Source: Methyloversatilis discipulorum
GTDB taxonomy: Bacteria; Pseudomonadota; Gammaproteobacteria; Burkholderiales; Rhodocyclaceae
Reading direction: 5' to 3'
Length of the DNA stretch: 64,000 nucleotides
Assembly (NCBI RefSeq): GCF_018780585.1
Contig: NZ_JADMJL010000008.1
Coordinates: forward strand, 62,001 to 126,000
Under the pieces are notes generated by a model. It saw only the letters and a list, made by a program, of their open reading frames with translations. It did not search any database and was not told the origin of the DNA. Each line of letters opens with the position of its first letter. The first letter of the stretch is position 1. The translations under genes were made by a program, and so were the position numbers. Shown piece after piece: positions 1-64,000 of this stretch.

Positions 1-1
1 C

Positions 2-298
2 TATCGCATCGTGCAGGAGGCGGTCACCAATGCCTTCAAGCACTCCGACTGCTCGCGCCTGCTGATCGGCGTGAGCACCGAGCAGGGCAGTGACGGTCGC
101 GTGCTCAAGCTCGACATCTGGGACAACGGCAGTGCGCACGGCATACCGACCGGCGTCGCCGGGCTGGGCATGCTGGGCATGCGCGAACGCGCGCTCGCGC
201 TGGGCGGCGTCTGCAGCGCCGGCCCGGCTACCGGCGGCGGCTGGCGCGTCACCGTGCGTCTGCCCTTCGCACGCAATGAACAGGAGATCACCGCATGA
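2..298 (+). CDS. Sensor histidine kinase, C-terminal fragment
   Basis: This is the C-terminal ~98 residues of a histidine kinase whose 5' part lies outside the window. The fragment opens inside the ATP-binding domain with the N-box (YRIVQEAVTNAFKHS) and continues through DNGSAHG and GLGMLGMRERALALGG. That arrangement is typical of the HATPase_c domain of the NarX/LiaS/DegS (HisKA_3) kinases. The stop overlaps the next start by four bases (ATGA), so kinase and regulator are translationally coupled. The NarL-type response regulator downstream is its obvious partner. The input signal cannot be read because the sensor domain is missing. Confidence 0.9.
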   Translation, partial: YRIVQEAVTNAFKHSDCSRLLIGVSTEQGSDGRVLKLDIWDNGSAHGIPTGVAGLGMLGMRERALALGGVCSAGPATGGGWRVTVRLPFARNEQEITA

Positions 299-987
299 AC
301 AACCGACAGACCCGCATCCTTCTGGTCGACGACCACGCGGTCGTGCGCACCGGTTACCGCGCGCTGCTGGAGATGAACGAGGCGCTGCTGGTGGCGGCCG
401 AAGCCGGTACCGCCGACGAGGCCTACGCGGCCTACCGCAAGCACGCGCCGGACGTGGTGGTGATGGACATCATGCTGCCCGGCTCCAGCGGCATCGAAGC
501 CACGCGGCGCATCGTTGCCTTCGACGAACAGGCCAAGGTGCTCATGTTCACGATGTGTTCGCACCCGACCGTGGTGCAGCAGGCGCTCGACGCCGGCGCG
601 CTCGGCGTGCTGACCAAGGACAGTCCCGCCGAGCAGCTGGTCGACGCGGTGCAGTCGGTGGCGCGCGGCAAGCGCGTGCTGAGCCGGCAGGTGGCGGAAA
701 GCGTGGCCTTCTCGCACTACCTGCCGGAATCCAAGCTGTTCGGTTACCTGACGCCGCGTGAATTCGAAATGTGCCGCCTTCTGGTGTCCGGCCATTCGAT
801 CGACGCCATCGCCGAACAGCTCAACCTGAGCCCGAAGACGGTGGCCAACAAGCTCAGCACCGCGCGGCGCAAGCTCGACGTCAGTTCCGACATCGAGCTG
901 GTGAAGCTCGCCTCCGAGGTTGGTCTGGTGCCCTGGGTGACCGAGCGCCGGCTGGGCCTGACCGACGCGCCGCCGACGTCGCGCTAG
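295..987 (+). CDS. NarL/FixJ-family response regulator
   Basis: This 230-residue DNA-binding response regulator has an N-terminal receiver domain (ILLVDDHAVVRTGYRALL). Its phospho-acceptor is Asp58 in VVVMDIMLPG and the conserved Lys lies in VLTKDSPAEQ. A C-terminal LuxR-type helix-turn-helix starts near residue 150 (LTPREFEMCRLLVSG...LSPKTVANKL). The start ATG overlaps the kinase stop. Phosphorylation by the upstream kinase should control DNA binding. The target genes cannot be deduced from this window. The stop codon TAG lies at the foot of a hairpin shared with the convergent GTPase gene. Confidence 0.93.
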   Translation: MNNRQTRILLVDDHAVVRTGYRALLEMNEALLVAAEAGTADEAYAAYRKHAPDVVVMDIMLPGSSGIEATRRIVAFDEQAKVLMFTMCSHPTVVQQALDAGALGVLTKDSPAEQLVDAVQSVARGKRVLSRQVAESVAFSHYLPESKLFGYLTPREFEMCRLLVSGHSIDAIAEQLNLSPKTVANKLSTARRKLDVSSDIELVKLASEVGLVPWVTERRLGLTDAPPTSR

Positions 988-1042
988 GGTCTGTTGCCAC
1001 TGATTCGCGCGCGGCCCGCGATTCAATAGCAACAGACCCTAG
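984..1042. terminator. Long inverted repeat, likely bidirectional terminator
   Basis: Arms of 14 bp (984-997 and 1029-1042, starting CTAGGGTCTGTTGC) surround a ~31-base loop that is itself partly self-complementary. It lies between convergent genes, and each arm contains the TAG stop codon of the gene running into it. There is no clear T-run, so it could instead be an intergenic repeat used as a transcription block. Confidence 0.6.
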
Positions 1043-2259
1043 GTGCCGTGCTCCGGCTCTTCGTCGGCGGCAAGCGCCCACGGGTCGAAGGGATCCGGCA
1101 GCGTGCGCCAGACGGCCGAGCCGGCGGCCATTTCGGCATCGGTCAGCAGACAGGCGTCGAGTTGCTGGCGTATCCACGTCTCGTCCATGTCCATGCCGAT
1201 GAACACAAGTTCCTGGCGACGGTCGCCGAAGGGCGCCAGCCAGCGCGCCTCGATCTGCTTCAGGTAGTCGTGGTCGGCCGGCCAGTCGGCGCGGTCCACC
1301 GCCGCCCACCACAGGCCGGCCGGGCGGTTGCGACAGATGCCGCCGGCCTGCGCCCATTCGCCGGCGAAATCCATGCGGCTGGCCAGCCAGAAGAAGCCCT
1401 TGCTGCGGATGACGCCCGGCCATTCGTCGTGGATCAGGTTCCAGAAGCGCTGCGGATGGAAGGGGCGGCGCGCGCTCCATGAAAAGCTGCGGATGCCATA
1501 GGTGTCGGATTCCGGCACGTGGGTGCCGCGCATTTCCTGCAGCCAGCCCGGCGCTTCGGCGGCGGCGTCGAAGTCGAAGCGACCGGTGTCGAGGATGCGG
1601 TCCAGCGGCACGCGCCCTTCGGTCGATTCGACCACGTCGGCGCGCGGGTTCAGTGCGCGCAGTATCGCGTGCAGGCGGCTGCGTTCGTCGGCGCTGACCA
1701 GGTCGCACTTGTTCAGCACGATCACGTCGGCGAACTCGATCTGGTCGACCAGCAGGTCGACCACCGTGCGCGCGTCCTCGTCGCCGAGCGATTCGCCGCG
1801 CTCGGCGATCATGTCCTGGCTCGAGTAGTCGCGCAGGAAGTTGTACGCATCGACCACGGTCACCATGGTGTCCAGCCGCGACACCGATGACAGGCTGCTG
1901 CCATCCTCGTCTTCGAAAGTGAAGGTTTCGGCTACCGGCAGCGGTTCGGAAATGCCGGTCGATTCGATCAGCAGATAGTCGAAGCGGCCTTCGCGCGCCA
2001 GCCGCGATACTTCGATCAGCAGGTCTTCGCGCAAGGTGCAGCAGATGCAGCCGTTGGACATTTCGACCATGCGGGCGTCGGTGCGCGACAGCTGCGCACC
2101 GTGCGCCACCAGCTGGGCGTCGATGTTCACTTCCGACATGTCATTCACGATGACCGCGACGCGGCGGCCTTCGCTGTTGGACAGCACGTGGTTCAGCAGG
2201 GTGGTCTTGCCGGCGCCGAGAAAGCCCGACAGCACGGTGACCGGAAGTCGTTCGTTCAT
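1039..2259 (-). CDS. COG0523 (CobW/YjiA) GTPase, putative zinc metallochaperone
   Basis: A 406-residue P-loop GTPase of the COG0523 family. The Walker A motif GFLGAGKT is at residues 12-19. The family metal-binding CxCC motif is NGCICC (Cys71, Cys73, Cys74), Walker B is in [11 protein letters not shown], and the base-recognition motif is NKCD. The C-terminal CobW_C domain carries the conserved [16 protein letters not shown] segment. Members near zinc genes (ZigA/ZagA type) are thought to deliver Zn to client enzymes during zinc starvation. This gene is last in a minus-strand operon, 19 bp after the DUF1826 gene and downstream of an all3515-like PEP-CTERM gene, with znuD and zur nearby. Zinc is therefore the likely metal. 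The client protein is unknown. Confidence 0.9.
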
Positions 2260-2278
2260 GGTGGTGTGGTTTCCGTAT

Positions 2279-2920
2279 TCAGTACACCGCGTCGAAGGCG
2301 GCGACGATGCGCAGCCGGTGCGCTGCGTCGAGGTGGGGTGAGCGATGGATGACGCCGCGGCCGGCGTTGTCCGGCCACAGCTCACCCTTGAGCAGCACGA
2401 TGTCGCCCGCTGCAGCGCGGCCGATGCCGCTGGCGTCGGTCATCACGTCGTCGCTGCCGAGGCGGCTGCGGTCGGCGCAGCGCTCGTCCAGCCACTCGGT
2501 GGCCGGACCGATCCAGGTACAGAGCAGGCGCAGGGCGACGCGGTCGACGTGCCAGCGCGGACACATGGCGCGGTCCAGCACTTCGATGCGCACGCCGACG
2601 CGCGTGCAGCCGGTGAGGTCGGCCAGCAGTTCGGACAGCTGCCGCACGTCGGCATCGACGGCGTCGCGCCCCAGCAGTTCGGGCAGGGTGCCGGTGGGCA
2701 GCGGGCTGCCGGCGTCGATCACCGCGCGCCGTCCACTGCCCAGTGCGCCGCTGGCGTGGGCGGCGTGCAGACAGTCGGCCAGGCCGGGCGGCAGAGGGCG
2801 GTGCAGCCGCACCAGATTGACGGACGGATCGAAGACCTGCGCCAGATCGGTCAGCGTGACGGCGTCGACGGCGCGGGGACAGGACGTCGCGGGGGCGGGA
2901 GGTTGAAATCGAATGTTCAT
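2279..2920 (-). CDS. DUF1826 family protein
   Basis: A 213-residue cytosolic protein of the DUF1826 family with no signal peptide or membrane segment. Recognisable family features are the central [17 protein letters not shown] stretch, the [10 protein letters not shown] segment and a C-terminal GDIVLLKGE...IHRSP motif. Its histidine pattern (WHVD...HRSP) is reminiscent of a 2-oxoglutarate/Fe(II) dioxygenase double-stranded beta-helix, but that is inference. DUF1826 genes commonly sit beside COG0523 GTPases. Here the gene lies between the GTPase (19 bp) and the PEP-CTERM gene (37 bp) in one operon, so a role in zinc-limited growth is likely. Its biochemical activity is unknown. Confidence 0.8.
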
Positions 2921-2957
2921 GGTGCTTGCAGGCGGGGCGTGCCCGCCTGCCTCGCCC

Positions 2958-3809
2958 TCAGCGCGCGCGTCGTGCAGCCACCGTGCCCAGCATCAGCAGA
3001 CCGCCGAGCAGCATGGCCCAGCTCGCCGGTTCAGGCACCGGCGGTGCGACCGCGAAGTCGATGTAGAAAGTGCCACCGTCGCGCACGGCGGTATTGCTGC
3101 CCAGGTTCACCAGCGAGAACTGCGCGGTGTAGGTGCCGACCGCGGCGGCCGCGTCGGTGTAGAAGGTCGGCACGAAGTCGAAGCCATTGCCGTCGCCCAG
3201 CAGATAGAGGTTGCCGCTGTCGAACAGGTCCATGTCGCCATTGGCGGCGACCTTCAGACCCGGCGTGATGTACTCCAGCTTCAGCGCGACCTGCACGCCG
3301 TCGAGCTGTGCGTTCCAGCGGTTGGCGCTGCTTGCGTACAGCACCGCCTCGGCGCTGCCGGCGGCGCCGTCGGCCAGCGACTGGATGGACGACGCACCGA
3401 GGTAGCTGTAATCGTGATGAGCGACGCTGTCATCGAGCACGCCGCTGACCAGCTTGCCGGCGAATGCTCCGCTGCCTGCGCTCAGCGCGAGCGTGCCGGG
3501 CAGCGGTGAAATGCGTGCCGACAGTTCCGGAATGCGGTTGTTCGCGTTGCTGCCGTTGATGACCGGCGCTGCGGCGCTGCCGGTATAGCTGTAGGCGCCG
3601 ATGCCGTGGAAGTGGTTGCCGTGCTCCATCAGATAGGTGAGGCGGCCGTAGTTCGGATTGGCCAGGCCGGCATAGGTGCCGCTGGCAATCGTCGCCAGGC
3701 TGTCGATCCCGATGTAGAAGCCGATGCCTTCATCGGCGCGCAGCGGCTCGCTGGCGTGTGCGAAGCCGGACATGAGGCCGGCAATGACGAGCAGGGCGCG
3801 GACTTTCAA
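2958..3809 (-). CDS. PEP-CTERM protein, all3515-like (Zur-regulon type)
   Basis: A 283-residue secreted protein. The TTG start is chosen because AGGAG lies seven bases upstream and the protein then begins with a clean signal peptide (LKVRALLVIAGLMSGFAHA). The body contains LMEHGNHFHGIGAYSYTG, a His-rich motif I associate with the Zur-repressed all3515 family first noted in cyanobacteria. The C-terminus is a canonical PEP-CTERM sorting signal (VPEPASWAMLLGG, hydrophobic stretch, RRAR). It should be cleaved and anchored by an exosortase, which is not encoded here. It is the first gene of the PEP-CTERM/DUF1826/COG0523 operon. Metal binding at the cell surface by the HxNHFH-like motif is plausible but unproven. 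Confidence 0.82.
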   Translation of the reverse strand: MKVRALLVIAGLMSGFAHASEPLRADEGIGFYIGIDSLATIASGTYAGLANPNYGRLTYLMEHGNHFHGIGAYSYTGSAAAPVINGSNANNRIPELSARISPLPGTLALSAGSGAFAGKLVSGVLDDSVAHHDYSYLGASSIQSLADGAAGSAEAVLYASSANRWNAQLDGVQVALKLEYITPGLKVAANGDMDLFDSGNLYLLGDGNGFDFVPTFYTDAAAAVGTYTAQFSLVNLGSNTAVRDGGTFYIDFAVAPPVPEPASWAMLLGGLLMLGTVAARRAR

Positions 3810-3823
3810 GATGCTCTCCTTTG

Positions 3824-3870
3824 TTGATAATCGAATATCAAAAGATACGGGGTGTAGTCTTTTTTGTAAA
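3824..3870 (-). promoter_or_regulatory. Promoter with palindromic operator for the minus-strand zinc operon
   Basis: On the minus strand TTTACA (3865-3870) and TATCTT (3842-3847) are separated by 17 bp, a good sigma-70 pair. Immediately downstream, over the expected start point, lies TTGATAATCGAATATCAA (3824-3841), an 18-bp palindrome with 16 of 18 positions symmetric. This is the layout of a repressor operator; Zur is the natural candidate, by inference from the genes it serves. Confidence 0.6.
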
Positions 3871-3874
3871 GGAG

Positions 3875-3890
3875 ATTGCATTATCATTAG
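3875..3890. promoter_or_regulatory. Possible second Fur/Zur-like site
   Basis: ATTGCATTATCATTAG (reverse complement CTAATGATAATGCAAT) resembles half of a Fur-family box. It lies between the -35 of the minus-strand operon and the ribosome-binding site of the divergent PEP-CTERM gene, where it could control the plus-strand gene. This is a pattern match only. Confidence 0.35.
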
Positions 3891-3913
3891 AGGCCATCAT
3901 CCGGAGACCTCTC

Positions 3914-4768
3914 ATGCGCGCGCCCATCCGCTTCATGCACCTTGCTGCAGCATTGCTGTCCTTCCACGTCGGCGCGGCACACGCCCTCCACTTCGACGTC
4001 GCCATCGGGCTCGACCAGGGGCCGGCGGCCGGCAGCAGGATCACGGTCGGTGCCTACGGCGACCTGCCGTTCGAGCAGTTGCCGATCGACGTCCACACCG
4101 GATACATGGTGTTCCCGGGCGACTTCGGCGACTTCGAGGGCGGGCCGAAAAGCACCGACGATCCGGGTTTCCAGGCTTTCCCGGGCAGCCTGTCCGGCGC
4201 CAGCGGTGCCCGAGATTTCATCGGTTTCAAGGCGGTCGGCACGCTGTTGCAGTGGGATGCCGCCAGCGGCACATGGTCGGCCGCCGATGACGGCGTCGGC
4301 ATCCGCCTGTACGGCGCGGTGCCGCCGGCGGTGGCCAATGCCTACATCCAGTCGCTGATCAATCCGCGCCTGGCACCGCCCGGTGCAGCGGCGAATTTCG
4401 AGTTCTATTCGCAGGGAACGTTGTTTACCGGCGCCGGCATCGAAGGCCCGGTCGCGGCGACGATAGACGACGCGAACGCCAACGGCGGCTTCCATGCGCA
4501 CCTGGACTGGTTCATCGAAGGCGCGGCACCGTCCAGCGCCTACATGGTGACGCTGCAGCTGACCGACGCGACGTCGATAGGGGGGCGCGGACGCTATGTC
4601 GACTCCGATCCCTTCCATGTGGTGTTCAACTACGGCCTCAGTGCCGAACAGTACGAAACCGCCTTCATGTCGCGCGTCAGCCTGCCGGTGCCGGAGCCAT
4701 CGAGCTGGGCATTGATGATGGCCGGTCTCGTGCTGACGATTTCGCTGGCGCGTCGGGTCAGAAGCTGA
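3914..4768 (+). CDS. PEP-CTERM sorting domain protein
   Basis: A 284-residue exported protein. The start is preceded by GGAG with 7-base spacing and followed by a signal peptide ending near HVGAAHA. The C-terminus is VPEPSSWALMMAGL plus an Arg-rich tail, a PEP-CTERM sorting signal. The body shares several motifs in the same order with the protein at 6989-7708: F..DF..F.GG..K.TDDPGF, HAHLDW (HSHLDF there) and F.VVFNYGL (FYIAFNNGL there), so the two are paralogues. Divergent from the zinc operon and convergent with znuD, whose stop it overlaps by 11 bp. A surface zinc-related role is inferred from context only. Confidence 0.82.
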   Translation: MRAPIRFMHLAAALLSFHVGAAHALHFDVAIGLDQGPAAGSRITVGAYGDLPFEQLPIDVHTGYMVFPGDFGDFEGGPKSTDDPGFQAFPGSLSGASGARDFIGFKAVGTLLQWDAASGTWSAADDGVGIRLYGAVPPAVANAYIQSLINPRLAPPGAAANFEFYSQGTLFTGAGIEGPVAATIDDANANGGFHAHLDWFIEGAAPSSAYMVTLQLTDATSIGGRGRYVDSDPFHVVFNYGLSAEQYETAFMSRVSLPVPEPSSWALMMAGLVLTISLARRVRS

Positions 4769-6890
4769 GGCTGAGGCCGGCTTCGACGCTGCGCCCAGGC
4801 TCCGGCGAGAAGCTGCGCAGGAAGGACACCGGGTTGCGCGCTTCGGCATTGAGCAGATTACGGGCCTTCAGGTACAGCGTCAGCGTGCGGCCGCCATCGA
4901 GCGGACGCACGTGGTTCAGGTTGGCGCCAACCAGGGTGTAGCCGTCGCTGGCGGTTTCGTTGGCGCCCGGCCTGTCCTGCGCCGCGTGTCGCGTGATGCG
5001 CACCCGCCCGGACCACGCCCCCTTGCGTGCCGCCAGCTGTGTGCCGAGGCGCAGCGGCGGCATGCGCGGCACGTCTTCGTCGAGGACCGGCAGCCGGGCG
5101 CGCACGGCGTCGGCGAAGACCGACCACTCGACGTCGCCGAAACGGCTGGTCGCCCATTTCAATGCCAGTTCCGCCTCGAAACCCCGTAGCTTGGCGCGGC
5201 TTTGCGCGTACTGAACCACCTGCAGACATTCCTCCAGGCGGACGCAGGCGAAGCGGAACTGCTCTTCGGCGGTGTCGTAGAAGAAGGCTTCGCTGCGCTG
5301 GAAGATGTAGTTGCTGACGTCGTTGGCGTACACGCTGACCGCAGCGCGCAGTCGTGCGTCCTCGTACAGCGCCGACAGATCGATCGAGCGCGCGCCTTCC
5401 TTATTCAGGCCGGGGTCGCCCAGGTCGTAGGTGCGGGTCGCCAGATGGGCGCCCAGCGAATAGAGCTCGTGGATTTCCGGTGCGCGCTCCGCGTGGGCGG
5501 CGCTGACCGTGAAACTCAGCGCATCGGCCGCCTGCCAGCGCAGCGACGCAGAGGTACTTTGTGCGTTGATACGGCGCCGCGGAAAGCTCACCGCGAATCC
5601 GCCGGCAAGTTCGCGATCGCCGGCTTCCATGCGCGTCATTTCGCCGCGCCAGCCCAGTTCGAAGCGCAGGCTGGAGATGTCGACATGCTGCGTTGCGTAG
5701 AGGGCGGAACTGCGCATCGAGGTCTGCGGAATGAAAGCTTCGACGCCGAGCGCCGAGAAGTCGCGCCGTGTGTGGTGCACACCGACCGTGCCACCGAGGT
5801 GTTCGCCGAAGGTGTGCTCCAGTTCGATCCGCTGTTCGATCGCCTTGTTGCGGAAGGTGGTGGCGACGGCGCCCTGATCGACTTCGTCGTGCCGGTAATC
5901 GACGTGCGCCCCGGTATAGCGCAGCGACTGCAGCCAGCCTTCGCCCAGCCATTCGGCGCGGGTGTCGACGCGGCGGTTGTCCATCACGATGCGCACCCGG
6001 TCGTCGCCGCCATGCGAGTGGCCGGGGGCGGGCGGAATGCCGTAGTCGTTCGACGCGTTGTTCACGGCGGCGCCCAGCAGCGCGTTGCCGATGAACAGGC
6101 TGCCGCCCAGCGTGCCGGCGGCGGCGCGTGCATCGCTGTTGTACAGGCGCCCGCAGCTGTTGCGCGTGTTGATCAGGCCGAACTGTTGCTGCACGGCGTC
6201 GTCGTCGACGGCGCAGCCGGCGATGCGGGCGTCACCGCGATCGCGGCTGCTGGCCGAGGCGTGCAGCGCGAACGGGCCGCGGCCGCCGTCGAGCCGCAGT
6301 GAACTGATCCGTTCCGACGCGTTGGTGTTGTAGCCGAGGTCGACCGCGCCGCTGAGTGCCTTCTGCGGCAGGCGTGTCGGAATGCGTTCGTCGGCCACGT
6401 CGACCACGCCGCCGATGGCGCCGCCGCCGTAGCGGATGGTGGCCGGGCCGCGCAGGATGCGCACCGAATCCGCCACCGCCGTATCGGCAGTCGATGCGTG
6501 ATCGGGGCTGAAAGTGGTGGCGTCGTGCGTGCCGCCGCCATTGCTCAGTACTTTCACCCGCGCACCGCTGAGGCCGCGGATGACCGGCAGGCCGACGCCG
6601 GTGCCGAAGGAGGCGTTGTGCACGCCCGCTTCGTCGCCCACCGTTTCGCCCAGCGTCGCGCCCTTGCGGTCGCGCAGCGCTTCGCCGCGCAGTCTGGATG
6701 CGCCCGCTTCGTTCGCTGCGTCGGGCGGTCGGCTGTCCTCGACGCGGATGGCGGGTAGTTCGATGGCGTCGGCGACATCCTGCGCGATCGCGCTGCGGCA
6801 GCAGGCGGTGAGCAGGAGGAGAGACAGGCTTCCGGCGATACCAGGGCGCCGGATCGCCCCGGGGTGGGGACGGACGAATCGAGACGACAT
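4758..6890 (-). CDS. znuD: TonB-dependent outer-membrane receptor, ZnuD-like zinc receptor
   Basis: A 710-residue TonB-dependent receptor. A signal peptide (LLLLTACCRSAIAQ) is followed by a plug domain with VIRGLSGARVKVLSNGG and RILRGPATIRYGGGAIGGVVDV, then a beta-barrel ending in ...SVEAGLSLSF, a typical outer-membrane C-terminus with terminal Phe. The segment YGIPPAPGHSHGGD (His291, His293) and a Cys pair in the loop around residues 220-250 match the metal-capturing loops described for ZnuD. It would import zinc across the outer membrane using TonB-ExbBD energy. Flanked by PEP-CTERM paralogues and close to zur, so zinc rather than iron or cobalamin is the likely substrate. The promoter region contains overlapping dyads. 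Confidence 0.85.
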   Translation of the reverse strand: MSSRFVRPHPGAIRRPGIAGSLSLLLLTACCRSAIAQDVADAIELPAIRVEDSRPPDAANEAGASRLRGEALRDRKGATLGETVGDEAGVHNASFGTGVGLPVIRGLSGARVKVLSNGGGTHDATTFSPDHASTADTAVADSVRILRGPATIRYGGGAIGGVVDVADERIPTRLPQKALSGAVDLGYNTNASERISSLRLDGGRGPFALHASASSRDRGDARIAGCAVDDDAVQQQFGLINTRNSCGRLYNSDARAAAGTLGGSLFIGNALLGAAVNNASNDYGIPPAPGHSHGGDDRVRIVMDNRRVDTRAEWLGEGWLQSLRYTGAHVDYRHDEVDQGAVATTFRNKAIEQRIELEHTFGEHLGGTVGVHHTRRDFSALGVEAFIPQTSMRSSALYATQHVDISSLRFELGWRGEMTRMEAGDRELAGGFAVSFPRRRINAQSTSASLRWQAADALSFTVSAAHAERAPEIHELYSLGAHLATRTYDLGDPGLNKEGARSIDLSALYEDARLRAAVSVYANDVSNYIFQRSEAFFYDTAEEQFRFACVRLEECLQVVQYAQSRAKLRGFEAELALKWATSRFGDVEWSVFADAVRARLPVLDEDVPRMPPLRLGTQLAARKGAWSGRVRITRHAAQDRPGANETASDGYTLVGANLNHVRPLDGGRTLTLYLKARNLLNAEARNPVSFLRSFSPEPGRSVEAGLSLSF

Positions 6891-6915
6891 GCAGCGGCAG
6901 GGCGGACGGTGATTG

Positions 6916-6947
6916 CTATTGCTAATAATATAGCGTTATCGTTAACG
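6916..6947. promoter_or_regulatory. Candidate Zur operator region between znuD and a PEP-CTERM gene
   Basis: This AT-rich island in a GC-rich intergenic space contains overlapping dyads. CGTTATCGTTAACG (6934-6947) is symmetric at 12 of 14 positions, and TAATAATATAGCGTTATCG overlaps it. On the minus strand TATATT/TATTAT in the same stretch can serve as the znuD -10. A repressor bound here would block both divergent genes. Zur is the inferred ligand-dependent repressor. Confidence 0.5.
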
Positions 6948-6988
6948 CCGATGTTCACTTCCTTTCCGTCCTCACCAAGGAGCAAGCG

Positions 6989-7708
6989 ATGAAATATTCC
7001 GGACCCGGTTCTTTACTGCGTGCGCTCGGCATGACCGCATTTCTTTCAACACAGCTCTTCGTGGCGGCGCAGGCGGCCGATCACGCGGGCGATATCGAGG
7101 TCGGCATGGCGGCGGGCGCGCTGGTGGTCGATCCCGAGGGGCTGGCGCAGATTGCCGCCAATGGTTACCGCCTGTTCGAAGCGGATTTCCGAGACTTCAG
7201 CGGTGGCCTGTTCAAGACCGACGACCCGGGCTTCGTCGCGGAAGAGGGCGCGCTCGATGTCGGGCTGGTCGTCGGTTACCGCGGCCTTGGCGTGCTGCAG
7301 TCGTGGAACGGTTCGATGTGGACGAGCAGCGGTCCTTCGGTCTTCGTGTCGATCGAGGACGTGCTGGGCACGATCACTTCATTCGGCTACGGCGCGGTCA
7401 CCGATCCTGCCGGCGCGATCGCCCAAGTGTCCGGTGCCGGCGACATCCACTCGCACCTGGATTTCTCGATCGGCGGCGCGGACCGCGCGCTGGCCGGTGC
7501 CTACCTGATCACGCTGCAGCTCGAAGCGAACGGCGTGCTGGCGTCGTCGCCGTTCTACATCGCCTTCAACAACGGGCTCGATGAAGCGACTTTTGAAGGC
7601 GCGGTCGGCGCGCTGATGGCGCCGGTGCCGGAACCGGCAACGTGGGCGATGCTGATCGCCGGCGTCGGTCTGGTGGGCGCGCTCGGCCGTCGCCGTCAGT
7701 GCGTGTGA
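6989..7708 (+). CDS. PEP-CTERM sorting domain protein, paralogue of the one at 3914
   Basis: A 239-residue exported protein with an AAGGAG ribosome-binding site, a signal peptide ending AAQAA and the C-terminal sorting signal VPEPATWAMLIAGVGLVGALGRRRQ. It shares with the 3914-4768 product the F.AD.RDFSGG.FKTDDPGF block, an IHSHLDFSIGG His motif and a FYIAFNNGLDEATFEGAV block, so both derive from one family I cannot name. Divergent from znuD, and its last codons overlap the 3' end of zur by 13 bp. Co-regulation with zinc uptake is likely from position; biochemical role unknown. Confidence 0.82.
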   Translation: MKYSGPGSLLRALGMTAFLSTQLFVAAQAADHAGDIEVGMAAGALVVDPEGLAQIAANGYRLFEADFRDFSGGLFKTDDPGFVAEEGALDVGLVVGYRGLGVLQSWNGSMWTSSGPSVFVSIEDVLGTITSFGYGAVTDPAGAIAQVSGAGDIHSHLDFSIGGADRALAGAYLITLQLEANGVLASSPFYIAFNNGLDEATFEGAVGALMAPVPEPATWAMLIAGVGLVGALGRRRQCV

Positions 7709-8133
7709 TCGTGGTCGTGCGGATGCGTGTGCCCGGCTGAGGGCGCTCCGTCCGCGTCTCCTTTTCCGCTGCACGCGCTGCAGCGGCCGAACAGTGTCAC
7801 GTCGTGCGCCTCGACCGAAAAACCGGCGGGCGCCAGTGCGTTCCAGTCGGTCTGGCATTCGGCGATGTCGAACACGCGGTCGCACTGCAGGCACTTGAAG
7901 TGATGGTGGTGACCGAGGTGGGCCACCTCGTAGCGCGGTGCCTCGCCCGGCAGGCTCACTTCGCGGATGCGGCCTTCTTCGAGCAGCAGCTTGATGTTGC
8001 GATACACGGTCGCGAGCCCGAGCGCCGGCGCTTCGCTGCGTGCCAGCGCGTGCAGTTCGGCCGGCGACAGGGGCCGGCCGGCCGCTTCGATGGCGCCGAG
8101 TATCGCGGTGCGCTGACGCGTATTGCGCTCCAT
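7696..8133 (-). CDS. zur: Fur-family transcriptional repressor, Zur-like
   Basis: A 145-residue Fur-family regulator. The N-terminal winged helix includes LGLATVYRNIKLLLEEG, the family recognition helix. The dimerisation/metal domain has GHHHHFKCLQCDRVFDI and a second CxxC pair (GRCSAC), together forming the structural zinc site. The His-rich C-terminal tail (HTHPHDHDHTH) is common in Zur proteins. Fur itself is also possible by sequence, but the company of znuD, COG0523 and an all3515-like gene makes Zur the better call. With Zn bound it should repress the palindrome-bearing promoters upstream. It ends within the convergent PEP-CTERM gene. Confidence 0.82.
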   Translation of the reverse strand: MERNTRQRTAILGAIEAAGRPLSPAELHALARSEAPALGLATVYRNIKLLLEEGRIREVSLPGEAPRYEVAHLGHHHHFKCLQCDRVFDIAECQTDWNALAPAGFSVEAHDVTLFGRCSACSGKGDADGAPSAGHTHPHDHDHTH

Positions 8134-8141
8134 GTGCGCGC

Positions 8142-8831
8142 TCAGACCTCGTCCGGCACGGCGGTGCCGGTGTGCAGATGCATGATCTGCCAGCCGTGTG
8201 CACGCGCGTGCGCGTCCAGCGTCGGGTCCGGATCGACCGCCACCGGATTGGTCACCCGGGTGAGCAGCGGCAGATCGTTCAGCGAGTCGCTGTAGAAGGT
8301 GGTGCGGCGGAAGCTGCCGAAATACAGCCCCAGTTCTTCCAGCCAGCGTTCGACGCGTTCGATCTTGCCCTCGCGGAAGGCCGGCGTTCCGCGCGGCTTG
8401 CCGGTGAACTCGCCGTCCTGCTGTGCGGGGATGGTTGCGACCAGATGCGGTACGTCGAGCTCGCGCGCGATCGGGCCGGTGATGAAGCTGTTGGTGGCGG
8501 TGACGATGGCGCACAGCGCGCCGCTTTCCAGGTGACCGTTCACCAGGCCACGCGCACCGTCGGTGAGGCGCGGGCGGATCTGCTGCACCATGAATTCGGC
8601 ATGCCATGCGTCCAGCTCGGCACGCTTGTGGCGCGATAGCGGCGCCAGCTGGAAGTCAAGGAATTCGTGGATGTCGAGGGTGCCGGCCTTGTACTGCGCG
8701 TAGAAGGTCGCGTTGCGCGCTTCGTACAGCTCGCGGTCGAGCACGCCTTTCGAGATCAGGAATTGCGCCCACTCGAAGTCCGAGTCGCCAGCGAGCAGGG
8801 TGTTGTCGAGGTCGAAAAGTACCAGTTCCAT
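8142..8831 (-). CDS. HAD-superfamily phosphatase (SerB-like, HAD-IB)
   Basis: A 229-residue haloacid-dehalogenase phosphatase. Motif I is FDLDNTLL (nucleophile and acid/base Asp), motif II the TAT segment in AIVTATNSF, and motif IV FYSDSLNDLPLL. The cap and core layout resembles phosphoserine phosphatase and CicA-type HAD-IB enzymes. The substrate cannot be assigned. It lies between zur (8 bp) and hda (13 bp) on the same strand; a HAD phosphatase next to hda is a frequent betaproteobacterial arrangement. Confidence 0.85.
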   Translation of the reverse strand: MELVLFDLDNTLLAGDSDFEWAQFLISKGVLDRELYEARNATFYAQYKAGTLDIHEFLDFQLAPLSRHKRAELDAWHAEFMVQQIRPRLTDGARGLVNGHLESGALCAIVTATNSFITGPIARELDVPHLVATIPAQQDGEFTGKPRGTPAFREGKIERVERWLEELGLYFGSFRRTTFYSDSLNDLPLLTRVTNPVAVDPDPTLDAHARAHGWQIMHLHTGTAVPDEV

Positions 8832-8844
8832 GGCAGTGTCCGTA

Positions 8845-9537
8845 TCAGATCAGTCTGGTCTGCATGACCTCGCGCAGCAGCGGCAGCGTCACCGGGCGCT
8901 GGCGGGTCAGCGAATGTTCGTCGAGCAGGTCGAGTATGCCGAGCAGCGAGCGGATGTCGCGTCGGCCGTGGCGCAGCAGGTAATCGAACACCTCCTGTTC
9001 GACCTTCATGCCGCGCGCGGCCGCGTGTGCCTGCAGCAGCTCGATGCGCTCGTCGTCGTGCAGCGGCTGGATGCAGAAGGGCAACATCTGGCCGATGCGG
9101 GTGCGCAGATCCTCGCGCAGCGGCAGCGTGCGCGGCGCGCCGTTGCCGGCGGCGACGACCGTGATGCCGCGTGCCTGGGCCAGATTGATCGCGCGGAACA
9201 GTGCGCCCTGTGCCTCCGGCTCCAGCAGATGGATGTCGTCGAACAGCCAGAGTTTCGCGTGCGTCGCTTCGAGCGCGCCGATCAGCGTGTCCGGCAGCGT
9301 GAAGTTGATCTGGTCGACTTCGAGGTAAAGCCCGCGCGCCTTAGATTCGGCGGCCAGTGCGCGCAAGAGGTGGGTGCGACCGCTGCCGCTGTCGCCCCAC
9401 AGATAGACCGACGCACCGGGCTCGTCGCCGGTCATGGTGCGCAGGTGGGCGAGCAGGTCGCGATTGGCGCCAGCCACGAAATTGCTGAGGCTGGGGGCGG
9501 CGATCGGGCGAATGTCGAGCAGGAGCTGACGCATCAT
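8845..9537 (-). CDS. hda: DnaA regulatory inactivator Hda
   Basis: A 230-residue DnaA-like AAA+ protein without the DNA-binding domain IV of DnaA. It starts MRQLLLDI, the usual Hda opening that contains a clamp-binding motif (QLLLDI). An ATPase core follows: Walker A-like WGDSGSGRTHLL, Walker B LWLFDDIHLL, and sensor II region RRDIRSLLGILDLLD. Hda with the DNA-loaded beta clamp stimulates ATP hydrolysis by DnaA, preventing over-initiation. Its start overlaps the perM stop (ATGA), implying coupled translation. Confidence 0.92.
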   Translation of the reverse strand: MMRQLLLDIRPIAAPSLSNFVAGANRDLLAHLRTMTGDEPGASVYLWGDSGSGRTHLLRALAAESKARGLYLEVDQINFTLPDTLIGALEATHAKLWLFDDIHLLEPEAQGALFRAINLAQARGITVVAAGNGAPRTLPLREDLRTRIGQMLPFCIQPLHDDERIELLQAHAAARGMKVEQEVFDYLLRHGRRDIRSLLGILDLLDEHSLTRQRPVTLPLLREVMQTRLI

Positions 9538-10619
9538 TCGATGATCTTGGGCGCGTCGCCCTGGTAGAAATGACTGGCCAGATAGTGCCGCCTTACTTCA
9601 CGCAGGCCGACCAGCAAGGCAGCCGAAGCGGGCAGCGCGATCAGTACGCCGACGAAACCGAACAGCTGGCCGAAAGCCATCAGCGCGAAAATGACCGCCA
9701 GCGGGTGCAGGCCGATGCGTTCGCCCACCAGCCAGGGCGTGAGCAGGAAGCTTTCCAGCAACTGGCCCAGGCTGTAGACGATGGCCACGCCGATCACCGG
9801 CGGCCAGCCCTGGAACTGAAGGGAGGCCACCAGCAGCGACAGCAGCAAGCCGGTCGAGAAACCGACATAGGGAATGAAGCCGAGCAGGCCGGACAGCAGG
9901 CCCAGCGGCAACGCGTAATCGACGCCGGCTATCCACAGCCCGACGCTGTAGAACAGCGCCAGTGCCGCCATCACCGAAAGTTGTCCGCGCAGGAATTCGG
10001 CCAGCACCGCGTCGATCTCGTCGACCAGCGACAGCGTCCGGTTCAGCCACGGGCGCGGCACCAGCTTGGCCACGCGATGGCGCAGGTCGCGCCAGTCGCG
10101 CATCAGGTAGAACATGACGACCGGCGTCAGCAGCACGTTGGCAACGACGCCGACGATGACCGCGCCCTGGCTGCTGACGTATTCCAGCGCCACCATCAGG
10201 TAGTCCTGCGCGCTGCTCCAGTTCTTCGCGATGAAGCGCTTCAGGCTATCCACGTCGAGCTGCAGCGTGATGCCGAAATGCTGCTGCAGCCAGGGCACCA
10301 GCTTTTCGTGCGCTGCGGTCAGGTAGGCGGGCAGGCGTTCGATCAGCGTGCGCACCTCCTGCTGGATGACCGGTACGAGAATGAGGATGAGGCCAACCAC
10401 CAGACTGATCACCAGCAGGATGACCAGTACGACGGCCAGCGTGCGCGGCACCCGCCTGCGGGACAGGCGCTCGACCAGCGGTTCGAAGATGTAGGCCAGC
10501 ACCAGGCCGAGCATGAAGGGCGACAGCGTCGGCCCGAGCAGCCACAGCAGCCCGACGATGGCCGCGCCGACGCCTGCCCACAGCAGGGTTTGTTTGCGGT
10601 TGATGCCGGGAGGGGTCAT
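9534..10619 (-). CDS. AI-2E/PerM family membrane transporter
   Basis: A 361-residue integral membrane protein of the AI-2E (PerM/TqsA) family with about eight predicted segments, including LLWAGVGAAIVGLLWLLGP near the N-terminus and FALMAFGQLFGFVGVLIALP near the C-terminus. The start MTPPGINRKQ is preferred over an upstream in-frame ATG because the upstream residues are not membrane-like and run into the purM promoter. The substrate is unknown; family members export autoinducer-2 or act as ion antiporters. Its stop overlaps hda, and it is divergent from purM, the standard order in Burkholderiales and Rhodocyclales. Confidence 0.85.
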   Translation of the reverse strand: MTPPGINRKQTLLWAGVGAAIVGLLWLLGPTLSPFMLGLVLAYIFEPLVERLSRRRVPRTLAVVLVILLVISLVVGLILILVPVIQQEVRTLIERLPAYLTAAHEKLVPWLQQHFGITLQLDVDSLKRFIAKNWSSAQDYLMVALEYVSSQGAVIVGVVANVLLTPVVMFYLMRDWRDLRHRVAKLVPRPWLNRTLSLVDEIDAVLAEFLRGQLSVMAALALFYSVGLWIAGVDYALPLGLLSGLLGFIPYVGFSTGLLLSLLVASLQFQGWPPVIGVAIVYSLGQLLESFLLTPWLVGERIGLHPLAVIFALMAFGQLFGFVGVLIALPASAALLVGLREVRRHYLASHFYQGDAPKIIE

Positions 10620-10762
10620 GGCGGGGTGCGGGCCGGGGTAGAATGCGCACCCTTGGGGCGGAATGCGCGAATGCGGTGCAAAAACGCCCCGCAGTTTAGC
10701 AAGATTCCGCTGCACTCCCGTTCATTCATCCTGTTTTCCCGGCGCCCGGCGCCTCATACGTC

Positions 10763-11818
10763 ATGACTTCATCCAAGGATTCCCGCGCTCCCCTCAGTTA
10801 CGCCGCTGCCGGTGTGGATATCGATGCCGGCGATGCGCTGGTGGAGCGCATCAAGCCGCTGGCCAAGCGCACGATGCGCCCGGAGGTGATCGGCGGCATC
10901 GGCGGGTTCGGCGCGCTGTTCGAGGTGTCGAAGAACTACCGCGAGCCGGTGCTGGTGTCCGGCACCGACGGTGTGGGCACCAAGCTGAAACTCGCTTTCC
11001 AGCTCGACGGTCACGACACGGTAGGCCAGGATCTGGTGGCGATGAGCGTCAATGACATTCTGGTACAGGGCGCCGAACCGGTGTTCTTCCTTGACTACTT
11101 CGCCTGCGGCAAGCTCGACGTCGATACGGCGGCACGCGTGGTCGGCGGCATCGCCCGCGGCTGCGAACTGGCGGGCTGTGCGTTGATAGGCGGCGAAACG
11201 GCCGAAATGCCCGGCATGTACCCGGCCGGCGAATACGATCTGGCCGGCTTTGCGGTCGGTATTGCCGAGAAGAGTCAGCTCATCAGCGGCGAAACCATCG
11301 CCGAGGGCGACGTGGTGCTCGGACTGGCCTCCAGCGGCGCGCATTCGAACGGCTACTCGCTGCTGCGCAAGATCCTCGAACGCGACGCGCCAGACCTGAA
11401 TGCCGATTTCCATGGCCGCACGCTGCGCGAAACCGTGCTCGAACCGACCCGCATCTACGTGAAGCCGCTGCTGGCACTGATGAAGGAAGCGCCCGGGCTG
11501 GTGAAGGGCATGGCCCACATTACCGGCGGCGGCCTGCTCGACAACGTGCCGCGCGTGCTGCCGACGGGGCTGTCGGCGCACATCGACGCGTCGTCGTGGA
11601 CGCTGCCGCCGCTGTTCGCCTGGCTGCGCGAGGCCGGAAACGTGGCGGCGCAGGAAATGTACCGCGTGTTCAATTGCGGCATCGGCATGGTGGTGATCGT
11701 CTCGGCCGCCGATGCCGATCGTGCGACGCAGTCGCTGAGCGCGGCCGGCGAGACCGTCTATCGCATCGGCCGCATCGAGCGCTGCGGTGAGGGTGAGGCG
11801 CAGACGGTCGTCCGCTGA
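10763..11818 (+). CDS. purM: Phosphoribosylformylglycinamidine cyclo-ligase (AIR synthetase)
   Basis: A 351-residue PurM, the usual length. It converts FGAM plus ATP to aminoimidazole ribotide, step five of de novo purine synthesis, in the cytosol. Diagnostic stretches are [14 protein letters not shown] at the N-terminus, [26 protein letters not shown] and [16 protein letters not shown]. It is monocistronic here: divergent from perM and followed by a strong bidirectional terminator. Confidence 0.96.
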
Positions 11819-11871
11819 TCCGGAAGTCGGAGCGCCAGACGGCGCTCCGTAAGCTGCCTGCGTTCCGAGCG

Positions 11872-11909
11872 GGCAATAAAAAACCCGCCATCGGCGGGTT
11901 TTTTATTGC
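11872..11909. terminator. Bidirectional rho-independent terminator purM / rpmG
   Basis: GCAATAAAAACCCGCC and GGCGGGTTTTTTATTGC form a long hairpin with a 3-base loop, A-run on one side and T-run on the other. It serves purM on the plus strand and rpmG on the minus strand. Confidence 0.92.
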
Positions 11910-11942
11910 GGCCCGGTTATTACGCCAGGCGGCGAGGAAGCC

Positions 11943-12110
11943 TTACTTGAGCTTGGTTTCCTTGTACATCACGTGCTTGCGAGCCTTGGGATCGAACTTC
12001 ATGATCTCCATCTTCTCAGGCTTGGTGCGCTTGTTCTTCGTGGTCGTGTAGAAATGACCGGTGCCGGCAGTGGATTCCAGCTTGATCTTGTCGCGTCCGC
12101 CCTTGGCCAT
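11943..12110 (-). CDS. rpmG: 50S ribosomal protein L33 (Cys-free form)
   Basis: A 55-residue large-subunit protein: [20 protein letters not shown], then YTTTKNKRT and [11 protein letters not shown]. It contains no cysteine, so it is the zinc-independent form. It lies 65 bp downstream of rpmB, its usual partner, and ends before the shared terminator. Confidence 0.95.
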
Positions 12111-12175
12111 GACGTCTTTCCTTCCTGTCTATGCCGGCTGAGCCGGATTGCATTGTTCCGGCGTGGCCGGAAATC

Positions 12176-12412
12176 TCAGATCTTTTCGCCGCGTGCGCGA
12201 ATTTCGGCGAGCACGGTTTCGATGCCCTTCTTGTCGATCGTGCGCAGGCCCTTGGTGCTGACGCGCAGGCTGACAAAACGGCCTTCGGACTCCAGCCAGA
12301 AACGGCGTTGCTGGAGATTGGGCAGGAAGCGGCGCTTGGTTTTATTGTTGGCGTGGGAAACGTTGTTACCCACCATCGGCGACTTCCCGGTAACTTGGCA
12401 AACGCGGGACAT
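12176..12412 (-). CDS. rpmB: 50S ribosomal protein L28
   Basis: A 78-residue protein with the family opening [20 protein letters not shown] and the [11 protein letters not shown] and [13 protein letters not shown] blocks. First gene of the rpmB-rpmG operon, with its own strong promoter immediately upstream. Confidence 0.96.
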
Positions 12413-12443
12413 GTTTCGAGCTCCAGAATCGGAAAAGCTCGCG

Positions 12444-12473
12444 ATTATAGAGTACGGATCCGGTTTTGTTCAA
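12444..12473 (-). promoter_or_regulatory. rpmB-rpmG promoter
   Basis: TTGAAC (-35, 12468-12473) and a perfect TATAAT (-10, 12444-12449) are separated by 18 bp on the minus strand, ~32 bp before the rpmB start. Strong sigma-70 consensus fits a ribosomal-protein operon. Confidence 0.8.
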
Positions 12474-12478
12474 GTTCT

Positions 12479-13156
12479 TCAAAGAATTCCGCGCTCGGCA
12501 AACGAGCAGGTCGCGCCGCTGCCGATGATGACATGGTCGAGTACGCGCACGTCGACCAGCGCCAGGGACTGCTTCAGCGACTGCGTCAGGAAGTCGTCCG
12601 CGCGGGACGGCTCCGCAACGCCGGACGGATGGTTGTGGGCGAGGATGACGGCCGCCGCATTGTGCGCCAGTGCCAGTTTTACGACTTCGCGCGGATAGAC
12701 GCTGGTCTGCGTCAGCGTGCCGCGGAACAGTTCGACCGCCTGCAGCAGCCGGTTCTGCGCATCGAGCAGCAGCACCATGAACACCTCGTGCGCCAGTCCG
12801 CTCAGTCGCAGCTTGAGCCAGTCGCGCACCGCCTGAGGTGAGGTCAGTGCGTCGCGCTCCTTCAATTGCTCGCCCAGTGCGCGCCGTGCCAGTTCGAAGG
12901 AGGCCTTCAGCTGTACCGCCTTGGCTGTCCCCATCCCCTTGACCCGGCACAGTTCGCCGATGCTGGCGTTGGCCATGCAGGTCACGCTGTCGTCGAAATG
13001 CGCCAGCAGGTCACGCGCAAGATCGACCGCCGATTTCCCGCTGACGCCGACGCGCAGGAAGATGGCCAGCAGTTCGGCCGACGACAGCGCCTCGGCGCCC
13101 TGCAGCAGCAGTCGCTCGCGCGGCCGCTGTTCCGCGCTCCAGTCCTTGATCGCCAT
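12479..13156 (-). CDS. radC: RadC/JAB-domain DNA repair-associated protein
   Basis: A 225-residue RadC-family protein. An N-terminal helix-hairpin-helix region ([20 protein letters not shown]) precedes a JAMM/JAB metalloprotease-like domain with AHNHPSG and the downstream Asp of PSRAD near residues 173-187. The in-frame upstream extension is ignored because it would run through coaBC; the chosen start MAIKDW is the usual one. The cellular role of RadC is unsettled despite its name. Divergent from coaBC, a widely conserved pairing. Confidence 0.93.
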
Positions 13157-13201
13157 CGCGTTACAATCCGTCGTCGACTCGGCGCAGGATACTACATTGT
13201 C

Positions 13202-14404
13202 ATGAACGCAAAGGCGGAACTGTCCGGGCGCACCATCGTGCTGGCCGTCACCGGCGGCGTAGCAGCCTACAAGTCGGCCGAACTGGCGCGCTTGCTGATC
13301 AAGGAAGGCGCGCGCGTGCGGGTCGTGATGACGGAGGCGGCGAGTCACTTCATTGGCGCGGCTACCTTCCAGGCGATCACCGGCGAGCCCGTGTGGTCGG
13401 ACCTGTGGGACGCGCGCATGCCCAATGGCATGGCGCACATCGATCTCACCCGTGACGCGCAGTTGCTGCTGATCGCACCCGCCACGGCCGATTGCATGGC
13501 GAAGCTCGTGCAGGGGCGTGCGGACGACCTGCTCAGCACGCTGTGCCTGGCGCGTGACGCAGCGTGCGCGCTGATGGTCGCACCCGCGATGAACCGGCAG
13601 ATGTGGGAGCACCCGGCGACCGTCCGCAATATGAATACGCTGCGTGGCGATGGCGCCATGGTCGTCGGGCCGGCGGCGGGCGAGCAGGCCTGCGGTGAGG
13701 TCGGCCTCGGCCGCATGGTCGAGCCGGCCGAACTGCTGGAGGCGGTGCTTGCGCATTTCACGCCGAAGACGATGGCCGGCAGGCGCGTGCTGATCACGGC
13801 CGGACCGACGGCCGAGGCCATCGATCCGGTGCGCGTTGTCACCAACCTGAGCTCGGGGCGCATGGGCTACGCGCTGGCGTGCGCAGCGGCGAGAGCCGGC
13901 GCTGAGGTGACGCTGATCACCGGACCGACCGGCTTGGCGAAGCCCTTCGGTGTCGAGCGTGTCGATGTGAGCAGTGCGCGGTCCATGCACGAGGCAGTGC
14001 TGTCTCGCTACGCCGCCTGCGATGTCTTCATTTCGGTTGCCGCGGTGGCGGACTACCGGCCGGCGGCGCCCAGCGAGCGCAAGATCAAGAAAAGCGCCGA
14101 CACGCTGTCGATCGACATGGTGCGCAATCCGGACATCCTGGCTGATGTGGCAGCGCGCGCCGATGCGCCGTTCTGCGTTGGCTTCGCGGCCGAAAGCCAT
14201 GACCTCGACACCTATGCACAAGGCAAGCGGACGGCCAAGAAGCTGCCGCTGGTCGTCGGCAATCTGGTGGCCGACGGCCTGGGTGGCGAGGACAACGCGG
14301 TCGTGCTCTACGACGCCGACGGTCGCCATCCGCTTGCACGAGCACCCAAGCCGGTCATTGCGCGCGCCATCCTCGAACACATTTCCCGATTGCTGAAAGA
14401 CTGA
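13202..14404 (+). CDS. coaBC: Bifunctional phosphopantothenoylcysteine decarboxylase/synthetase
   Basis: A 400-residue CoaBC (Dfp). The N-terminal flavoprotein CoaC half (about 1-185) has [17 protein letters not shown], the PAMNRQMW substrate-recognition motif and the catalytic Cys in [13 protein letters not shown]. The CoaB half begins at [17 protein letters not shown], with NLSSGRMG, and contains the lysine-rich ERKIKK active-site segment. Together they turn 4'-phosphopantothenate and cysteine into 4'-phosphopantetheine for coenzyme A. It is followed two bases later by dut in the same operon. Confidence 0.95.
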
Positions 14405-14406
14405 AG

Positions 14407-14856
14407 ATGTCCACTCTCGACTACAAGATTCTCGACGAGCGACTGCGCGAATTGCCGCCGTCCTATGCAACCCCCGGTTCGGCTGGTCTGGACCTGCGCG
14501 CCTGCATAGACACGCCCACCGTGTTGCGTCCGGGCGAGACGCTGCTGGTGCCCAGCGGTATCGCAATTCATCTGGAAGATCCCGGTCTGGCCGCGATGGT
14601 GCTGCCGCGCTCCGGTCTCGGCCACAAGCACGGCATCGTGCTGGGCAATCTGGTCGGGCTGATCGACTCCGACTACCAGGGGCAAATTTTTGTATCGCTG
14701 TGGAACCGTGGCACGAGCGAATTTGTCCTCCAACCACTGGAGCGAATCGCTCAACTCGTCGTAGTGCCCGTTGTACAAGTGGCTTTGCGCGAAGTGCTTG
14801 ATTTTGCTGCATCGCAACGAGGCGACGGCGGTTTCGGATCGACGGGCGGACGCTGA
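14407..14856 (+). CDS. dut: Deoxyuridine 5'-triphosphate nucleotidohydrolase
   Basis: A 149-residue trimeric dUTPase with all five family motifs: [38 protein letters not shown] and the C-terminal P-loop-like [11 protein letters not shown]. It hydrolyses dUTP to dUMP, feeding thymidylate synthesis and keeping uracil out of DNA. Two bases after coaBC, as in many proteobacteria. Confidence 0.96.
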
Positions 14857-15037
14857 CAAGTTCAGGGGCGCCAACCCTTTTTTTAATGGAAGTGCCGCGG
14901 TAAGCTTACGAGTTCAGGAAAGCGCCAGCCATAAGCCGACACTTATTCCCGGTCCAACGCAGGTCATGTAATCCTTTTGACCGGAAGATCGTTTTTTTCC
15001 ACTGCAACACCCACCAATCAATTGAGGAGAGCTGATT

Positions 15038-15418
15038 GTGATTCGCAAACATCTGGCAACCGTCGTGCTGGCCGCGCTGGCTTCGACCGCGATGGCGCAG
15101 GAAGCACCGTACAAGGTTGCCGAGGGCAACAAGGTGGACGCCAAGACCCTGATGGGCTGGAAGACGTGGCGTTCGGCCGCCTGTGAGCGTTGCCATGGCG
15201 CGAACCAGGAAGGCATGGTTGGTCCTTCGCTGATCGAAGGTCTGAAGAAATACACGAAGGAAGAGTTCGTCGGCATCGTCGTCGATGGCACTCACGCAGA
15301 CCGCGGCATGCCTCCGCACCCCTTCCTGAAGGGCGAGAAGATCGACAGCCTGTACGCCTACCTGAAGGGGCGCTCGGACGGCAAGATCGCCCCGGGCAAG
15401 GTCACCCCGATGGAGTAA
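15038..15418 (+). CDS. Small periplasmic class I c-type cytochrome
   Basis: A 126-residue protein with a GTG start, GAGGAG ribosome-binding site and a signal peptide cleaved after residue 20 (AMA-QE). One haem-binding site CERCH has Cys49, Cys52 and His53; the axial Met is probably in DRGMPPHP. It carries electrons in the periplasm. In methylotroph-like organisms such cytochromes often accept electrons from PQQ alcohol dehydrogenases, but no dehydrogenase is nearby and the partner cannot be named. It stands alone, with its own terminator. Confidence 0.85.
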   Translation: MIRKHLATVVLAALASTAMAQEAPYKVAEGNKVDAKTLMGWKTWRSAACERCHGANQEGMVGPSLIEGLKKYTKEEFVGIVVDGTHADRGMPPHPFLKGEKIDSLYAYLKGRSDGKIAPGKVTPME

Positions 15419-15457
15419 TCCCGGTCCGGACGATCGCCGATCGTCCTGCCCGATGAG

Positions 15458-15484
15458 AGCCCGCCGCAGAGCGGGCTTTTTTTC
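15458..15484 (+). terminator. Rho-independent terminator after the cytochrome c gene
   Basis: AGCCCGC / GCGGGCT stem with a 6-base loop followed by seven T residues, 40 bp after the stop codon. Confidence 0.88.
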
Positions 15485-15540
15485 GTCCGTCGTGTCGGCC
15501 GCGACGGACGAGGCGATGCGACGACGGTCTTCCACAACGA

Positions 15541-15568
15541 AAAACGGCGCCCTTTTGGGGCGCCGTCC
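15541..15568 (-). terminator. aceB terminator
   Basis: ACGGCGCCC and GGGCGCCGT form a stem with a short loop; read on the minus strand it is followed by a T-run (GTTTTTCG). It lies just past the malate synthase stop codon. Confidence 0.85.
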
Positions 15569-15589
15569 GTGATGCTGCAAGGGGTAGGC

Positions 15590-17212
15590 TTACTCCATGC
15601 GTTCGTAAGCCGGCAGCGTCAGGAAGTCTTCCAGTTCGGTGGCTACGCACATGTCGCCGAACAGCTTGGCGGCACTGGCGTAGGTTTCGGTATAGGCATC
15701 GCCGAGCAGGGCGCGGATCTTGTCCAGTTCCTGCGGGATCAGGCCGCGCACCATGTCGGCGGTCACCTTGCGGCCATCGTCGAGGATGCCCTTCGGGCTG
15801 CGGATCCACGACCACACCTGGGCACGGCTGATCTCGGCGGTCGCTGCATCTTCCATCAGACCGTGGATGGGCACGCAGCCGTTGCCGTCCATCCATGCAC
15901 CCAGATACTGGATGCCGACGTTGATGTTGGTGCGCAGACCGGTTTCGCTGATCGGGCCTTCCGGACGGAAGTCGAGCAGATCGGCGGCGCCATAGTTCAC
16001 GTCGAGTTGCTTCTCGATCTGGTTCGGCTTGTCGCCGAGTACCGACACGAACTCTTCCATCGCTGCCTGCACCAGGCCCGGGTGAGCGACCCAGCCGCCG
16101 TCGTAGCCGTCATTGGCGTCGCGGCGCTTGTCCGAACGGATACCGGCCATCGCCTTCTCGTTGGCGTCCGGGTCGTTCTTGTTCGGAATCAGCGCGCTCA
16201 TGCCGCCGATCGCCGGTGCGCCGCGCTTGTGGCAGGTCTTGATCAGCGACAGTGCGTAGGCGCGCATGAAGGGCACGGTCATCGTGATCTTGCTGCGGTC
16301 CGCCAGGCAGAAATCGCGATCGTTACGGAACACCTTGATGCAGGAGAAGATGTAATCCCAGCGACCTGCGTTCAGGCCCGCGCTGTGATCGCGCAGTTCG
16401 TACAGGATTTCTTCCATCTCGAAAGCGGCGTGCAGCGTTTCCACCAGCACGGTCGCCTTGATCGTGCCGCGCGGGATGCCGAGCATCTCCTGGGCGGCGA
16501 CGAACACGTCGTTCCACAGGCGGGCTTCGCGGTGGCTCTGCAGCTTGGGCAGATAGAAGTAGGGGCCGGCGCCGCGGGCGAGCAGTTCCTTGGCGTTGTG
16601 ATAGAAGTACAGCCAGAAGTCGAACAGACCACCGGACACGCGCTGACCGTCGACGGTCACGTGCTTTTCGTCGAGGTGCCAGCCGCGCGGGCGCACCTGC
16701 AGCACGGCAACCTTGTCGTTCAGCTTGTAGGTCTTGCCCTTGTACTCGACGCTGATCGTGCCGCGCACCGCGTCACGCAGGTTGATCTGGCCTTGCACCT
16801 GGTTGTCCCAGGTCGGCGAATTCGAATCCTCGAAGTCGCTCATGTAGCTGTCTGCACCGGCGTTCAGCGCATTGATGATCATCTTGCGCTCGGTCGGGCC
16901 GGTGATTTCGATGCGGCGGCATTCCAATGCCTTCGGCAGCGGCGCGATCTTCCAGTCGCCTTCGCGCACGTGCAGCGTATCAGCCAGGAAATCGACCGGC
17001 TTGCCGGCGTCGATCTCCGCAGCGCGGGTCACGCGTGCGGCGAGCAGTTCGCGGCGACGCGGTTCGAACTGGCGGTGCAGCTGGGCAAGCAGCGACAGCG
17101 CTTCGAAGGTCAGGATGGTCTGGTATTCGGCGCTGACCGGAGCGGCGATGCTCACACCGGCGGGCAGATCCATGGCCCGGTTCAGCTTGTCTGCAGATTC
17201 AGCGATAGTCAT
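15590..17212 (-). CDS. aceB: Malate synthase A
   Basis: A 540-residue malate synthase of the A isoform length. It condenses glyoxylate and acetyl-CoA to malate in the glyoxylate shunt. Characteristic stretches are YMSDFEDSNSPTWDN (catalytic region), VLQVRPRGWHLDEKH, a TIKATVLVETLHAAFEMEEILYE metal-binding segment and the RVSGGLFDFWLYF block. It is on the minus strand, divergent from a LysR-type gene at 17510 and about 1.3 kb from convergent aceA. This lets two-carbon compounds such as acetate or ethanol be assimilated. Confidence 0.96.
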   Translation of the reverse strand: MTIAESADKLNRAMDLPAGVSIAAPVSAEYQTILTFEALSLLAQLHRQFEPRRRELLAARVTRAAEIDAGKPVDFLADTLHVREGDWKIAPLPKALECRRIEITGPTERKMIINALNAGADSYMSDFEDSNSPTWDNQVQGQINLRDAVRGTISVEYKGKTYKLNDKVAVLQVRPRGWHLDEKHVTVDGQRVSGGLFDFWLYFYHNAKELLARGAGPYFYLPKLQSHREARLWNDVFVAAQEMLGIPRGTIKATVLVETLHAAFEMEEILYELRDHSAGLNAGRWDYIFSCIKVFRNDRDFCLADRSKITMTVPFMRAYALSLIKTCHKRGAPAIGGMSALIPNKNDPDANEKAMAGIRSDKRRDANDGYDGGWVAHPGLVQAAMEEFVSVLGDKPNQIEKQLDVNYGAADLLDFRPEGPISETGLRTNINVGIQYLGAWMDGNGCVPIHGLMEDAATAEISRAQVWSWIRSPKGILDDGRKVTADMVRGLIPQELDKIRALLGDAYTETYASAAKLFGDMCVATELEDFLTLPAYERME

Positions 17213-17448
17213 GTGCGTGCGCTCCGATAACGGTTCGAGAGCCGGTATGACGTGAGCGTTCTTGCTCCGTGCTCCGGACAGGTTGGCCGTCCCTCACACC
17301 CGATCGGCGGCGGTGGTGCCGTCGTCGGGCGGGTGTGCCGCAGCGGGCGGGTTGCGCACGGTGCGGACGGGAGGACCGGGGTCTAACGTCCGATGCATCA
17401 GACCAGGTTGTGCCCGGCATGAATTGCTGCATCTGCACAAATACTAGA

Positions 17449-17480
17449 CTTTCCTTATGCATCCGTTAAGCTTTCCTTAA
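17449..17480. promoter_or_regulatory. Candidate LysR-type operator between aceB and lysR gene
   Basis: CTTTCCTTA occurs twice (17449-17457 and 17471-17479), 22 bp apart or about two helical turns. The second copy lies in the dyad TTAAGCTTTCCTTAA (17466-17480). The 297-bp divergent region holds no other clear signal apart from a weak minus-strand TTAACG-17-TAGTAT pair for aceB. Tandem sites in the promoter of a neighbouring gene are typical of LysR-type regulators. Confidence 0.45.
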
Positions 17481-17509
17481 GTACATTTATCTTTTACTTT
17501 TAGTACAAA

Positions 17510-18457
17510 ATGGATCGCTTCAAGGAGATAGAGTCCTTCGTTTCGGTTGCAGCGCATGGCAGTCTTTCGGCGGTTGCGAAGCTCGAAGGCGTGCAGCCGG
17601 CCGTCATCGGGCGGCGCATGGATGCGCTGGAAGAGAGGCTGGGCGTCAAATTGATGCTGCGCACTACGCGCAAGCTCACGCTGACGCACGAAGGCAGTGC
17701 CTATCTGGAGGATTGCCAGCGCATCCTCAACGAGCTGGCGAGTGCGGATGCGGCAGTGACCGCCGGCGGTGCGAGGGCCACGGGTCTGTTACGCGTCAGC
17801 GCGCCGGCTGGCTTCGGCCGGCGCCACGTCGCGCCGCTGGTGAAGCGCTTCATGGCGCTGAATCCCGAGGTCAAGATTTCGCTCGATCTGACCGACCGCA
17901 TGGTCGATCTGGTGAACGAAAACGTGGACTGTGCGGTGCGTATCGGCAGCCTGCCCGATTCCAGCATGATCAGTATCAAATTGGGCGAGACCCGACGCGT
18001 CGTCGTCGCCAGCCCGGATTACCTCGCGCGTTTCGGCAAACCCGGGCACCCGTATGACCTCCTGCAGCATCGCTGCCTCGGCCTCGGGCCGAACCGCTCG
18101 CAGGCGCGTGGCTGGAGTTTCATGGCGCACGGCGAGCCGATCACGCTGCGCATCACCCATCTGGTCGAATGCAATGATGGTGCGGTGCTGCGCGACTGGG
18201 CACTGAGCGGGTTGGGCCTGGCCTGGCGCTCGTACTGGGAAGTGCGCGAGGACCTGGCGAACGGGGCGCTGGTCGAAGTGCTTGGCGATTTCGCAGCGCC
18301 GCCCATGGGCATCTACGCGCTGTTTCCGCAGCGTCGCCATCTGCCCTTGCGGGTGCGGCTCTTCGTCGATCTGCTGAAGATCACCTACGGCGATCTGGCT
18401 TACTGGGAATCCGGCGGCACGTTCATTCCCGATCTGCCGCAGCCGGTCGAGGATTAA
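17510..18457 (+). CDS. LysR-family transcriptional regulator
   Basis: A 315-residue LysR-type regulator. An N-terminal winged helix (DRFKEIESFVSVAAHGSLSA ... GRRMDALEERLGVKLMLRTT) precedes a periplasmic-binding-protein-like co-inducer domain (VDCAVRIGSLPDSSMISIKL). It is divergent from aceB and convergent with aceA. Position suggests it controls the glyoxylate shunt, though LysR regulators of this subgroup (CrgA/DmlR-like) govern varied pathways. The inducer is unknown. Confidence 0.9.
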   Translation: MDRFKEIESFVSVAAHGSLSAVAKLEGVQPAVIGRRMDALEERLGVKLMLRTTRKLTLTHEGSAYLEDCQRILNELASADAAVTAGGARATGLLRVSAPAGFGRRHVAPLVKRFMALNPEVKISLDLTDRMVDLVNENVDCAVRIGSLPDSSMISIKLGETRRVVVASPDYLARFGKPGHPYDLLQHRCLGLGPNRSQARGWSFMAHGEPITLRITHLVECNDGAVLRDWALSGLGLAWRSYWEVREDLANGALVEVLGDFAAPPMGIYALFPQRRHLPLRVRLFVDLLKITYGDLAYWESGGTFIPDLPQPVED

Positions 18458-18469
18458 AGAAGAGGACAC

Positions 18470-18505
18470 AAAAAAGCCGCCCGGCGAGAGCCGGGCGGCT
18501 TTTTC
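18470..18505. terminator. Bidirectional terminator lysR / aceA
   Basis: AAAAAGCCGCCCGGC and GCCGGGCGGCTTTTT form a 15-bp stem with a GAGA loop, functional on both strands between convergent genes. Confidence 0.93.
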
Positions 18506-18541
18506 ACTTCAGCAGACCCGCTGTCGCGGGTCCGGTCCATC

Positions 18542-19840
18542 TCAGTGGAACTGCTCTTCTTCGGTCGAACCGGTCAGCGCGGTCACCGACGAAGTGCCAC
18601 CCTGGATGGTGGTGGTCACGTCGTCGAAGTAGCCGGTGCCGACTTCCTGCTGGTGCGACACGAAGGTGTAGCCGCGGTCGCGAGCAGCGAATTCCGGCTC
18701 CTGAACCTTTTCCACGTAGGCGGACATGCCGCGGGCCACGTAGTCCTGGGCCAGATCGAACATGTGGTACCACATGTTGTGGATGCCGGCGAGGGTGATG
18801 AACTGGTACTTGTAGCCCATCGCGCCCAGCTCGCGCTGGAACTTGGCGATGGTCGCGTCGTCGAGGTTCTTCTTCCAGTTGAACGACGGCGAGCAGTTGT
18901 AGGCCAGCATCTTGCCCGGGAACTTGGCGTGGATCGCGTCGGCGAAAGCCTTGGCGAAAGCCAGGTCAGGCGTGCCGGTCTCGCACCAGATCAGGTCGGC
19001 GTACGGGGCATAGGCCAGACCGCGCGAGATGGCTTGTTCCAGACCCTTCTTGGTCTTGTAGAAGCCTTCGGCGGTGCGCTCACCGGTGACGAAGGGCTTG
19101 TCGATCGGATCGCAGTCGCTGGTCAGCAGATCGGCGGCTTCCGCGTCGGTGCGGGCCAGGATCAGGGTCGGGACGCCGTAGACGTCGGCAGCCAGACGGG
19201 CGGCGATCAGCTTCTGCACGGCTTCCTGGGTCGGCACGAGCACCTTGCCACCCATGTGACCGCACTTCTTCACGGAGGCCAGCTGGTCTTCGAAGTGCAC
19301 GCCGGCAGCGCCAGCGCGGATCATCGCCTTCATCAGTTCGTGGGCGTTCAGCACGCCGCCGAAACCCGCTTCGGCGTCCGCCACGATCGGGGCGAAGTAG
19401 TCGATGTAGCCCTTGTCGCCAGCGTACACGCCCTTGGCGTGCTGGATTTCGTCAGCGCGCTTGAAGCTGTTGTTGATGCGGCTCACCACGGTCGGCACCG
19501 AGTCAACCGGGTACAGCGACTGGTCCGGGTACATCGCTTCGTACGAGTTGTTGTCGGCAGCGACTTGCCAGCCCGACAGGTAGATCGCCTTGACGCCGGC
19601 CTTCACCTGCTGCATGGCCTGACCACCGGTCAGCGCGCCCAGGCAGTTGATGAACGGCTCGTTGTTGACCAGATCCCACAGCTTTTCCGCACCGCGGCGG
19701 GCCAGCGTGTACTCGACCGGGAAGGAGCCGCGCAGGCGATAGACATCCTCGGCGGTGTAACCGCGCTTGATGCCCTTCCAGCGGGGGTTCTCGTCCCAAT
19801 CCTTCTGAATCTTGGCGATTTCCTGTTCTTTCGTGCTCAT
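18542..19840 (-). CDS. aceA: Isocitrate lyase
   Basis: A 432-residue isocitrate lyase with the catalytic loop KKCGHMGGK. It cleaves isocitrate into succinate and glyoxylate, the first glyoxylate-shunt step. Other family blocks are [36 protein letters not shown] and [13 protein letters not shown]. The start MSTKEQEI replaces a longer in-frame ORF. A sigma-70 promoter with an embedded palindrome lies ~255 bp upstream, giving a long untranslated leader. Confidence 0.97.
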
Positions 19841-20094
19841 TGCATGTCCTCGAAGAAAAAAACAACCCGAACAGGCAGCCTGCGCCACCCGTAAGCCCTG
19901 ACTTTGAAATGCTTCCTGAAACGGTGCTGACACCCATGCCGGACCGTGCGGTCCGGGCATCCTTCGGCCGATGAACCGATGCGGGCCGATCCACGAAACC
20001 CGCGAGGGCCTGTCGCAGCGGTTGGCAGCAAGCAGACCGGGCGCCCGGGAAGCCGACCGATGAATGGAACCGGGCGGCTATCGTGACGGGCTCA
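19841..20094 (-). other. Long untranslated leader of aceA
   Basis: No supported gene. Together with the promoter it fills the 446-bp gap 19841-20286 between aceA and rraA. From the predicted promoter at 20095 the leader would be ~245 nt. I could not recognise a known riboswitch or a translated leader peptide in it. Confidence 0.5.
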
Positions 20095-20140
20095 AGTATA
20101 AAGAGGCTTTGGCAAAGCAACAAGAGGTCTTGTATAAGAC
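20095..20140 (-). promoter_or_regulatory. aceA promoter with palindromic operators
   Basis: On the minus strand TTGTTG (-35, 20118-20123) and TATACT (-10, 20095-20100) have a 17-bp spacer. GCTTTG-G-CAAAGC, a perfect 13-bp palindrome (20106-20118), occupies the spacer, and ACAAGA-GG-TCTTGT (20120-20133) overlaps the -35. The TCTTGT word recurs upstream near 20175. A repressor binding in the spacer would shut aceA off. The CTTTGG-CAAAG core recalls the TTTGCAAA boxes of RamB/ScfR-type acetate regulators, but this is only resemblance. Confidence 0.6.
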
Positions 20141-20286
20141 ATAAGAAGTCGTGTTTTTAAATAAAACAAAGACTTGTCTTGTCTGCTCTGTTGCATGTGT
20201 GAAAAAGTGCAGAAAAATCTGCAGAAACTTGTGCGCTGCGAAAGGCGCCGCCGACACCGGGTCGCGAGTGCCGGCCGAACGCACAC

Positions 20287-20766
20287 TCAGATCAGCGGCC
20301 GCGGGCAGACGATGACGCCATCGGCGTCGGCATAAAGGTACTGGCCGGGTACGAAGTCGATGCCGCCGAAGCTCACGGTGAGGTCGGCCTGACCTTCATT
20401 GCGCTTGACCGTCTTCAGCGGATGAGTGCCGAGCGCGCAGACACCGATATCCATCTCGCCGATCGCCGCCGAGTCGCGGATGCAGCCGTAGACGACGATG
20501 CCGGCCCAGCCGTTCTTCACCGCCAGGGCGGCGATCTGGTCGCCGACCAGCGCGCGGCGCATCGAACCGCCCCCATCGACCACCAGCACGCGGCCGTTGC
20601 CCGGCGCTTCCAGCGCCTTGCGAACCAGACCGTTGTCCTCGAACAGCTTCAGTGTCGTGATCTGGCCACCGAAGGCGGCATGGCCGCCGTAGCTGCGGAA
20701 CATCGGTGCGCAGATGCGCAGTTCGCTTTCGAATTGGTCGCACAGGTCGGCGGTGTGGATGTCCAT
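20287..20766 (-). CDS. rraA: RraA-family protein (RNase E activity regulator / HMG aldolase-like)
   Basis: A 159-residue RraA-family protein, start [12 protein letters not shown]. Conserved parts are [40 protein letters not shown] and [19 protein letters not shown]. The last contains the Arg-Asp pair used for metal and substrate in the related 4-hydroxy-4-methyl-2-oxoglutarate/oxaloacetate aldolases. E. coli RraA binds RNase E and inhibits it. Both annotations are possible by sequence. Separated from clpA by a terminator. Confidence 0.88.
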
Positions 20767-20799
20767 GAGTCGTCCTTTCTGTTCGGGAGGCGTGACAGG

Positions 20800-20832
20800 C
20801 AAAAAAAGAGGCGGCCATTATGGCCGCCTCGG
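20800..20832 (-). terminator. clpA terminator
   Basis: GAGGCGGCCAT / ATGGCCGCCTC, an 11-bp stem, is followed on the minus strand by a run of seven T residues. Confidence 0.92.
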
Positions 20833-20851
20833 TTGCAGGTGTGTGCGCCTA

Positions 20852-23122
<2,271 letters not shown>

Positions 23123-23123
23123 T

Positions 23124-23432
<309 letters not shown>

Positions 23433-23830
23433 GGTCCCATTCTAATCACAAACATCGGGTGTGCAACACGAGAAGCTGTGTCGCTTTTCCGCTGTTTCGC
23501 GACATCGCGCACCGCCTGTTCACGTCTTTGGACAACGCGTTCCGGCAAGCGTGCGCCGACAGCTTTCGACGCTTCGATGAACGCTGTCCAAGATGGCCGG
23601 AAAATCGTCGCAAAAGTCTGCCGTGGTGCAGCATGGAAACGTGTTGACCGCCTGCTTCATCTGGGCTAAAAGCCGTTCTGTGTTTGGTTCAAGCTCTCGA
23701 GTGGTCGCAGTCCTAGACCGTTGTCGAGTTCCGGCGCGGTCGGTAGTTCCCGGGGTCAGAACATCAGAACTTGAAGTACAAACATGTACGGGAGCTTCGG
23801 CTCATTTGAGAGGTTGAGAGGATAAGATCA
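23433..23830 (+). other. 398-bp intergenic region upstream of the cold-shock gene
   Basis: Open frames here (for example 23593-23817) lack family features, and I do not support any. The region must hold the divergent clpS and csp promoters. Cold-shock genes commonly have long structured leaders, so much of it may be 5' UTR. A GAGAGGA ribosome-binding site precedes the csp start. I recognise no further element. Confidence 0.5.
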
Positions 23831-24034
23831 ATGGCAACTGGTACTGTTAAGTGGTTCAACGATTCCAAGGGTTACGGCTTCATCACGCCGGATGATGGCA
23901 GCGAAGATCTGTTCGCTCATTTCTCGGCGATCCAGATGGGTGGTTTCAAGACCCTGAAGGAAGGCCAGAAGGTGACGTTCGACGTGACCCAGGGACCCAA
24001 GGGCAAGCAGGCCGCGAACATCCAGGCTGCTTGA
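23831..24034 (+). CDS. Cold-shock domain protein (CspA family)
   Basis: A 67-residue OB-fold RNA-binding protein with both RNP motifs: [11 protein letters not shown] (RNP1) and [10 protein letters not shown] (RNP2). The opening [18 protein letters not shown] is typical. It acts as an RNA chaperone melting structures in mRNA. Whether this copy is cold-inducible cannot be told from sequence. It has its own strong terminator. Confidence 0.95.
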
Positions 24035-24051
24035 TCCGGTCCTGAGGATTC

Positions 24052-24090
24052 GGAAAAAAAAACCCGGCGCAAGCCGGGTTTTTTTTTTCT
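24052..24090. terminator. Bidirectional terminator csp / icd
   Basis: AACCCGGC / GCCGGGTT stem with GCAA tetraloop, flanked by nine A on one side and ten T on the other, between convergent genes. Confidence 0.94.
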
Positions 24091-24124
24091 GCAGCTGGGC
24101 GTCCTGCGACGCCCGCTGTCACCG

Positions 24125-25369
24125 TTACATGCGGGCGATCATGGCGCGCCCGAATTCCGAGCACGACACTTCGTTCGCACCGTCCATCAGGCGGGCAAAG
24201 TCGTAGGTGACCTGCTTGTCGCCGATGGCGCGTTCCATCGACGCGATGATGAGGTCGGCCGCTTCCAGCCAGCCCATGTGACGCAGCATCATTTCGGCCG
24301 ACAGGATGAGCGATCCCGGATTCACCTTGTCCAGGCCGGCGTACTTCGGTGCCGTGCCGTGGGTGGCTTCGAACACTGCATAGGCGTCCGAAATGTTGGC
24401 GCCCGGGGCGATGCCGATGCCACCGACCTGCGCCGCCAGCGCGTCGGAGATGTAGTCGCCGTTCAGGTTCAGCGTCGCGATCACGTCGTAGTCGGCCGGT
24501 CGCAGCAGGATCTGCTGCAGGAAAGCGTCGGCGATGGCGTCCTTGACGATGATGTCGCGGCCGGTGTTCGGGTTCTTGAACTTGCACCACGGTCCGCCGT
24601 CGATCGGCTCGGCGCCGAACTCGTTCTGCGCGAGCGCGTAGCCGAAGTCGCGGAAGCCGCCTTCGGTGAACTTCATGATGTTGCCCTTGTGCACCAGCGT
24701 GACCGACTTGCGGTCATTGTCGACGGCGTACTGCAGGGCCTTGCGAATCAGGCGCTCCGAGCCTTCGCGCGACACCGGCTTGATGCCGATGGCGGAGGTC
24801 TCCGGGAAGCGGATCTTCTTGACGCCCATTTCGTCGCGCAGGAACTTGATCACCTTGCGCGCATTGTCCGATTCCGCCTGCCATTCGATGCCGGCGTAGA
24901 TGTCTTCGGTGTTCTCGCGGAAGATGACCATGTCGATCAGGTCCGGCTGCTTGACCGGGCTGGGCACGCCCTTGAAGTAGCGCACCGGGCGCAGGCAGAC
25001 GTAGAGGTCAAGTTCCTGGCGCAGCGCCACGTTCAGCGAACGGATGCCGCCGCCGACCGGCGTCGTCATCGGACCCTTGATCGAAACGACGTATTCCTTC
25101 AGCGCGGCCAGCGTGTCTTCCGGAAGCCAGACGTCCGGGCCGTACATGCGGGTGGCCTTCTCACCGGCGTAGACCTCCATCCAGGTGATCTTGCGCTTGC
25201 CACCGTAGGCCTTGGCCACGGCGGCATCGACGACGTCCTTCATCACCGGCGTGATGTCCACGCCGATGCCATCACCTTCGATGAACGGAATGATGGGATT
25301 GTCCGGCATCGGCTGGCCGGCAACGATTTTTGTCCCCTCGGCGGGAATCTTGATGTGAGTGGTACTCAT
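24125..25369 (-). CDS. icd: NADP-dependent isocitrate dehydrogenase
   Basis: A 414-residue homodimeric enzyme of the E. coli Icd type, converting isocitrate to 2-oxoglutarate. Hallmarks are [31 protein letters not shown] and [16 protein letters not shown]. Ser111 in [10 protein letters not shown] corresponds to the E. coli serine phosphorylated by AceK, and aceK is the divergent neighbour. Phosphorylation there diverts isocitrate to isocitrate lyase, encoded 4 kb away. Confidence 0.97.
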
Positions 25370-25551
25370 GCCATCCAGCTCCTTGGTGTGTTGTCTGGTT
25401 ATTGGCCCTGTGACGGTGTTGCCGCCGGCGGGCTCCCGCGATTATCCCCCAATCAAGAAATGATGCGACATTCCTGTCGGCCGCGTGTTCCGCACCGCGG
25501 CGTGCGCGCGCCCATTAGAATCCCGCGCTTGACGATACGAGCGGACTTGCC

Positions 25552-27330
25552 ATGAATCTTCCTGCCGGGCAGAATCAGGTTGCGCTGGCCATCGCACAGG
25601 CGCTGATTGACGGCTTCGACAAGCACTACACGCTGTTCCGTGCCGTCAGCGGTACGGCCAAACAACGGTTCGAACAGGCGGACTGGCCGGGGCAGCAGCG
25701 CTGCATCCGCGAGCGCATTCAGTATTACGACGACCGTGTGCGCGAGTGTGTGGACCGGCTCCACAACGAGTTCCACGCCGACTCGCTGGACGACAACACC
25801 TGGCAGCAGGTGAAGCTGCTCTACATCGGCCTGCTGGTGAACCACCGGCAACCGGAGCTGGCCGAAACCTTCTTCAATTCGGTCACGACGAAGATCCTGC
25901 ATCGCAAATACTTTCACAACGACTTCATCTTCGTGCGTCCGGCCATCTCGACCGAACTGATCGAGAGCTCTCCGCCGACCTGGCGCAGCTACTACCCGAA
26001 CCAGACCGGTCTGCGCGCCGCGGTGAAGCAGATCTTCATCGACTTCGACTGGCAGCGTCATTTCACCGACCTGGACCGCGACGTCGACTACATCATGCGC
26101 GCGGCACTCGAGCACGTTGGCGGCGACTGGCCGGCGCGCGAGGCCAATCTGCAGATCCAGGTACTGAATTCCGCCTACTACCGTAACAAGGCCGCCTACG
26201 TGATCGGCAAGGCGATCAACGGTCACCTCGAGTATCCGTTCATGGTCACCGTGCTGCATGACCGCAAAGGCGGGCTCTTCCTCGACACCATCCTGCTGGA
26301 GCCCTGGCGCGTCAGCGTGATGTTCTCGCTGTCGCGCGCCTACTTCATGGCCGACATGCAGGTGCCTTCGGCGAACGTGCATTTCCTGCGCACACTGATG
26401 CCGAAGAAGCCGCGCTCGGAGCTCTACACGATGCTCGGGCTGGGCAAGCAGGGGAAGACGATGTTCTTCCGCGACCTGATCAACCATCTGCGTCACTCGA
26501 ACGACAACTTCGTCGAGGCGCCGGGCATCCGCGGTCTGGTCATGCTGGTGTTCATGCTTCCGTCCTATCCGTATGTATTCAAGATCATCAAGGACAAGTT
26601 CGGCAGTTCGAAGGACACTGACCGGGCGACGGTGAAGAAGAAGTTCCTGATGGTGAAGCAGGTGGACCGTGTCGGCCGCATGGCCGACACCATCGAGTAC
26701 TCGGACATCGCGCTGCCGGCCCACCGCTTCTCGCCCGAACTGCTGGACCAGCTGGACCAGCTGGCCCCGTCGATGATAGAGCGCGATGGCGACACGCTGG
26801 TTATCCGCCACTGCTACATCGAACGACGGATGATTCCGCTCAACATCTTTCTGGAAACGGCGAACGAGGAGCAGATCGACCACGCGGTGTACGAGTACGG
26901 CAACGCGATCCGCGAACTGGCGGTCGCCAACATCTTCCCCGGCGATCTGCTGTGGAAGAACTTCGGCGTCACCCGCTACGGTCGCGTCGTGTTTTACGAC
27001 TACGACGAGATCGAGTTCCTAACCGACTGCAACTTCCGTCGCATACCGCCGGCGCCCAGCCCGGAGTACGAAATGTCCGGCGAGGTGTGGTACTCGGTGC
27101 AGCGCAACGACATCTTCCCCGAGGAATTCGCGACCTTCCTGCTGTCCACGCCCAAGGTGCGTGCAGCCTTCCTGAAGTATCACCGCGATCTGCTGGACGT
27201 GAAATTCTGGCAGGAAACGCAGCAGCGCATCCGCGAAGGCCACATCCAGGACTTCTTCCCCTACCCGGAGGAACTGCGTTTCGCGCGCCGCTTCGGCCAC
27301 CTGCAGGGGCAGCCGGTGGCCAGTGCGTGA
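25552..27330 (+). CDS. aceK: Isocitrate dehydrogenase kinase/phosphatase
   Basis: A 592-residue AceK. One active site both phosphorylates and dephosphorylates Icd, setting flux between the TCA cycle and glyoxylate shunt. Family blocks include FFNSVTTKILHRKYFHNDFIFVRPA, the IRGLVMLVFMLPSYPYVFKIIKD ATP-binding part and LLWKNFGVTRYGRVVFYDYDE, which holds catalytic Asn/Asp residues. Divergent from icd. Its stop overlaps the GTG start of rluE. Confidence 0.96.
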   Translation: MNLPAGQNQVALAIAQALIDGFDKHYTLFRAVSGTAKQRFEQADWPGQQRCIRERIQYYDDRVRECVDRLHNEFHADSLDDNTWQQVKLLYIGLLVNHRQPELAETFFNSVTTKILHRKYFHNDFIFVRPAISTELIESSPPTWRSYYPNQTGLRAAVKQIFIDFDWQRHFTDLDRDVDYIMRAALEHVGGDWPAREANLQIQVLNSAYYRNKAAYVIGKAINGHLEYPFMVTVLHDRKGGLFLDTILLEPWRVSVMFSLSRAYFMADMQVPSANVHFLRTLMPKKPRSELYTMLGLGKQGKTMFFRDLINHLRHSNDNFVEAPGIRGLVMLVFMLPSYPYVFKIIKDKFGSSKDTDRATVKKKFLMVKQVDRVGRMADTIEYSDIALPAHRFSPELLDQLDQLAPSMIERDGDTLVIRHCYIERRMIPLNIFLETANEEQIDHAVYEYGNAIRELAVANIFPGDLLWKNFGVTRYGRVVFYDYDEIEFLTDCNFRRIPPAPSPEYEMSGEVWYSVQRNDIFPEEFATFLLSTPKVRAAFLKYHRDLLDVKFWQETQQRIREGHIQDFFPYPEELRFARRFGHLQGQPVASA

Positions 27331-27899
27331 GCCGTCTGATCCTGCTGAACAAACCCTATGGCGTGATCTGCCAGTTTTCGCCGGATGGCATCCATCCGAC
27401 GCTGGCTGATCACGTCGACATGCCCGGAGTCTATCCGGCGGGCCGCCTCGACACCGACAGCGAAGGCCTGCTGCTGCTGACCGACGACGGCGCGCTGCAG
27501 CACCGCATCACCGATCCGAAGCACAAGCTGGTCAAGCATTACCGGGTGCAGGTCGAGCGCGAGCCGGACGAGGCTGCACTGGAACGGATGCGCGGCGGGC
27601 TACAGTTGAAGGACGGACCGACCCGGCCCTGCTCGGTCGAGCGCATCGCCGAGCCGGACGATCTGTGGCCACGCAATCCGCCGGTGCGCCATCGGCTGTC
27701 GGTGCCGACCTGCTGGTTGGAGATCGCCATCAGCGAGGGGCGCAACCGCCAGGTGCGACGGATGACGGCAGCCATCGGTCACCCGACCCTGCGCCTGATA
27801 CGCGTCGCCATCGGTCCGTGGCAGCTCGGTTCGCTGCAGCCCGGTCAATGGCGGGACGCCGAGGCCGGGCTTCTCGCCGGGAGACACGCGCGCACATGA
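27327..27899 (+). CDS. rluE: 23S rRNA pseudouridine synthase RluE-like
   Basis: A 190-residue RsuA-family pseudouridine synthase. The catalytic motif is GRLDTDSEGLLLLTDDG (nucleophile Asp in LDTDS), with the N-terminal ILLNKPYGVICQF and C-terminal EGRNRQVRRMTAAIGHPTLRLIR blocks. No S4 domain, as in RluE, which modifies U2457 of E. coli 23S rRNA. A GTG start is used because GTGA overlaps the aceK stop and the protein then begins exactly at the conserved domain. Confidence 0.9.
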   Translation: MSRLILLNKPYGVICQFSPDGIHPTLADHVDMPGVYPAGRLDTDSEGLLLLTDDGALQHRITDPKHKLVKHYRVQVEREPDEAALERMRGGLQLKDGPTRPCSVERIAEPDDLWPRNPPVRHRLSVPTCWLEIAISEGRNRQVRRMTAAIGHPTLRLIRVAIGPWQLGSLQPGQWRDAEAGLLAGRHART

Positions 27900-27992
27900 G
27901 GCCCGTTCAGGGCATCTGCTGCAGACTGACATCGATCAAGAGGTCGTTGGCGCGCATCATTCATCATTCACCATCGGGATGTTCTGCCTGTC

Positions 27993-28427
27993 ATGAAGAA
28001 ATCGCTACTCTGCAGCCTGCTCGCGCTGAGCGCACTGAGTGCCTGCGCCGACATGCCCACGCTCGAACTCGGTGTGGGCATGTATCGCATCAAGGCCGAA
28101 GTCGCGCACACCAACGCCGCGCGCATGACCGGCCTGATGCACCGGACCGAGATGCCGTCCGATGCCGGCATGCTCTTCGTGTTCACCCGGGCCGCCAAGC
28201 ACTGCATGTGGATGCGCAACACCTTGATTCCGCTCAGCGTGGCCTTCATCGATGACAAGGGCCACATCATCAACATTGCGGACATGCAGCCGCAGACCGA
28301 AACATCGCATTGCGCCGAGCGTCCGGCGCGCTATGCGCTGGAAACCAATATCGGCTGGTTTGCCGCGCGCAAGCTCCAGGCCGGCACCCGCATCGCCGGA
28401 ATCGAACGCGCGCCCGCGCCGGAATGA
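27993..28427 (+). CDS. DUF192 family exported protein
   Basis: A 144-residue DUF192 protein. The N-terminus is a signal peptide with a lipobox-like LSALSAC, so it may be a lipoprotein. The domain has the usual [38 protein letters not shown] and [17 protein letters not shown] blocks. Function unknown in general. It is followed 14 bp later by pdxH. Confidence 0.85.
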
Positions 28428-28441
28428 GGAAAGGAGACACC

Positions 28442-29074
28442 ATGGACCCGATACATCACCGCATCGACTACACCAGCGGTTCGCTCGACGAGACTGAAGC
28501 GGCCGACAACCCGCTCGACCAGTTCCGTTTCTGGTTCGCCGAAGCGGGCCGTGTGGTCGAGCGCGACCCGAACGCGATGACGCTGGCCACGGTCGGCGCC
28601 GACGGGCGCCCGAGCGCGCGCATCGTGCTGCTGCGCGGCTATGGCGAGGACGGCTTCGTGTTCTTCACCAATTACGACAGCCGCAAGGGCGCCGAGCTCG
28701 AGACCAACCCGCACGCAAGCCTGCTGCTGTTCTGGGCCGCGCTGGAGCGGCAGATCCGGATCGAGGGCACGGTGAGCAAGGTCAGTGCGGAAGAATCCGA
28801 TGCCTACTACTCGCTGCGCCCGGTGGGCAACCGGCTGGGAGCATGGGCATCGCCGCAGAGCCGGGAAATCCCCAGTCGCGAATCGCTGGTCAGGCGTGTG
28901 CGCGAATTCGAAGAGCGCTTCGGCTCGACGCCGCCGCGCCCGGAAAACTGGGGTGGCTATCGGCTGCATCCGGATGCGATCGAATTCTGGCAGGGGCGCA
29001 GCGACCGCCTGCACGACCGTCTGCTCTATCGCCGCCAGGGAGCCGACTGGACGCGTGTACGACTGGCGCCCTGA
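28442..29074 (+). CDS. pdxH: Pyridoxamine 5'-phosphate oxidase
   Basis: A 210-residue FMN enzyme forming pyridoxal 5'-phosphate. Conserved parts are [34 protein letters not shown], the [17 protein letters not shown]-binding motif and the C-terminal [10 protein letters not shown]...WTRVRLAP signature. AAGGAG precedes the start. Confidence 0.95.
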
Positions 29075-29083
29075 ACCGACGCC

Positions 29084-29653
29084 TCAGTCGGGCAAACCCA
29101 TTTCCTTCCCCAGTCTGCGGGCGGTGCGTGGGTCGTACTGGCCGATGCGGCGATATTCGGTGATCAGGCCTTCTTCGTCGCCGACGGCCCGGCAGGCCTG
29201 GCACAGCGCGTAGCTCGCGCTGCCGTTGAAGGGTTGCAGTTCGACCGCCCGTCTCAACGCGACCAGCGCCTCCTGCGGTCTGCCCAGTTCGCTCAGCAGC
29301 AGTCCGCAGCCATACCAGGCCTGATCGAGCGCGGGGTGCAGGCGCACTGCGATGGTCATCTGCGCCAGCGCCTGTTCGCGTTCGCCGCGGCGATGCAGCA
29401 GGAAGCCGAAGTTGTAGCGGCTGATGGCGTCGTCCGGTGCGAGTTCCACCGACCGTTCGAAGGCGAGCAGGGCCTCGTCGTACCGTCGCTCATCCTGCTG
29501 GCAGAGGAAACCGATCATGCGCCAGGCGGATACATGCGCTGGATCGACCGCGGTGCAGCGGCGAAAGGCGGCAACGGCCCGTTCGTTCTGCCGCAGGAGG
29601 GCCCACAGCTGACCGGCGGCATGATTGATCGCCGGCCCCAGCGCTGCGCTCAT
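29084..29653 (-). CDS. Tetratricopeptide-repeat protein
   Basis: A 189-residue protein made of about four TPR units, such as LLRQNERAVAAFRRCTAVDP, YDEALLAFERSVELAPDD and RPQEALVALRRAVELQP. No signal peptide or other domain. TPRs mediate protein-protein contacts; the partner is unknown. The start MSAALGP overlaps the pgi stop (ATGA), so it is co-translated with pgi. The last ~40 residues (YRRIGQYDPRTARRLGKEMGL) follow the repeat array. Confidence 0.82.
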   Translation of the reverse strand: MSAALGPAINHAAGQLWALLRQNERAVAAFRRCTAVDPAHVSAWRMIGFLCQQDERRYDEALLAFERSVELAPDDAISRYNFGFLLHRRGEREQALAQMTIAVRLHPALDQAWYGCGLLLSELGRPQEALVALRRAVELQPFNGSASYALCQACRAVGDEEGLITEYRRIGQYDPRTARRLGKEMGLPD

Positions 29654-31242
29654 GCGTCCGGGTGATCGAGCGCCTCGAACAGGCCGCGGGTCGACGCGTC
29701 GGCATCCGGCGGCAGTCGGCCCGACGCCAGCGCGCGCGCCATCTGCTTTCCGTACTCGACACCGTACTGATCGAAGCTGTTGATGCCGAGCAGCCAGCCC
29801 TGCACGAACACCTTGTGCTCGTACAGCGCGATCAGCTGGCCCAGCGTGCGTGGCGTCAGCTCCGGCATCAGCAGCGTGGTGCTCGGCTGGTTGCCGGGGC
29901 AGGCGACGTGCGGCGCGAGCCGGGTGGCCTCCTGCTCGGACAGACCGCTGCGTTTCAGTTCGTCCATCGCCTCGTCGCGCGTCTTGCCGCGCATCAGCGC
30001 GGCGCTCTGCGCCAGCGCATTGAGTTGCACCATGCGGCTGCGCTCGTCGCGCGCCACGCGCGGCACGATGAAATGCATCGGCATCATCCGCGTGCCCTGG
30101 TAGAGCTGCTGGTGGTAGGCGTGCTGGCCGACGATGCCGGAGCCGCCCCACACCACCGGTGAGGTGGGCGCCCGGCTCAGTTCGCCGGTCGAGGTGCAGC
30201 GCTTGCCATTGCTCTCCATTTCGAGCTGCTGCAGGTAGGACGGCAGACTGCGCAGCAGGTGGCTGTAAGGCAGCACCGCGAGCGTTTCCAGACCCATGCC
30301 GCTGGCGTTCCAGAAGTCGATCAGGCCGAACAGCACCGGCAGGTTCGCGTTCATCGGCGCGCGCGTGAAGTGCTCGTCCATGTCGCGTGCGCCGTCGAGC
30401 ATTTCGCCGAAGGCCTGCATACCGATGGCGCAGGCCAGCGGCAGCGAGATCGAGGACCAGACGGAATAGCGCCCGCCGACCCATTCCGGCAGGAAGAGGC
30501 AGCGCTGGGCCGGCACGCCCAGTTCCTGGGCAGCCGCCGGGCGGTTGGTGACGGCGAACAGGTGCTGGCCGACGCCGGCCGTGCCCAGACCGTCGGCCAG
30601 CCATTTCATCGCGACCTGCGCGTTGGCCAGCGTTTCCTGCGTGGTGAAGCTTTTCGACGAAATGACGAAGGCGGTGTGCGCCGGTTTGCAGTCGCGCAGT
30701 GCGAGGTCGAGGGCGGCCGGATCGAGATTGGCGACGAACTTGACTACCGGACCGTTGATCTGCGGCTCCAGCGCCTCCATCGCCAGGCGCGGCCCGAGGT
30801 CGGATCCGCCGATGCCCAGGTTGATGATATGGGTAATGGTCTGGCCGGTTGCGCCGAGCAGTTCGCGGTTCCGGATCAGCCGCACCCAGTGTTCGAGCGA
30901 AGCGCGGCAATCACGTACGACGTCGGCGTGGGCGCCGTCGCGGGCGCGCAGCGCCATGTGCAGTGCGGCGCGGCGCTCGGTGAAATTGATCTGGTCGCCG
31001 GCCGCCAATGCGCGGATGCCGCGCGGCAGGTCGAGCGCACTGACCAGATCCATCAGCATCGCCATCGTTTCGCCGTCGACGCGCTGCTTCGAGTAGTCGA
31101 GCAGCCAGCCGTCGTAACGCAGCGAGAAGCGCGCGAAACGGTCGGGGTCCTGCTCGAAGAAGTTGCGCAGGTGCACGCGCGACAGCTGGATCGCTTTTGA
31201 TCGCAGTGCGGGCCAGGCGGAGGTCTGCATCAACAGGTTCAT
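29650..31242 (-). CDS. pgi: Glucose-6-phosphate isomerase
   Basis: A 530-residue phosphoglucose isomerase interconverting glucose 6-phosphate and fructose 6-phosphate. Signature blocks are INLGIGGSDLGPRLA, VGGRYSVWSSISLPLA (first PGI signature), the catalytic ISSKSFTTQETLANA region and LLGINSFDQYGVEYGKQ (second signature). It lies between an ArnT-like transferase and the overlapping TPR gene on one strand. Confidence 0.96.
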   Translation of the reverse strand: MNLLMQTSAWPALRSKAIQLSRVHLRNFFEQDPDRFARFSLRYDGWLLDYSKQRVDGETMAMLMDLVSALDLPRGIRALAAGDQINFTERRAALHMALRARDGAHADVVRDCRASLEHWVRLIRNRELLGATGQTITHIINLGIGGSDLGPRLAMEALEPQINGPVVKFVANLDPAALDLALRDCKPAHTAFVISSKSFTTQETLANAQVAMKWLADGLGTAGVGQHLFAVTNRPAAAQELGVPAQRCLFLPEWVGGRYSVWSSISLPLACAIGMQAFGEMLDGARDMDEHFTRAPMNANLPVLFGLIDFWNASGMGLETLAVLPYSHLLRSLPSYLQQLEMESNGKRCTSTGELSRAPTSPVVWGGSGIVGQHAYHQQLYQGTRMMPMHFIVPRVARDERSRMVQLNALAQSAALMRGKTRDEAMDELKRSGLSEQEATRLAPHVACPGNQPSTTLLMPELTPRTLGQLIALYEHKVFVQGWLLGINSFDQYGVEYGKQMARALASGRLPPDADASTRGLFEALDHPDA

Positions 31243-31272
31243 GTCATCCGGCGCCTCGTGTCACCCTTCGTT

Positions 31273-32934
31273 TCAGTGTCTTGCGTACAGCAGGAAGCGC
31301 TCGTGCCGGTCGCCGGGCCGGCGGCCTTCCCACTTCAGAGTCCAGCTTCCGTCCAGCGACGGCGGCTTGCCGCCCCGGCCGTGATAGGCCAGCAGCAGGT
31401 CGCATTGCTGCCCCGATCGGCCCGCGATGTTCAACGGTTTCAGATCGAGGAAGTAGTAGAACGCCGCGCGCTGGCTGTCCTGCAGGCCGGTGAAGGCAAC
31501 GCAGCCATGCTGCGCCGGCAGGTGTTCGCCGATCATCCGCGCTACGTCGCGATAGCTGCGACCGTAATCTATCCACGGCAGCCACAGGCTGCTGACGAGA
31601 AACCATATCAATACCATGCCGCAGCCCCAGCTGACGGCCCCGCGTGTCGGTGTTCGTGGCGAACGCCACAGCAGCCATATCCATGCGGCACTCATGATGA
31701 CGGCTGGTGTCAGTGCCAGCAAGGATATCGACATCTCGAAGCCCGGTTCCAGCCGAGCGAAGGTGCGCGCCAGCCTTTCCGGCCAGCCTGTCGTCATGGC
31801 GATCCAGCCGAGCCATATGATGAGGCCCAGCAGTGAAAAGGTCATGACACCGAACCAGTCGAGTGCGTTCGCGGCTCCCCGGCGCAGTCGGGGCAGGCCG
31901 GCGCTGCCCAGCACGACCAGCGGTGCCAGCAAGGGAAGTGCCCGCTGGTTGCGGGCTGCACCTTCACCGGCGAGTTGCATGAACAGCAGCACGAGCACGA
32001 TCAGCGGCAGCGTCAGCACCGGCGAGCGCCACTGTTCGCGGCGCTGCCACAGGGCCCAGCCGGCGACCGGTAGCGCCGGCCAGGCGTACCAGGCGAGCAC
32101 CTTGACCCAGCTGCCGGCGCCGCCAGCAAGGTGTTCGACATCCGGCAGCAGTCGCTGCAGGTCGTCGGCCCAGACGCGGGCGGCCAGCTCGGGGCGTTCC
32201 AGCTGCAGAGCGATCAGCCAGCTCGCCGCGAGCACTGTGCCGACCGCCATCGCCAGCGGCAGTGCGCTCATGCGCAGTGCCGAGGTCGCCACCGTGCGCC
32301 ACACCGGCAGCAGCGGCATGGCGGCGGCGGTCAGCAGCAGCACGGCGGTCAGCCACAGGCCGGTGCCGAGGCCGGAGATGGCCAGCGCGACGATCAGTAC
32401 GAGCGCGCCCTGGAGCGGTCGTCGCGCAATCAGCGCGAGCGACCACATGCCCAGCCCGAGTGCGGCCAACAGCGTGGTCGACGATTGCGCGTCATGCAGG
32501 TGGGTGACGGCGCCGATGCTGGCGATGCCGATCAGCGGGGCGATGCGCGCCGCCGGTGCGCCGTACAGTTCGCGCGCGGCGCCGGCGCTGCCGAGCAGCC
32601 ACAGTGCGAGAAAGAAAGCGCTGGCGAGGCGCGCGCCATCGGCGAAACTGATGCCAACCCATCCCGCCGCCTGACCTGTCAGCGAAGCCAGCCAGTGAAA
32701 CAGCGGCGGGCTGTCCAGCCACAGCTGGCCGGCGAGTTGCGGGATCAGCCATCCGCCCTCGCGGGCGAAGCCCAGTGCCACGCCGATGTTCAGCGCGTCA
32801 TCGCCCTTCCATGGATCGCGGCCGAACAGACCGGTCAGCAGATAGACCAGGCACAGCGCGATCACGAATCCGGTTTCGGGTGGGTCGCCGATCAGCGGAC
32901 GGCGGACCAGGTAGGACTGCGAAGGAAGTGACAT
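31273..32934 (-). CDS. ArnT-like membrane glycosyltransferase (GT-C fold)
   Basis: A 553-residue integral membrane protein with about 11-12 hydrophobic segments and a C-terminal soluble tail. The first loop has DPWKGDDALNIGVALGFAREGGWLIPQLAG, matching the catalytic-Asp loop of GT39/GT83 polyprenyl-phosphate-sugar transferases (PMT/ArnT). It would move a sugar from an undecaprenyl carrier to lipid A or another periplasmic acceptor. The donor and acceptor cannot be told; no arn genes are nearby. Confidence 0.78.
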   Translation of the reverse strand: MSLPSQSYLVRRPLIGDPPETGFVIALCLVYLLTGLFGRDPWKGDDALNIGVALGFAREGGWLIPQLAGQLWLDSPPLFHWLASLTGQAAGWVGISFADGARLASAFFLALWLLGSAGAARELYGAPAARIAPLIGIASIGAVTHLHDAQSSTTLLAALGLGMWSLALIARRPLQGALVLIVALAISGLGTGLWLTAVLLLTAAAMPLLPVWRTVATSALRMSALPLAMAVGTVLAASWLIALQLERPELAARVWADDLQRLLPDVEHLAGGAGSWVKVLAWYAWPALPVAGWALWQRREQWRSPVLTLPLIVLVLLFMQLAGEGAARNQRALPLLAPLVVLGSAGLPRLRRGAANALDWFGVMTFSLLGLIIWLGWIAMTTGWPERLARTFARLEPGFEMSISLLALTPAVIMSAAWIWLLWRSPRTPTRGAVSWGCGMVLIWFLVSSLWLPWIDYGRSYRDVARMIGEHLPAQHGCVAFTGLQDSQRAAFYYFLDLKPLNIAGRSGQQCDLLLAYHGRGGKPPSLDGSWTLKWEGRRPGDRHERFLLYARH

Positions 32935-33023
32935 CGACGACGATCAGTGAACAGTGGCCCGGATTTTATGGGGACTCCGCAGCGCGTGGGGCGGGCGACG
33001 GTTGATCCGGCAAGTGCAGAAAC

Positions 33024-33051
33024 AAAAAAGGCAGCCAAAGGCTGCCTTTCT
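33024..33051 (-). terminator. rpmE terminator
   Basis: AAAGGCAGCC / GGCTGCCTTT stem with a 3-base loop; read on the minus strand it ends in a T-run. It follows the rpmE stop at short distance. Confidence 0.9.
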
Positions 33052-33071
33052 GCTGCGGCGCTGGGCTGGAA

Positions 33072-33284
33072 TCAGCTGCGCGGCACGTTTGCGTACTTTT
33101 GACGGAAGCGCTCGACGCGACCGGCGGTGTCGACGATCTTCTGCTTGCCGGTATAGAACGGGTGGCACGAGGCACACACTTCGATGTGCAGCGGCTTGCC
33201 CATCGTCGAACGGGTTTCGAAGTTGTTGCCGCAGGAGCAGGTCACTGCGACGACTTCGTAGCTGGGGTGAATGCCTTCTTTCAT
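33072..33284 (-). CDS. rpmE: 50S ribosomal protein L31, zinc-binding form
   Basis: A 70-residue L31 with all four zinc-ligand cysteines (Cys16, Cys18, Cys37, Cys40 in CSCGNNF and [10 protein letters not shown]). This C+ form is the one used when zinc is plentiful; in many bacteria a Zur-repressed Cys-free paralogue replaces it. No such paralogue is in this window. Confidence 0.96.
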
Positions 33285-33411
33285 GCTGGTTTCTTTCTCA
33301 AGCGCTCGAAGGCGGGCGGCCTCGTGCGGATCATCGAACCCCGGGTCGGCTGAGCCTGACGGCTGTGCAGACGGTACCCGCGGAGGAAAAACGCGGATTA
33401 TGGACGGATTT

Positions 33412-34350
33412 TCATTCCGGTTCAAGGGGCTGCGTCGCCTCGGCGCAGGTGCGTGCCGGTCGGGCATCGCCCTCCGGCATCACGGTGACGCGCACTTCGA
33501 CCACGTGCTCGCCGCCGCCGAGGATGACGCCGCGCATCGGCGTGACGTCGCTGAAGTCGCGCCCCCAGGCGACGGTGATGTGCTGGTCATCGGGCTGCAC
33601 GCAGTTGGTCGGGTCGAAATCGAGCCAACCCGCACCCGGACAGAACACCGACACCCATGCGTGCGAGGCGTCGGCGCCGATCAGGCGCGGCTGGCCGGGC
33701 GGCGGCTGTGTCAGCAGATAGCCGCTGACGTAGCGTGCCGGCAGACCGAGCGAGCGCAGGCAACCGATCATGAAGTGGGCGAAATCCTGACAGACGCCGC
33801 GTCGCTGCTTGAGCAGTGTTTCCAGCGGCGTGCTCACGGTGGTGGCTTCGGGGTCGAATTCGAAATCGCGATGGATGCGCCGCATCAGCGCACAGGTGGC
33901 TTCGAACAGCGGCCGGTCGCGGTGGAAGTCGAGTCGGGCGTAACGCGCCAGTGCGGCCAGCGGTTCGATGTGCGGGCTGGCGTACAGGTACTGACAGGGT
34001 TCGAGCAGCGGCGCCGGCCCGACCTGGTGAAGGCGGTCGCGCACGTGTTCCCAGGCGGGCGACTGCGGCCTCGGCGCGTCGCCGATGCGTTTCACGTCGA
34101 CCGTCGAGGTGGCCAGCACCGCCAGTTCCTCATGCGCGGCGCCGACCGAAATGTGTTCGACCCGATTGCCGAAGTAGTCCGTCCGGCGCTCGCGCTCGGC
34201 CGGCACCGGCGTGATGTCGACCCGGTGCGCGAGCGTCGTCTGGCGCGGCGTCTCGCGTGGCGTCAGATGCAGAAGCTGGCGCGACATCGACACCGGCCAG
34301 GCGTAGCGGTAATGCGTTTCGTGCAGCACGTGATAGCGGACCTGCGTCAT
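33412..34350 (-). CDS. Transglutaminase-like cysteine peptidase-fold protein
   Basis: A 312-residue COG1305 protein. An N-terminal beta-rich domain ([31 protein letters not shown]) precedes a transglutaminase-like catalytic core with Cys in [11 protein letters not shown], His in ASHAWVSVF and Asp in WLDFDPTN. No signal peptide, so cytosolic. Its start overlaps the stop of the 816-residue ATP-grasp/alpha-E gene (ATGA). The trio is a recurring system proposed to make or modify a peptide or peptide tag; the substrate is unknown. Confidence 0.88.
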
Positions 34351-36797
34351 CGGCGCTCCTCGGTACCCGTCCACACGCCGTCCGAGTGACTGAAGAAGCG
34401 CAGCCCGAGCTGTTCCGACAGTGCGTAGGCGGCGCTGCCCAGCCGTTCGAGCAGGGTGTCGAGCCGGGTCGAGCCGGTGTGCAGGTCGGCCTCGGGCCGC
34501 AGCGACAGCAATTCAGCCACCGCGTCGGACAGTGCGGCCGGCTCCAGCGCGCCGAACTGGGCGGCGAGCCGCGCCAGATAGTCGGTCAGGCCGAGCGCCT
34601 GGTAGGCGATCGAGCGCGGATTCGTCTCGTCGCACACCAGCAGGTCCAGCACCGGCAGCCATTGCGGCCGCGTCATGTAGCGCGAGCGGTAGGTGATGGT
34701 GCTGTCCGCCAGTTCGAGCAGCCAGTCCGGCGCGTCGCCGGCCGCCGCCAGCGCGTGGCGCAGCACGCCACACATGAACTGCAGTCGCTCGATGCGGCGG
34801 CCCATCGACAGGAAGCGCCAGCCCTGGTCGCGCGTCATGCCGTCGAGCGCGAATCCGGACAGCGTCATCATCGCCTGCACGCAGCGGTCCAGCCGCTCCA
34901 GCACCTCGCCCGGCTCGCTCGGCTGGGCGGCGCTCAGCTCGTCGGTCAGCCGGCTGATTACCCGCCAGTTGTCGAGCGACATCCGCTCGCGCAGGTTGAA
35001 CGCAACGGTCGACAGCTGGTGCAGACCGCCGGCCAGCGACCCGGGTGCCGCCGGGTCGAGCGCGGCGGCGCGCAGCGCAGCGCCGATGTCGTCACCCGGC
35101 TCGGCGGGCAGCAGGCCATTGTGCTGGCACAGCGCGGTCAGCGCGTGGTCGCGAATGTCGTCCAGCTCGATGTGCTGGCCGATGGTTGCGCGCAGCAGTC
35201 GCGCGCCGTTGTCACAGCGTTCGCAGTAGCGGCCGAACCAGAACAGGTTCTCCACGACGCGGCTGGACAGATTGCTGCCGGCACGCACCAGTTCGGCGGG
35301 TGACACCGAACGGCGCAGCAGGCTGAAGGTGTTGACGGTGCCGTGCGTCAGCACCCAGGTGTCCTTGCTCGAACCGCCGCGCTGCATCGCGATCACCCGC
35401 GCGTCGCGGTCGGACGCCACACGGGCGAGTCCGCCCGGCATCACTGCATAGCCTTCGGGCGAAGCACAGGCGAACACGCGCAGGCCGACCGCGCGCGCCG
35501 CCAACCGGCGCGGGTGCTGAGTGTCCCACACCGGCGCCTGCGACAGCTGCACCAGTTCCTGGGCGACGTAGTGGTGCGGACGCGCGCGCATCTTCGCGAT
35601 CAGCGCGGCGCGCGACTTGCGGTCGAGGTCGGCGCCGAACACCGAATCGATGCGCAGCTGCGGGAAGGCCGGCTTGATCACCAGCGTGTCGAGGCGGGCG
35701 ATGGCGTCTTCCAGCGCCGCCTCTTCGCCGCACCACCAAGTGGCGAGCGAAGGCATGGCCAGCGGCTCGCCGAGCAGACGTTCGCACAGCCGCGGCAGGA
35801 AGCCGAGCAGGGCGCCGGTCTCCAGCAGGTTGGAGCCAAGCGCGTTGGCGATCAGCACATTGCCGCGTCGCGCCGCGTCGACCAGACCGGGCACGCCGAG
35901 CGCGGAATCGGCACGCAGTTCGAGCGGGTCGCAGAAGTCGTCGTCGAGGCGGCGCAGCACGGCGTGGACGCGGCGCAGACCGGACAGATGCTTGAGCCAC
36001 ACCTTGCCGTCGCGCACCAGCAGATCCGAACCCTCGACCAGCGGAAAGCCGAGGTAGCGCGCCAGATAGGCGTGCTCGAAATAGGTTTCGTTGTAGGGGC
36101 CAGGCGTCAGCAGCACGGTCAGCGGTGGGCCGTCCCCCTCCGGCGCGTGCTGCGCCAGCGTGTCGCGCAGCGTGGCGAAGAAGCTGGCCAGGTGCTCGAC
36201 GTGCAGGTCGCGGAACTGTTCGGAAAACACACGCGAGATGACCAACCGGTTTTCCAGCGAGTAGCCGGCGCCGGACGGCGCCTGCGTGCGGTCGGCGAGC
36301 ACCCACCAGCGGCCGTCGGGCGAACGCGCGAGATCGGCCGCGTACAGGTGGAGGTGGATGTCGCCCGGCACCTTCAGCCCGTGACAGGGTCTGAGGAAAC
36401 CTGCATGACCATAGACCAGCGCGGGCGGCAGCAGGCCTTCGGCCAGCATCTGCTGCGGCCCGTACACGTCCTGCAGGATCAGGTTGAGCAGCTTCGCACG
36501 CTGTGCGATTGCGGCAGAGATCTGCGTCCACTCGTCGGGCGGGATGACCAGCGGCAGTACGTCCAGCTCCCATGGGCGCTCGACGCCGCGCGGATCGGCA
36601 TAGACGTTGTAGGTGACGCCGTTCTCGCGGATCTGCCGGCGCACCGACGCCAGCCTTTCCTGCATCTGTTCCGGGCGGGCGCGCACCAGAGTGTCGAACA
36701 GCACGCGCCAGTGCGGGCGCAGTGTCCACGGGGCGGACAGCAGTTCGTCGTAACGCGGTCCGGTTTGCGGGTAGTGCTCGAGCAGTTGGCGGGGCAT
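34347..36797 (-). CDS. Circularly permuted ATP-grasp / alpha-E domain fusion
   Basis: An 816-residue fusion of COG2308 (circularly permuted ATP-grasp, about 1-490) and COG2307 (alpha-E, about 510-816). The first part has ERPWELDVLPLVIPPDEW, LTPGPYNETYFEHAYLARYLG, LVEGSDLLVRDGKVWLK and ALGSNLLETGALLGFLP. The junction is SNLSSRVVENLFWFGRYCERCDNGARLL, the alpha-E opening. ATP-grasp enzymes form amide bonds, so this is probably a peptide ligase, with the overlapping transglutaminase-like protein as partner. In many genomes these are two genes. The start MPRQLLEHY is chosen because upstream residues run through intergenic repeat-like sequence. Confidence 0.87.
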   Translation of the reverse strand: MPRQLLEHYPQTGPRYDELLSAPWTLRPHWRVLFDTLVRARPEQMQERLASVRRQIRENGVTYNVYADPRGVERPWELDVLPLVIPPDEWTQISAAIAQRAKLLNLILQDVYGPQQMLAEGLLPPALVYGHAGFLRPCHGLKVPGDIHLHLYAADLARSPDGRWWVLADRTQAPSGAGYSLENRLVISRVFSEQFRDLHVEHLASFFATLRDTLAQHAPEGDGPPLTVLLTPGPYNETYFEHAYLARYLGFPLVEGSDLLVRDGKVWLKHLSGLRRVHAVLRRLDDDFCDPLELRADSALGVPGLVDAARRGNVLIANALGSNLLETGALLGFLPRLCERLLGEPLAMPSLATWWCGEEAALEDAIARLDTLVIKPAFPQLRIDSVFGADLDRKSRAALIAKMRARPHHYVAQELVQLSQAPVWDTQHPRRLAARAVGLRVFACASPEGYAVMPGGLARVASDRDARVIAMQRGGSSKDTWVLTHGTVNTFSLLRRSVSPAELVRAGSNLSSRVVENLFWFGRYCERCDNGARLLRATIGQHIELDDIRDHALTALCQHNGLLPAEPGDDIGAALRAAALDPAAPGSLAGGLHQLSTVAFNLRERMSLDNWRVISRLTDELSAAQPSEPGEVLERLDRCVQAMMTLSGFALDGMTRDQGWRFLSMGRRIERLQFMCGVLRHALAAAGDAPDWLLELADSTITYRSRYMTRPQWLPVLDLLVCDETNPRSIAYQALGLTDYLARLAAQFGALEPAALSDAVAELLSLRPEADLHTGSTRLDTLLERLGSAAYALSEQLGLRFFSHSDGVWTGTEERR

Positions 36798-36952
36798 CGG
36801 TGTTGCTGTCGTGGTGCGCGGCGCTTGGCCATTCGCGCACGCGCTTCCGGATCGTGGCGTGCGAATCAAGTGAGAGCAGACCCTAGCACAGACCTTGCAT
36901 GATCCGCTCCGCACACGCAGGTGATGCACTGATAAATAGAGGAACAGCAACA

Positions 36953-37915
36953 ATGCACAACATTGCGGTAATCGGAGCGGGCATGGCGGGATGCACGCTC
37001 GCGCGGCGGCTGGTCGACGCCGGGCGCTCGGTCCAGGTGTTCGACAAGGGCCGTGCAGCCGGTGGGCGCATGGCCACGCGCGCGGCCGGTCGACTGCGCT
37101 TCGATCACGGCGCGCAGTTCATGTCGGTGCGCGGCGAGGCGCTGCAGGCGCGCCTCGCCGACTGGCAGCGCGCAGGCGTCATCGCGCAGTGGTCCTCAGC
37201 CACGATCGACGGCGATCCGCGCTGGGTGGGCGTGCCCGGCATGAATGCGCTGGCGCCGCGCCTGCTGTGGGGCGCCGAGATCCGTTCGCAGATCGCCATC
37301 ACCGGCATGGGGGCGGACCGCCTCGGCTGGTGGCTCGCCGGCGAGGCCGGCATGCTGGCCGACTGTTTCGATGCGGTACTGGTGACCTTGCCGGCGCCGC
37401 AGGCGGCAGGACTGTTCGAGCGCTGCGCCGGAATGGACATCAAGCCCTTCATCGACGCCATGCAGGACATCCGCTACGCGCCGTGCTGGACGCTGATGCT
37501 GTCGTTTGCCGAGCGCATCGAGGCTGACGACTGCCTGCGCTTCGACGCTGGCGGCACGCTGAACTGGGCGGCGCGTGACAGCAGCAAGCCGCAGCGAGAC
37601 GCCGCGCAGGAGTGCTGGGTGGTACACGCCGACGCGCAGTGGTCGCAGGACAATCTCGAGCGCTCAGCGGAGGAGATCGAAACCCTGCTGTTCGAGGCTT
37701 TCGCTGCGGCCACGGGGTGTACCGCGGTGCCGCTTCATCGCTGCGCCCATCGCTGGCGCTACGCCCGTGTGATCCGGCCACTCGGCCTTCCCTGTCTGTG
37801 GGACGCCGACAGCAAGCTTGGCTATGCGTCCGACGGCTGTCTGGGCGAGCGCATCGAGAATGCCTTCGACAGCGCCAACGCGCTGGCCGACCGGGTTCTG
37901 GGTCTGGTCGACTGA
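36953..37915 (+). CDS. FAD-dependent oxidoreductase (renalase/amine-oxidase-like)
   Basis: A 320-residue flavoprotein. The Rossmann FAD motif VIGAGMAGCTLARRL starts at residue 5, followed by DKGRAAGGRMATRA and FDHGAQFMSVRG, a pattern of the renalase-like NAD(P)/FAD proteins. The C-terminal AHRWRYARV...GLPCLWDADSKLGYASDGCLG segment closes the FAD site. The substrate is unknown. Divergent from the ATP-grasp operon. Confidence 0.85.
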   Translation: MHNIAVIGAGMAGCTLARRLVDAGRSVQVFDKGRAAGGRMATRAAGRLRFDHGAQFMSVRGEALQARLADWQRAGVIAQWSSATIDGDPRWVGVPGMNALAPRLLWGAEIRSQIAITGMGADRLGWWLAGEAGMLADCFDAVLVTLPAPQAAGLFERCAGMDIKPFIDAMQDIRYAPCWTLMLSFAERIEADDCLRFDAGGTLNWAARDSSKPQRDAAQECWVVHADAQWSQDNLERSAEEIETLLFEAFAAATGCTAVPLHRCAHRWRYARVIRPLGLPCLWDADSKLGYASDGCLGERIENAFDSANALADRVLGLVD

Positions 37916-38118
37916 AATGCCGGCGGCGGCCGTCGTGTTGCCCCGCACCATGTCCGGCTTCGTTAAACCTATGTGTTCATTGAAGAAAAAGTGTCCAGAG
38001 ATTGAACACGTCAGGAAAATTTTCGTTTCTCAGCCATAAAGTCGAGTGGGCCGCTCCCGTTGGTTAACGCTGATCGACGCGCCACCGCGTTGCCGGTCGG
38101 GAACTCAGGGAGAGAGAG

Positions 38119-40155
38119 ATGAAACTATTCGGACGCCAGTCGCAGAACGGGCGCGCAGGCATCGAAACGCTGCAGACGCGACTGGGCGAGCTGGAATCGC
38201 GCCTCGCCGCAGTACGCAGCACGCCCTCGTTCGTCAGCGGATATGTTGCACCGGACGTCGACATCGACCGCGTCGCACAGGCCATCAAGGCCCGCTTTCC
38301 GGGTGTTGCGCTGACCCTGAGCACCACCGCCGGCGAACTGTGCAGCGCCGCCGGTTCATCGCTGTACTGTGCCGCGTCGGACGGACGCGACCGCGTCGTG
38401 CTGCAACTGTTCGACCGCAGCGTGATCGGCCAGGCGCAGGTGGTGGCGATACCGCTGGCCAGCGAGGACCTGCGGCAGAACGGTCGCGTGATGGACTACC
38501 GCGAGCGCATCGAGCGTCTGGTGCGCAGCATCCAGGGTGCGCAGGTGGCGATGGACATCGATCACCGTGACACCTTTGCCTATGTGCTGTTCGACGGCCT
38601 GTCGAATTCGGAATCCTTCTTCATGGAAGCGCTGTACGAAGCCGGCCGCTTTCCCTGTCTGTTCGTCGGCGGGTCGGCCGGCGGCAAGCTCGACTTCAAG
38701 GATACGTGGCTGCACGACGGCAACCGCAGGCTCAACAACCACGTGCTGGTGACCTTCCTGAAGATGGCGCCGCAAGTGCGTTTCGGCGTGTTCAAGAGCC
38801 AGAACTTCGAAGCCACGCAGACCCGCTTCCAGATCTTCAGCGCCTCGGTCGAACGTCGCCAGGTGAATCTGGTGATCGACGAGGACGGCCGCGCGGTGTC
38901 CCTGATCGACGCGTTGTGCAGGACTTTCGGCTGCGAGCGCAGCCAGCTGTCGGCCAAGCTCGACAGTCACTCCTTCGCCATCCGCGTCAACGGCGAACTG
39001 TTCGTGCGCTCGGTCGCGACGCTCGACTTCGACCATGATCGCGTCGACTTCTACTGCGACGTGGCGCCGGGCGAGGAATTGGTGTTGGTGCGACGCACGC
39101 CGTTCGCCGCCACCACCGAACGCGACTTCCGTGCCTTCATGTCGAACAAGCCGGGCCAGCCGCTGGCTGGCATGTTCAATGACTGCGTGCTGCGCCGGCT
39201 CTACAACGGCGCGGAACTGAGCGGGCTGGACCGCGTGTTCAGCGGCATCGACGTCGCGGGTTTCTCGACCTTCGGTGAGATCCTCGGCCTGAACCTGAAC
39301 CAGACACTGACCGCCGTGTTCTTCTTCCGGCTGCAGCAGGGCGAGGTGTTCCGCGACGAGTATGTCGACAACTTCGTCGCCCATTACGGCGAGTTCAAGG
39401 CCTTCTTCCTGCGCCGGCAGAACGCCAAGCTGGCGGGCATGTCGCGCGTGATGGTGCAGCAGATCAGCGACTACCGCGCCGGCAACTTCGGCAGCCGGCT
39501 CGATCCGGGCAACGTCGATCCGAGCATGGTGCCGGTGGTGCGCGACCTGAACCACCTTGGCGAAATCATGCTTGACGCCCAGCGCACGCGCGAGGCGACC
39601 GCGAGCCAGCTCGAAGCCTGTGCCAACGATCTCTATGGCTCGGTGGGTGAGCTGACGACGCGCTTGAGCGACCAGCAGAATGTGATCCAGACCGCGGTGC
39701 GTACCGTCGATACGCTGGCTGGCCAGGCGAACGAAGTGGGCAGCAGTGCGCGCGATCTGTCGCACGCCAGCGACCGTATCCAGCGCGTGGTCGAAATGAT
39801 CCAGCAGATCGCCGACCAGACGAACCTGCTGGCGCTGAACGCGGCGATCGAGGCGGCGCGTGCCGGCGAAGCCGGTCGCGGTTTCGCCGTGGTGGCCGAC
39901 GAGGTGCGCATGCTGGCCGAGAAGTCGCGCAACAGCGCAGGCGTGATCGGCAAGGACATTTCCGCGCTGGCGGCGGAGATCGTGCGCGTGGCGCAGATGA
40001 TCGAAGCGCAGTCGACCGGTGTTTCAGGCCTGACCCAGGTGCTCGAAACCATCGATACCTACAGCAGCGAAACCGCCGGCGTGGCCGGGCACACGCGTGG
40101 CGTGGCCGACGTGCTGAAGGGGCTGACCGGCGCAACCCATGCAGTGCGCGCCTGA
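38119..40155 (+). CDS. Soluble FIST-domain methyl-accepting chemotaxis protein
   Basis: A 678-residue chemoreceptor with no transmembrane segment. Residues ~45-430 form FIST N and FIST C sensor domains ([14 protein letters not shown] and [16 protein letters not shown]). The C-terminal MCP signalling hairpin contains [24 protein letters not shown] and [27 protein letters not shown] domains are proposed to bind small ligands such as amino acids. Being cytoplasmic, it would report on internal metabolites to CheA/CheW. No che genes are in the window. A GGGAGAGAGAG ribosome-binding site precedes ATG. Confidence 0.88.
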
Positions 40156-40180
40156 CAGGGGCGTGCGGTCGACGTGAAAA

Positions 40181-40214
40181 GGCGACAGCTCCGCTGTGGG
40201 CGGGCGCTGTCGCC
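40181..40214. terminator. Hairpin between convergent chemoreceptor genes
   Basis: GGCGACAGC (40181-40189) pairs with GCTGTCGCC (40206-40214), a perfect 9-bp stem with 16-base loop. No T-run, so termination is only probable. Confidence 0.45.
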
Positions 40215-40287
40215 AAGGGGGAAGCGGATCGGAAGTGCGCGCGATTGCGGAAGCCGCCGGGCCTGATCGGCGCGGCGGCGGTCCTTA

Positions 40288-41877
40288 TCAGTGCAGCGCC
40301 TGTTCCAGGTGTTTCACCAGTTCGCGCAGTTCGCTCGACGTCGAATGCAGGCGGGTGGCGGCCTCGCCGACCGATTGCACGCTCGAGTTGGTCTGTTCAA
40401 CCGTGCTCGAAATGCGCTCCATGCTGCACGCCACCTCGTGCGAGGCAAGCGACTGCTGGCGCAGCATCTGGGTGATTTCCTCGGAGTAGTTGGCGGCTTC
40501 GCGGCTGGCATCCCAGATGCCCTGCAGGCCGGCACTGCTGGCCTCGATTTCGCTCGTCGACCGGGCCACCTCGCCTGCCGTCGCGCTCATCGTATCCACC
40601 GCCGAGCCGGCCAACTGGATGATGTCGGTCACCGCCGAGCCGATATCCTTGGTGCTGGTGCGGGTGCGCTCGGCCAGCTTGCGCACCTCGTCGGCCACGA
40701 CGGCGAAGCCGCGACCCTGTTCACCGGCGCGTGCCGCTTCGATGGCCGCGTTCAGCGCCAGCAGATTGGTCTGTTCGGCGATGTCGTTGATCACCTGCGA
40801 TACCTCGCGGATCTTCTCGACCGACGCGTTCACCTCGGCGATCCGCTCCTGCGACTGCGTCACGACGCCGACCACGCGATGGCTGCTGGCGATGCCCGCT
40901 TCCATCGTCTTCATCGCGTCCTGCGCGCTGTGCTCGGTGCGCTTGACTGCTTCCAGGCCGCGGTCGGTGTTGCTCGACACCTCATTGATCGACACGCTCA
41001 TTTCTTCCATCGCGGCGGCCACCTGCATCACATTCTCGCCCTGTGCGCCGGTTGCCTTGATCAGTGCGCGCATCGCGTCGTTCAGTTCCTTCGAACGGTC
41101 GTCGACTTCGCGCGCGTTCACCAGTACGTCGGCGAACATCGCGCGCAGGTGGATGCGCATCACTTCCATCGCGACGAACAGCGGGCGCAGCGGCCCCGGC
41201 GGCGCCTCGATCTGCTTGGCCAGCTTGCCTTCGTCCAGTTCCAGCATGGTGCGGTGCAGGCTGTCCAGGCGGCCGGCGACCGTGCTGTTCTGCCAGGCGG
41301 CGGTACCCAGTGCCACAGCGGCGGCGACGCCGGACAGGCCCAGGCCCCACCCCCCGCCGACTGCGCCGCCGGCCAGCGCCAGCGCCGACGTCACGCCGGC
41401 ACCGAGCCAGACGCGGCCGGCCAGGCCGAGCCTGGGTTTGCTGATCGGCGTGCGGGGGAATTTCGCGGTCTTGTCGCGCACGGCGCGGTAGAGCGTTTCG
41501 GCGGCGGCGACTTCTTCGCGCTTGGGCGCGTTGCGCACCGACTGGTAGCCCACCGTACGGCCGTCGACCGTGATCGGCGTGACGAAGGCTTCGACCCAGT
41601 AATGGTCGCCGTTCTTCGAGCGGTTCTTGACCAGGCCGCGCCACGGCTGACCGGCCTTGATGGTGAGCCACAGGTCTTCGAAGGCTTCGGGCGGCATGTC
41701 CGGGTGGCGGACGACGTTGTGGTTGTGGCCAACCAGTTCCTCGCGGCTGAAGCCGCTGATATTGACGAAGGACTCGTTGGCGTAGGTGATGGCGCCCTTC
41801 AGGTCCGTCTTGGTGACGATGGGTTTCCCGGGCTCAAGGAAGACTTCTTTCTGCGTAACGGGCAGATTTATTTTCAC
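40288..41877 (-). CDS. PAS-domain methyl-accepting chemotaxis protein (Aer-like)
   Basis: A 529-residue chemoreceptor. An N-terminal PAS domain ([41 protein letters not shown] in two blocks, residues ~30-110) matches Aer-type redox sensors that bind FAD. A hydrophobic hairpin at about 150-195 anchors it in the inner membrane with no large periplasmic domain. The signalling domain has [20 protein letters not shown] and [18 protein letters not shown]. It likely mediates energy taxis. It is convergent with the FIST receptor. Confidence 0.88.
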
Positions 41878-42037
41878 GGCGACTCTCCAGGTGGCGTGAT
41901 CCCTCCGGGAAAGGACTGTCGGGCTTCATGCAAGCAAGACGAACGGTCACGCAATTCCGGAGGCATGAGCCATTAACGGCTTCCATCCGGAAAGCTTCAC
42001 AGTTCCGTGAAATTTTTCCCGCAAGGGTTGATTTCAG

Positions 42038-43900
42038 TCAATTGTCCGGCGAGAAGCGCGCCGGACTCAGCGCCAGAGCCAGATCCCGTTCGAGCGGCAA
42101 GGGATCGCCGCAAAGCCTTGCTGCGAGCAGTTCGGCGCCGAGCGCGTTCCACACCAGGCCACGTGCTCCGAGGCCTGTCAGCAATTGCAGGCCGCCCGTT
42201 TCACCGATCAGCGGCAGACGGTCGGGTGTTGCAGTCCGAAACGAGGTGCGGCCAGGCAGTGTTGCAGGCTGCGGCGGCGTGCAGGCCTCCGGCAGCAGGC
42301 GTTCGAGGCGGGCCAGATTGCTGGCGTGACTGTCCTCGCGCACCGACGTGTCGCGGTCACCGATGTCGAAACTGGCACCCAGATTGAGGTCGCCGTCCGG
42401 TGTCGGGCAGATGTAGCCCTCGCGACACACGGTCACATGCAGATTGGGCAGCAGGCTGCGCGGCAGCCGCGTCACCTGGCCGCGCACGCGGGTCAGTGGC
42501 AGTGGATGCGGCAGCAGCGCACAGGCGTCCGCCGCGTTGGCCAGCACCACGGCGTCGGCCTCGATCAGCGTATCGGCCACAGTGGCGACTGACCAGCGCT
42601 CGTCACGCCTCGTCAGGGAAAGTGCTTCGGTGGACATCAGACGGCTCACGGCCGAGCCGGCGCGCTCCAGATTGGCTTCGCACAAGCTAGCCGGATTCAC
42701 CCAGGCGCCGCGCGGGAACCACCAGCCGCCGAGGGCGACCGGATAGCCGATGCGCCGCGTCATCTCCCAGTCCGACAGGTAGCGCACCAGCGCCTGGGGC
42801 AGCGCGCCGGTTTCGCACACCTCGCGCTGCAGGCGCTCGTGTTCCGCGTCGTGGGCGATCTGCATGACGCCGGTCGGTCCCCACTTCAGCGGCCGACCTT
42901 CGCCGGCCAGCCGCCGCATGTGGGCCGACGCGTGCAGGAAGGCGGCACGGGAAAAGCGGGCGATCACGCTGTCGTCGCGGGCGATCATCGGTCGCAGCAC
43001 GCCCGCCGCATTGCCCGACGCTTCCTGCGCGGGGGCTGCGTGGCGCTCGATCAGCACCACTTCGACGTCACGCGCGGCCAGTCGCTCGGCGACCGCGCAG
43101 CCGGCAAGGCCCGCGCCGATCACCGCCACCCGCTTCGGCGCTGGCGGCTCCGGCCGGTGGCGCAGTGCTGCGGCCTGCGCGCCCGGGTGCAGGTGGCCGG
43201 TCAGCATGTGGCGCTTCGGCCCGAAGCCGGCCTGCTTTTCCGTGACGAAACCTGCGCCTGCCAGCGCGTCGCGCACGCCCGAGGCGACACTCCAGGTGGC
43301 CAGCGTGGCGTCTGCAGCGGCGAGGCGCGACAGCTGTTTACATATATGAGGCGACCACAGTTCGGGATTCTTCGCCGGCGAGAAACCGTCGAGAAAGATC
43401 GCGTTGGCGCGCAGCGTCAGTTGCGGCAGCAGCGCGTCGGCGTCGCCCAGGCCCAGCGTCAGGATGACGCGGCCGCCGTCGAACTCGATGCGATGCAGTC
43501 CGCGCACCGCCAGCGGCCAGCGCTCGACCAGCTTCTGCGCCATGTCGGCCATGTCCGGCGGCAGCAGGCGCTGATAGGCGATGGCCAGGTCGTACTGCGC
43601 GAAGGGGTGCTTCTCGACCGACACGAAGTGCAGTCGCGTACAGCGGTCCGGGCTGTCGCGCCAGGCACGCCAGGTGGCGAGGAAATTCAGGCCGAGGCCG
43701 AAGCCGGTCTCCAGCACGACGAAGCGTTCGCGACCCGCCCAGCGTCCGGGCAGGCCATTGCCGGCGAGGAACACGTGCTGCGCCTGCGCCAGTGCGCCGT
43801 CCGACGAGTGATAGACGTCGCCGTAGGCCGCCGAGCGCGGCGTGCCGTCGTCGGCGAATTCGAGCGGCGCGGGAACGAGAGGCAGGAGCGGGCGGGACAT
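42038..43900 (-). CDS. mnmC: Bifunctional tRNA mnm5s2U biosynthesis protein MnmC
   Basis: A 620-residue two-domain enzyme. The N-terminal methyltransferase (1-~240, VLETGFGLGLNFLATWRAW and FLDGFSPAKNPELW) adds the final methyl of mnm5s2U34. The C-terminal FAD domain (VAVIGAGLAGCAVAERLA, then ASGNAAGVLRPM) converts cmnm5 to nm5. These act at the wobble position of tRNAs with MnmEG. Downstream of lysS on the same strand, separated by a hairpin. Confidence 0.93.
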   Translation of the reverse strand: MSRPLLPLVPAPLEFADDGTPRSAAYGDVYHSSDGALAQAQHVFLAGNGLPGRWAGRERFVVLETGFGLGLNFLATWRAWRDSPDRCTRLHFVSVEKHPFAQYDLAIAYQRLLPPDMADMAQKLVERWPLAVRGLHRIEFDGGRVILTLGLGDADALLPQLTLRANAIFLDGFSPAKNPELWSPHICKQLSRLAAADATLATWSVASGVRDALAGAGFVTEKQAGFGPKRHMLTGHLHPGAQAAALRHRPEPPAPKRVAVIGAGLAGCAVAERLAARDVEVVLIERHAAPAQEASGNAAGVLRPMIARDDSVIARFSRAAFLHASAHMRRLAGEGRPLKWGPTGVMQIAHDAEHERLQREVCETGALPQALVRYLSDWEMTRRIGYPVALGGWWFPRGAWVNPASLCEANLERAGSAVSRLMSTEALSLTRRDERWSVATVADTLIEADAVVLANAADACALLPHPLPLTRVRGQVTRLPRSLLPNLHVTVCREGYICPTPDGDLNLGASFDIGDRDTSVREDSHASNLARLERLLPEACTPPQPATLPGRTSFRTATPDRLPLIGETGGLQLLTGLGARGLVWNALGAELLAARLCGDPLPLERDLALALSPARFSPDN

Positions 43901-43935
43901 GGGGCAATCAGTGCGTGCGCGGGTACTGTAACGCG

Positions 43936-43983
43936 GAACGCCGATCTGGACCGGCACCGCGGGCATCGGTTCGATCGGCGTTC
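43936..43983 (-). terminator. Hairpin between lysS and mnmC
   Basis: GAACGCCGATC and GATCGGCGTTC, perfect 11-bp arms with a 26-base spacer, lie after the lysS stop and before mnmC. Without a T-run it could be an attenuator, a processing site or a repeat element. Confidence 0.45.
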
Positions 43984-44010
43984 ATCGGGGCCGCGTCGGG
44001 GCCGGGGCGC

Positions 44011-45510
<1,500 letters not shown>

Positions 45511-45628
45511 GATGGGCTCGAAAGGTGGACCGCGCACGCAAGTGTGCGCAGCAAAAGCGAAAGCCCGCGATTTTCGCCGATAGCGGGCAGCCGGCACAAG
45601 TGCGCGGCTGCCGCGCCGGCCCGCGCGA

Positions 45629-45946
45629 TCAGGCGGACGTGAGCTTGAGGCCGAGAATGCCGGCGACGATGAGGCCGACACAGACCAGTCGCGCCGCGTT
45701 GGCCGGCTCGCTGAACAGCACGATGCCGAGGATGACGGTGCCGACCGCGCCGATGCCGGTCCAGACGGCGTAGGCGGTGCCGACCGGCAGGTTGCGCATG
45801 GCGATGCCGAGCAGCACGACGCTGATGATCATCGTCACCACGGTGAAGGCCGAAGGCCAGAAACGGCTGAAACCGTCAGTGTATTTGAGGCCGATCGCCC
45901 AGGCGCATTCGAACAGGCCGGCGATCACGAGGATGGTCCACGACAT
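45629..45946 (-). CDS. gdx: Guanidinium exporter Gdx (SMR family, formerly SugE)
   Basis: A 105-residue, four-helix small multidrug resistance protein of the Gdx subtype. It has Glu13, the essential substrate/proton residue, with Gly10 and Trp16 around it ([19 protein letters not shown]). The third-helix motif [19 protein letters not shown] is also diagnostic. It works as a dual-topology dimer exchanging protons for guanidinium. The assignment is strongly supported by a guanidine-II riboswitch in the leader. GGAG lies 8 bases before the start. Confidence 0.92.
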
Positions 45947-45954
45947 GAGCTCAA

Positions 45955-46008
45955 CTCCGGATATCGGGGCCGTCCCCGTCGCATGAAACGCCGCGCGGGT
46001 CGTCCCGC
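45955..46008 (-). ncRNA. Guanidine-II riboswitch (mini-ykkC) controlling gdx
   Basis: On the minus-strand transcript two hairpins occur in tandem: GCGGG-ACGA-CCCGC (46008 to 45995) and CGGGG-ACGG-CCCCG (45978 to 45965). A 16-base linker separates them. Two small stems with ACGR tetraloops are exactly the mini-ykkC consensus. The second hairpin ends 6 bases before the GGAG ribosome-binding site (45955-45958) of gdx, so control is probably at translation initiation. Guanidinium binding stabilises the loop-loop dimer and should turn the exporter on. Confidence 0.92.
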
Positions 46009-46075
46009 CGACGGTGTGCGTGTTGCACACAGGGAATATTCGTTTCTTTTGATGCACGGGTCAAGATGCGGCGCG

Positions 46076-47629
<1,554 letters not shown>

Positions 47630-47668
47630 TGTGACGCGGTGTTGTCGAAGTGACTCGAATGCAGTGTA

Positions 47669-47737
47669 GTCGTTTCAACTCGATGGTGCTGCAAGTGACT
47701 GATCCGAATGAGACCGTTCCATGGCACGGCACTTGAT
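47669..47737 (+). promoter_or_regulatory. Sigma-54 promoter and NorR-like site upstream of hmp
   Basis: TGGCAC-N5-TTGAT (47722-47737) matches the -24/-12 sigma-54 consensus. Upstream, GT-N7-AC (47669-47679) fits the NorR core site, and AAGTGACT occurs twice (47648-47655 and 47693-47700). The order enhancer, promoter, hmp gene fits NO-inducible transcription. Confidence 0.7.
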
Positions 47738-47804
47738 AGTGAAGGCGTGCCCGCGCGTTACGGGACTTTCGCGCCGGCGTTTCATTCACTGTCAGGAGAA
47801 AACC

Positions 47805-48986
47805 ATGCTGAGCCCGGAACACCGAGCCGTCATCAAGGCCACCGTGCCGCTGCTGGAAAGCGGCGGCGAAGCGCTGACCACGCACTTCTACCGCATCATG
47901 CTGAGCGAACATCCGGAGGTGCGCCCGCTGTTCAATCAGGCGCATCAGGCCAGCGGCGACCAGCCGCGCGCGCTCGCCAATGGCGTGCTGATGTACGCGA
48001 AGAACATCGACCGTCTGGAAGCGCTCGGCCCGCTGGTCGGTCAGATCGTGCAGAAGCACGTGTCGCTGCAGGTGCTGCCCGAGCATTACCCCATCGTCGG
48101 CGGCTGCCTGCTGCGCGCCATACGTGAGGTACTGGGCGCCGAGATCGCGACCGACGCGGTGATCGAAGCCTGGGCCGCGGCCTACGGTCAGCTGGCCGAT
48201 CTGCTGATCGGCGCCGAGGAGTCGGTCTATGCCGACCACGCGCAGGCCGACGGCGGCTGGCGCGGTGCGCGCGCTTTCCGTGTCGCGCGCAAGGTGCGCG
48301 AGAGCGAGGAAATCACCTCTTTCCATCTCGAACCGGTGGACGGCCAGCCAGTGCTGCGCCACGCGCCGGGCGAATACATCGGCCTGCGGGTGAGCATCGA
48401 CGGCCAGGAAATGCGCCGCAACTACTCGCTGTCGGCCGCCGCCAACGGTCGCGACTACCGCATCAGCGTCAAGCGCGAGGCGGGCGGCCGGGTGTCCGGT
48501 CATCTGCACGACGCGGTGAACGTGGGCGACGTGCTCGATCTGTTTCCGCCGGCCGGCGATTTCACGTTGCGTGCATCCGACCGTCCGGTGGCGCTGATCA
48601 CCGCCGGCGTCGGCATCACGCCAGCGCTGCCGATGATGGAAGCGGCGCTGGCCGAAGGGCGAGAGGTGCACTTCATCCACTGCGCGCGTCACGGTGGCGC
48701 GCATGCCTTCCGCGATCACGTCGAAGCACTGGCGCAGCGGCACCCGAAGCTGAAGCGCTTCTATGTCTACAGCGAGCCGCGCGAGGGCGACCAGGCGCAT
48801 GCCGAAGGCTTCATCGAGCGCCTGCATCTCGAACGCTGGCTGCCGCAACCGTCGGCGCTGGACGCCTACTTCCTCGGCCCCAAGCCTTTCATGGCGCGGG
48901 TGAAGAAGCAGCTGTCGGAACTGGGCGTGCCGGCTGCACAGACCCATTACGAGTTCTTCGGACCGGCGGCTGCACTCGACGGCTGA
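47805..48986 (+). CDS. hmp: Flavohaemoprotein (nitric oxide dioxygenase)
   Basis: A 393-residue Hmp. The globin domain has Tyr29, Gln53 and proximal His85 at the same positions as the E. coli protein. The FAD domain has RRNYSLSAA and the NAD domain LITAGVGITPALPMM, with a terminal YEFFGPAAAL. It converts NO and O2 to nitrate using NAD(P)H. AGGAG precedes the ATG. Divergent from norR and driven by a sigma-54 promoter. Confidence 0.96.
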   Translation: MLSPEHRAVIKATVPLLESGGEALTTHFYRIMLSEHPEVRPLFNQAHQASGDQPRALANGVLMYAKNIDRLEALGPLVGQIVQKHVSLQVLPEHYPIVGGCLLRAIREVLGAEIATDAVIEAWAAAYGQLADLLIGAEESVYADHAQADGGWRGARAFRVARKVRESEEITSFHLEPVDGQPVLRHAPGEYIGLRVSIDGQEMRRNYSLSAAANGRDYRISVKREAGGRVSGHLHDAVNVGDVLDLFPPAGDFTLRASDRPVALITAGVGITPALPMMEAALAEGREVHFIHCARHGGAHAFRDHVEALAQRHPKLKRFYVYSEPREGDQAHAEGFIERLHLERWLPQPSALDAYFLGPKPFMARVKKQLSELGVPAAQTHYEFFGPAAALDG

Positions 48987-49013
48987 TCGAAGCCTGCGGC
49001 CGGTTGCGGCCAC

Positions 49014-49098
49014 GTCGCGGCTTGGGCCGCTCCCACAGGGCGTGCCCGATCCGCGGCTGGAGCGGGGTTTCTGTGGGAGGGGTCTTGTGACCCCGACT
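49014..49098. repeat. REP-like intergenic inverted repeat
   Basis: CTCCCACAG (49030-49038) and CTGTGGGAG (49071-49079), each flanked by GC-rich self-complementary sequence (GCGGCTTGGGCCGC on the left, GGGGTCTTGTGACCCC on the right). This resembles extragenic palindromes of Pseudomonas and related proteobacteria. It lies between convergent hmp and a phosphoesterase gene. Confidence 0.6.
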
Positions 49099-49171
49099 GC
49101 GGCGGTCGGCAGGGCGCGGCGTTGAGTCAAAGGCCGAGCAGGCAGCAACGGCTACCGACCCTCTGACACGC

Positions 49172-49987
49172 TCAGGCCTCGGCCGTCTCTTCCTCCACCG
49201 CCAGCGCCGTGCGCGGTCCCGCGACGCGCAGTTCCTGCCCCCAGTCGACGATGGCGAAGCGGCCGTCGGCGTGTTCGACGATGGCGGTACAGCTGTCGAC
49301 CCAGTCGCCGCAGTTCATGTAGGTGAGGCCCTGCACCTCGCGCAGCGACACCGCGTGAATGTGACCGCAGATCACGCCATCGACGCCGCGCGTGCGCGCC
49401 TCGTGCATGACCGAATCCTCGAAGTCGTAGATGAAGCTGACCGCGCTCTTCACCTTGCGCTTGGCGTAGCCGGCCAGCGACCAGTAGCCGGCGATGCCCA
49501 GCGTGCGGCGCAGCCAGGACAGCCGCGAGTTGATGCTGACCAGCAGGTTGTAGGCGACGTCGCCGAGCAGGGCGACCCAGCGATGGTGGCGCGTGACCTG
49601 GTCGAAGTCGTCGCCATGCACCAACCAGTATCGGCGACCGTCGGCAGCCTGATGGATGTACTCGCGCTGCAGTTCGATGTCGCCGAACACGGTGCCGGTG
49701 TATTCACGCAGCGCTTCGTCGTGATTGCCCGGGATGAAGACGACCTGGGTGCCCTTGCGCGCGCGACGCAGGATCTTCTGCACGACGGTGTTCTGCGACG
49801 GCGTCCAGTGTATGGAGCGGCTCATCGCCCAGAAGTCGATGATGTCGCCCACGAGGTAGAGGTAGTCGGATTCGTGGTGGCGCAGGAAATCGAGCAGCGC
49901 CTCGGCCTGGCATCCACGTGTACCAAGGTGGATGTCCGACAGGAAGATGGCGCGCACGCGCCGCACGAGAGGATCGGGAGCATTCAC
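49172..49987 (-). CDS. LpxH-like metallophosphoesterase (COG2908)
   Basis: A 271-residue calcineurin-like phosphoesterase with motifs SDIHLGTRG, LVGDIIDFW, PGNHDE, VHGDDFD and ICGHIH, which supply the two-metal site. The pattern resembles UDP-2,3-diacylglucosamine diphosphatase (LpxH), but the protein is longer, with a basic AKRKVKSAVSF insert, and it belongs to a COG2908 group of uncertain substrate. It is cytosolic or peripheral. Confidence 0.82.
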   Translation of the reverse strand: MNAPDPLVRRVRAIFLSDIHLGTRGCQAEALLDFLRHHESDYLYLVGDIIDFWAMSRSIHWTPSQNTVVQKILRRARKGTQVVFIPGNHDEALREYTGTVFGDIELQREYIHQAADGRRYWLVHGDDFDQVTRHHRWVALLGDVAYNLLVSINSRLSWLRRTLGIAGYWSLAGYAKRKVKSAVSFIYDFEDSVMHEARTRGVDGVICGHIHAVSLREVQGLTYMNCGDWVDSCTAIVEHADGRFAIVDWGQELRVAGPRTALAVEEETAEA

Positions 49988-50072
49988 GCCGCCGATTCAA
50001 GCCCATCCGTGTGACAGGGCGGTGACGCGGCGCATCGTTGCTGCCCGTCGCGGTGACCGGTGTCGCATGGAC

Positions 50073-50103
50073 GCAAAAAAGGGCACGCCGCAGCGTGCCC
50101 TGG
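50073..50103 (-). terminator. Terminator of the amide operon
   Basis: AGGGCACGC / GCGTGCCCT stem with a CGCA loop, followed on the minus strand by a run of six T. It lies ~45 bp past the porin stop codon. Confidence 0.9.
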
Positions 50104-50147
50104 AATCGACCGGCCCGGCGCCCTGCGCGCCGGTGGGTCGAGGTGGA

Positions 50148-51284
50148 TCAGTACATCAGCTGCACGCCGAGCACGAACTTGTCGGTGTCGGTACCGGCGG
50201 CGTTTTCCATGTCGGAGTACACCGCGGTGATGCGTGCGTTGTGGCCGGCCATCACATAGGTCAGGCCGAAGTCCCACTGCTTGGTGTCGCCGCCGGTGTC
50301 GGCGTTGAACTTCTGGTAGCGGGTGTAGGGCTGGAACTGGCCGATGCCGATCTTGGTCGGGATCAGGTAGGCGGCGGTCAGCAGCCAGGCGTCGCCGGCC
50401 TGTGCGCCGCCGCAGTTGTTCACATTGGTGCAGAGGATGTTGCCGGCCGTCACGTCGGTCACGCCGTCGGTGTCGTAGTCGTACCAGGCGCCTTCCAGCG
50501 TCATTACGCCGCCGCCGGCGAGCTTGGTTTCGTACAGCGCGTCGATGTTCCAGGCGCGGTAGTCGCCGCGGGCGAGTGCGGTGCCGACACCGTTCTTCTG
50601 CATCTGGTAGGCCATGCCGACAGTGAAGATTTCCTTGCTGCCGAAATAGCTGTTGGTGCCGTAATAGCCCAGTTCCGGATCGAGGAAGCTGTAGGCGATA
50701 CGGGTGGCGTACAGCGGATCGTCGGAGTCGTTCGACAGGCCGGTGCCGCGGTTCTTGCCCTGGTAGGCACCGACGGAGTACAGCAGCTTGCCGCCGAGCA
50801 CGTTACCCCACAGCAGCGCGCCGTCGTCGCGGCCGGTGAAGGCGTTCGGGTACTGCGACACCATCGGGTATTCCCACACGTTGGCGAAGTAGGGGCCGGC
50901 CATGTTGGCGCGGTCGGTCGGCGGCAGCATGCGGCCGAACCAGAAGTTCACGCCTTCGGTCAGTTCGAACTGGGCGACCGCGTCGAGGATGCGCATCGAT
51001 TCGTCGGACTGGCGCTCGAAGTTGATCATGCCGCCGATGTTCTTGGTGATCTTGCCGCTGGTGATGATACGGACCGAGTCCACCGAGAAGTCGTTCGAGC
51101 GCGAGGTGCCGTTCGGTGCCGCGTCTTCGGCGTTGGTGTAGGAGGTGCGCGCCCACAGGCTGAGCGTCAGATAGCTTTCGCCGGGACCGGCAACGGTGAC
51201 GCCCGCGTTCGCGCTGCCGCAGGCGGCCAGAGCGACGGCGAGTGCGCTGGCTGAGCGCAGACGGTTCTTGGTGATGTTTTTCAT
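50148..51284 (-). CDS. fmdC: Outer-membrane porin of the amide operon (FmdC-like)
   Basis: A 378-residue exported beta-barrel protein. A signal peptide (SALAVALAACGSANA) is followed by barrel strands with NFWFGRMLPPTDRANMAGPYFANVW and NAFTGRDDGALLWGN, ending KFVLGVQLMY with an aromatic C-terminus. It is last in an operon with an amide ABC importer and formamidase, as FmdC is in the methylotroph fmd cluster. It likely lets short-chain amides or urea cross the outer membrane. A paralogue is at 62693-63850. Confidence 0.82.
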   Translation of the reverse strand: MKNITKNRLRSASALAVALAACGSANAGVTVAGPGESYLTLSLWARTSYTNAEDAAPNGTSRSNDFSVDSVRIITSGKITKNIGGMINFERQSDESMRILDAVAQFELTEGVNFWFGRMLPPTDRANMAGPYFANVWEYPMVSQYPNAFTGRDDGALLWGNVLGGKLLYSVGAYQGKNRGTGLSNDSDDPLYATRIAYSFLDPELGYYGTNSYFGSKEIFTVGMAYQMQKNGVGTALARGDYRAWNIDALYETKLAGGGVMTLEGAWYDYDTDGVTDVTAGNILCTNVNNCGGAQAGDAWLLTAAYLIPTKIGIGQFQPYTRYQKFNADTGGDTKQWDFGLTYVMAGHNARITAVYSDMENAAGTDTDKFVLGVQLMY

Positions 51285-51373
51285 GGTGCTGGACTCCCGG
51301 TTGTTGAGGTTCAAGGTGCGAGGTTCAAAGAGCGGACTGCAATGACGGACTGCAAATGGGGCGGACCGGGCGA

Positions 51374-51703
51374 TCAGTGACTGATCATCCAGGGGCGTTT
51401 CGTCGGGAAGGCCTTGGAGCCGTCGCGCGCGACAGCCGTGGTCTTGCTGGTCTTGCCGCTGCAGCACGAGCAGCCGGGGCCGTGCGTGCGGCTGGCCAGC
51501 TTGGGCTCATGGCGTGCGCGTTCGTTGGTGGCGTGCGCGCTGCGCAGCTGGCCCGGCATGTCGGCGAAGGCCGGTGCGGAGATCAGCTGGCGTGCGGCCG
51601 GCTGGCCGCAGGCCGGGCAGAGGCAGGGCGCGTCCCGCTGCGCGATGCTGCGCATGGCGGAAAAGCTGCCATGCGCCTCGCAGTGAAAGTCGTAGGTCGG
51701 CAT
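51374..51703 (-). CDS. fmdB: FmdB-family zinc-ribbon protein
   Basis: A 109-residue protein with an N-terminal FmdB zinc ribbon (MPTYDFHCEAHGSFSAMRSI, then CLCPACGQPA). The tail has CSCC near its C-terminus. FmdB was named as a putative regulator of formamidase genes; how it acts is unclear. Between formamidase (10 bp) and porin (89 bp). Confidence 0.88.
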   Translation of the reverse strand: MPTYDFHCEAHGSFSAMRSIAQRDAPCLCPACGQPAARQLISAPAFADMPGQLRSAHATNERARHEPKLASRTHGPGCSCCSGKTSKTTAVARDGSKAFPTKRPWMISH

Positions 51704-51713
51704 GGCAGCGTCC

Positions 51714-52943
51714 TCAGACGTCTTCCGAGATCGGCATCTGCACGCTGCCGTCGAGGAATTTCTGCGGACCGGCTTCGGTCGGCATGATGTCGAAGTCGAA
51801 GATGTCGGTCGGCAGCCACAGCGTCGCGCAGGCGTTCGGAATGTCGACCACGCCGCTGATGTGGCCCTGCACCGGTGCGGTGCCGAGGATCGAATAGGCC
51901 TGGGCGCCCGAGTAGCCGAATTTCTTCAGGTACTCGATCGCGTTCAGGCAGGCCTGACGGTAGGCCACATGCACGTCGAGGTAATGCTGCTTGCCCTGCT
52001 CGTCGACCGAAATGCCTTCGAAGATGAGGTAGTCGTCGTACTTGGGCGTGATCGGGCTGGGCTTGAAGATCGGGTTCTTCACCGCGTACTTCTTCATGCC
52101 GTCCTTGATGATGTTCACCCGCAGGTGCAGCCAGCCGGCCATTTCGATGGCGCCGCAGAAGGTGATTTCGCCGTCGCCCTGCGAGAAGTGCAGGTCGCCC
52201 ATCGACAGGCCGCCGCCCTTCACATAGACCGGGAAGTAGATGCGCGAGCCGCGCGACAGATCCTTGATGTCGCAGTTGCCGCCGTGTTCGCGCGGCGGCA
52301 CGGTACGCGCGCCTTCCATCGCCGCCTTGTCGCGCGCCTCGCCCTTCAGGCGACCCATGTGCGCGGTCGGTGCGCACGGCGGGCAGCCCAGCGGCGGCAC
52401 GCGCTCGGGGTCGGTGTTGATGAAGTCGATCTCGCGCTTGTTCCACTCTTCGAGCAGCTTGGGATCGGGCAGGCAGCCGATCAGACCCGGGTGGATCAGG
52501 CCGGCGTACTTGACGCCCGGCACGTGGCGCGATTCGGTGAACATGCCCTTGATGTCCCAGATCGACTTCTGCGCCAGCGGGAAGTGATCGGTCAGGAAGC
52601 CGCCGCCGTTCTTCTTCGAGAAGAAGCCGTTGAAGCCCCACAGGCTGTCTTCCTTGGCGCCGATGTCGAGGATGTCGACCACCAGCAGGTCGCCCGGCTC
52701 GCAGCCTTCGACGCCGATCGGGCCGGACAGGAAGTGCACCGTGGTCAGGTCGACGTCGCGCACGTCGTCGGCGCTGTCGTTGTTCTGGATGTAGCCGCCG
52801 GTCCAGTCGTAGGTTTCGATCTTGAAGTCGTCGCCCGGCTTCACCCACGCGACGATGGGGATGTCCGGGTGCCAGCGGTTGTGAACCATGTCGTTCTCAT
52901 ACGGCGACTGCTTCAGGTCTACCTTGATCAGGGTCTCTGCCAT
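51714..52943 (-). CDS. fmdA: Formamidase (acetamidase/formamidase family)
   Basis: A 409-residue FmdA, usual length. It hydrolyses formamide, and more slowly other short amides, to the acid and ammonia in the cytosol. Typical segments are MAETLIKVDLKQSPYENDMV at the start, HFLSGPIGVEGCEPGDLLVVDI, HPGLIGCLPD and GDLHFSQGDGEITFCGAIE, with the metal and catalytic residues in the last. It supplies nitrogen (and formate) from substrate brought in by the co-transcribed importer. Confidence 0.94.
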   Translation of the reverse strand: MAETLIKVDLKQSPYENDMVHNRWHPDIPIVAWVKPGDDFKIETYDWTGGYIQNNDSADDVRDVDLTTVHFLSGPIGVEGCEPGDLLVVDILDIGAKEDSLWGFNGFFSKKNGGGFLTDHFPLAQKSIWDIKGMFTESRHVPGVKYAGLIHPGLIGCLPDPKLLEEWNKREIDFINTDPERVPPLGCPPCAPTAHMGRLKGEARDKAAMEGARTVPPREHGGNCDIKDLSRGSRIYFPVYVKGGGLSMGDLHFSQGDGEITFCGAIEMAGWLHLRVNIIKDGMKKYAVKNPIFKPSPITPKYDDYLIFEGISVDEQGKQHYLDVHVAYRQACLNAIEYLKKFGYSGAQAYSILGTAPVQGHISGVVDIPNACATLWLPTDIFDFDIMPTEAGPQKFLDGSVQMPISEDV

Positions 52944-52998
52944 GTTGATCTCCTTGGGTGGAAGGGGCGGTTGGGCGGTGTTGCGGCGGTGGGCGGGG

Positions 52999-53688
52999 TC
53001 AGACGGACAGGAACTGCTTGATGTGCGCGGTATCGGTTTCCGCGCGGGTGCTCTCATGGACCAGGCGGCCGCCTTCGATGACGAACAGGCGGTCGGCCAC
53101 GTCCATCGCGAAGCTGAGCACCTGCTCGGACACGACGATGGTGATCTGGCGCAACTTGCGGATTTCGTTCAGCGCGCGCGCGATGTCCTTGATGATCGAC
53201 GGCTGTATGCCTTCGGTCGGCTCGTCGAGCAGCAGCACCTTGGGATCGGTCACCAGCGCGCGGGCAATGGCCAGCTGTTGCTGCTGGCCACCCGACAGGT
53301 TGCCGCCCTTGCGGCGGCGCATCTCCCACAGCACCGGGAAGAGGGCGTAGATCTCGTCCGGCACCTTCTTGACCTTGGCATTCTCCAGGCCGGTGTGGAT
53401 GTTCTCCTCGACGGTGAGCGTCGGGAAAATCATCCGGCCCTGCGGCACGTAGGCGATGCCCTTGGCGACGCGCTTGTAGCTTTCGTCCTTCGACACTTCG
53501 TTGCCGGCGACTTCGATCTGACCGCTCTTCAGCGGCAGGATGCCGATCAGCGACTTGAACAGCGTGGTCTTGCCCATGCCGTTGCGGCCCATGATGGCGA
53601 CCGTTTCGTTGGCATTGGCTTCGAACGAGATGCCGTGCAGTGCCTCGCTCTGCCCGTAGGCGACATGTACGTCCTTGACGTTGAGCAT
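52999..53688 (-). CDS. urtE: Branched-chain/urea-type ABC transporter ATPase UrtE
   Basis: A 229-residue ABC ATPase of the LivF/UrtE class. Walker A GRNGMGKTT, signature LSGGQQQQLAIARAL, Walker B VLLLDEPTEGIQPSI. The GIQPSI stretch is typical of UrtE. Together with UrtD it powers the permease pair UrtBC. Confidence 0.92.
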   Translation of the reverse strand: MLNVKDVHVAYGQSEALHGISFEANANETVAIMGRNGMGKTTLFKSLIGILPLKSGQIEVAGNEVSKDESYKRVAKGIAYVPQGRMIFPTLTVEENIHTGLENAKVKKVPDEIYALFPVLWEMRRRKGGNLSGGQQQQLAIARALVTDPKVLLLDEPTEGIQPSIIKDIARALNEIRKLRQITIVVSEQVLSFAMDVADRLFVIEGGRLVHESTRAETDTAHIKQFLSV

Positions 53689-53734
53689 GGTGGTGTCCTT
53701 TTGCGATGACTGGCGCGTGGGCGGGGCCGCTGAC

Positions 53735-54478
53735 TCAGTGGCCCAGATAAACGTCGATGACCTTGGGATCGTTCTGCACCTTGTCCATCGATCCTTCGGC
53801 GAGGATCTTTCCCTGGTGCATGACGGTGACCTTGTGGGCGATGCGCTTGACGAAATCCATGTCGTGCTCGATCACGATCACCGAGCGGCCCTTGCAGATG
53901 CGCTGCAGCAGTTCGGCGGTCAGTTCGCGTTCGCGCACGCTCATGCCGGCGATCGGTTCGTCGAGCATCAGCAGCTCCGGCTCCTGCATCAGCAACATGC
54001 CGATTTCCAGCCACTGCTTCTGGCCGTGGCTGAGCAGGCCGGCTTCGGTGTCGAGCGCGTCGCCGAGGCCGATCTCGTCGGCCACCGACTGCACGCGCGC
54101 CTTCACCTCGTCGGTGCAGCGGAAGCCGAGCGCGCCGAGCACGCTGCGGCCGCGCGGGAAGGACACTTCCAGGTTCTTGAACACCGAAAGGTTTTCGTAG
54201 ATCGACGGCGTCTGGAACTTGCGGCCGATGCCGGCGCGCACGATCTTGTGTTCCTGCAGCTTGGTCATCTCCACGTTCTTAAACTTGATGCTGCCGCCGC
54301 TGGCCTTGGTCTTGCCGCAGATCAGGTCGAGCAGCGTGGTCTTGCCGGCGCCGTTCGGGCCGATGATCACGCGCAGCTCGCCGCGATCGACGTAGAGGGT
54401 CAGCGCGTCGATCGCCTTGAAGCCGTCGAAGGACACGGTCAGGTCCTCGATCGCCAGTACGAAATCGGTATTGCTCAT
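53735..54478 (-). CDS. urtD: Urea/amide ABC transporter ATPase UrtD
   Basis: A 247-residue ABC ATPase of the LivG/UrtD class. Walker [19 protein letters not shown], signature LSHGQKQWLEIGMLL, Walker B LLMLDEPIAGMS, switch His in VIEHDMDFVK. It lies 46 bp from urtE and 28 bp from urtC in the operon. Confidence 0.92.
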   Translation of the reverse strand: MSNTDFVLAIEDLTVSFDGFKAIDALTLYVDRGELRVIIGPNGAGKTTLLDLICGKTKASGGSIKFKNVEMTKLQEHKIVRAGIGRKFQTPSIYENLSVFKNLEVSFPRGRSVLGALGFRCTDEVKARVQSVADEIGLGDALDTEAGLLSHGQKQWLEIGMLLMQEPELLMLDEPIAGMSVRERELTAELLQRICKGRSVIVIEHDMDFVKRIAHKVTVMHQGKILAEGSMDKVQNDPKVIDVYLGH

Positions 54479-54506
54479 GTCGGTCTCCTGTCAGGTCGGG
54501 CGCGGG

Positions 54507-55700
54507 TCAGGCCGACTGGCCCTGGACGCCGCCGGGCAGTGCGGCGGGCGGTGCGGACTTGTGGGTGGGGGCCGAGGGCGGTGCCGGCGGTTCGCCCGCG
54601 GACGCAGCCGGTTTGGCGACGGACTTGCGACGCGAGAACCAGGGCTTCACGTGGCTTTCGTACAGACCGGCCAGGCCGTTGGGGAAGGCGAGCACGACGC
54701 CGATGAACAGCGCGGCCATCAGGAACAGCCAGAGGTCGGGCGCGCTTTCGGAGAAGTAGGTCTTGCCGGCATTGACCAGCAGCGCGCCATACACCGCGCC
54801 GACCAGCGACATGCGGCCGCCCACCGCGGCGAAGATGACCATTTCGATCGACGGCACGATGCCGACGAAGGACGGCGACATGAAGCCGACCTGCAGCGTG
54901 AACATCGCGCCGCCGATGGCCGAGATGCCGGCCGCCAGCACGAACACGAACACCTTGAACATCGCCACGTCGTAGCCGGAGAAGCGCACCCGGTCTTCCT
55001 TGTCGCGCATCGCCAGCAGCAGCGTGCCGAGCTTGGACATCTGTATCCAGCGGCAGAGCAGGATGACGCCGATCAGCAGCGCGGCATTGACGAAGTACAG
55101 GACGTACTTCGATGAGTCGTCGCGGATGTCCCAGCCGAGCAGGGTCTTCAGGTCGGTGATGCCATTGACGCCGCCGGTGTAGCCCTGCTGGCCGATGATG
55201 AGCACGGTCAGGATGAGCGCCACCGCCTGCGTGATGATGGCGAAATACACGCCACCGACCCGGCGCTTGAACATGGCGAAGCTGATGATGAAGGCCAGCA
55301 CCATCGGCACCAGCACCACCGCGATCAGCGCCAGCGGCAGGTGGTTGAACGGCTCCCACCAGAACGGCAGTTCGGTGATCTGGTTCCAGTCCATGAAGTC
55401 CGGAATGCCCGGCGTGCTCTGGATCTTGGTCGATTCCGGATCCGAGGCCTCGAGCTTCAGGAACATCGCCATCATGTAGCCGCCGAGGCCGAAGAAGCAG
55501 CCCTGACCCAGACTCAGGATGCCGCCGTAGCCCCACAGCATGACGAGGCCGACGGCGACGAAGGCGTAGGTGAGGTATTTGCCGACGAGGTTGAGGCGGA
55601 AGATGTCCATCGTCAGCGGGAACACGACCATGATGACGAGCGCGAGGACGAGCACGCTCCCCATGCCGGTTCGTGCAACCCAGTTCTTGAATGCGTCCAT
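54507..55700 (-). CDS. urtC: Urea/amide ABC transporter permease UrtC
   Basis: A 397-residue LivM-like permease with about ten membrane segments, for example GMGSVLVLALVIMVVFPLTM and YLTYAFVAVGLVMLWGYGGILSLGQG. The EAA-like loop is near GYDVAMFKVFVFVLAAGISAIGGA. The ~45-residue C-terminal tail is Ala/Pro-rich. It pairs with UrtB. Confidence 0.9.
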   Translation of the reverse strand: MDAFKNWVARTGMGSVLVLALVIMVVFPLTMDIFRLNLVGKYLTYAFVAVGLVMLWGYGGILSLGQGCFFGLGGYMMAMFLKLEASDPESTKIQSTPGIPDFMDWNQITELPFWWEPFNHLPLALIAVVLVPMVLAFIISFAMFKRRVGGVYFAIITQAVALILTVLIIGQQGYTGGVNGITDLKTLLGWDIRDDSSKYVLYFVNAALLIGVILLCRWIQMSKLGTLLLAMRDKEDRVRFSGYDVAMFKVFVFVLAAGISAIGGAMFTLQVGFMSPSFVGIVPSIEMVIFAAVGGRMSLVGAVYGALLVNAGKTYFSESAPDLWLFLMAALFIGVVLAFPNGLAGLYESHVKPWFSRRKSVAKPAASAGEPPAPPSAPTHKSAPPAALPGGVQGQSA

Positions 55701-55740
55701 GTGAATCTCCTGGAAGGTGCGAAGTCGGTGCGGATCGCGT

Positions 55741-56655
55741 TCAGCGGCGGATCTTCGAGGCGAAGAGGCCCTGCGGACGGATCATCAGGATGGTCACGAT
55801 GAGCAGCAGCGTGAGTACCTTGGCCATCGAGCCGGTCAGGAAAAACTCGGCGATCGACTGCGTCTGGGCGATGCCGAAGGCCGACGCCACGGTGCCAAGC
55901 AGCGAAGCGGCGCCGCCGAAGGTCACTACGAGGAAGGCATCGACGATGTAGAGCGAGCCCGAAGTCGGACCGGTCGAACCGATGGTGGTGAAGGCCGCGC
56001 CCGCCACGCCGGCGATGCCGCAGCCGATGGCGAAGGTGAGGCGGTCGGTGCGCTTGGTGTTGATGCCGGTGGCGTTGGCCATCGCGCGGTTGGCGACGGT
56101 GGCGCGCACACGCAGACCCCAGCGCGACTTGTACAGCGCGAGCAGCACGCCGCCGGTCACCACGGCAGTGAGGCCGAGCACGAACAAGCCGTTGATCGGG
56201 ATGTCCAGCCCTTCGGACGGCGCCCACGAACCCATCAGCCACTCGGGCAGGGTCGGGCTCACTTCCTTCGGACCGAAGGTCGAGCGGAACACCTGCTGCA
56301 TGCCGAGCGACAGGCCCCAGGTGGCGAGCAGCGTATCCAGCGGACGTTTGTACAGATGTCGTATCAGCGCCCACTCGGTCAGCCAGCCGAAGGCGAAGGC
56401 GATGAAGAAGGCGGCGACGATGGCGATCGGGAAATAGGCTTGCACCAGCCCGGGCGCATAGGTTTCGGTCAGGCTGGAGAACATGAAGATGGTGTAGGCG
56501 CCGATGGTCATGAATTCGCCATGCGCCATGTTGATCACGCCCATCTGGCCGAAGATGATGGCGAGGCCGAGGCCCATCAGCAGCAGGACCGAGAACAGGC
56601 TCAGCCCGGCGAAGCCCTGCATCAGGGCGATGTTGTAGATTTCGTCGAATGACAT
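55741..56655 (-). CDS. urtB: Urea/amide ABC transporter permease UrtB
   Basis: A 304-residue LivH-like permease starting MSFDEIYNIALMQGFAGLSL. Typical parts are GLGLAIIFGQMGVINMAHGEF and the RVRATVANRAMANATGINT cytoplasmic loop. Upstream in-frame residues are not membrane-like, so the shorter start is used. Confidence 0.91.
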   Translation of the reverse strand: MSFDEIYNIALMQGFAGLSLFSVLLLMGLGLAIIFGQMGVINMAHGEFMTIGAYTIFMFSSLTETYAPGLVQAYFPIAIVAAFFIAFAFGWLTEWALIRHLYKRPLDTLLATWGLSLGMQQVFRSTFGPKEVSPTLPEWLMGSWAPSEGLDIPINGLFVLGLTAVVTGGVLLALYKSRWGLRVRATVANRAMANATGINTKRTDRLTFAIGCGIAGVAGAAFTTIGSTGPTSGSLYIVDAFLVVTFGGAASLLGTVASAFGIAQTQSIAEFFLTGSMAKVLTLLLIVTILMIRPQGLFASKIRR

Positions 56656-56748
56656 GACGGACCTCCGGACGGTTGGCCGAGCACTGCCCGGCCGTGCAGG
56701 GAAAGGAGGCGCGCCGCCCGGTCTGCGCCGGGGCGGCACGCCGGGGTA

Positions 56749-58020
56749 TTACTGGTAGCCCTTGGGGAAGGGGTTGGGTTCGATCAGGTCGGCCGATTCG
56801 GCGACCACCTTGAAAGTGCCGTCCGGCTGGCCCTGGGCGATGCGCGCCTTGGACCACAGGTGATGGTTCTCATGGACCTTCACGTAGCCTTCCGGCGCGC
56901 TCTTCAGTTCGATGCCGGGCGAGGCGGCGACCACCTTGTCGACATCGAAGCTGCCCGCCTTCTCGACGGCGGCCTTCCACAGCCAGGGGCCGAGATAGCC
57001 GGCCTGGGTCACGTCGCCGATCACCGACTTCGGACCGTAGGCCTTCTTGAAGGCCTCGACGAAAGCCTTGTTGTTGGCGTTGTCGAGCGACTGGAAGTAC
57101 TTCATCGAGGAGTAGAAGCCGGCGAAGTTTTCACCGCCCACGCCCAGCATTTCGTCCTCGGTCACCGACAGCGTCAGCAGGAACTGCTTGACGCCGGTGA
57201 TGCCGGCCGCCTTCAGCTGCTTGTAGAAGGCCACATTGGAGCCACCCACCACGGCTGCGAAGATGCAGTCCGGCTTGGCGACCTTGATCTTGTTGATCAG
57301 CGAGTTGAAGTTGGTGTGGCCGAGCGGGTAGTACTCCTCGCCCACCACCTTGCCGAGCTTGCCGACCGACTCGATGTGCTTGCGCGCGATCTTCATCGAG
57401 GTGCGCGGCCAGATGTAGTCGGAGCCGACCAGGAAGTAGGTCTTGGCCTTCTTTTCCTTCGACGCCCAGTCGAGACCCCAGATGATCTGCTGGGTGGCTT
57501 CCTGACCGGTGTAGATGACGTTCTTCGACTGCTCCAGGCCTTCGTAGAAGGTCGGGTAGTAGAGCAGGCCGTTCTCCTTTTCGAACACCGGCAGCACCGC
57601 CTTGCGCGAGGCCGAGGTCCAGCAGCCGAACACGCAGGCCACCTTGTCGTTCACCAGCAGCTTCTTCGACTTCTCGGCGAAGGTCGGCCAGTCGGAGGCG
57701 CCGTCTTCCTTGATCACCTTGATCTTGCGACCGAGGATGCCGCCCATCGCGTTGATCTGGTCGATCGCCAGCTGTTCGGCCTGGATCGAGCCGGTTTCCG
57801 AGATCGCCATCGTGCCGGTGGCGGAGTGCAGCTGACCCACGATGACTTCGGTGTCGGTGACCGCGAGCTTGGTCGTATTGACCTTGGCTGTCGGGAACTG
57901 CGCATTGCCGAAGCTGACGCCGGGCACCATCAGCGCCGGTGCAGCCGCCATGCCGAGCAGAACCTTGCGACGCTGTTCGTCGGTGAGCGGTGCCGGAATC
58001 GTGTCTTTCTTGTCAGCCAT
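56749..58020 (-). CDS. urtA: ABC transporter substrate-binding protein, UrtA/FmdD type
   Basis: A 423-residue periplasmic binding protein, first gene of the operon. It begins with a probable Tat signal (DEQRRKVLLGMAAAPALMVPG). The binding domain opens VIVGQLHSATGTMAISETGS; UrtA proteins usually read HSLSGTMAISE, so this may be the amide-binding (FmdD) variant. VACVFGCWTSASRKAVLPVFE and LLYYPTFYEGLEQSKNVIYTG are family-typical. Ligand urea or short amide. Confidence 0.9.
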   Translation of the reverse strand: MADKKDTIPAPLTDEQRRKVLLGMAAAPALMVPGVSFGNAQFPTAKVNTTKLAVTDTEVIVGQLHSATGTMAISETGSIQAEQLAIDQINAMGGILGRKIKVIKEDGASDWPTFAEKSKKLLVNDKVACVFGCWTSASRKAVLPVFEKENGLLYYPTFYEGLEQSKNVIYTGQEATQQIIWGLDWASKEKKAKTYFLVGSDYIWPRTSMKIARKHIESVGKLGKVVGEEYYPLGHTNFNSLINKIKVAKPDCIFAAVVGGSNVAFYKQLKAAGITGVKQFLLTLSVTEDEMLGVGGENFAGFYSSMKYFQSLDNANNKAFVEAFKKAYGPKSVIGDVTQAGYLGPWLWKAAVEKAGSFDVDKVVAASPGIELKSAPEGYVKVHENHHLWSKARIAQGQPDGTFKVVAESADLIEPNPFPKGYQ

Positions 58021-58378
58021 ATCGTTTCTCCTGAGCGGAAGGGGTTGGGGAGCTTCAGGCGATCCGGTTGCGGCCGTTGAATCGTTTTGTGCACTGCACC
58101 GCAATCGCTCGCTGCGGTGCGAAAAGTAGTGTTCGGGGGTGCGTAGCCGGAATACGTCGATTGACGTATGTGCGTACTCGGCGCAACACCCGCGATCGGG
58201 GTGGGCCGGTGCTAAGGTGGAATCCTGCGCTGTCGCACTGCACCAGGATGTTGCCGAGGGCACCGTCGGGGTGCGCGGCGTGGAGGGAAGCTGCACTTGG
58301 GCTCCGGGTGGCGCGCGGTTTCGCTGCCCGGAGCATTTCTTGCATGGTGTGGCCTCGATCGCGTCAGCGCCTGCCCCG
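58021..58378. promoter_or_regulatory. Divergent promoter region between amide operon and sensor kinase
   Basis: No gene in these 358 bp. A perfect dyad ATACGTC-GATT-GACGTAT lies at 58152-58169. On the minus strand a TACTTT -10 candidate (58123-58128) is placed so that the dyad centre falls ~42-45 bp upstream of the expected start. An activator bound there would overlap the -35, as in class II activation. The adjacent LuxR-type regulator is the best candidate to bind it. Confidence 0.55.
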
Positions 58379-61300
58379 ATGTCCGAAGCCACCCACCAGA
58401 TATTCAAGATCCGCCGCGACTACAATACCTGGGTCGCCAATGAGACGCTCGAGGACTACGCGCTGCGCTACACGCCGCGCAGCTTCCGCAAGTGGTCGGA
58501 GTGGCGGGTCGCCAACACCGCCTTCGGCGCGGTGTCCTTCCTGGCGCTGGAGGCGATCGGCGGCGCCATCGCGCTGAACTACGGCTTCACCAATGCGCTG
58601 TATGCCATCCTGCTGGTCGGGCTGATCACCTTCCTGACCGGTCTGCCGATCAGCTACTGCGCCGCCAAGTACGGCGTGGACATGGACCTGCTCACGCGCG
58701 GCGCCGGCTTCGGCTACCTCGGCTCGACCATCACCTCGCTGGTCTATGCGAGCTTCACCTTCATCTTCTTCGCCATCGAAGCGGCCATCATGGCGCTCGC
58801 CTTCGAGATGTACTTCGGCCTGCCGCTGGCGTGGAGCTATCTGCTGTGTTCGGTGGTGGTGATTCCGCTGGTGATCCACGGTGTCACGCTGATCAGCCGC
58901 ATACAGCTGTGGACGCAGCCGCTGTGGATCGTGCTGCTGGTGCTGCCCTACCTCGCGGTGTGGTGGCAGGCGCCGCACCTGTATTCGGAATTCACCGGCC
59001 TCAGTGGCCGCAGTTCGGGCAGCAGCGAATTCGACTGGATCATGTTCGGTGCGGCGTCGACGGTGGCGATCTCGCTGGTGGTGCAGATCGGCGAACAGGT
59101 CGACTACCTGCGCTTCCTGCCGGAGAAGACGCGCGAGAACCGGGTGCGCTGGTGGGCCTCGGTGCTGATCGCCGGCCCCGGCTGGGTGGTGCCGGGCATG
59201 GTGAAGATGCTGGGCGGCGCCTTTCTCGCCTTCCTTGCGCTGCAGGCCATGGTGCCGGTGGACCGCGCGGTCGAACCCACGCAGATGTATCTCGCCGGCT
59301 TTGCCTACGTGTTCGATTCGCCGGCGGTCGTGCTGGCGGTGACCGCGCTGTTCGTCATCGTGTCGCAGCTGAAGATCAACGTGACCAATGCCTACGCCGG
59401 CTCGCTCGCCTGGTCGAATTTCTTCGCCCGCCTCACGCACAGCCACCCTGGCCGCGTCGTGTGGCTGGTGTTCAATGTGGTGATCGCGCTGCTGCTGATG
59501 CTGCTCGGCGTGTTCGAGGCGCTGGAGCATGTGCTCGGCCTCTACGCCAATCTCGCCATCGCCTGGGTCGGCGCGCTGGTGGCCGACCTGGTCGTGAACA
59601 AGCCGCTCGGTCTGTCGCCGTCGCACATCGAGTTCAAGCGCGCCCATCTGTACGAGATCAACCCGGTCGGCCTCGGCTCGATGCTGATCGCCACCGTCGT
59701 ATCCGTGCTTGCCTACACCGGCTGGATGGGCGACATGGCGCAGGCCTTTTCGCCCTTCATCTCGCTGGCCACCGCCTTCGTCACCGCGCCGCTGATCGCG
59801 CTCGCCACGCGCGGCCGCTACTACCTCGCGCGGCGCAGTGCCACGCAGTGGCGGCCGGGCCAGACGGTGACCTGCCACGTCTGCGAAAACAGCTTCGAAT
59901 CGGAGGACATGGCGTACTGCCCGGCCTACGGTCAGCCCATCTGTTCGCTGTGCTGCACGCTCGAATCGCGCTGCCACGACCGCTGCAAGACCGACGCCAG
60001 CGCCGCTGACCAGCTGCACGCCTTCCTGAACGCCATCCTGCCGATGCAACTGGCGCGGCGCGTGAACTTCCGCGTCGGCCATTTCCTGGTCGTGTTCCTG
60101 TCGCTCACCGTGCTGCTGGCGGTCATCTTCGGCGTCGTGTTCTACCAGGAGGCCATCGTCAGCGGCCTCTACCCGGCGGCGCGCGACAGCCTGCAGCTCA
60201 CGCTGTCGAAAACCTTCGCGCTGCTGGTGCTGCTGTGTGCCGTGTGCGCCTGGTGGATCGTGCTCGGCTCGGAAAGCCGGCGGCTGGCGCAGGACGAATC
60301 GAACCGGCAGAACCAGCTGCTGATGCGCGAAATCGACGCGCACCGCAAGACCGACCTCGCGCTGCAGAAGGCCAAGGATGCCGCCGAGTCGGCCAACCTT
60401 GCCAAGACGCGCTACGTGACCGGCATCAGCCACGAACTGCGCACGCCGCTGAACAGCATTCTCGGCTACGCGCAGATCCTGCTGCGCGAAACGGGCGGCA
60501 GCGGCAGCACCGGCAAGGGCGGCGGCGACGACACGCAGAAGCGCGCGCTGGGCACCATCCTGCGCAGCGGCGAACATCTGCTGGGCCTGATCGACGGCCT
60601 GCTCGACCTGGCGCGCATCGAGGCCGGCAAGCTCAGGCTGGATCCGGCGCCGATGCCGCTGCGCGAACTGCTGGATGATCTGGCCAAGATGTTCGAGCCG
60701 CAGGCGGCGCGCAAGGGCCTGCAGTTCCGCATCGAAACGACCGGCCGGCTGCCCGACTACGTGCGCGTCGACGCCAAGCGGCTGCGCCAGGTGCTGATCA
60801 ATCTGCTGGCGAATGCGGTCAAGTTCACCGAGCAGGGCGAGGTGGTGCTGCGCATCGATTACCGGATGGAGGTGGCGCGCTTCGAGATCGCCGACACCGG
60901 CCCCGGCATCGCGGCGGACGACCATGCCCGCATCTTCATGCCTTTCGAGCGCAGCGCCAGCGGCCGCGTCATCGCCGAGCCGGGCACCGGCCTGGGCCTG
61001 AGCATCACCCGCATGCTCACCTCGCTGATGGGCGGCGAACTGACGCTGGAGAGCGAGCTCGGTCGTGGCTCGACCTTCCGCCTGCGGCTCTACCTGCCTG
61101 AGTACCTGTCGGTGCCGACGCAGACGCGCTCGATGCGCACCGTCATCGGCTACGAAGGTCCGCGCATGCGCGTGCTGCTGGTCGATGACGACGCCACCCA
61201 GCGCCACATGCTGACCGGCATGCTGGCGCCGCTCGGTTTCGACGTCGACGAGGCGGCCAGCGGCCGCGAGGCGCTGGACTGCGTCGCCCGCGTGCGCCCG

Positions 61301-61795
61301 GACGTGGTGCTGCTGGACATCAATATGGACGGCATGGACGGTTGGGAAACCGCGCGCCGCCTGCGCGAGTTCGACGGCGCGCCGATACCGGTGCTGATGG
61401 TGTCGGCCAATGTGTTCGAGAACCGCAGCGAACTGCTGCGTACCGCCGGCTGCGCCGGCTTCGTGCCCAAACCGGTCATGGAGTCCGAACTGCTGGACCA
61501 GTTGCGCGAGGCGCTGGACCTGACCTGGCATGTCGACGAACCGGCCGACGCCGCACCGCCGAAGGCCGAGCCGGCCGCCGACGCGCCGCTTGCCGCGCTC
61601 GACGACGAAGAGCGCGCCGCGCTGCTGCGCCTGTCGCGGCTGGGCCACGTCAATGGCATCGCCACGCTGCTGGACGCGATTTCCGAACGGTCCGAGGCCG
61701 CACGCGAAGACTGCCGTCGCCTGCGCGCGCTGGTCGACGGCTTCGACCTCATACGCTTCACACAACTATTACAACGCGACGCCCATGCTCTCTGA
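58379..61795 (+). CDS. NCS1 transporter / hybrid histidine kinase fusion (transceptor)
   Basis: A 1138-residue protein. Residues 1-~480 are a 12-helix NCS1/CodB-like permease (cytosine-purine-allantoin family; EWRVANTAFGAVSFLALEAIGG, QIGEQVDYLRFLP, NVTNAYAGSLAWSNFFARL). A Cys-rich linker has Cys499, 502, 514, 522, 525, 526, 532 and 536, resembling a zinc finger. Two more helices (~565-590, ~605-626) precede a HisKA domain with His685 in GISHELRTPLNS and an ATPase domain (NAVKFTEQGEVVL, DTGPGIAADD). A receiver domain has phospho-Asp980, and the last ~90 residues are helical. Start MSEATHQIFKIRRDYN is the family-like opening. Divergent from the amide operon; inferred to sense an amide or related nitrogen compound through the permease. 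Confidence 0.88.
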   Translation: MSEATHQIFKIRRDYNTWVANETLEDYALRYTPRSFRKWSEWRVANTAFGAVSFLALEAIGGAIALNYGFTNALYAILLVGLITFLTGLPISYCAAKYGVDMDLLTRGAGFGYLGSTITSLVYASFTFIFFAIEAAIMALAFEMYFGLPLAWSYLLCSVVVIPLVIHGVTLISRIQLWTQPLWIVLLVLPYLAVWWQAPHLYSEFTGLSGRSSGSSEFDWIMFGAASTVAISLVVQIGEQVDYLRFLPEKTRENRVRWWASVLIAGPGWVVPGMVKMLGGAFLAFLALQAMVPVDRAVEPTQMYLAGFAYVFDSPAVVLAVTALFVIVSQLKINVTNAYAGSLAWSNFFARLTHSHPGRVVWLVFNVVIALLLMLLGVFEALEHVLGLYANLAIAWVGALVADLVVNKPLGLSPSHIEFKRAHLYEINPVGLGSMLIATVVSVLAYTGWMGDMAQAFSPFISLATAFVTAPLIALATRGRYYLARRSATQWRPGQTVTCHVCENSFESEDMAYCPAYGQPICSLCCTLESRCHDRCKTDASAADQLHAFLNAILPMQLARRVNFRVGHFLVVFLSLTVLLAVIFGVVFYQEAIVSGLYPAARDSLQLTLSKTFALLVLLCAVCAWWIVLGSESRRLAQDESNRQNQLLMREIDAHRKTDLALQKAKDAAESANLAKTRYVTGISHELRTPLNSILGYAQILLRETGGSGSTGKGGGDDTQKRALGTILRSGEHLLGLIDGLLDLARIEAGKLRLDPAPMPLRELLDDLAKMFEPQAARKGLQFRIETTGRLPDYVRVDAKRLRQVLINLLANAVKFTEQGEVVLRIDYRMEVARFEIADTGPGIAADDHARIFMPFERSASGRVIAEPGTGLGLSITRMLTSLMGGELTLESELGRGSTFRLRLYLPEYLSVPTQTRSMRTVIGYEGPRMRVLLVDDDATQRHMLTGMLAPLGFDVDEAASGREALDCVARVRPDVVLLDINMDGMDGWETARRLREFDGAPIPVLMVSANVFENRSELLRTAGCAGFVPKPVMESELLDQLREALDLTWHVDEPADAAPPKAEPAADAPLAALDDEERAALLRLSRLGHVNGIATLLDAISERSEAAREDCRRLRALVDGFDLIRFTQLLQRDAHAL

Positions 61796-62684
61796 ATTCC
61801 ATCAACCGGTCGTGCTCGTCGTCGACGACGCACCCGATTCGCTCGGCTTCCTGTGCGACGCGCTGTCGCAGGCCGGCTACACCGTGCTGATCGCGCACGA
61901 CGGCGCGTCGGCGCTGGCCCGTCTCGAATGGGTGGTGCCCGACGCCATCCTGCTCGACGCGGTGATGCCCGGCCTGTCCGGCTTCGAAACCTGCCGCCGC
62001 ATCCGCGAAGAGCCGGGGCTGACCCACGTGCCCATCATCTTCATGACCGGGCTGTCGGGCACGGCCGAAGTGGTCGAGGGCTTTACCGCCGGCGGCACCG
62101 ACTACGTGGTCAAGCCCCTGCGTGTCGAAGAGGTGCTGGCGCGGCTCACCGCCCACGTGCGCAACGCGCGCGCGGTGCGCATCGCACGGCAGGCGGTGGA
62201 CGTGGCCGGACTCGGCGTGCTGGTGGTCGATGCACTCGGCCGCGTGGCCTGGCGTTCGCCGCGTGCCGGCGAGTGCCTGGGTCAGTTCGGTATCGACCCG
62301 GCGGCCGCGACCGCCGACTGGCTGGGCGACCCGGCCGGCCTGACGGCGGACCCTGCCGCCGAGGCGCGCCTGCTGCGCGAGCAGGGCGACCAGGCGCTGT
62401 ACGCGCGCAGCCTGGGTGCGGTGGGGCTGGGCGAACACATGCTGCTGCTCGACGTGAGGAAGCGCGGTGAATCAAGCACCCGCATCGCCGGCGCCCAGCT
62501 GACGCCGCGCGAGGCCGAGGTGCTGTCCTGGTTGGCCAAGGGCAAGACCAACCGCGATATCGGCGACATCCTCGGCATGAGCCCGCGCACGGTTAACAAG
62601 CACCTCGAGCACATCTACGAAAAGCTCGGCGTCGAAACCCGCGCCGCCGCCGCCGCCCTGGCGATGCGGGCGTCCAGCGACTGA
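61785..62684 (+). CDS. LuxR-type response regulator partnered with the transporter-kinase
   Basis: A 299-residue regulator. Receiver domain (VVLVVDDAPDSLGFLCDALS) with phospho-Asp58 in AILLDAVMPGLSG and Lys in YVVKPLRVEE. A ~90-residue middle region (VDVAGLGVLVVDALGRVAWRS) looks PAS-like. LuxR helix-turn-helix at the C-terminus (LTPREAEVLSWLAKGKTNRD...MSPRTVNKHLEHIYEKLGV). Its start lies inside the kinase 3' end (11-bp overlap), so the two form an operon and a phosphorelay. Likely activator of the amide operon. Confidence 0.92.
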   Translation: MLSEFHQPVVLVVDDAPDSLGFLCDALSQAGYTVLIAHDGASALARLEWVVPDAILLDAVMPGLSGFETCRRIREEPGLTHVPIIFMTGLSGTAEVVEGFTAGGTDYVVKPLRVEEVLARLTAHVRNARAVRIARQAVDVAGLGVLVVDALGRVAWRSPRAGECLGQFGIDPAAATADWLGDPAGLTADPAAEARLLREQGDQALYARSLGAVGLGEHMLLLDVRKRGESSTRIAGAQLTPREAEVLSWLAKGKTNRDIGDILGMSPRTVNKHLEHIYEKLGVETRAAAAALAMRASSD

Positions 62685-62692
62685 ATCGGCAT

Positions 62693-63850
62693 CTAGTACA
62701 GCAGCTGCAGGCCGAGCACGAAGCGGTCGAGCGACGCCGCGCCCGCGCTCTTCGCGCTCGAATACACCGCGGTGAGGCGCGCTTTGTGACCCGATATGAC
62801 GTAGTTCGTACCGACGTCCCACTGTTCGGCGCGCGCGCCGGCGTCCGGATCCAGGCGCTGGAAGCGCACGTAAGGCTGGAAGCGACCGGGGCCGAACGCG
62901 TGCGGGATCAGGTAGCCGACGGTGAGTAGCGCGGCATCCGCCTGCAGCGCGCCACCGCAGTTGCTCACGCGCGAACACAGCGGGTCGGCGGGCGCAACGT
63001 CGGCCACGCCGTCGGTGTCGTAGTCGTACCAGGCGGCCTCGACGGTGAGCACACCGCCGGAGCGCAGGCGGGTTTCGTACAGCGCATCCAGGTTCCACGC
63101 GCGATAGTCACCGCGGGCGCCGGCCACACCGACGCCGTCCTTCTGGCTCATCAGCGCGGCGCCCAGCGTGAACACCTCCTTGTCGCCGTAATAGGTGCTG
63201 GTGCCGTAGTAGCCGGGTTCCGGGTCGAGGAAGCTCCAGGCGAAGCGGGCCGCGAACAGCGGCTCACTGGAGGCATTCGACAGACCGCTGCCGCGGTTCT
63301 TGCCCTCGAACACGCCGACGCTGTAGAGCAGCCGGTCGGCGTACAGATTGCCCCACAGCAGCACGCCGTCGTCGCGGCCGGTGAAGGCGTTCGGGTAGAG
63401 CGACACGAAGGGATAGCCCCACACATTGGCGAACTGGTTGCCCGCCATGTTCGAGCGGTCGGTCGGCGGCACCAGCCGGCCGACCCACAGGTTCAGCCCC
63501 TCTGCCAGTTCGAACTGCAGGATGGCGTCGAGCAGCTGCATGTCCTTGGCCGGCGGGCGTTCGAAGGTGAGCGTGGCGCCGAACCTGCGGGTGAATTTCG
63601 CCGCCGACAGCAGGCGGACCGAATCCATCGTGAAGCCGCTGTCGTATGCACTGCCGCCGGCCGGGCGCGCCTCTTCGGCATTGACGTAGGAGGCGCGCAG
63701 CCACAGGCCGAGCGTCAGCGAACTGTCGCCTGGGCCCTGCAAGGTCATCTGGGCATCGGCGGCACCTGAGCAGAGCAGGGCTGCGCTGGCGAGCAGCGCG
63801 TGGCGAAAGGGCGGCGTCCATCGCAGACGCGTGAAGCGGCGGAAGGTCAT
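62693..63850 (-). CDS. Second FmdC-like outer-membrane porin
   Basis: A 385-residue exported barrel, signal peptide SAALLCSGAADA. It matches the porin at 50148-51284 along its length: LNLWVGRLVPPTDRSNMAG, NAFTGRDDGVLLWGNLYAD, GYYGTSTYYGDKEVFTLG and the terminal RFVLGLQLLY all have counterparts there. Its stop is 8 bp past the convergent response-regulator stop. It may serve amide entry under other conditions. Confidence 0.85.
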   Translation of the reverse strand: MTFRRFTRLRWTPPFRHALLASAALLCSGAADAQMTLQGPGDSSLTLGLWLRASYVNAEEARPAGGSAYDSGFTMDSVRLLSAAKFTRRFGATLTFERPPAKDMQLLDAILQFELAEGLNLWVGRLVPPTDRSNMAGNQFANVWGYPFVSLYPNAFTGRDDGVLLWGNLYADRLLYSVGVFEGKNRGSGLSNASSEPLFAARFAWSFLDPEPGYYGTSTYYGDKEVFTLGAALMSQKDGVGVAGARGDYRAWNLDALYETRLRSGGVLTVEAAWYDYDTDGVADVAPADPLCSRVSNCGGALQADAALLTVGYLIPHAFGPGRFQPYVRFQRLDPDAGARAEQWDVGTNYVISGHKARLTAVYSSAKSAGAASLDRFVLGLQLLY

Positions 63851-63912
63851 AGTGGCGGTCCTGAACGGGTGCGCAGGGCTGGCGGCAGCGTGTGCGCGGG
63901 TGGCGTCGGGAG

Positions 63913-63945
63913 TCCGGTATCCGGAGTGCGGCGTCCGGAATCCGG
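63913..63945. repeat. Short imperfect tandem repeat
   Basis: TCCGGTATCCGG (63913-63924) and TCCGGAATCCGG (63934-63945), each itself near-palindromic, lie upstream of the second porin. The remaining bases to 64000 show no gene. Confidence 0.5.
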
Positions 63946-64000
63946 TCGTGTCGTCTGGCCGCGATCGCACGGAGGGACGTTGCGGCAGCGCCGACAGGGC

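Follow-up and report, generated by a model that had tools for sequence, protein, structure and literature searches.

A histidine kinase that carries a transporter-like membrane domain, and that is encoded beside an operon for amide or urea use, raises the question of what such a protein senses and which genes it controls. We addressed this question for the window, a 64,000-nucleotide stretch of DNA from Methyloversatilis discipulorum (contig NZ_JADMJL010000008.1, positions 62,001 to 126,000), and for related loci in other genomes. The explanation that we consider probable as a whole is that the kinase and its adjoining regulator act as a two-component system that responds to urea or short-chain amides.

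Table 1. Positions in the window of the fusion gene, its regulator, the candidate operator and the divergent operon.
Feature	Positions	Strand	Basis or remark
Fusion sensor kinase, 1138 aa	58379 (ATG) to 61795 (stop)	+	reading frame and domain matches
NCS1-like membrane domain (sensor module)	58379..59836	+	fold, profile, conserved residues
Cys-rich, zinc-ribbon-like domain (residues ~496-537)	59864..59989	+	Cys pattern, predicted fold
Response regulator, receiver and LuxR (GerE) DNA-binding domain	61785 (ATG) to 62684 (stop)	+	Pfam
Palindrome ATACGTCGATTGACGTAT, candidate operator	58152..58169	.	~130 bp before urtA ATG, ~210 bp before kinase ATG
urtA-type substrate-binding protein, divergent from kinase	56749..58020	-	TIGR03407, 521 bits, above cut-off; start codon inferred
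urtB permease	55741..56739	-	TIGR03409; start codon uncertain
urtC permease	54507..55700	-	TIGR03408
urtD ATPase	53735..54478	-	TIGR03411
urtE ATPase	52999..53688	-	TIGR03410
fmdA formamidase	51714..52943	-	NF045496, 772.7 bits vs cut-off 500
FmdB-family zinc-ribbon protein	51374..51703	-	TIGR02605
Porin, putatively FmdC-like by position	50148..51284	-	single NCBIfam match, porin ExtI, under its cut-off

The preliminary description of this DNA had placed a permease, a Cys-rich part, a kinase and a receiver in one chain, and the exact reading frame together with Pfam, fold and profile matches confirms this. The NCS1-like membrane domain (residues ~1-486) is followed by the Cys-rich domain, two further helices and a signalling helix (~564-660), HisKA with His685, HATPase, a receiver with Asp980 and a short C-terminus. 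Pfam places HisKA at residues 676-750, HATPase_c at 798-906 and Response_reg at 932-1042, and detects neither a PAS nor a GAF domain in the window protein. With its H, N and G boxes, its receiver Asp and an adjoining REC-GerE regulator, the protein is a hybrid histidine kinase. The LuxR-type regulator gene does overlap the fusion gene, as had been proposed: the two reading frames share 11 bp, the product matches Response_reg and GerE, and a relative of the regulator lies directly downstream of the fusion in 123 of 133 loci. Of 80 relatives, 77 keep the frame open for 1109 residues or more before a stop, and the remaining three end at a contig edge, so the fusion is not an assembly artefact. 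Crude regular expressions recovered the His box in 70 and then 134 of the 138 long fusions, the four misses being a variant box (L145), a GGDEF-EAL protein (L245), a kinase lying further on (L246) and a cut sequence (L174); similarly crude patterns recovered the receiver Asp in 102 and then 47 of the 138, figures on which we base no conclusion.

The claim that the membrane domain is a complete NCS1-type permease held by fold and by hhalign, but not by Pfam. The sole Pfam match of residues 1-560 is CRIPT (E 5.1), Transp_cyt_pur had no match among 50 proteins of the family (the window protein and 49 homologues), and PF02133 matched nothing in the genome of origin. By fold, Mhp1 and CodB rank first, Mhp1 being the best PDB match (E 2.2e-9) and CodB giving a TM score of 0.77 by target. 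In hhalign the domain scored 99.1-99.3% against NCS1 (99.1% against 34 PF02133 members, over ~400 collinear columns), compared with 0.4-4.5% against SSF (0.4% for a set of 20 proteins) and 1.7-2.9% against AA_permease_2 (1.7% for a set of 26). These SSF and AA_permease_2 controls fail to reproduce the NCS1 score, and we therefore rejected mere LeuT-fold resemblance as the whole basis of the assignment; SLC5/STAC membership was likewise rejected on the SSF score and on the lack of any Pfam match in residues 1-560 beyond CRIPT. Because fold and hhalign favour NCS1 despite the Pfam miss, the membrane domain is, on these comparisons, a divergent NCS1 homologue. It differs from Mhp1 and CodB in being fused to a kinase, and Gln121 in TM3 of Mhp1 is replaced by Glu134. 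Nine residues (E134, Q236, E239, Q240, D242, R245, K332, N334 and N337) are invariant in all 155 fused rows. K332-I333-N334, letters that the 12 unfused permease relatives share, align at Mhp1 Trp311-Thr313, the surroundings of the TM8 Ser/Thr that belongs to the Na2 site; the position of a one-residue gap is uncertain, which leaves this alignment accurate to plus or minus one residue.

Eight of the 12 unfused relatives of the domain adjoin urease genes (three cases: L209, L235 and L244), fmdA (L236, L239, L214 and L243) or an aliphatic amidase gene (L238); L237, L240 and L241 have no such neighbour, and L242 occurs with the sensor alone. The most distant unfused relative, L210 (31-33% identical), adjoins hydantoinase/oxoprolinase genes. 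Among seven unfused relatives compared with PF02133, a Klebsiella pneumoniae protein (P0003, ~45% identical) passes with 38.1 versus 23.5 bits and the other six give no match. The Cys-rich region, which had been described as a linker, is real, with the pattern C-x2-C ... C ... C-S-L-C-C ... C-x3-C present in 137 of 138 long fusions; however, most unfused permease relatives have this tail too, so it is not a kinase-specific linker. Its sequence gave no match of weight, and the best Foldseek match of its predicted fold was a RING finger (E 1.0), none being significant in the PDB. Given the neighbourhoods of eight of the 12 relatives and the shared Cys-rich tail, the sensor is kin to probable urea/amide permeases, an uncharacterised family now labelled cytosine permease, allantoin permease or hypothetical protein.

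The gene neighbourhood in the window is as had been described, in that the fusion is divergent from an amide/urea operon, here urtABCDE-fmdA-fmdB-porin. In a survey of 398 Pseudomonadota genomes, which scored at most three first-look candidates per genome and left out the fragments G236 and G288, the fusion was present in 52 genomes at 56 loci. A genome-wide pairing with urt/fmd genes had been predicted, and 55 of the 56 loci adjoin fmdA, urease or urtA: 37 have fmdA within ~10 kb, 13 have urease, four have a Sinorhizobium-type urtA only and one, on a cut contig, has an amide-type urtA only. Predominantly unrelated neighbours had been named beforehand as evidence against the proposal, and the survey did not find them; the one locus lacking any marker gene lies on a 4.8-kb cut contig. 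Of 15 further hybrid kinases encoded in the genome of origin, none adjoins fmdA, urease or urtA. The fusion occurs in 39 of 40 genomes with FmdA versus 13 of 358 without it, and in 28 of 29 FmdA genera, counts that overstate independence because the rows are related and that carry Fisher tests ignoring phylogeny. The survey contained five two-copy genomes; in four (G246, G225, G379 and G158) the copies are divided between an fmdA and a urease neighbourhood, and in the fifth (G091) both are by fmdA. Partners are also exchanged, with fmdA accompanied by AmiS/UreI at three loci (L167, L172 and L212) and a divergent fmdA-fmdB pair without urt at another (L214).

A second survey gave 20 matches, with wide stretches for five places in four genomes that were chosen for odd length or absence of a kinase and so provide no fair count. 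Three of its four fused loci with 20-kb flanks (L245, L246 and L247) are near none of the marker genes, two of these being both copies of one genome, G574. Three genomes of this survey gave two matches: besides G574, G694 has one fusion and one permease, and G681 has two fusions with 1.5-kb flanks only.

The region between urtA and the kinase holds a candidate operator. Of 115 such intergenic regions, that of the window among them, 87 carry the palindrome TACGT-N6-ACGTA (86 of the 114 distinct ones), compared with 0.05 in shuffles, and at a spacing of 6 only. It stays by urtA where the kinase lies further off, at 6.4 kb (L171) or 1.8 kb (L213). In the urea class, just three of 18 stretches of 600 bp before the kinase contain it with at most one mismatch. 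Since matches with up to three mismatches are no commoner in the genome of origin than those of a reversed control (47 versus 56), we claim no wider regulon. A sigma-54 promoter at urtA was rejected, the strict pattern occurring in 0 of 115 regions when read towards the urt genes and in 4 of 115 when read towards the kinase (1 and 0 for the loose pattern), and a sigma-70 scan of 57900-62800 found nothing.

Genomic context thus gives good support to the view that the fusion pair controls the amide or urea operon next to it, and the sensor very probably switches on the uptake and breakdown genes when the nutrient is present. The urease class, the unfused permease relatives, the operator-like palindrome and the assignment of the Cys-rich part to the permease family go beyond the preliminary description. 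In the window the ligand is likely to be formamide or a close short-chain amide, imported by Urt and cleaved by FmdA. The sensory end would be the membrane domain, related to the little-described NCS1 permeases that lie mostly beside urease, formamidase or amidase genes. Ligand in the NCS1 pocket (F130, E134 and residues of TM6 and TM8) would make the domain tilt differently, a change that the Cys-rich tail and both extra helices would relay to the coiled coil and that would so set autophosphorylation of His685. The phosphate would then reach the LuxR-type regulator via Asp980, or directly, and the regulator, by binding to TACGT-N6-ACGTA in the urtA/kinase intergenic region, would turn on urtABCDE-fmdAB.

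Whether the membrane domain still transports divides this explanation into two forms. In the first, a former permease binds amide and signals, transport having been lost, and to this form we give a little under an even chance. It draws on an absolute difference in TM1: F54 and E58 are present in all 155 sensor rows (153 distinct sequences), and Y54 and D57 in all 12 permeases, giving a sensor signature SFLALE (residues 53-58) and a permease counterpart AYLAD. The switch at 54/57/58 lies next to the Na2 site, in a segment that aligns with Gln42 of Mhp1 and Phe33 of CodB, and may mark lost coupling; Ks-Amt5 offers a precedent. On the other hand, E58 keeps an acidic residue in TM1, other conserved core positions are kept, and the tree does not settle the direction of the change: computed without the distant L210, its label changes once between sensors and permeases, and it is unrooted, with outgroup branches far too long. 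In the second form, which the preliminary description had favoured, the domain is a true transceptor that transports amide and signals, with flux or occupancy setting kinase activity. We regard it as possible but rather doubtful. Sensors and unfused permeases conserve 81 positions alike, pocket included, and the SLC5 domain of CbrA transports histidine, according to the available text of PMC7096432; against these stand the TM1 difference and the ABC uptake system already in the operon. Because the TM1 aspartate of all 12 permeases is absent from all 155 sensor rows, a receptor that no longer transports is no less likely than a transceptor. Sensors and permeases that form natural pairs with a common pocket make conversion of a transporter to a receptor testable through a few TM1 residues.

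A domain that resembles a transporter is not necessarily what senses, since the SLC5 domain of CbrA is not needed for signalling in the accounts available from PMC7096432 and PMC9100948. The NCS1 domain might accordingly be a membrane anchor or passenger transporter, with the kinase sensing nitrogen status or another cytoplasmic cue, which we consider improbable. Pfam finds no PAS or GAF domain in the window protein, its membrane domain is better conserved than its kinase (for example, 64% versus 54% at locus L077), and the same domain is reused with other outputs, among them classical kinases and PAS-GGDEF-EAL. Moreover, residues 299 and 398 of the membrane domain track amide or urea context, with L085 as an exception. 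In trees and alignments from which short, cut and duplicate loci were left out, the class changes at least five times and several urea clades show a shift at each of the two residues, the starred branches yielding only four independent pairs, with which a sign test cannot reach 0.05. That the system regulates something else, and adjoins these operons through coincidence or joint transfer, is disfavoured and very improbable: plasmids commonly carry the domain (530 records, of which Klebsiella accounts for 342), which makes hitch-hiking conceivable, and L245-L247 adjoin no marker gene, but the linkage spans orders with reshuffled partners and orientation, two-copy genomes are split by pathway and the palindrome follows urtA.

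We put at about even a broader proposal, that urea and short-chain amides are sensed by a portable input module made up of the NCS1 domain, the Cys-rich tail and the two helices. The module would share one transition with the permeases (the AYLAD/SFLALE swap, from permease to receptor or back), would have been re-tuned between amide and urea several times at residues 299 and 398, would drive hybrid and classical kinases and a GGDEF-EAL protein, and would travel on conjugative plasmids.

The fusion is a variant of the transporter-derived sensor kinases (CbrA, CrbS and Ks-Amt5), and what is new is an input module unknown to Pfam. A literature search, limited in reach, returned no recognised description of an NCS1-kinase fusion or its regulator, and GrtK was rejected as a match, being a six-helix PilS-like kinase in the portion of PMC12918730 available. 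The parallel drawn earlier with CbrA-type sensors, by way of a different transporter family, is borne out by hhalign, which favours NCS1 here and not SLC5; the same applies to CrbS. CbrA is an SLC5-STAC-PAS kinase, and CbrB is an NtrC-type regulator. CbrA/CbrB shares with the window system a transporter domain and kinase in one chain and nutrient control, as available excerpts of PMC13022988 and PMC7096432 describe. CrbS/R and RpuS/R combine a transporter-fold membrane domain, a kinase and a C-terminal receiver with a LuxR-type partner, and CrbR acts at an inverted repeat at target promoters (PMC9100948 and PMC5715377, from the sections at hand). They differ in having an SLC5 domain (the window protein scores 0.4-4.5% against SSF), in having STAC and PAS where the window protein has its Cys-rich tail and pair of helices, and in serving acetate and pyruvate use, not amides, in those sections. 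Ks-Amt5, as far as the accessible text of PMC5764959 goes, likewise recruits an uptake-transporter domain to sense a nitrogen compound, although it has the Amt fold, has no linking domain and belongs to an anammox bacterium. The fmdCABDEF cluster of Methylophilus methylotrophus is a comparable amide/urea gene cluster induced by formamide and urea, for which the consulted portion of the review PMC10781810 describes no sensor kinase. The fusion and its regulator offer a concrete candidate regulator for such formamide- and urea-induced uptake and hydrolysis operons and, beside SLC5, a second LeuT-fold transporter family recruited as a sensor.

The fusion sensor kinase is encoded in a single open frame that shares 11 bp with the gene for a LuxR-type regulator. 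Pfam places HisKA, HATPase_c and Response_reg at residues 676-1042, and the kinase motifs are all intact (His685 within SHELRTPL, the N box at 809, G boxes at 839 and 869, and the receiver Asp980). Divergent from the kinase gene are urtA, urtB, urtC, urtD, urtE, fmdA and an FmdB-family gene, each scoring above its NCBIfam cut-off, and a porin gene closes the series. Directly before the kinase start lies a hairpin whose stem has 13 pairs, and a weak T-rich stretch comes after it. Beyond the regulator is a second porin gene, which shares 55-59% identity with the operon porin at other Methyloversatilis loci.

Coordinates of the features in the window and at loci of relatives
Feature	Sequence	Position	Strand	Remark
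Fusion sensor kinase	window	58379-61795	+	1138 residues
LuxR-type regulator	window	61785-62684	+	Pfam: Response_reg plus GerE
Candidate palindrome	window	58152-58169		between urtA and kinase gene
Hairpin	window	58301-58334	+	
Second porin gene	window	62693-63850	-	
Kinase and regulator	L211 (plasmid OX030750.1)	11989-16252		
Unfused permease	L209	9944-11551		
Unfused permease	L235	8959-10566		
Unfused permease	L244	about 9107-10672		
Distant permease relative	L210 (Rhodococcus)	7959-9386		
Sensor with PAS-GGDEF-EAL	L245	6852-10481		

With residues 1-560 of the fusion and an E-value limit of 10, the sole Pfam match was to CRIPT (E 5.1). The NCS1 model, PF02133, matched no member of a 50-row domain alignment and had no match in the window's own genome at E 0.001, and PDB sequences matched neither the membrane domain nor its profile. 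An AlphaFold2 model of residues 1-654 built on 50 rows (mean pLDDT 78) found Mhp1 (E 2.2e-9) and CodB (TM-score by target 0.77) as its top PDB matches. Profile comparison with 34 PF02133 members gave 99.1% across almost the entire domain, against 1.7% for 26 AA_permease_2 proteins and 0.4% for 20 SSF proteins with the identical query. Given this fold match and the weak controls, the membrane domain is an NCS1 homologue overlooked by the curated Pfam model. Membership of the fusion in the SLC5/STAC family was tested and rejected on the SSF comparison.

The nearest kinase-less proteins have about 530-575 residues. The K. pneumoniae protein exceeds the PF02133 cut-off, and six other unfused relatives tested, L210 among them, have no match to that model. 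Unfused permeases and sensors have in common a Cys-rich tail, which is shorter in the K. pneumoniae and Moraxellaceae permeases and has lost most of its cysteines in several from Actinomycetota; L238, L239 and L241 keep the domain itself. Because unfused permeases end in the same tail, the "Cys-rich linker" of the preliminary description is indeed Cys-rich, but it is a domain of the permease family and not a linker peculiar to the kinase fusion. Leaving out the distant L210, we counted 12 unfused relatives, two of which (L240, L242) lack annotation and had their neighbours judged by tblastn alone. Three adjoin urease (K. pneumoniae, A. ursingii, G708), four fmdA (Moraxella, Tsukamurella, Methylovirgula, G694) and one an aliphatic amidase (Arthrobacter U41); the sole telling neighbour in A. 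baumannii is a sensor of the same family, and three have none. Permease and sensor are adjacent in Methylovirgula, G694 and A. baumannii. The permeases at L209, L235 and L244, within or beside urease operons and annotated, where named, as cytosine or allantoin permeases, are candidate urea permeases. L210 (31-33% identity), next to hydantoinase/oxoprolinase genes and a PucR regulator, is perhaps a ureide or lactam permease. For M. smegmatis, PMC4222082 and PMC4617892 describe a "cytosine permease" gene, msmeg_3402, that goes up together with msmeg_3403, a formamidase gene, when nitrogen is limiting.

We compared 155 fused rows (153 distinct) with the 12 unfused rows. Sensors and permeases conserve 81 positions in common, including E134 (aligned with Mhp1 Gln121), Q236, E239, Q240, D242, R245, K332, N334 and N337. 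In TM1, F54 and E58 occur in all 155 sensor rows and Asp at 57 in none, whereas all 12 permeases have Y54 and D57. F54 aligns with Mhp1 Gln42 and CodB Phe33, a region adjoining the Na2 site according to PMC4195764 and PMC9379551. Since the TM1 difference is exceptionless and F54 lies beside this site, ion coupling may have changed as the domain turned sensor, or the reverse. L210 aside, a single branch parts sensors from permeases (97-98% SH-aLRT) in a tree whose root is unreliable, and among the sensors the context switches at least five times from amide to urea or back. Position 299 is Glu in 108/118 amide-class rows and Asp in 17/19 urea-class rows. Gly occupies position 398 in 116/118 of the amide class, against Met, Cys, Ser or some other residue in 17/19 of the urea class. 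These are candidate specificity residues, with independent pairs too few for statistics.

Among 398 Pseudomonadota genomes, 54 matched at first and, after removal of two fragments, 52 carry the fusion. Of the same 398, 40 contain an FmdA above its cut-off, and all of these but G114 (39 genomes) carry the fusion. Where the fusion occurs without FmdA (13 genomes), it is a case of urease or urea-type urt, apart from one on a cut contig. We searched 56 fused loci from this survey, with up to 20 kb of flanks, for the window and marker proteins. The fmdA gene is near 37 (35 with amide-type urtA, two with AmiS) and urease near 13; Sinorhizobium-type urtA is the sole marker at four, amide-type urtA stands alone at one on a cut contig, and one, on a contig of only 4.8 kb, has no marker. 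Five genomes have two copies: in G246, G225, G379 and G158 one adjoins fmdA and the other urease, and in G091 both adjoin fmdA. A GTDB contig scan by exact peptide patterns yielded 349 relatives; among the best 80 of these, fmdA is found in 64, urtA in 12 more, AmiE/AmiF only in one and none in three, several being short contigs. In a control set, the stretches around 15 other hybrid kinases in the window's genome, fmdA, urtA and ureC are absent. Partners are swapped in Paracoccus (fmdA and an AmiS/UreI channel), Methylovirgula (fmdA-fmdB without urt), Sinorhizobium (urt without fmdA) and a Klebsiella plasmid (urt and formamidase). The linkage is weakened by L245, L246 and L247, fusions at selected loci of a second survey, which have no marker gene nearby.

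On plasmid OX030750.1 the kinase and regulator adjoin a urt-formamidase cluster that is probably the "UTS" of the Klebsiella CG307 papers; the part of PMC13060141 consulted mentions no kinase. The domain, fused or unfused, matched 530 PLSDB records, of which 342 are from Klebsiella and 307 are predicted conjugative; at least one, Klebsiella CP125156, holds an unfused permease and not the fusion. Two "Acinetobacter phage MD-2021a" records (CAKLQH020000001.1 and CAKLQF020000001.1, about 329 and 379 kb), each with domain matches at two places (54% identity, annotated arcB), may be phage-plasmids, or else plasmids under a wrong name.

When the intergenic regions from Methyloversatilis were aligned, they revealed a palindrome with arms invariant except for one base on the spacer side. 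Of 115 intergenic regions between urtA and the kinase, 87 contain TACGT-N6-ACGTA (shuffles average 0.05), and the arms never occur there at any other spacing from 0 to 13. The exact palindrome occurs once in the window's genome. At L171 and L213, where the kinase is distant, the palindrome remains near urtA. With at most one mismatch, it lies within 600 bp 5' of the kinase at 95/117 amide-class loci and at only 3/18 urea-class loci. A relative of the regulator directly follows the kinase at 123/133 loci. We infer that the LuxR-type regulator binds this palindrome; in the analogous SLC5 system, the regulator CrbR acts via an inverted repeat, according to PMC5715377.

The sensor module is also joined to other outputs: a classical kinase without receiver (L167, L212 and L247 by Pfam, L172 by eye), two PAS domains with kinase and receiver (L246), and PAS-GGDEF-EAL (L245). 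L245 has none of the searched urea/amide genes nearby and adjoins a LysR-type gene and, by eye, an apparent RuBisCO gene.

Taken together, it is likely that the fusion/regulator pair controls the neighboring amide or urea operon, and the sensor family is a concrete candidate regulator for formamide- or urea-induced operons of amide use. Formamide and urea are the inducers of the amide and urea cluster fmdCABDEF in Methylophilus methylotrophus (PMC10781810). We lean slightly towards a receptor over the transceptor proposed in the preliminary description. In its working, the system would be most like CrbS/R and RpuS/R, which have SLC5 and STAC where the fusion has NCS1 and the Cys-rich tail, and it would resemble Ks-Amt5 in that a transporter of nitrogen compounds has been taken over as a sensor.
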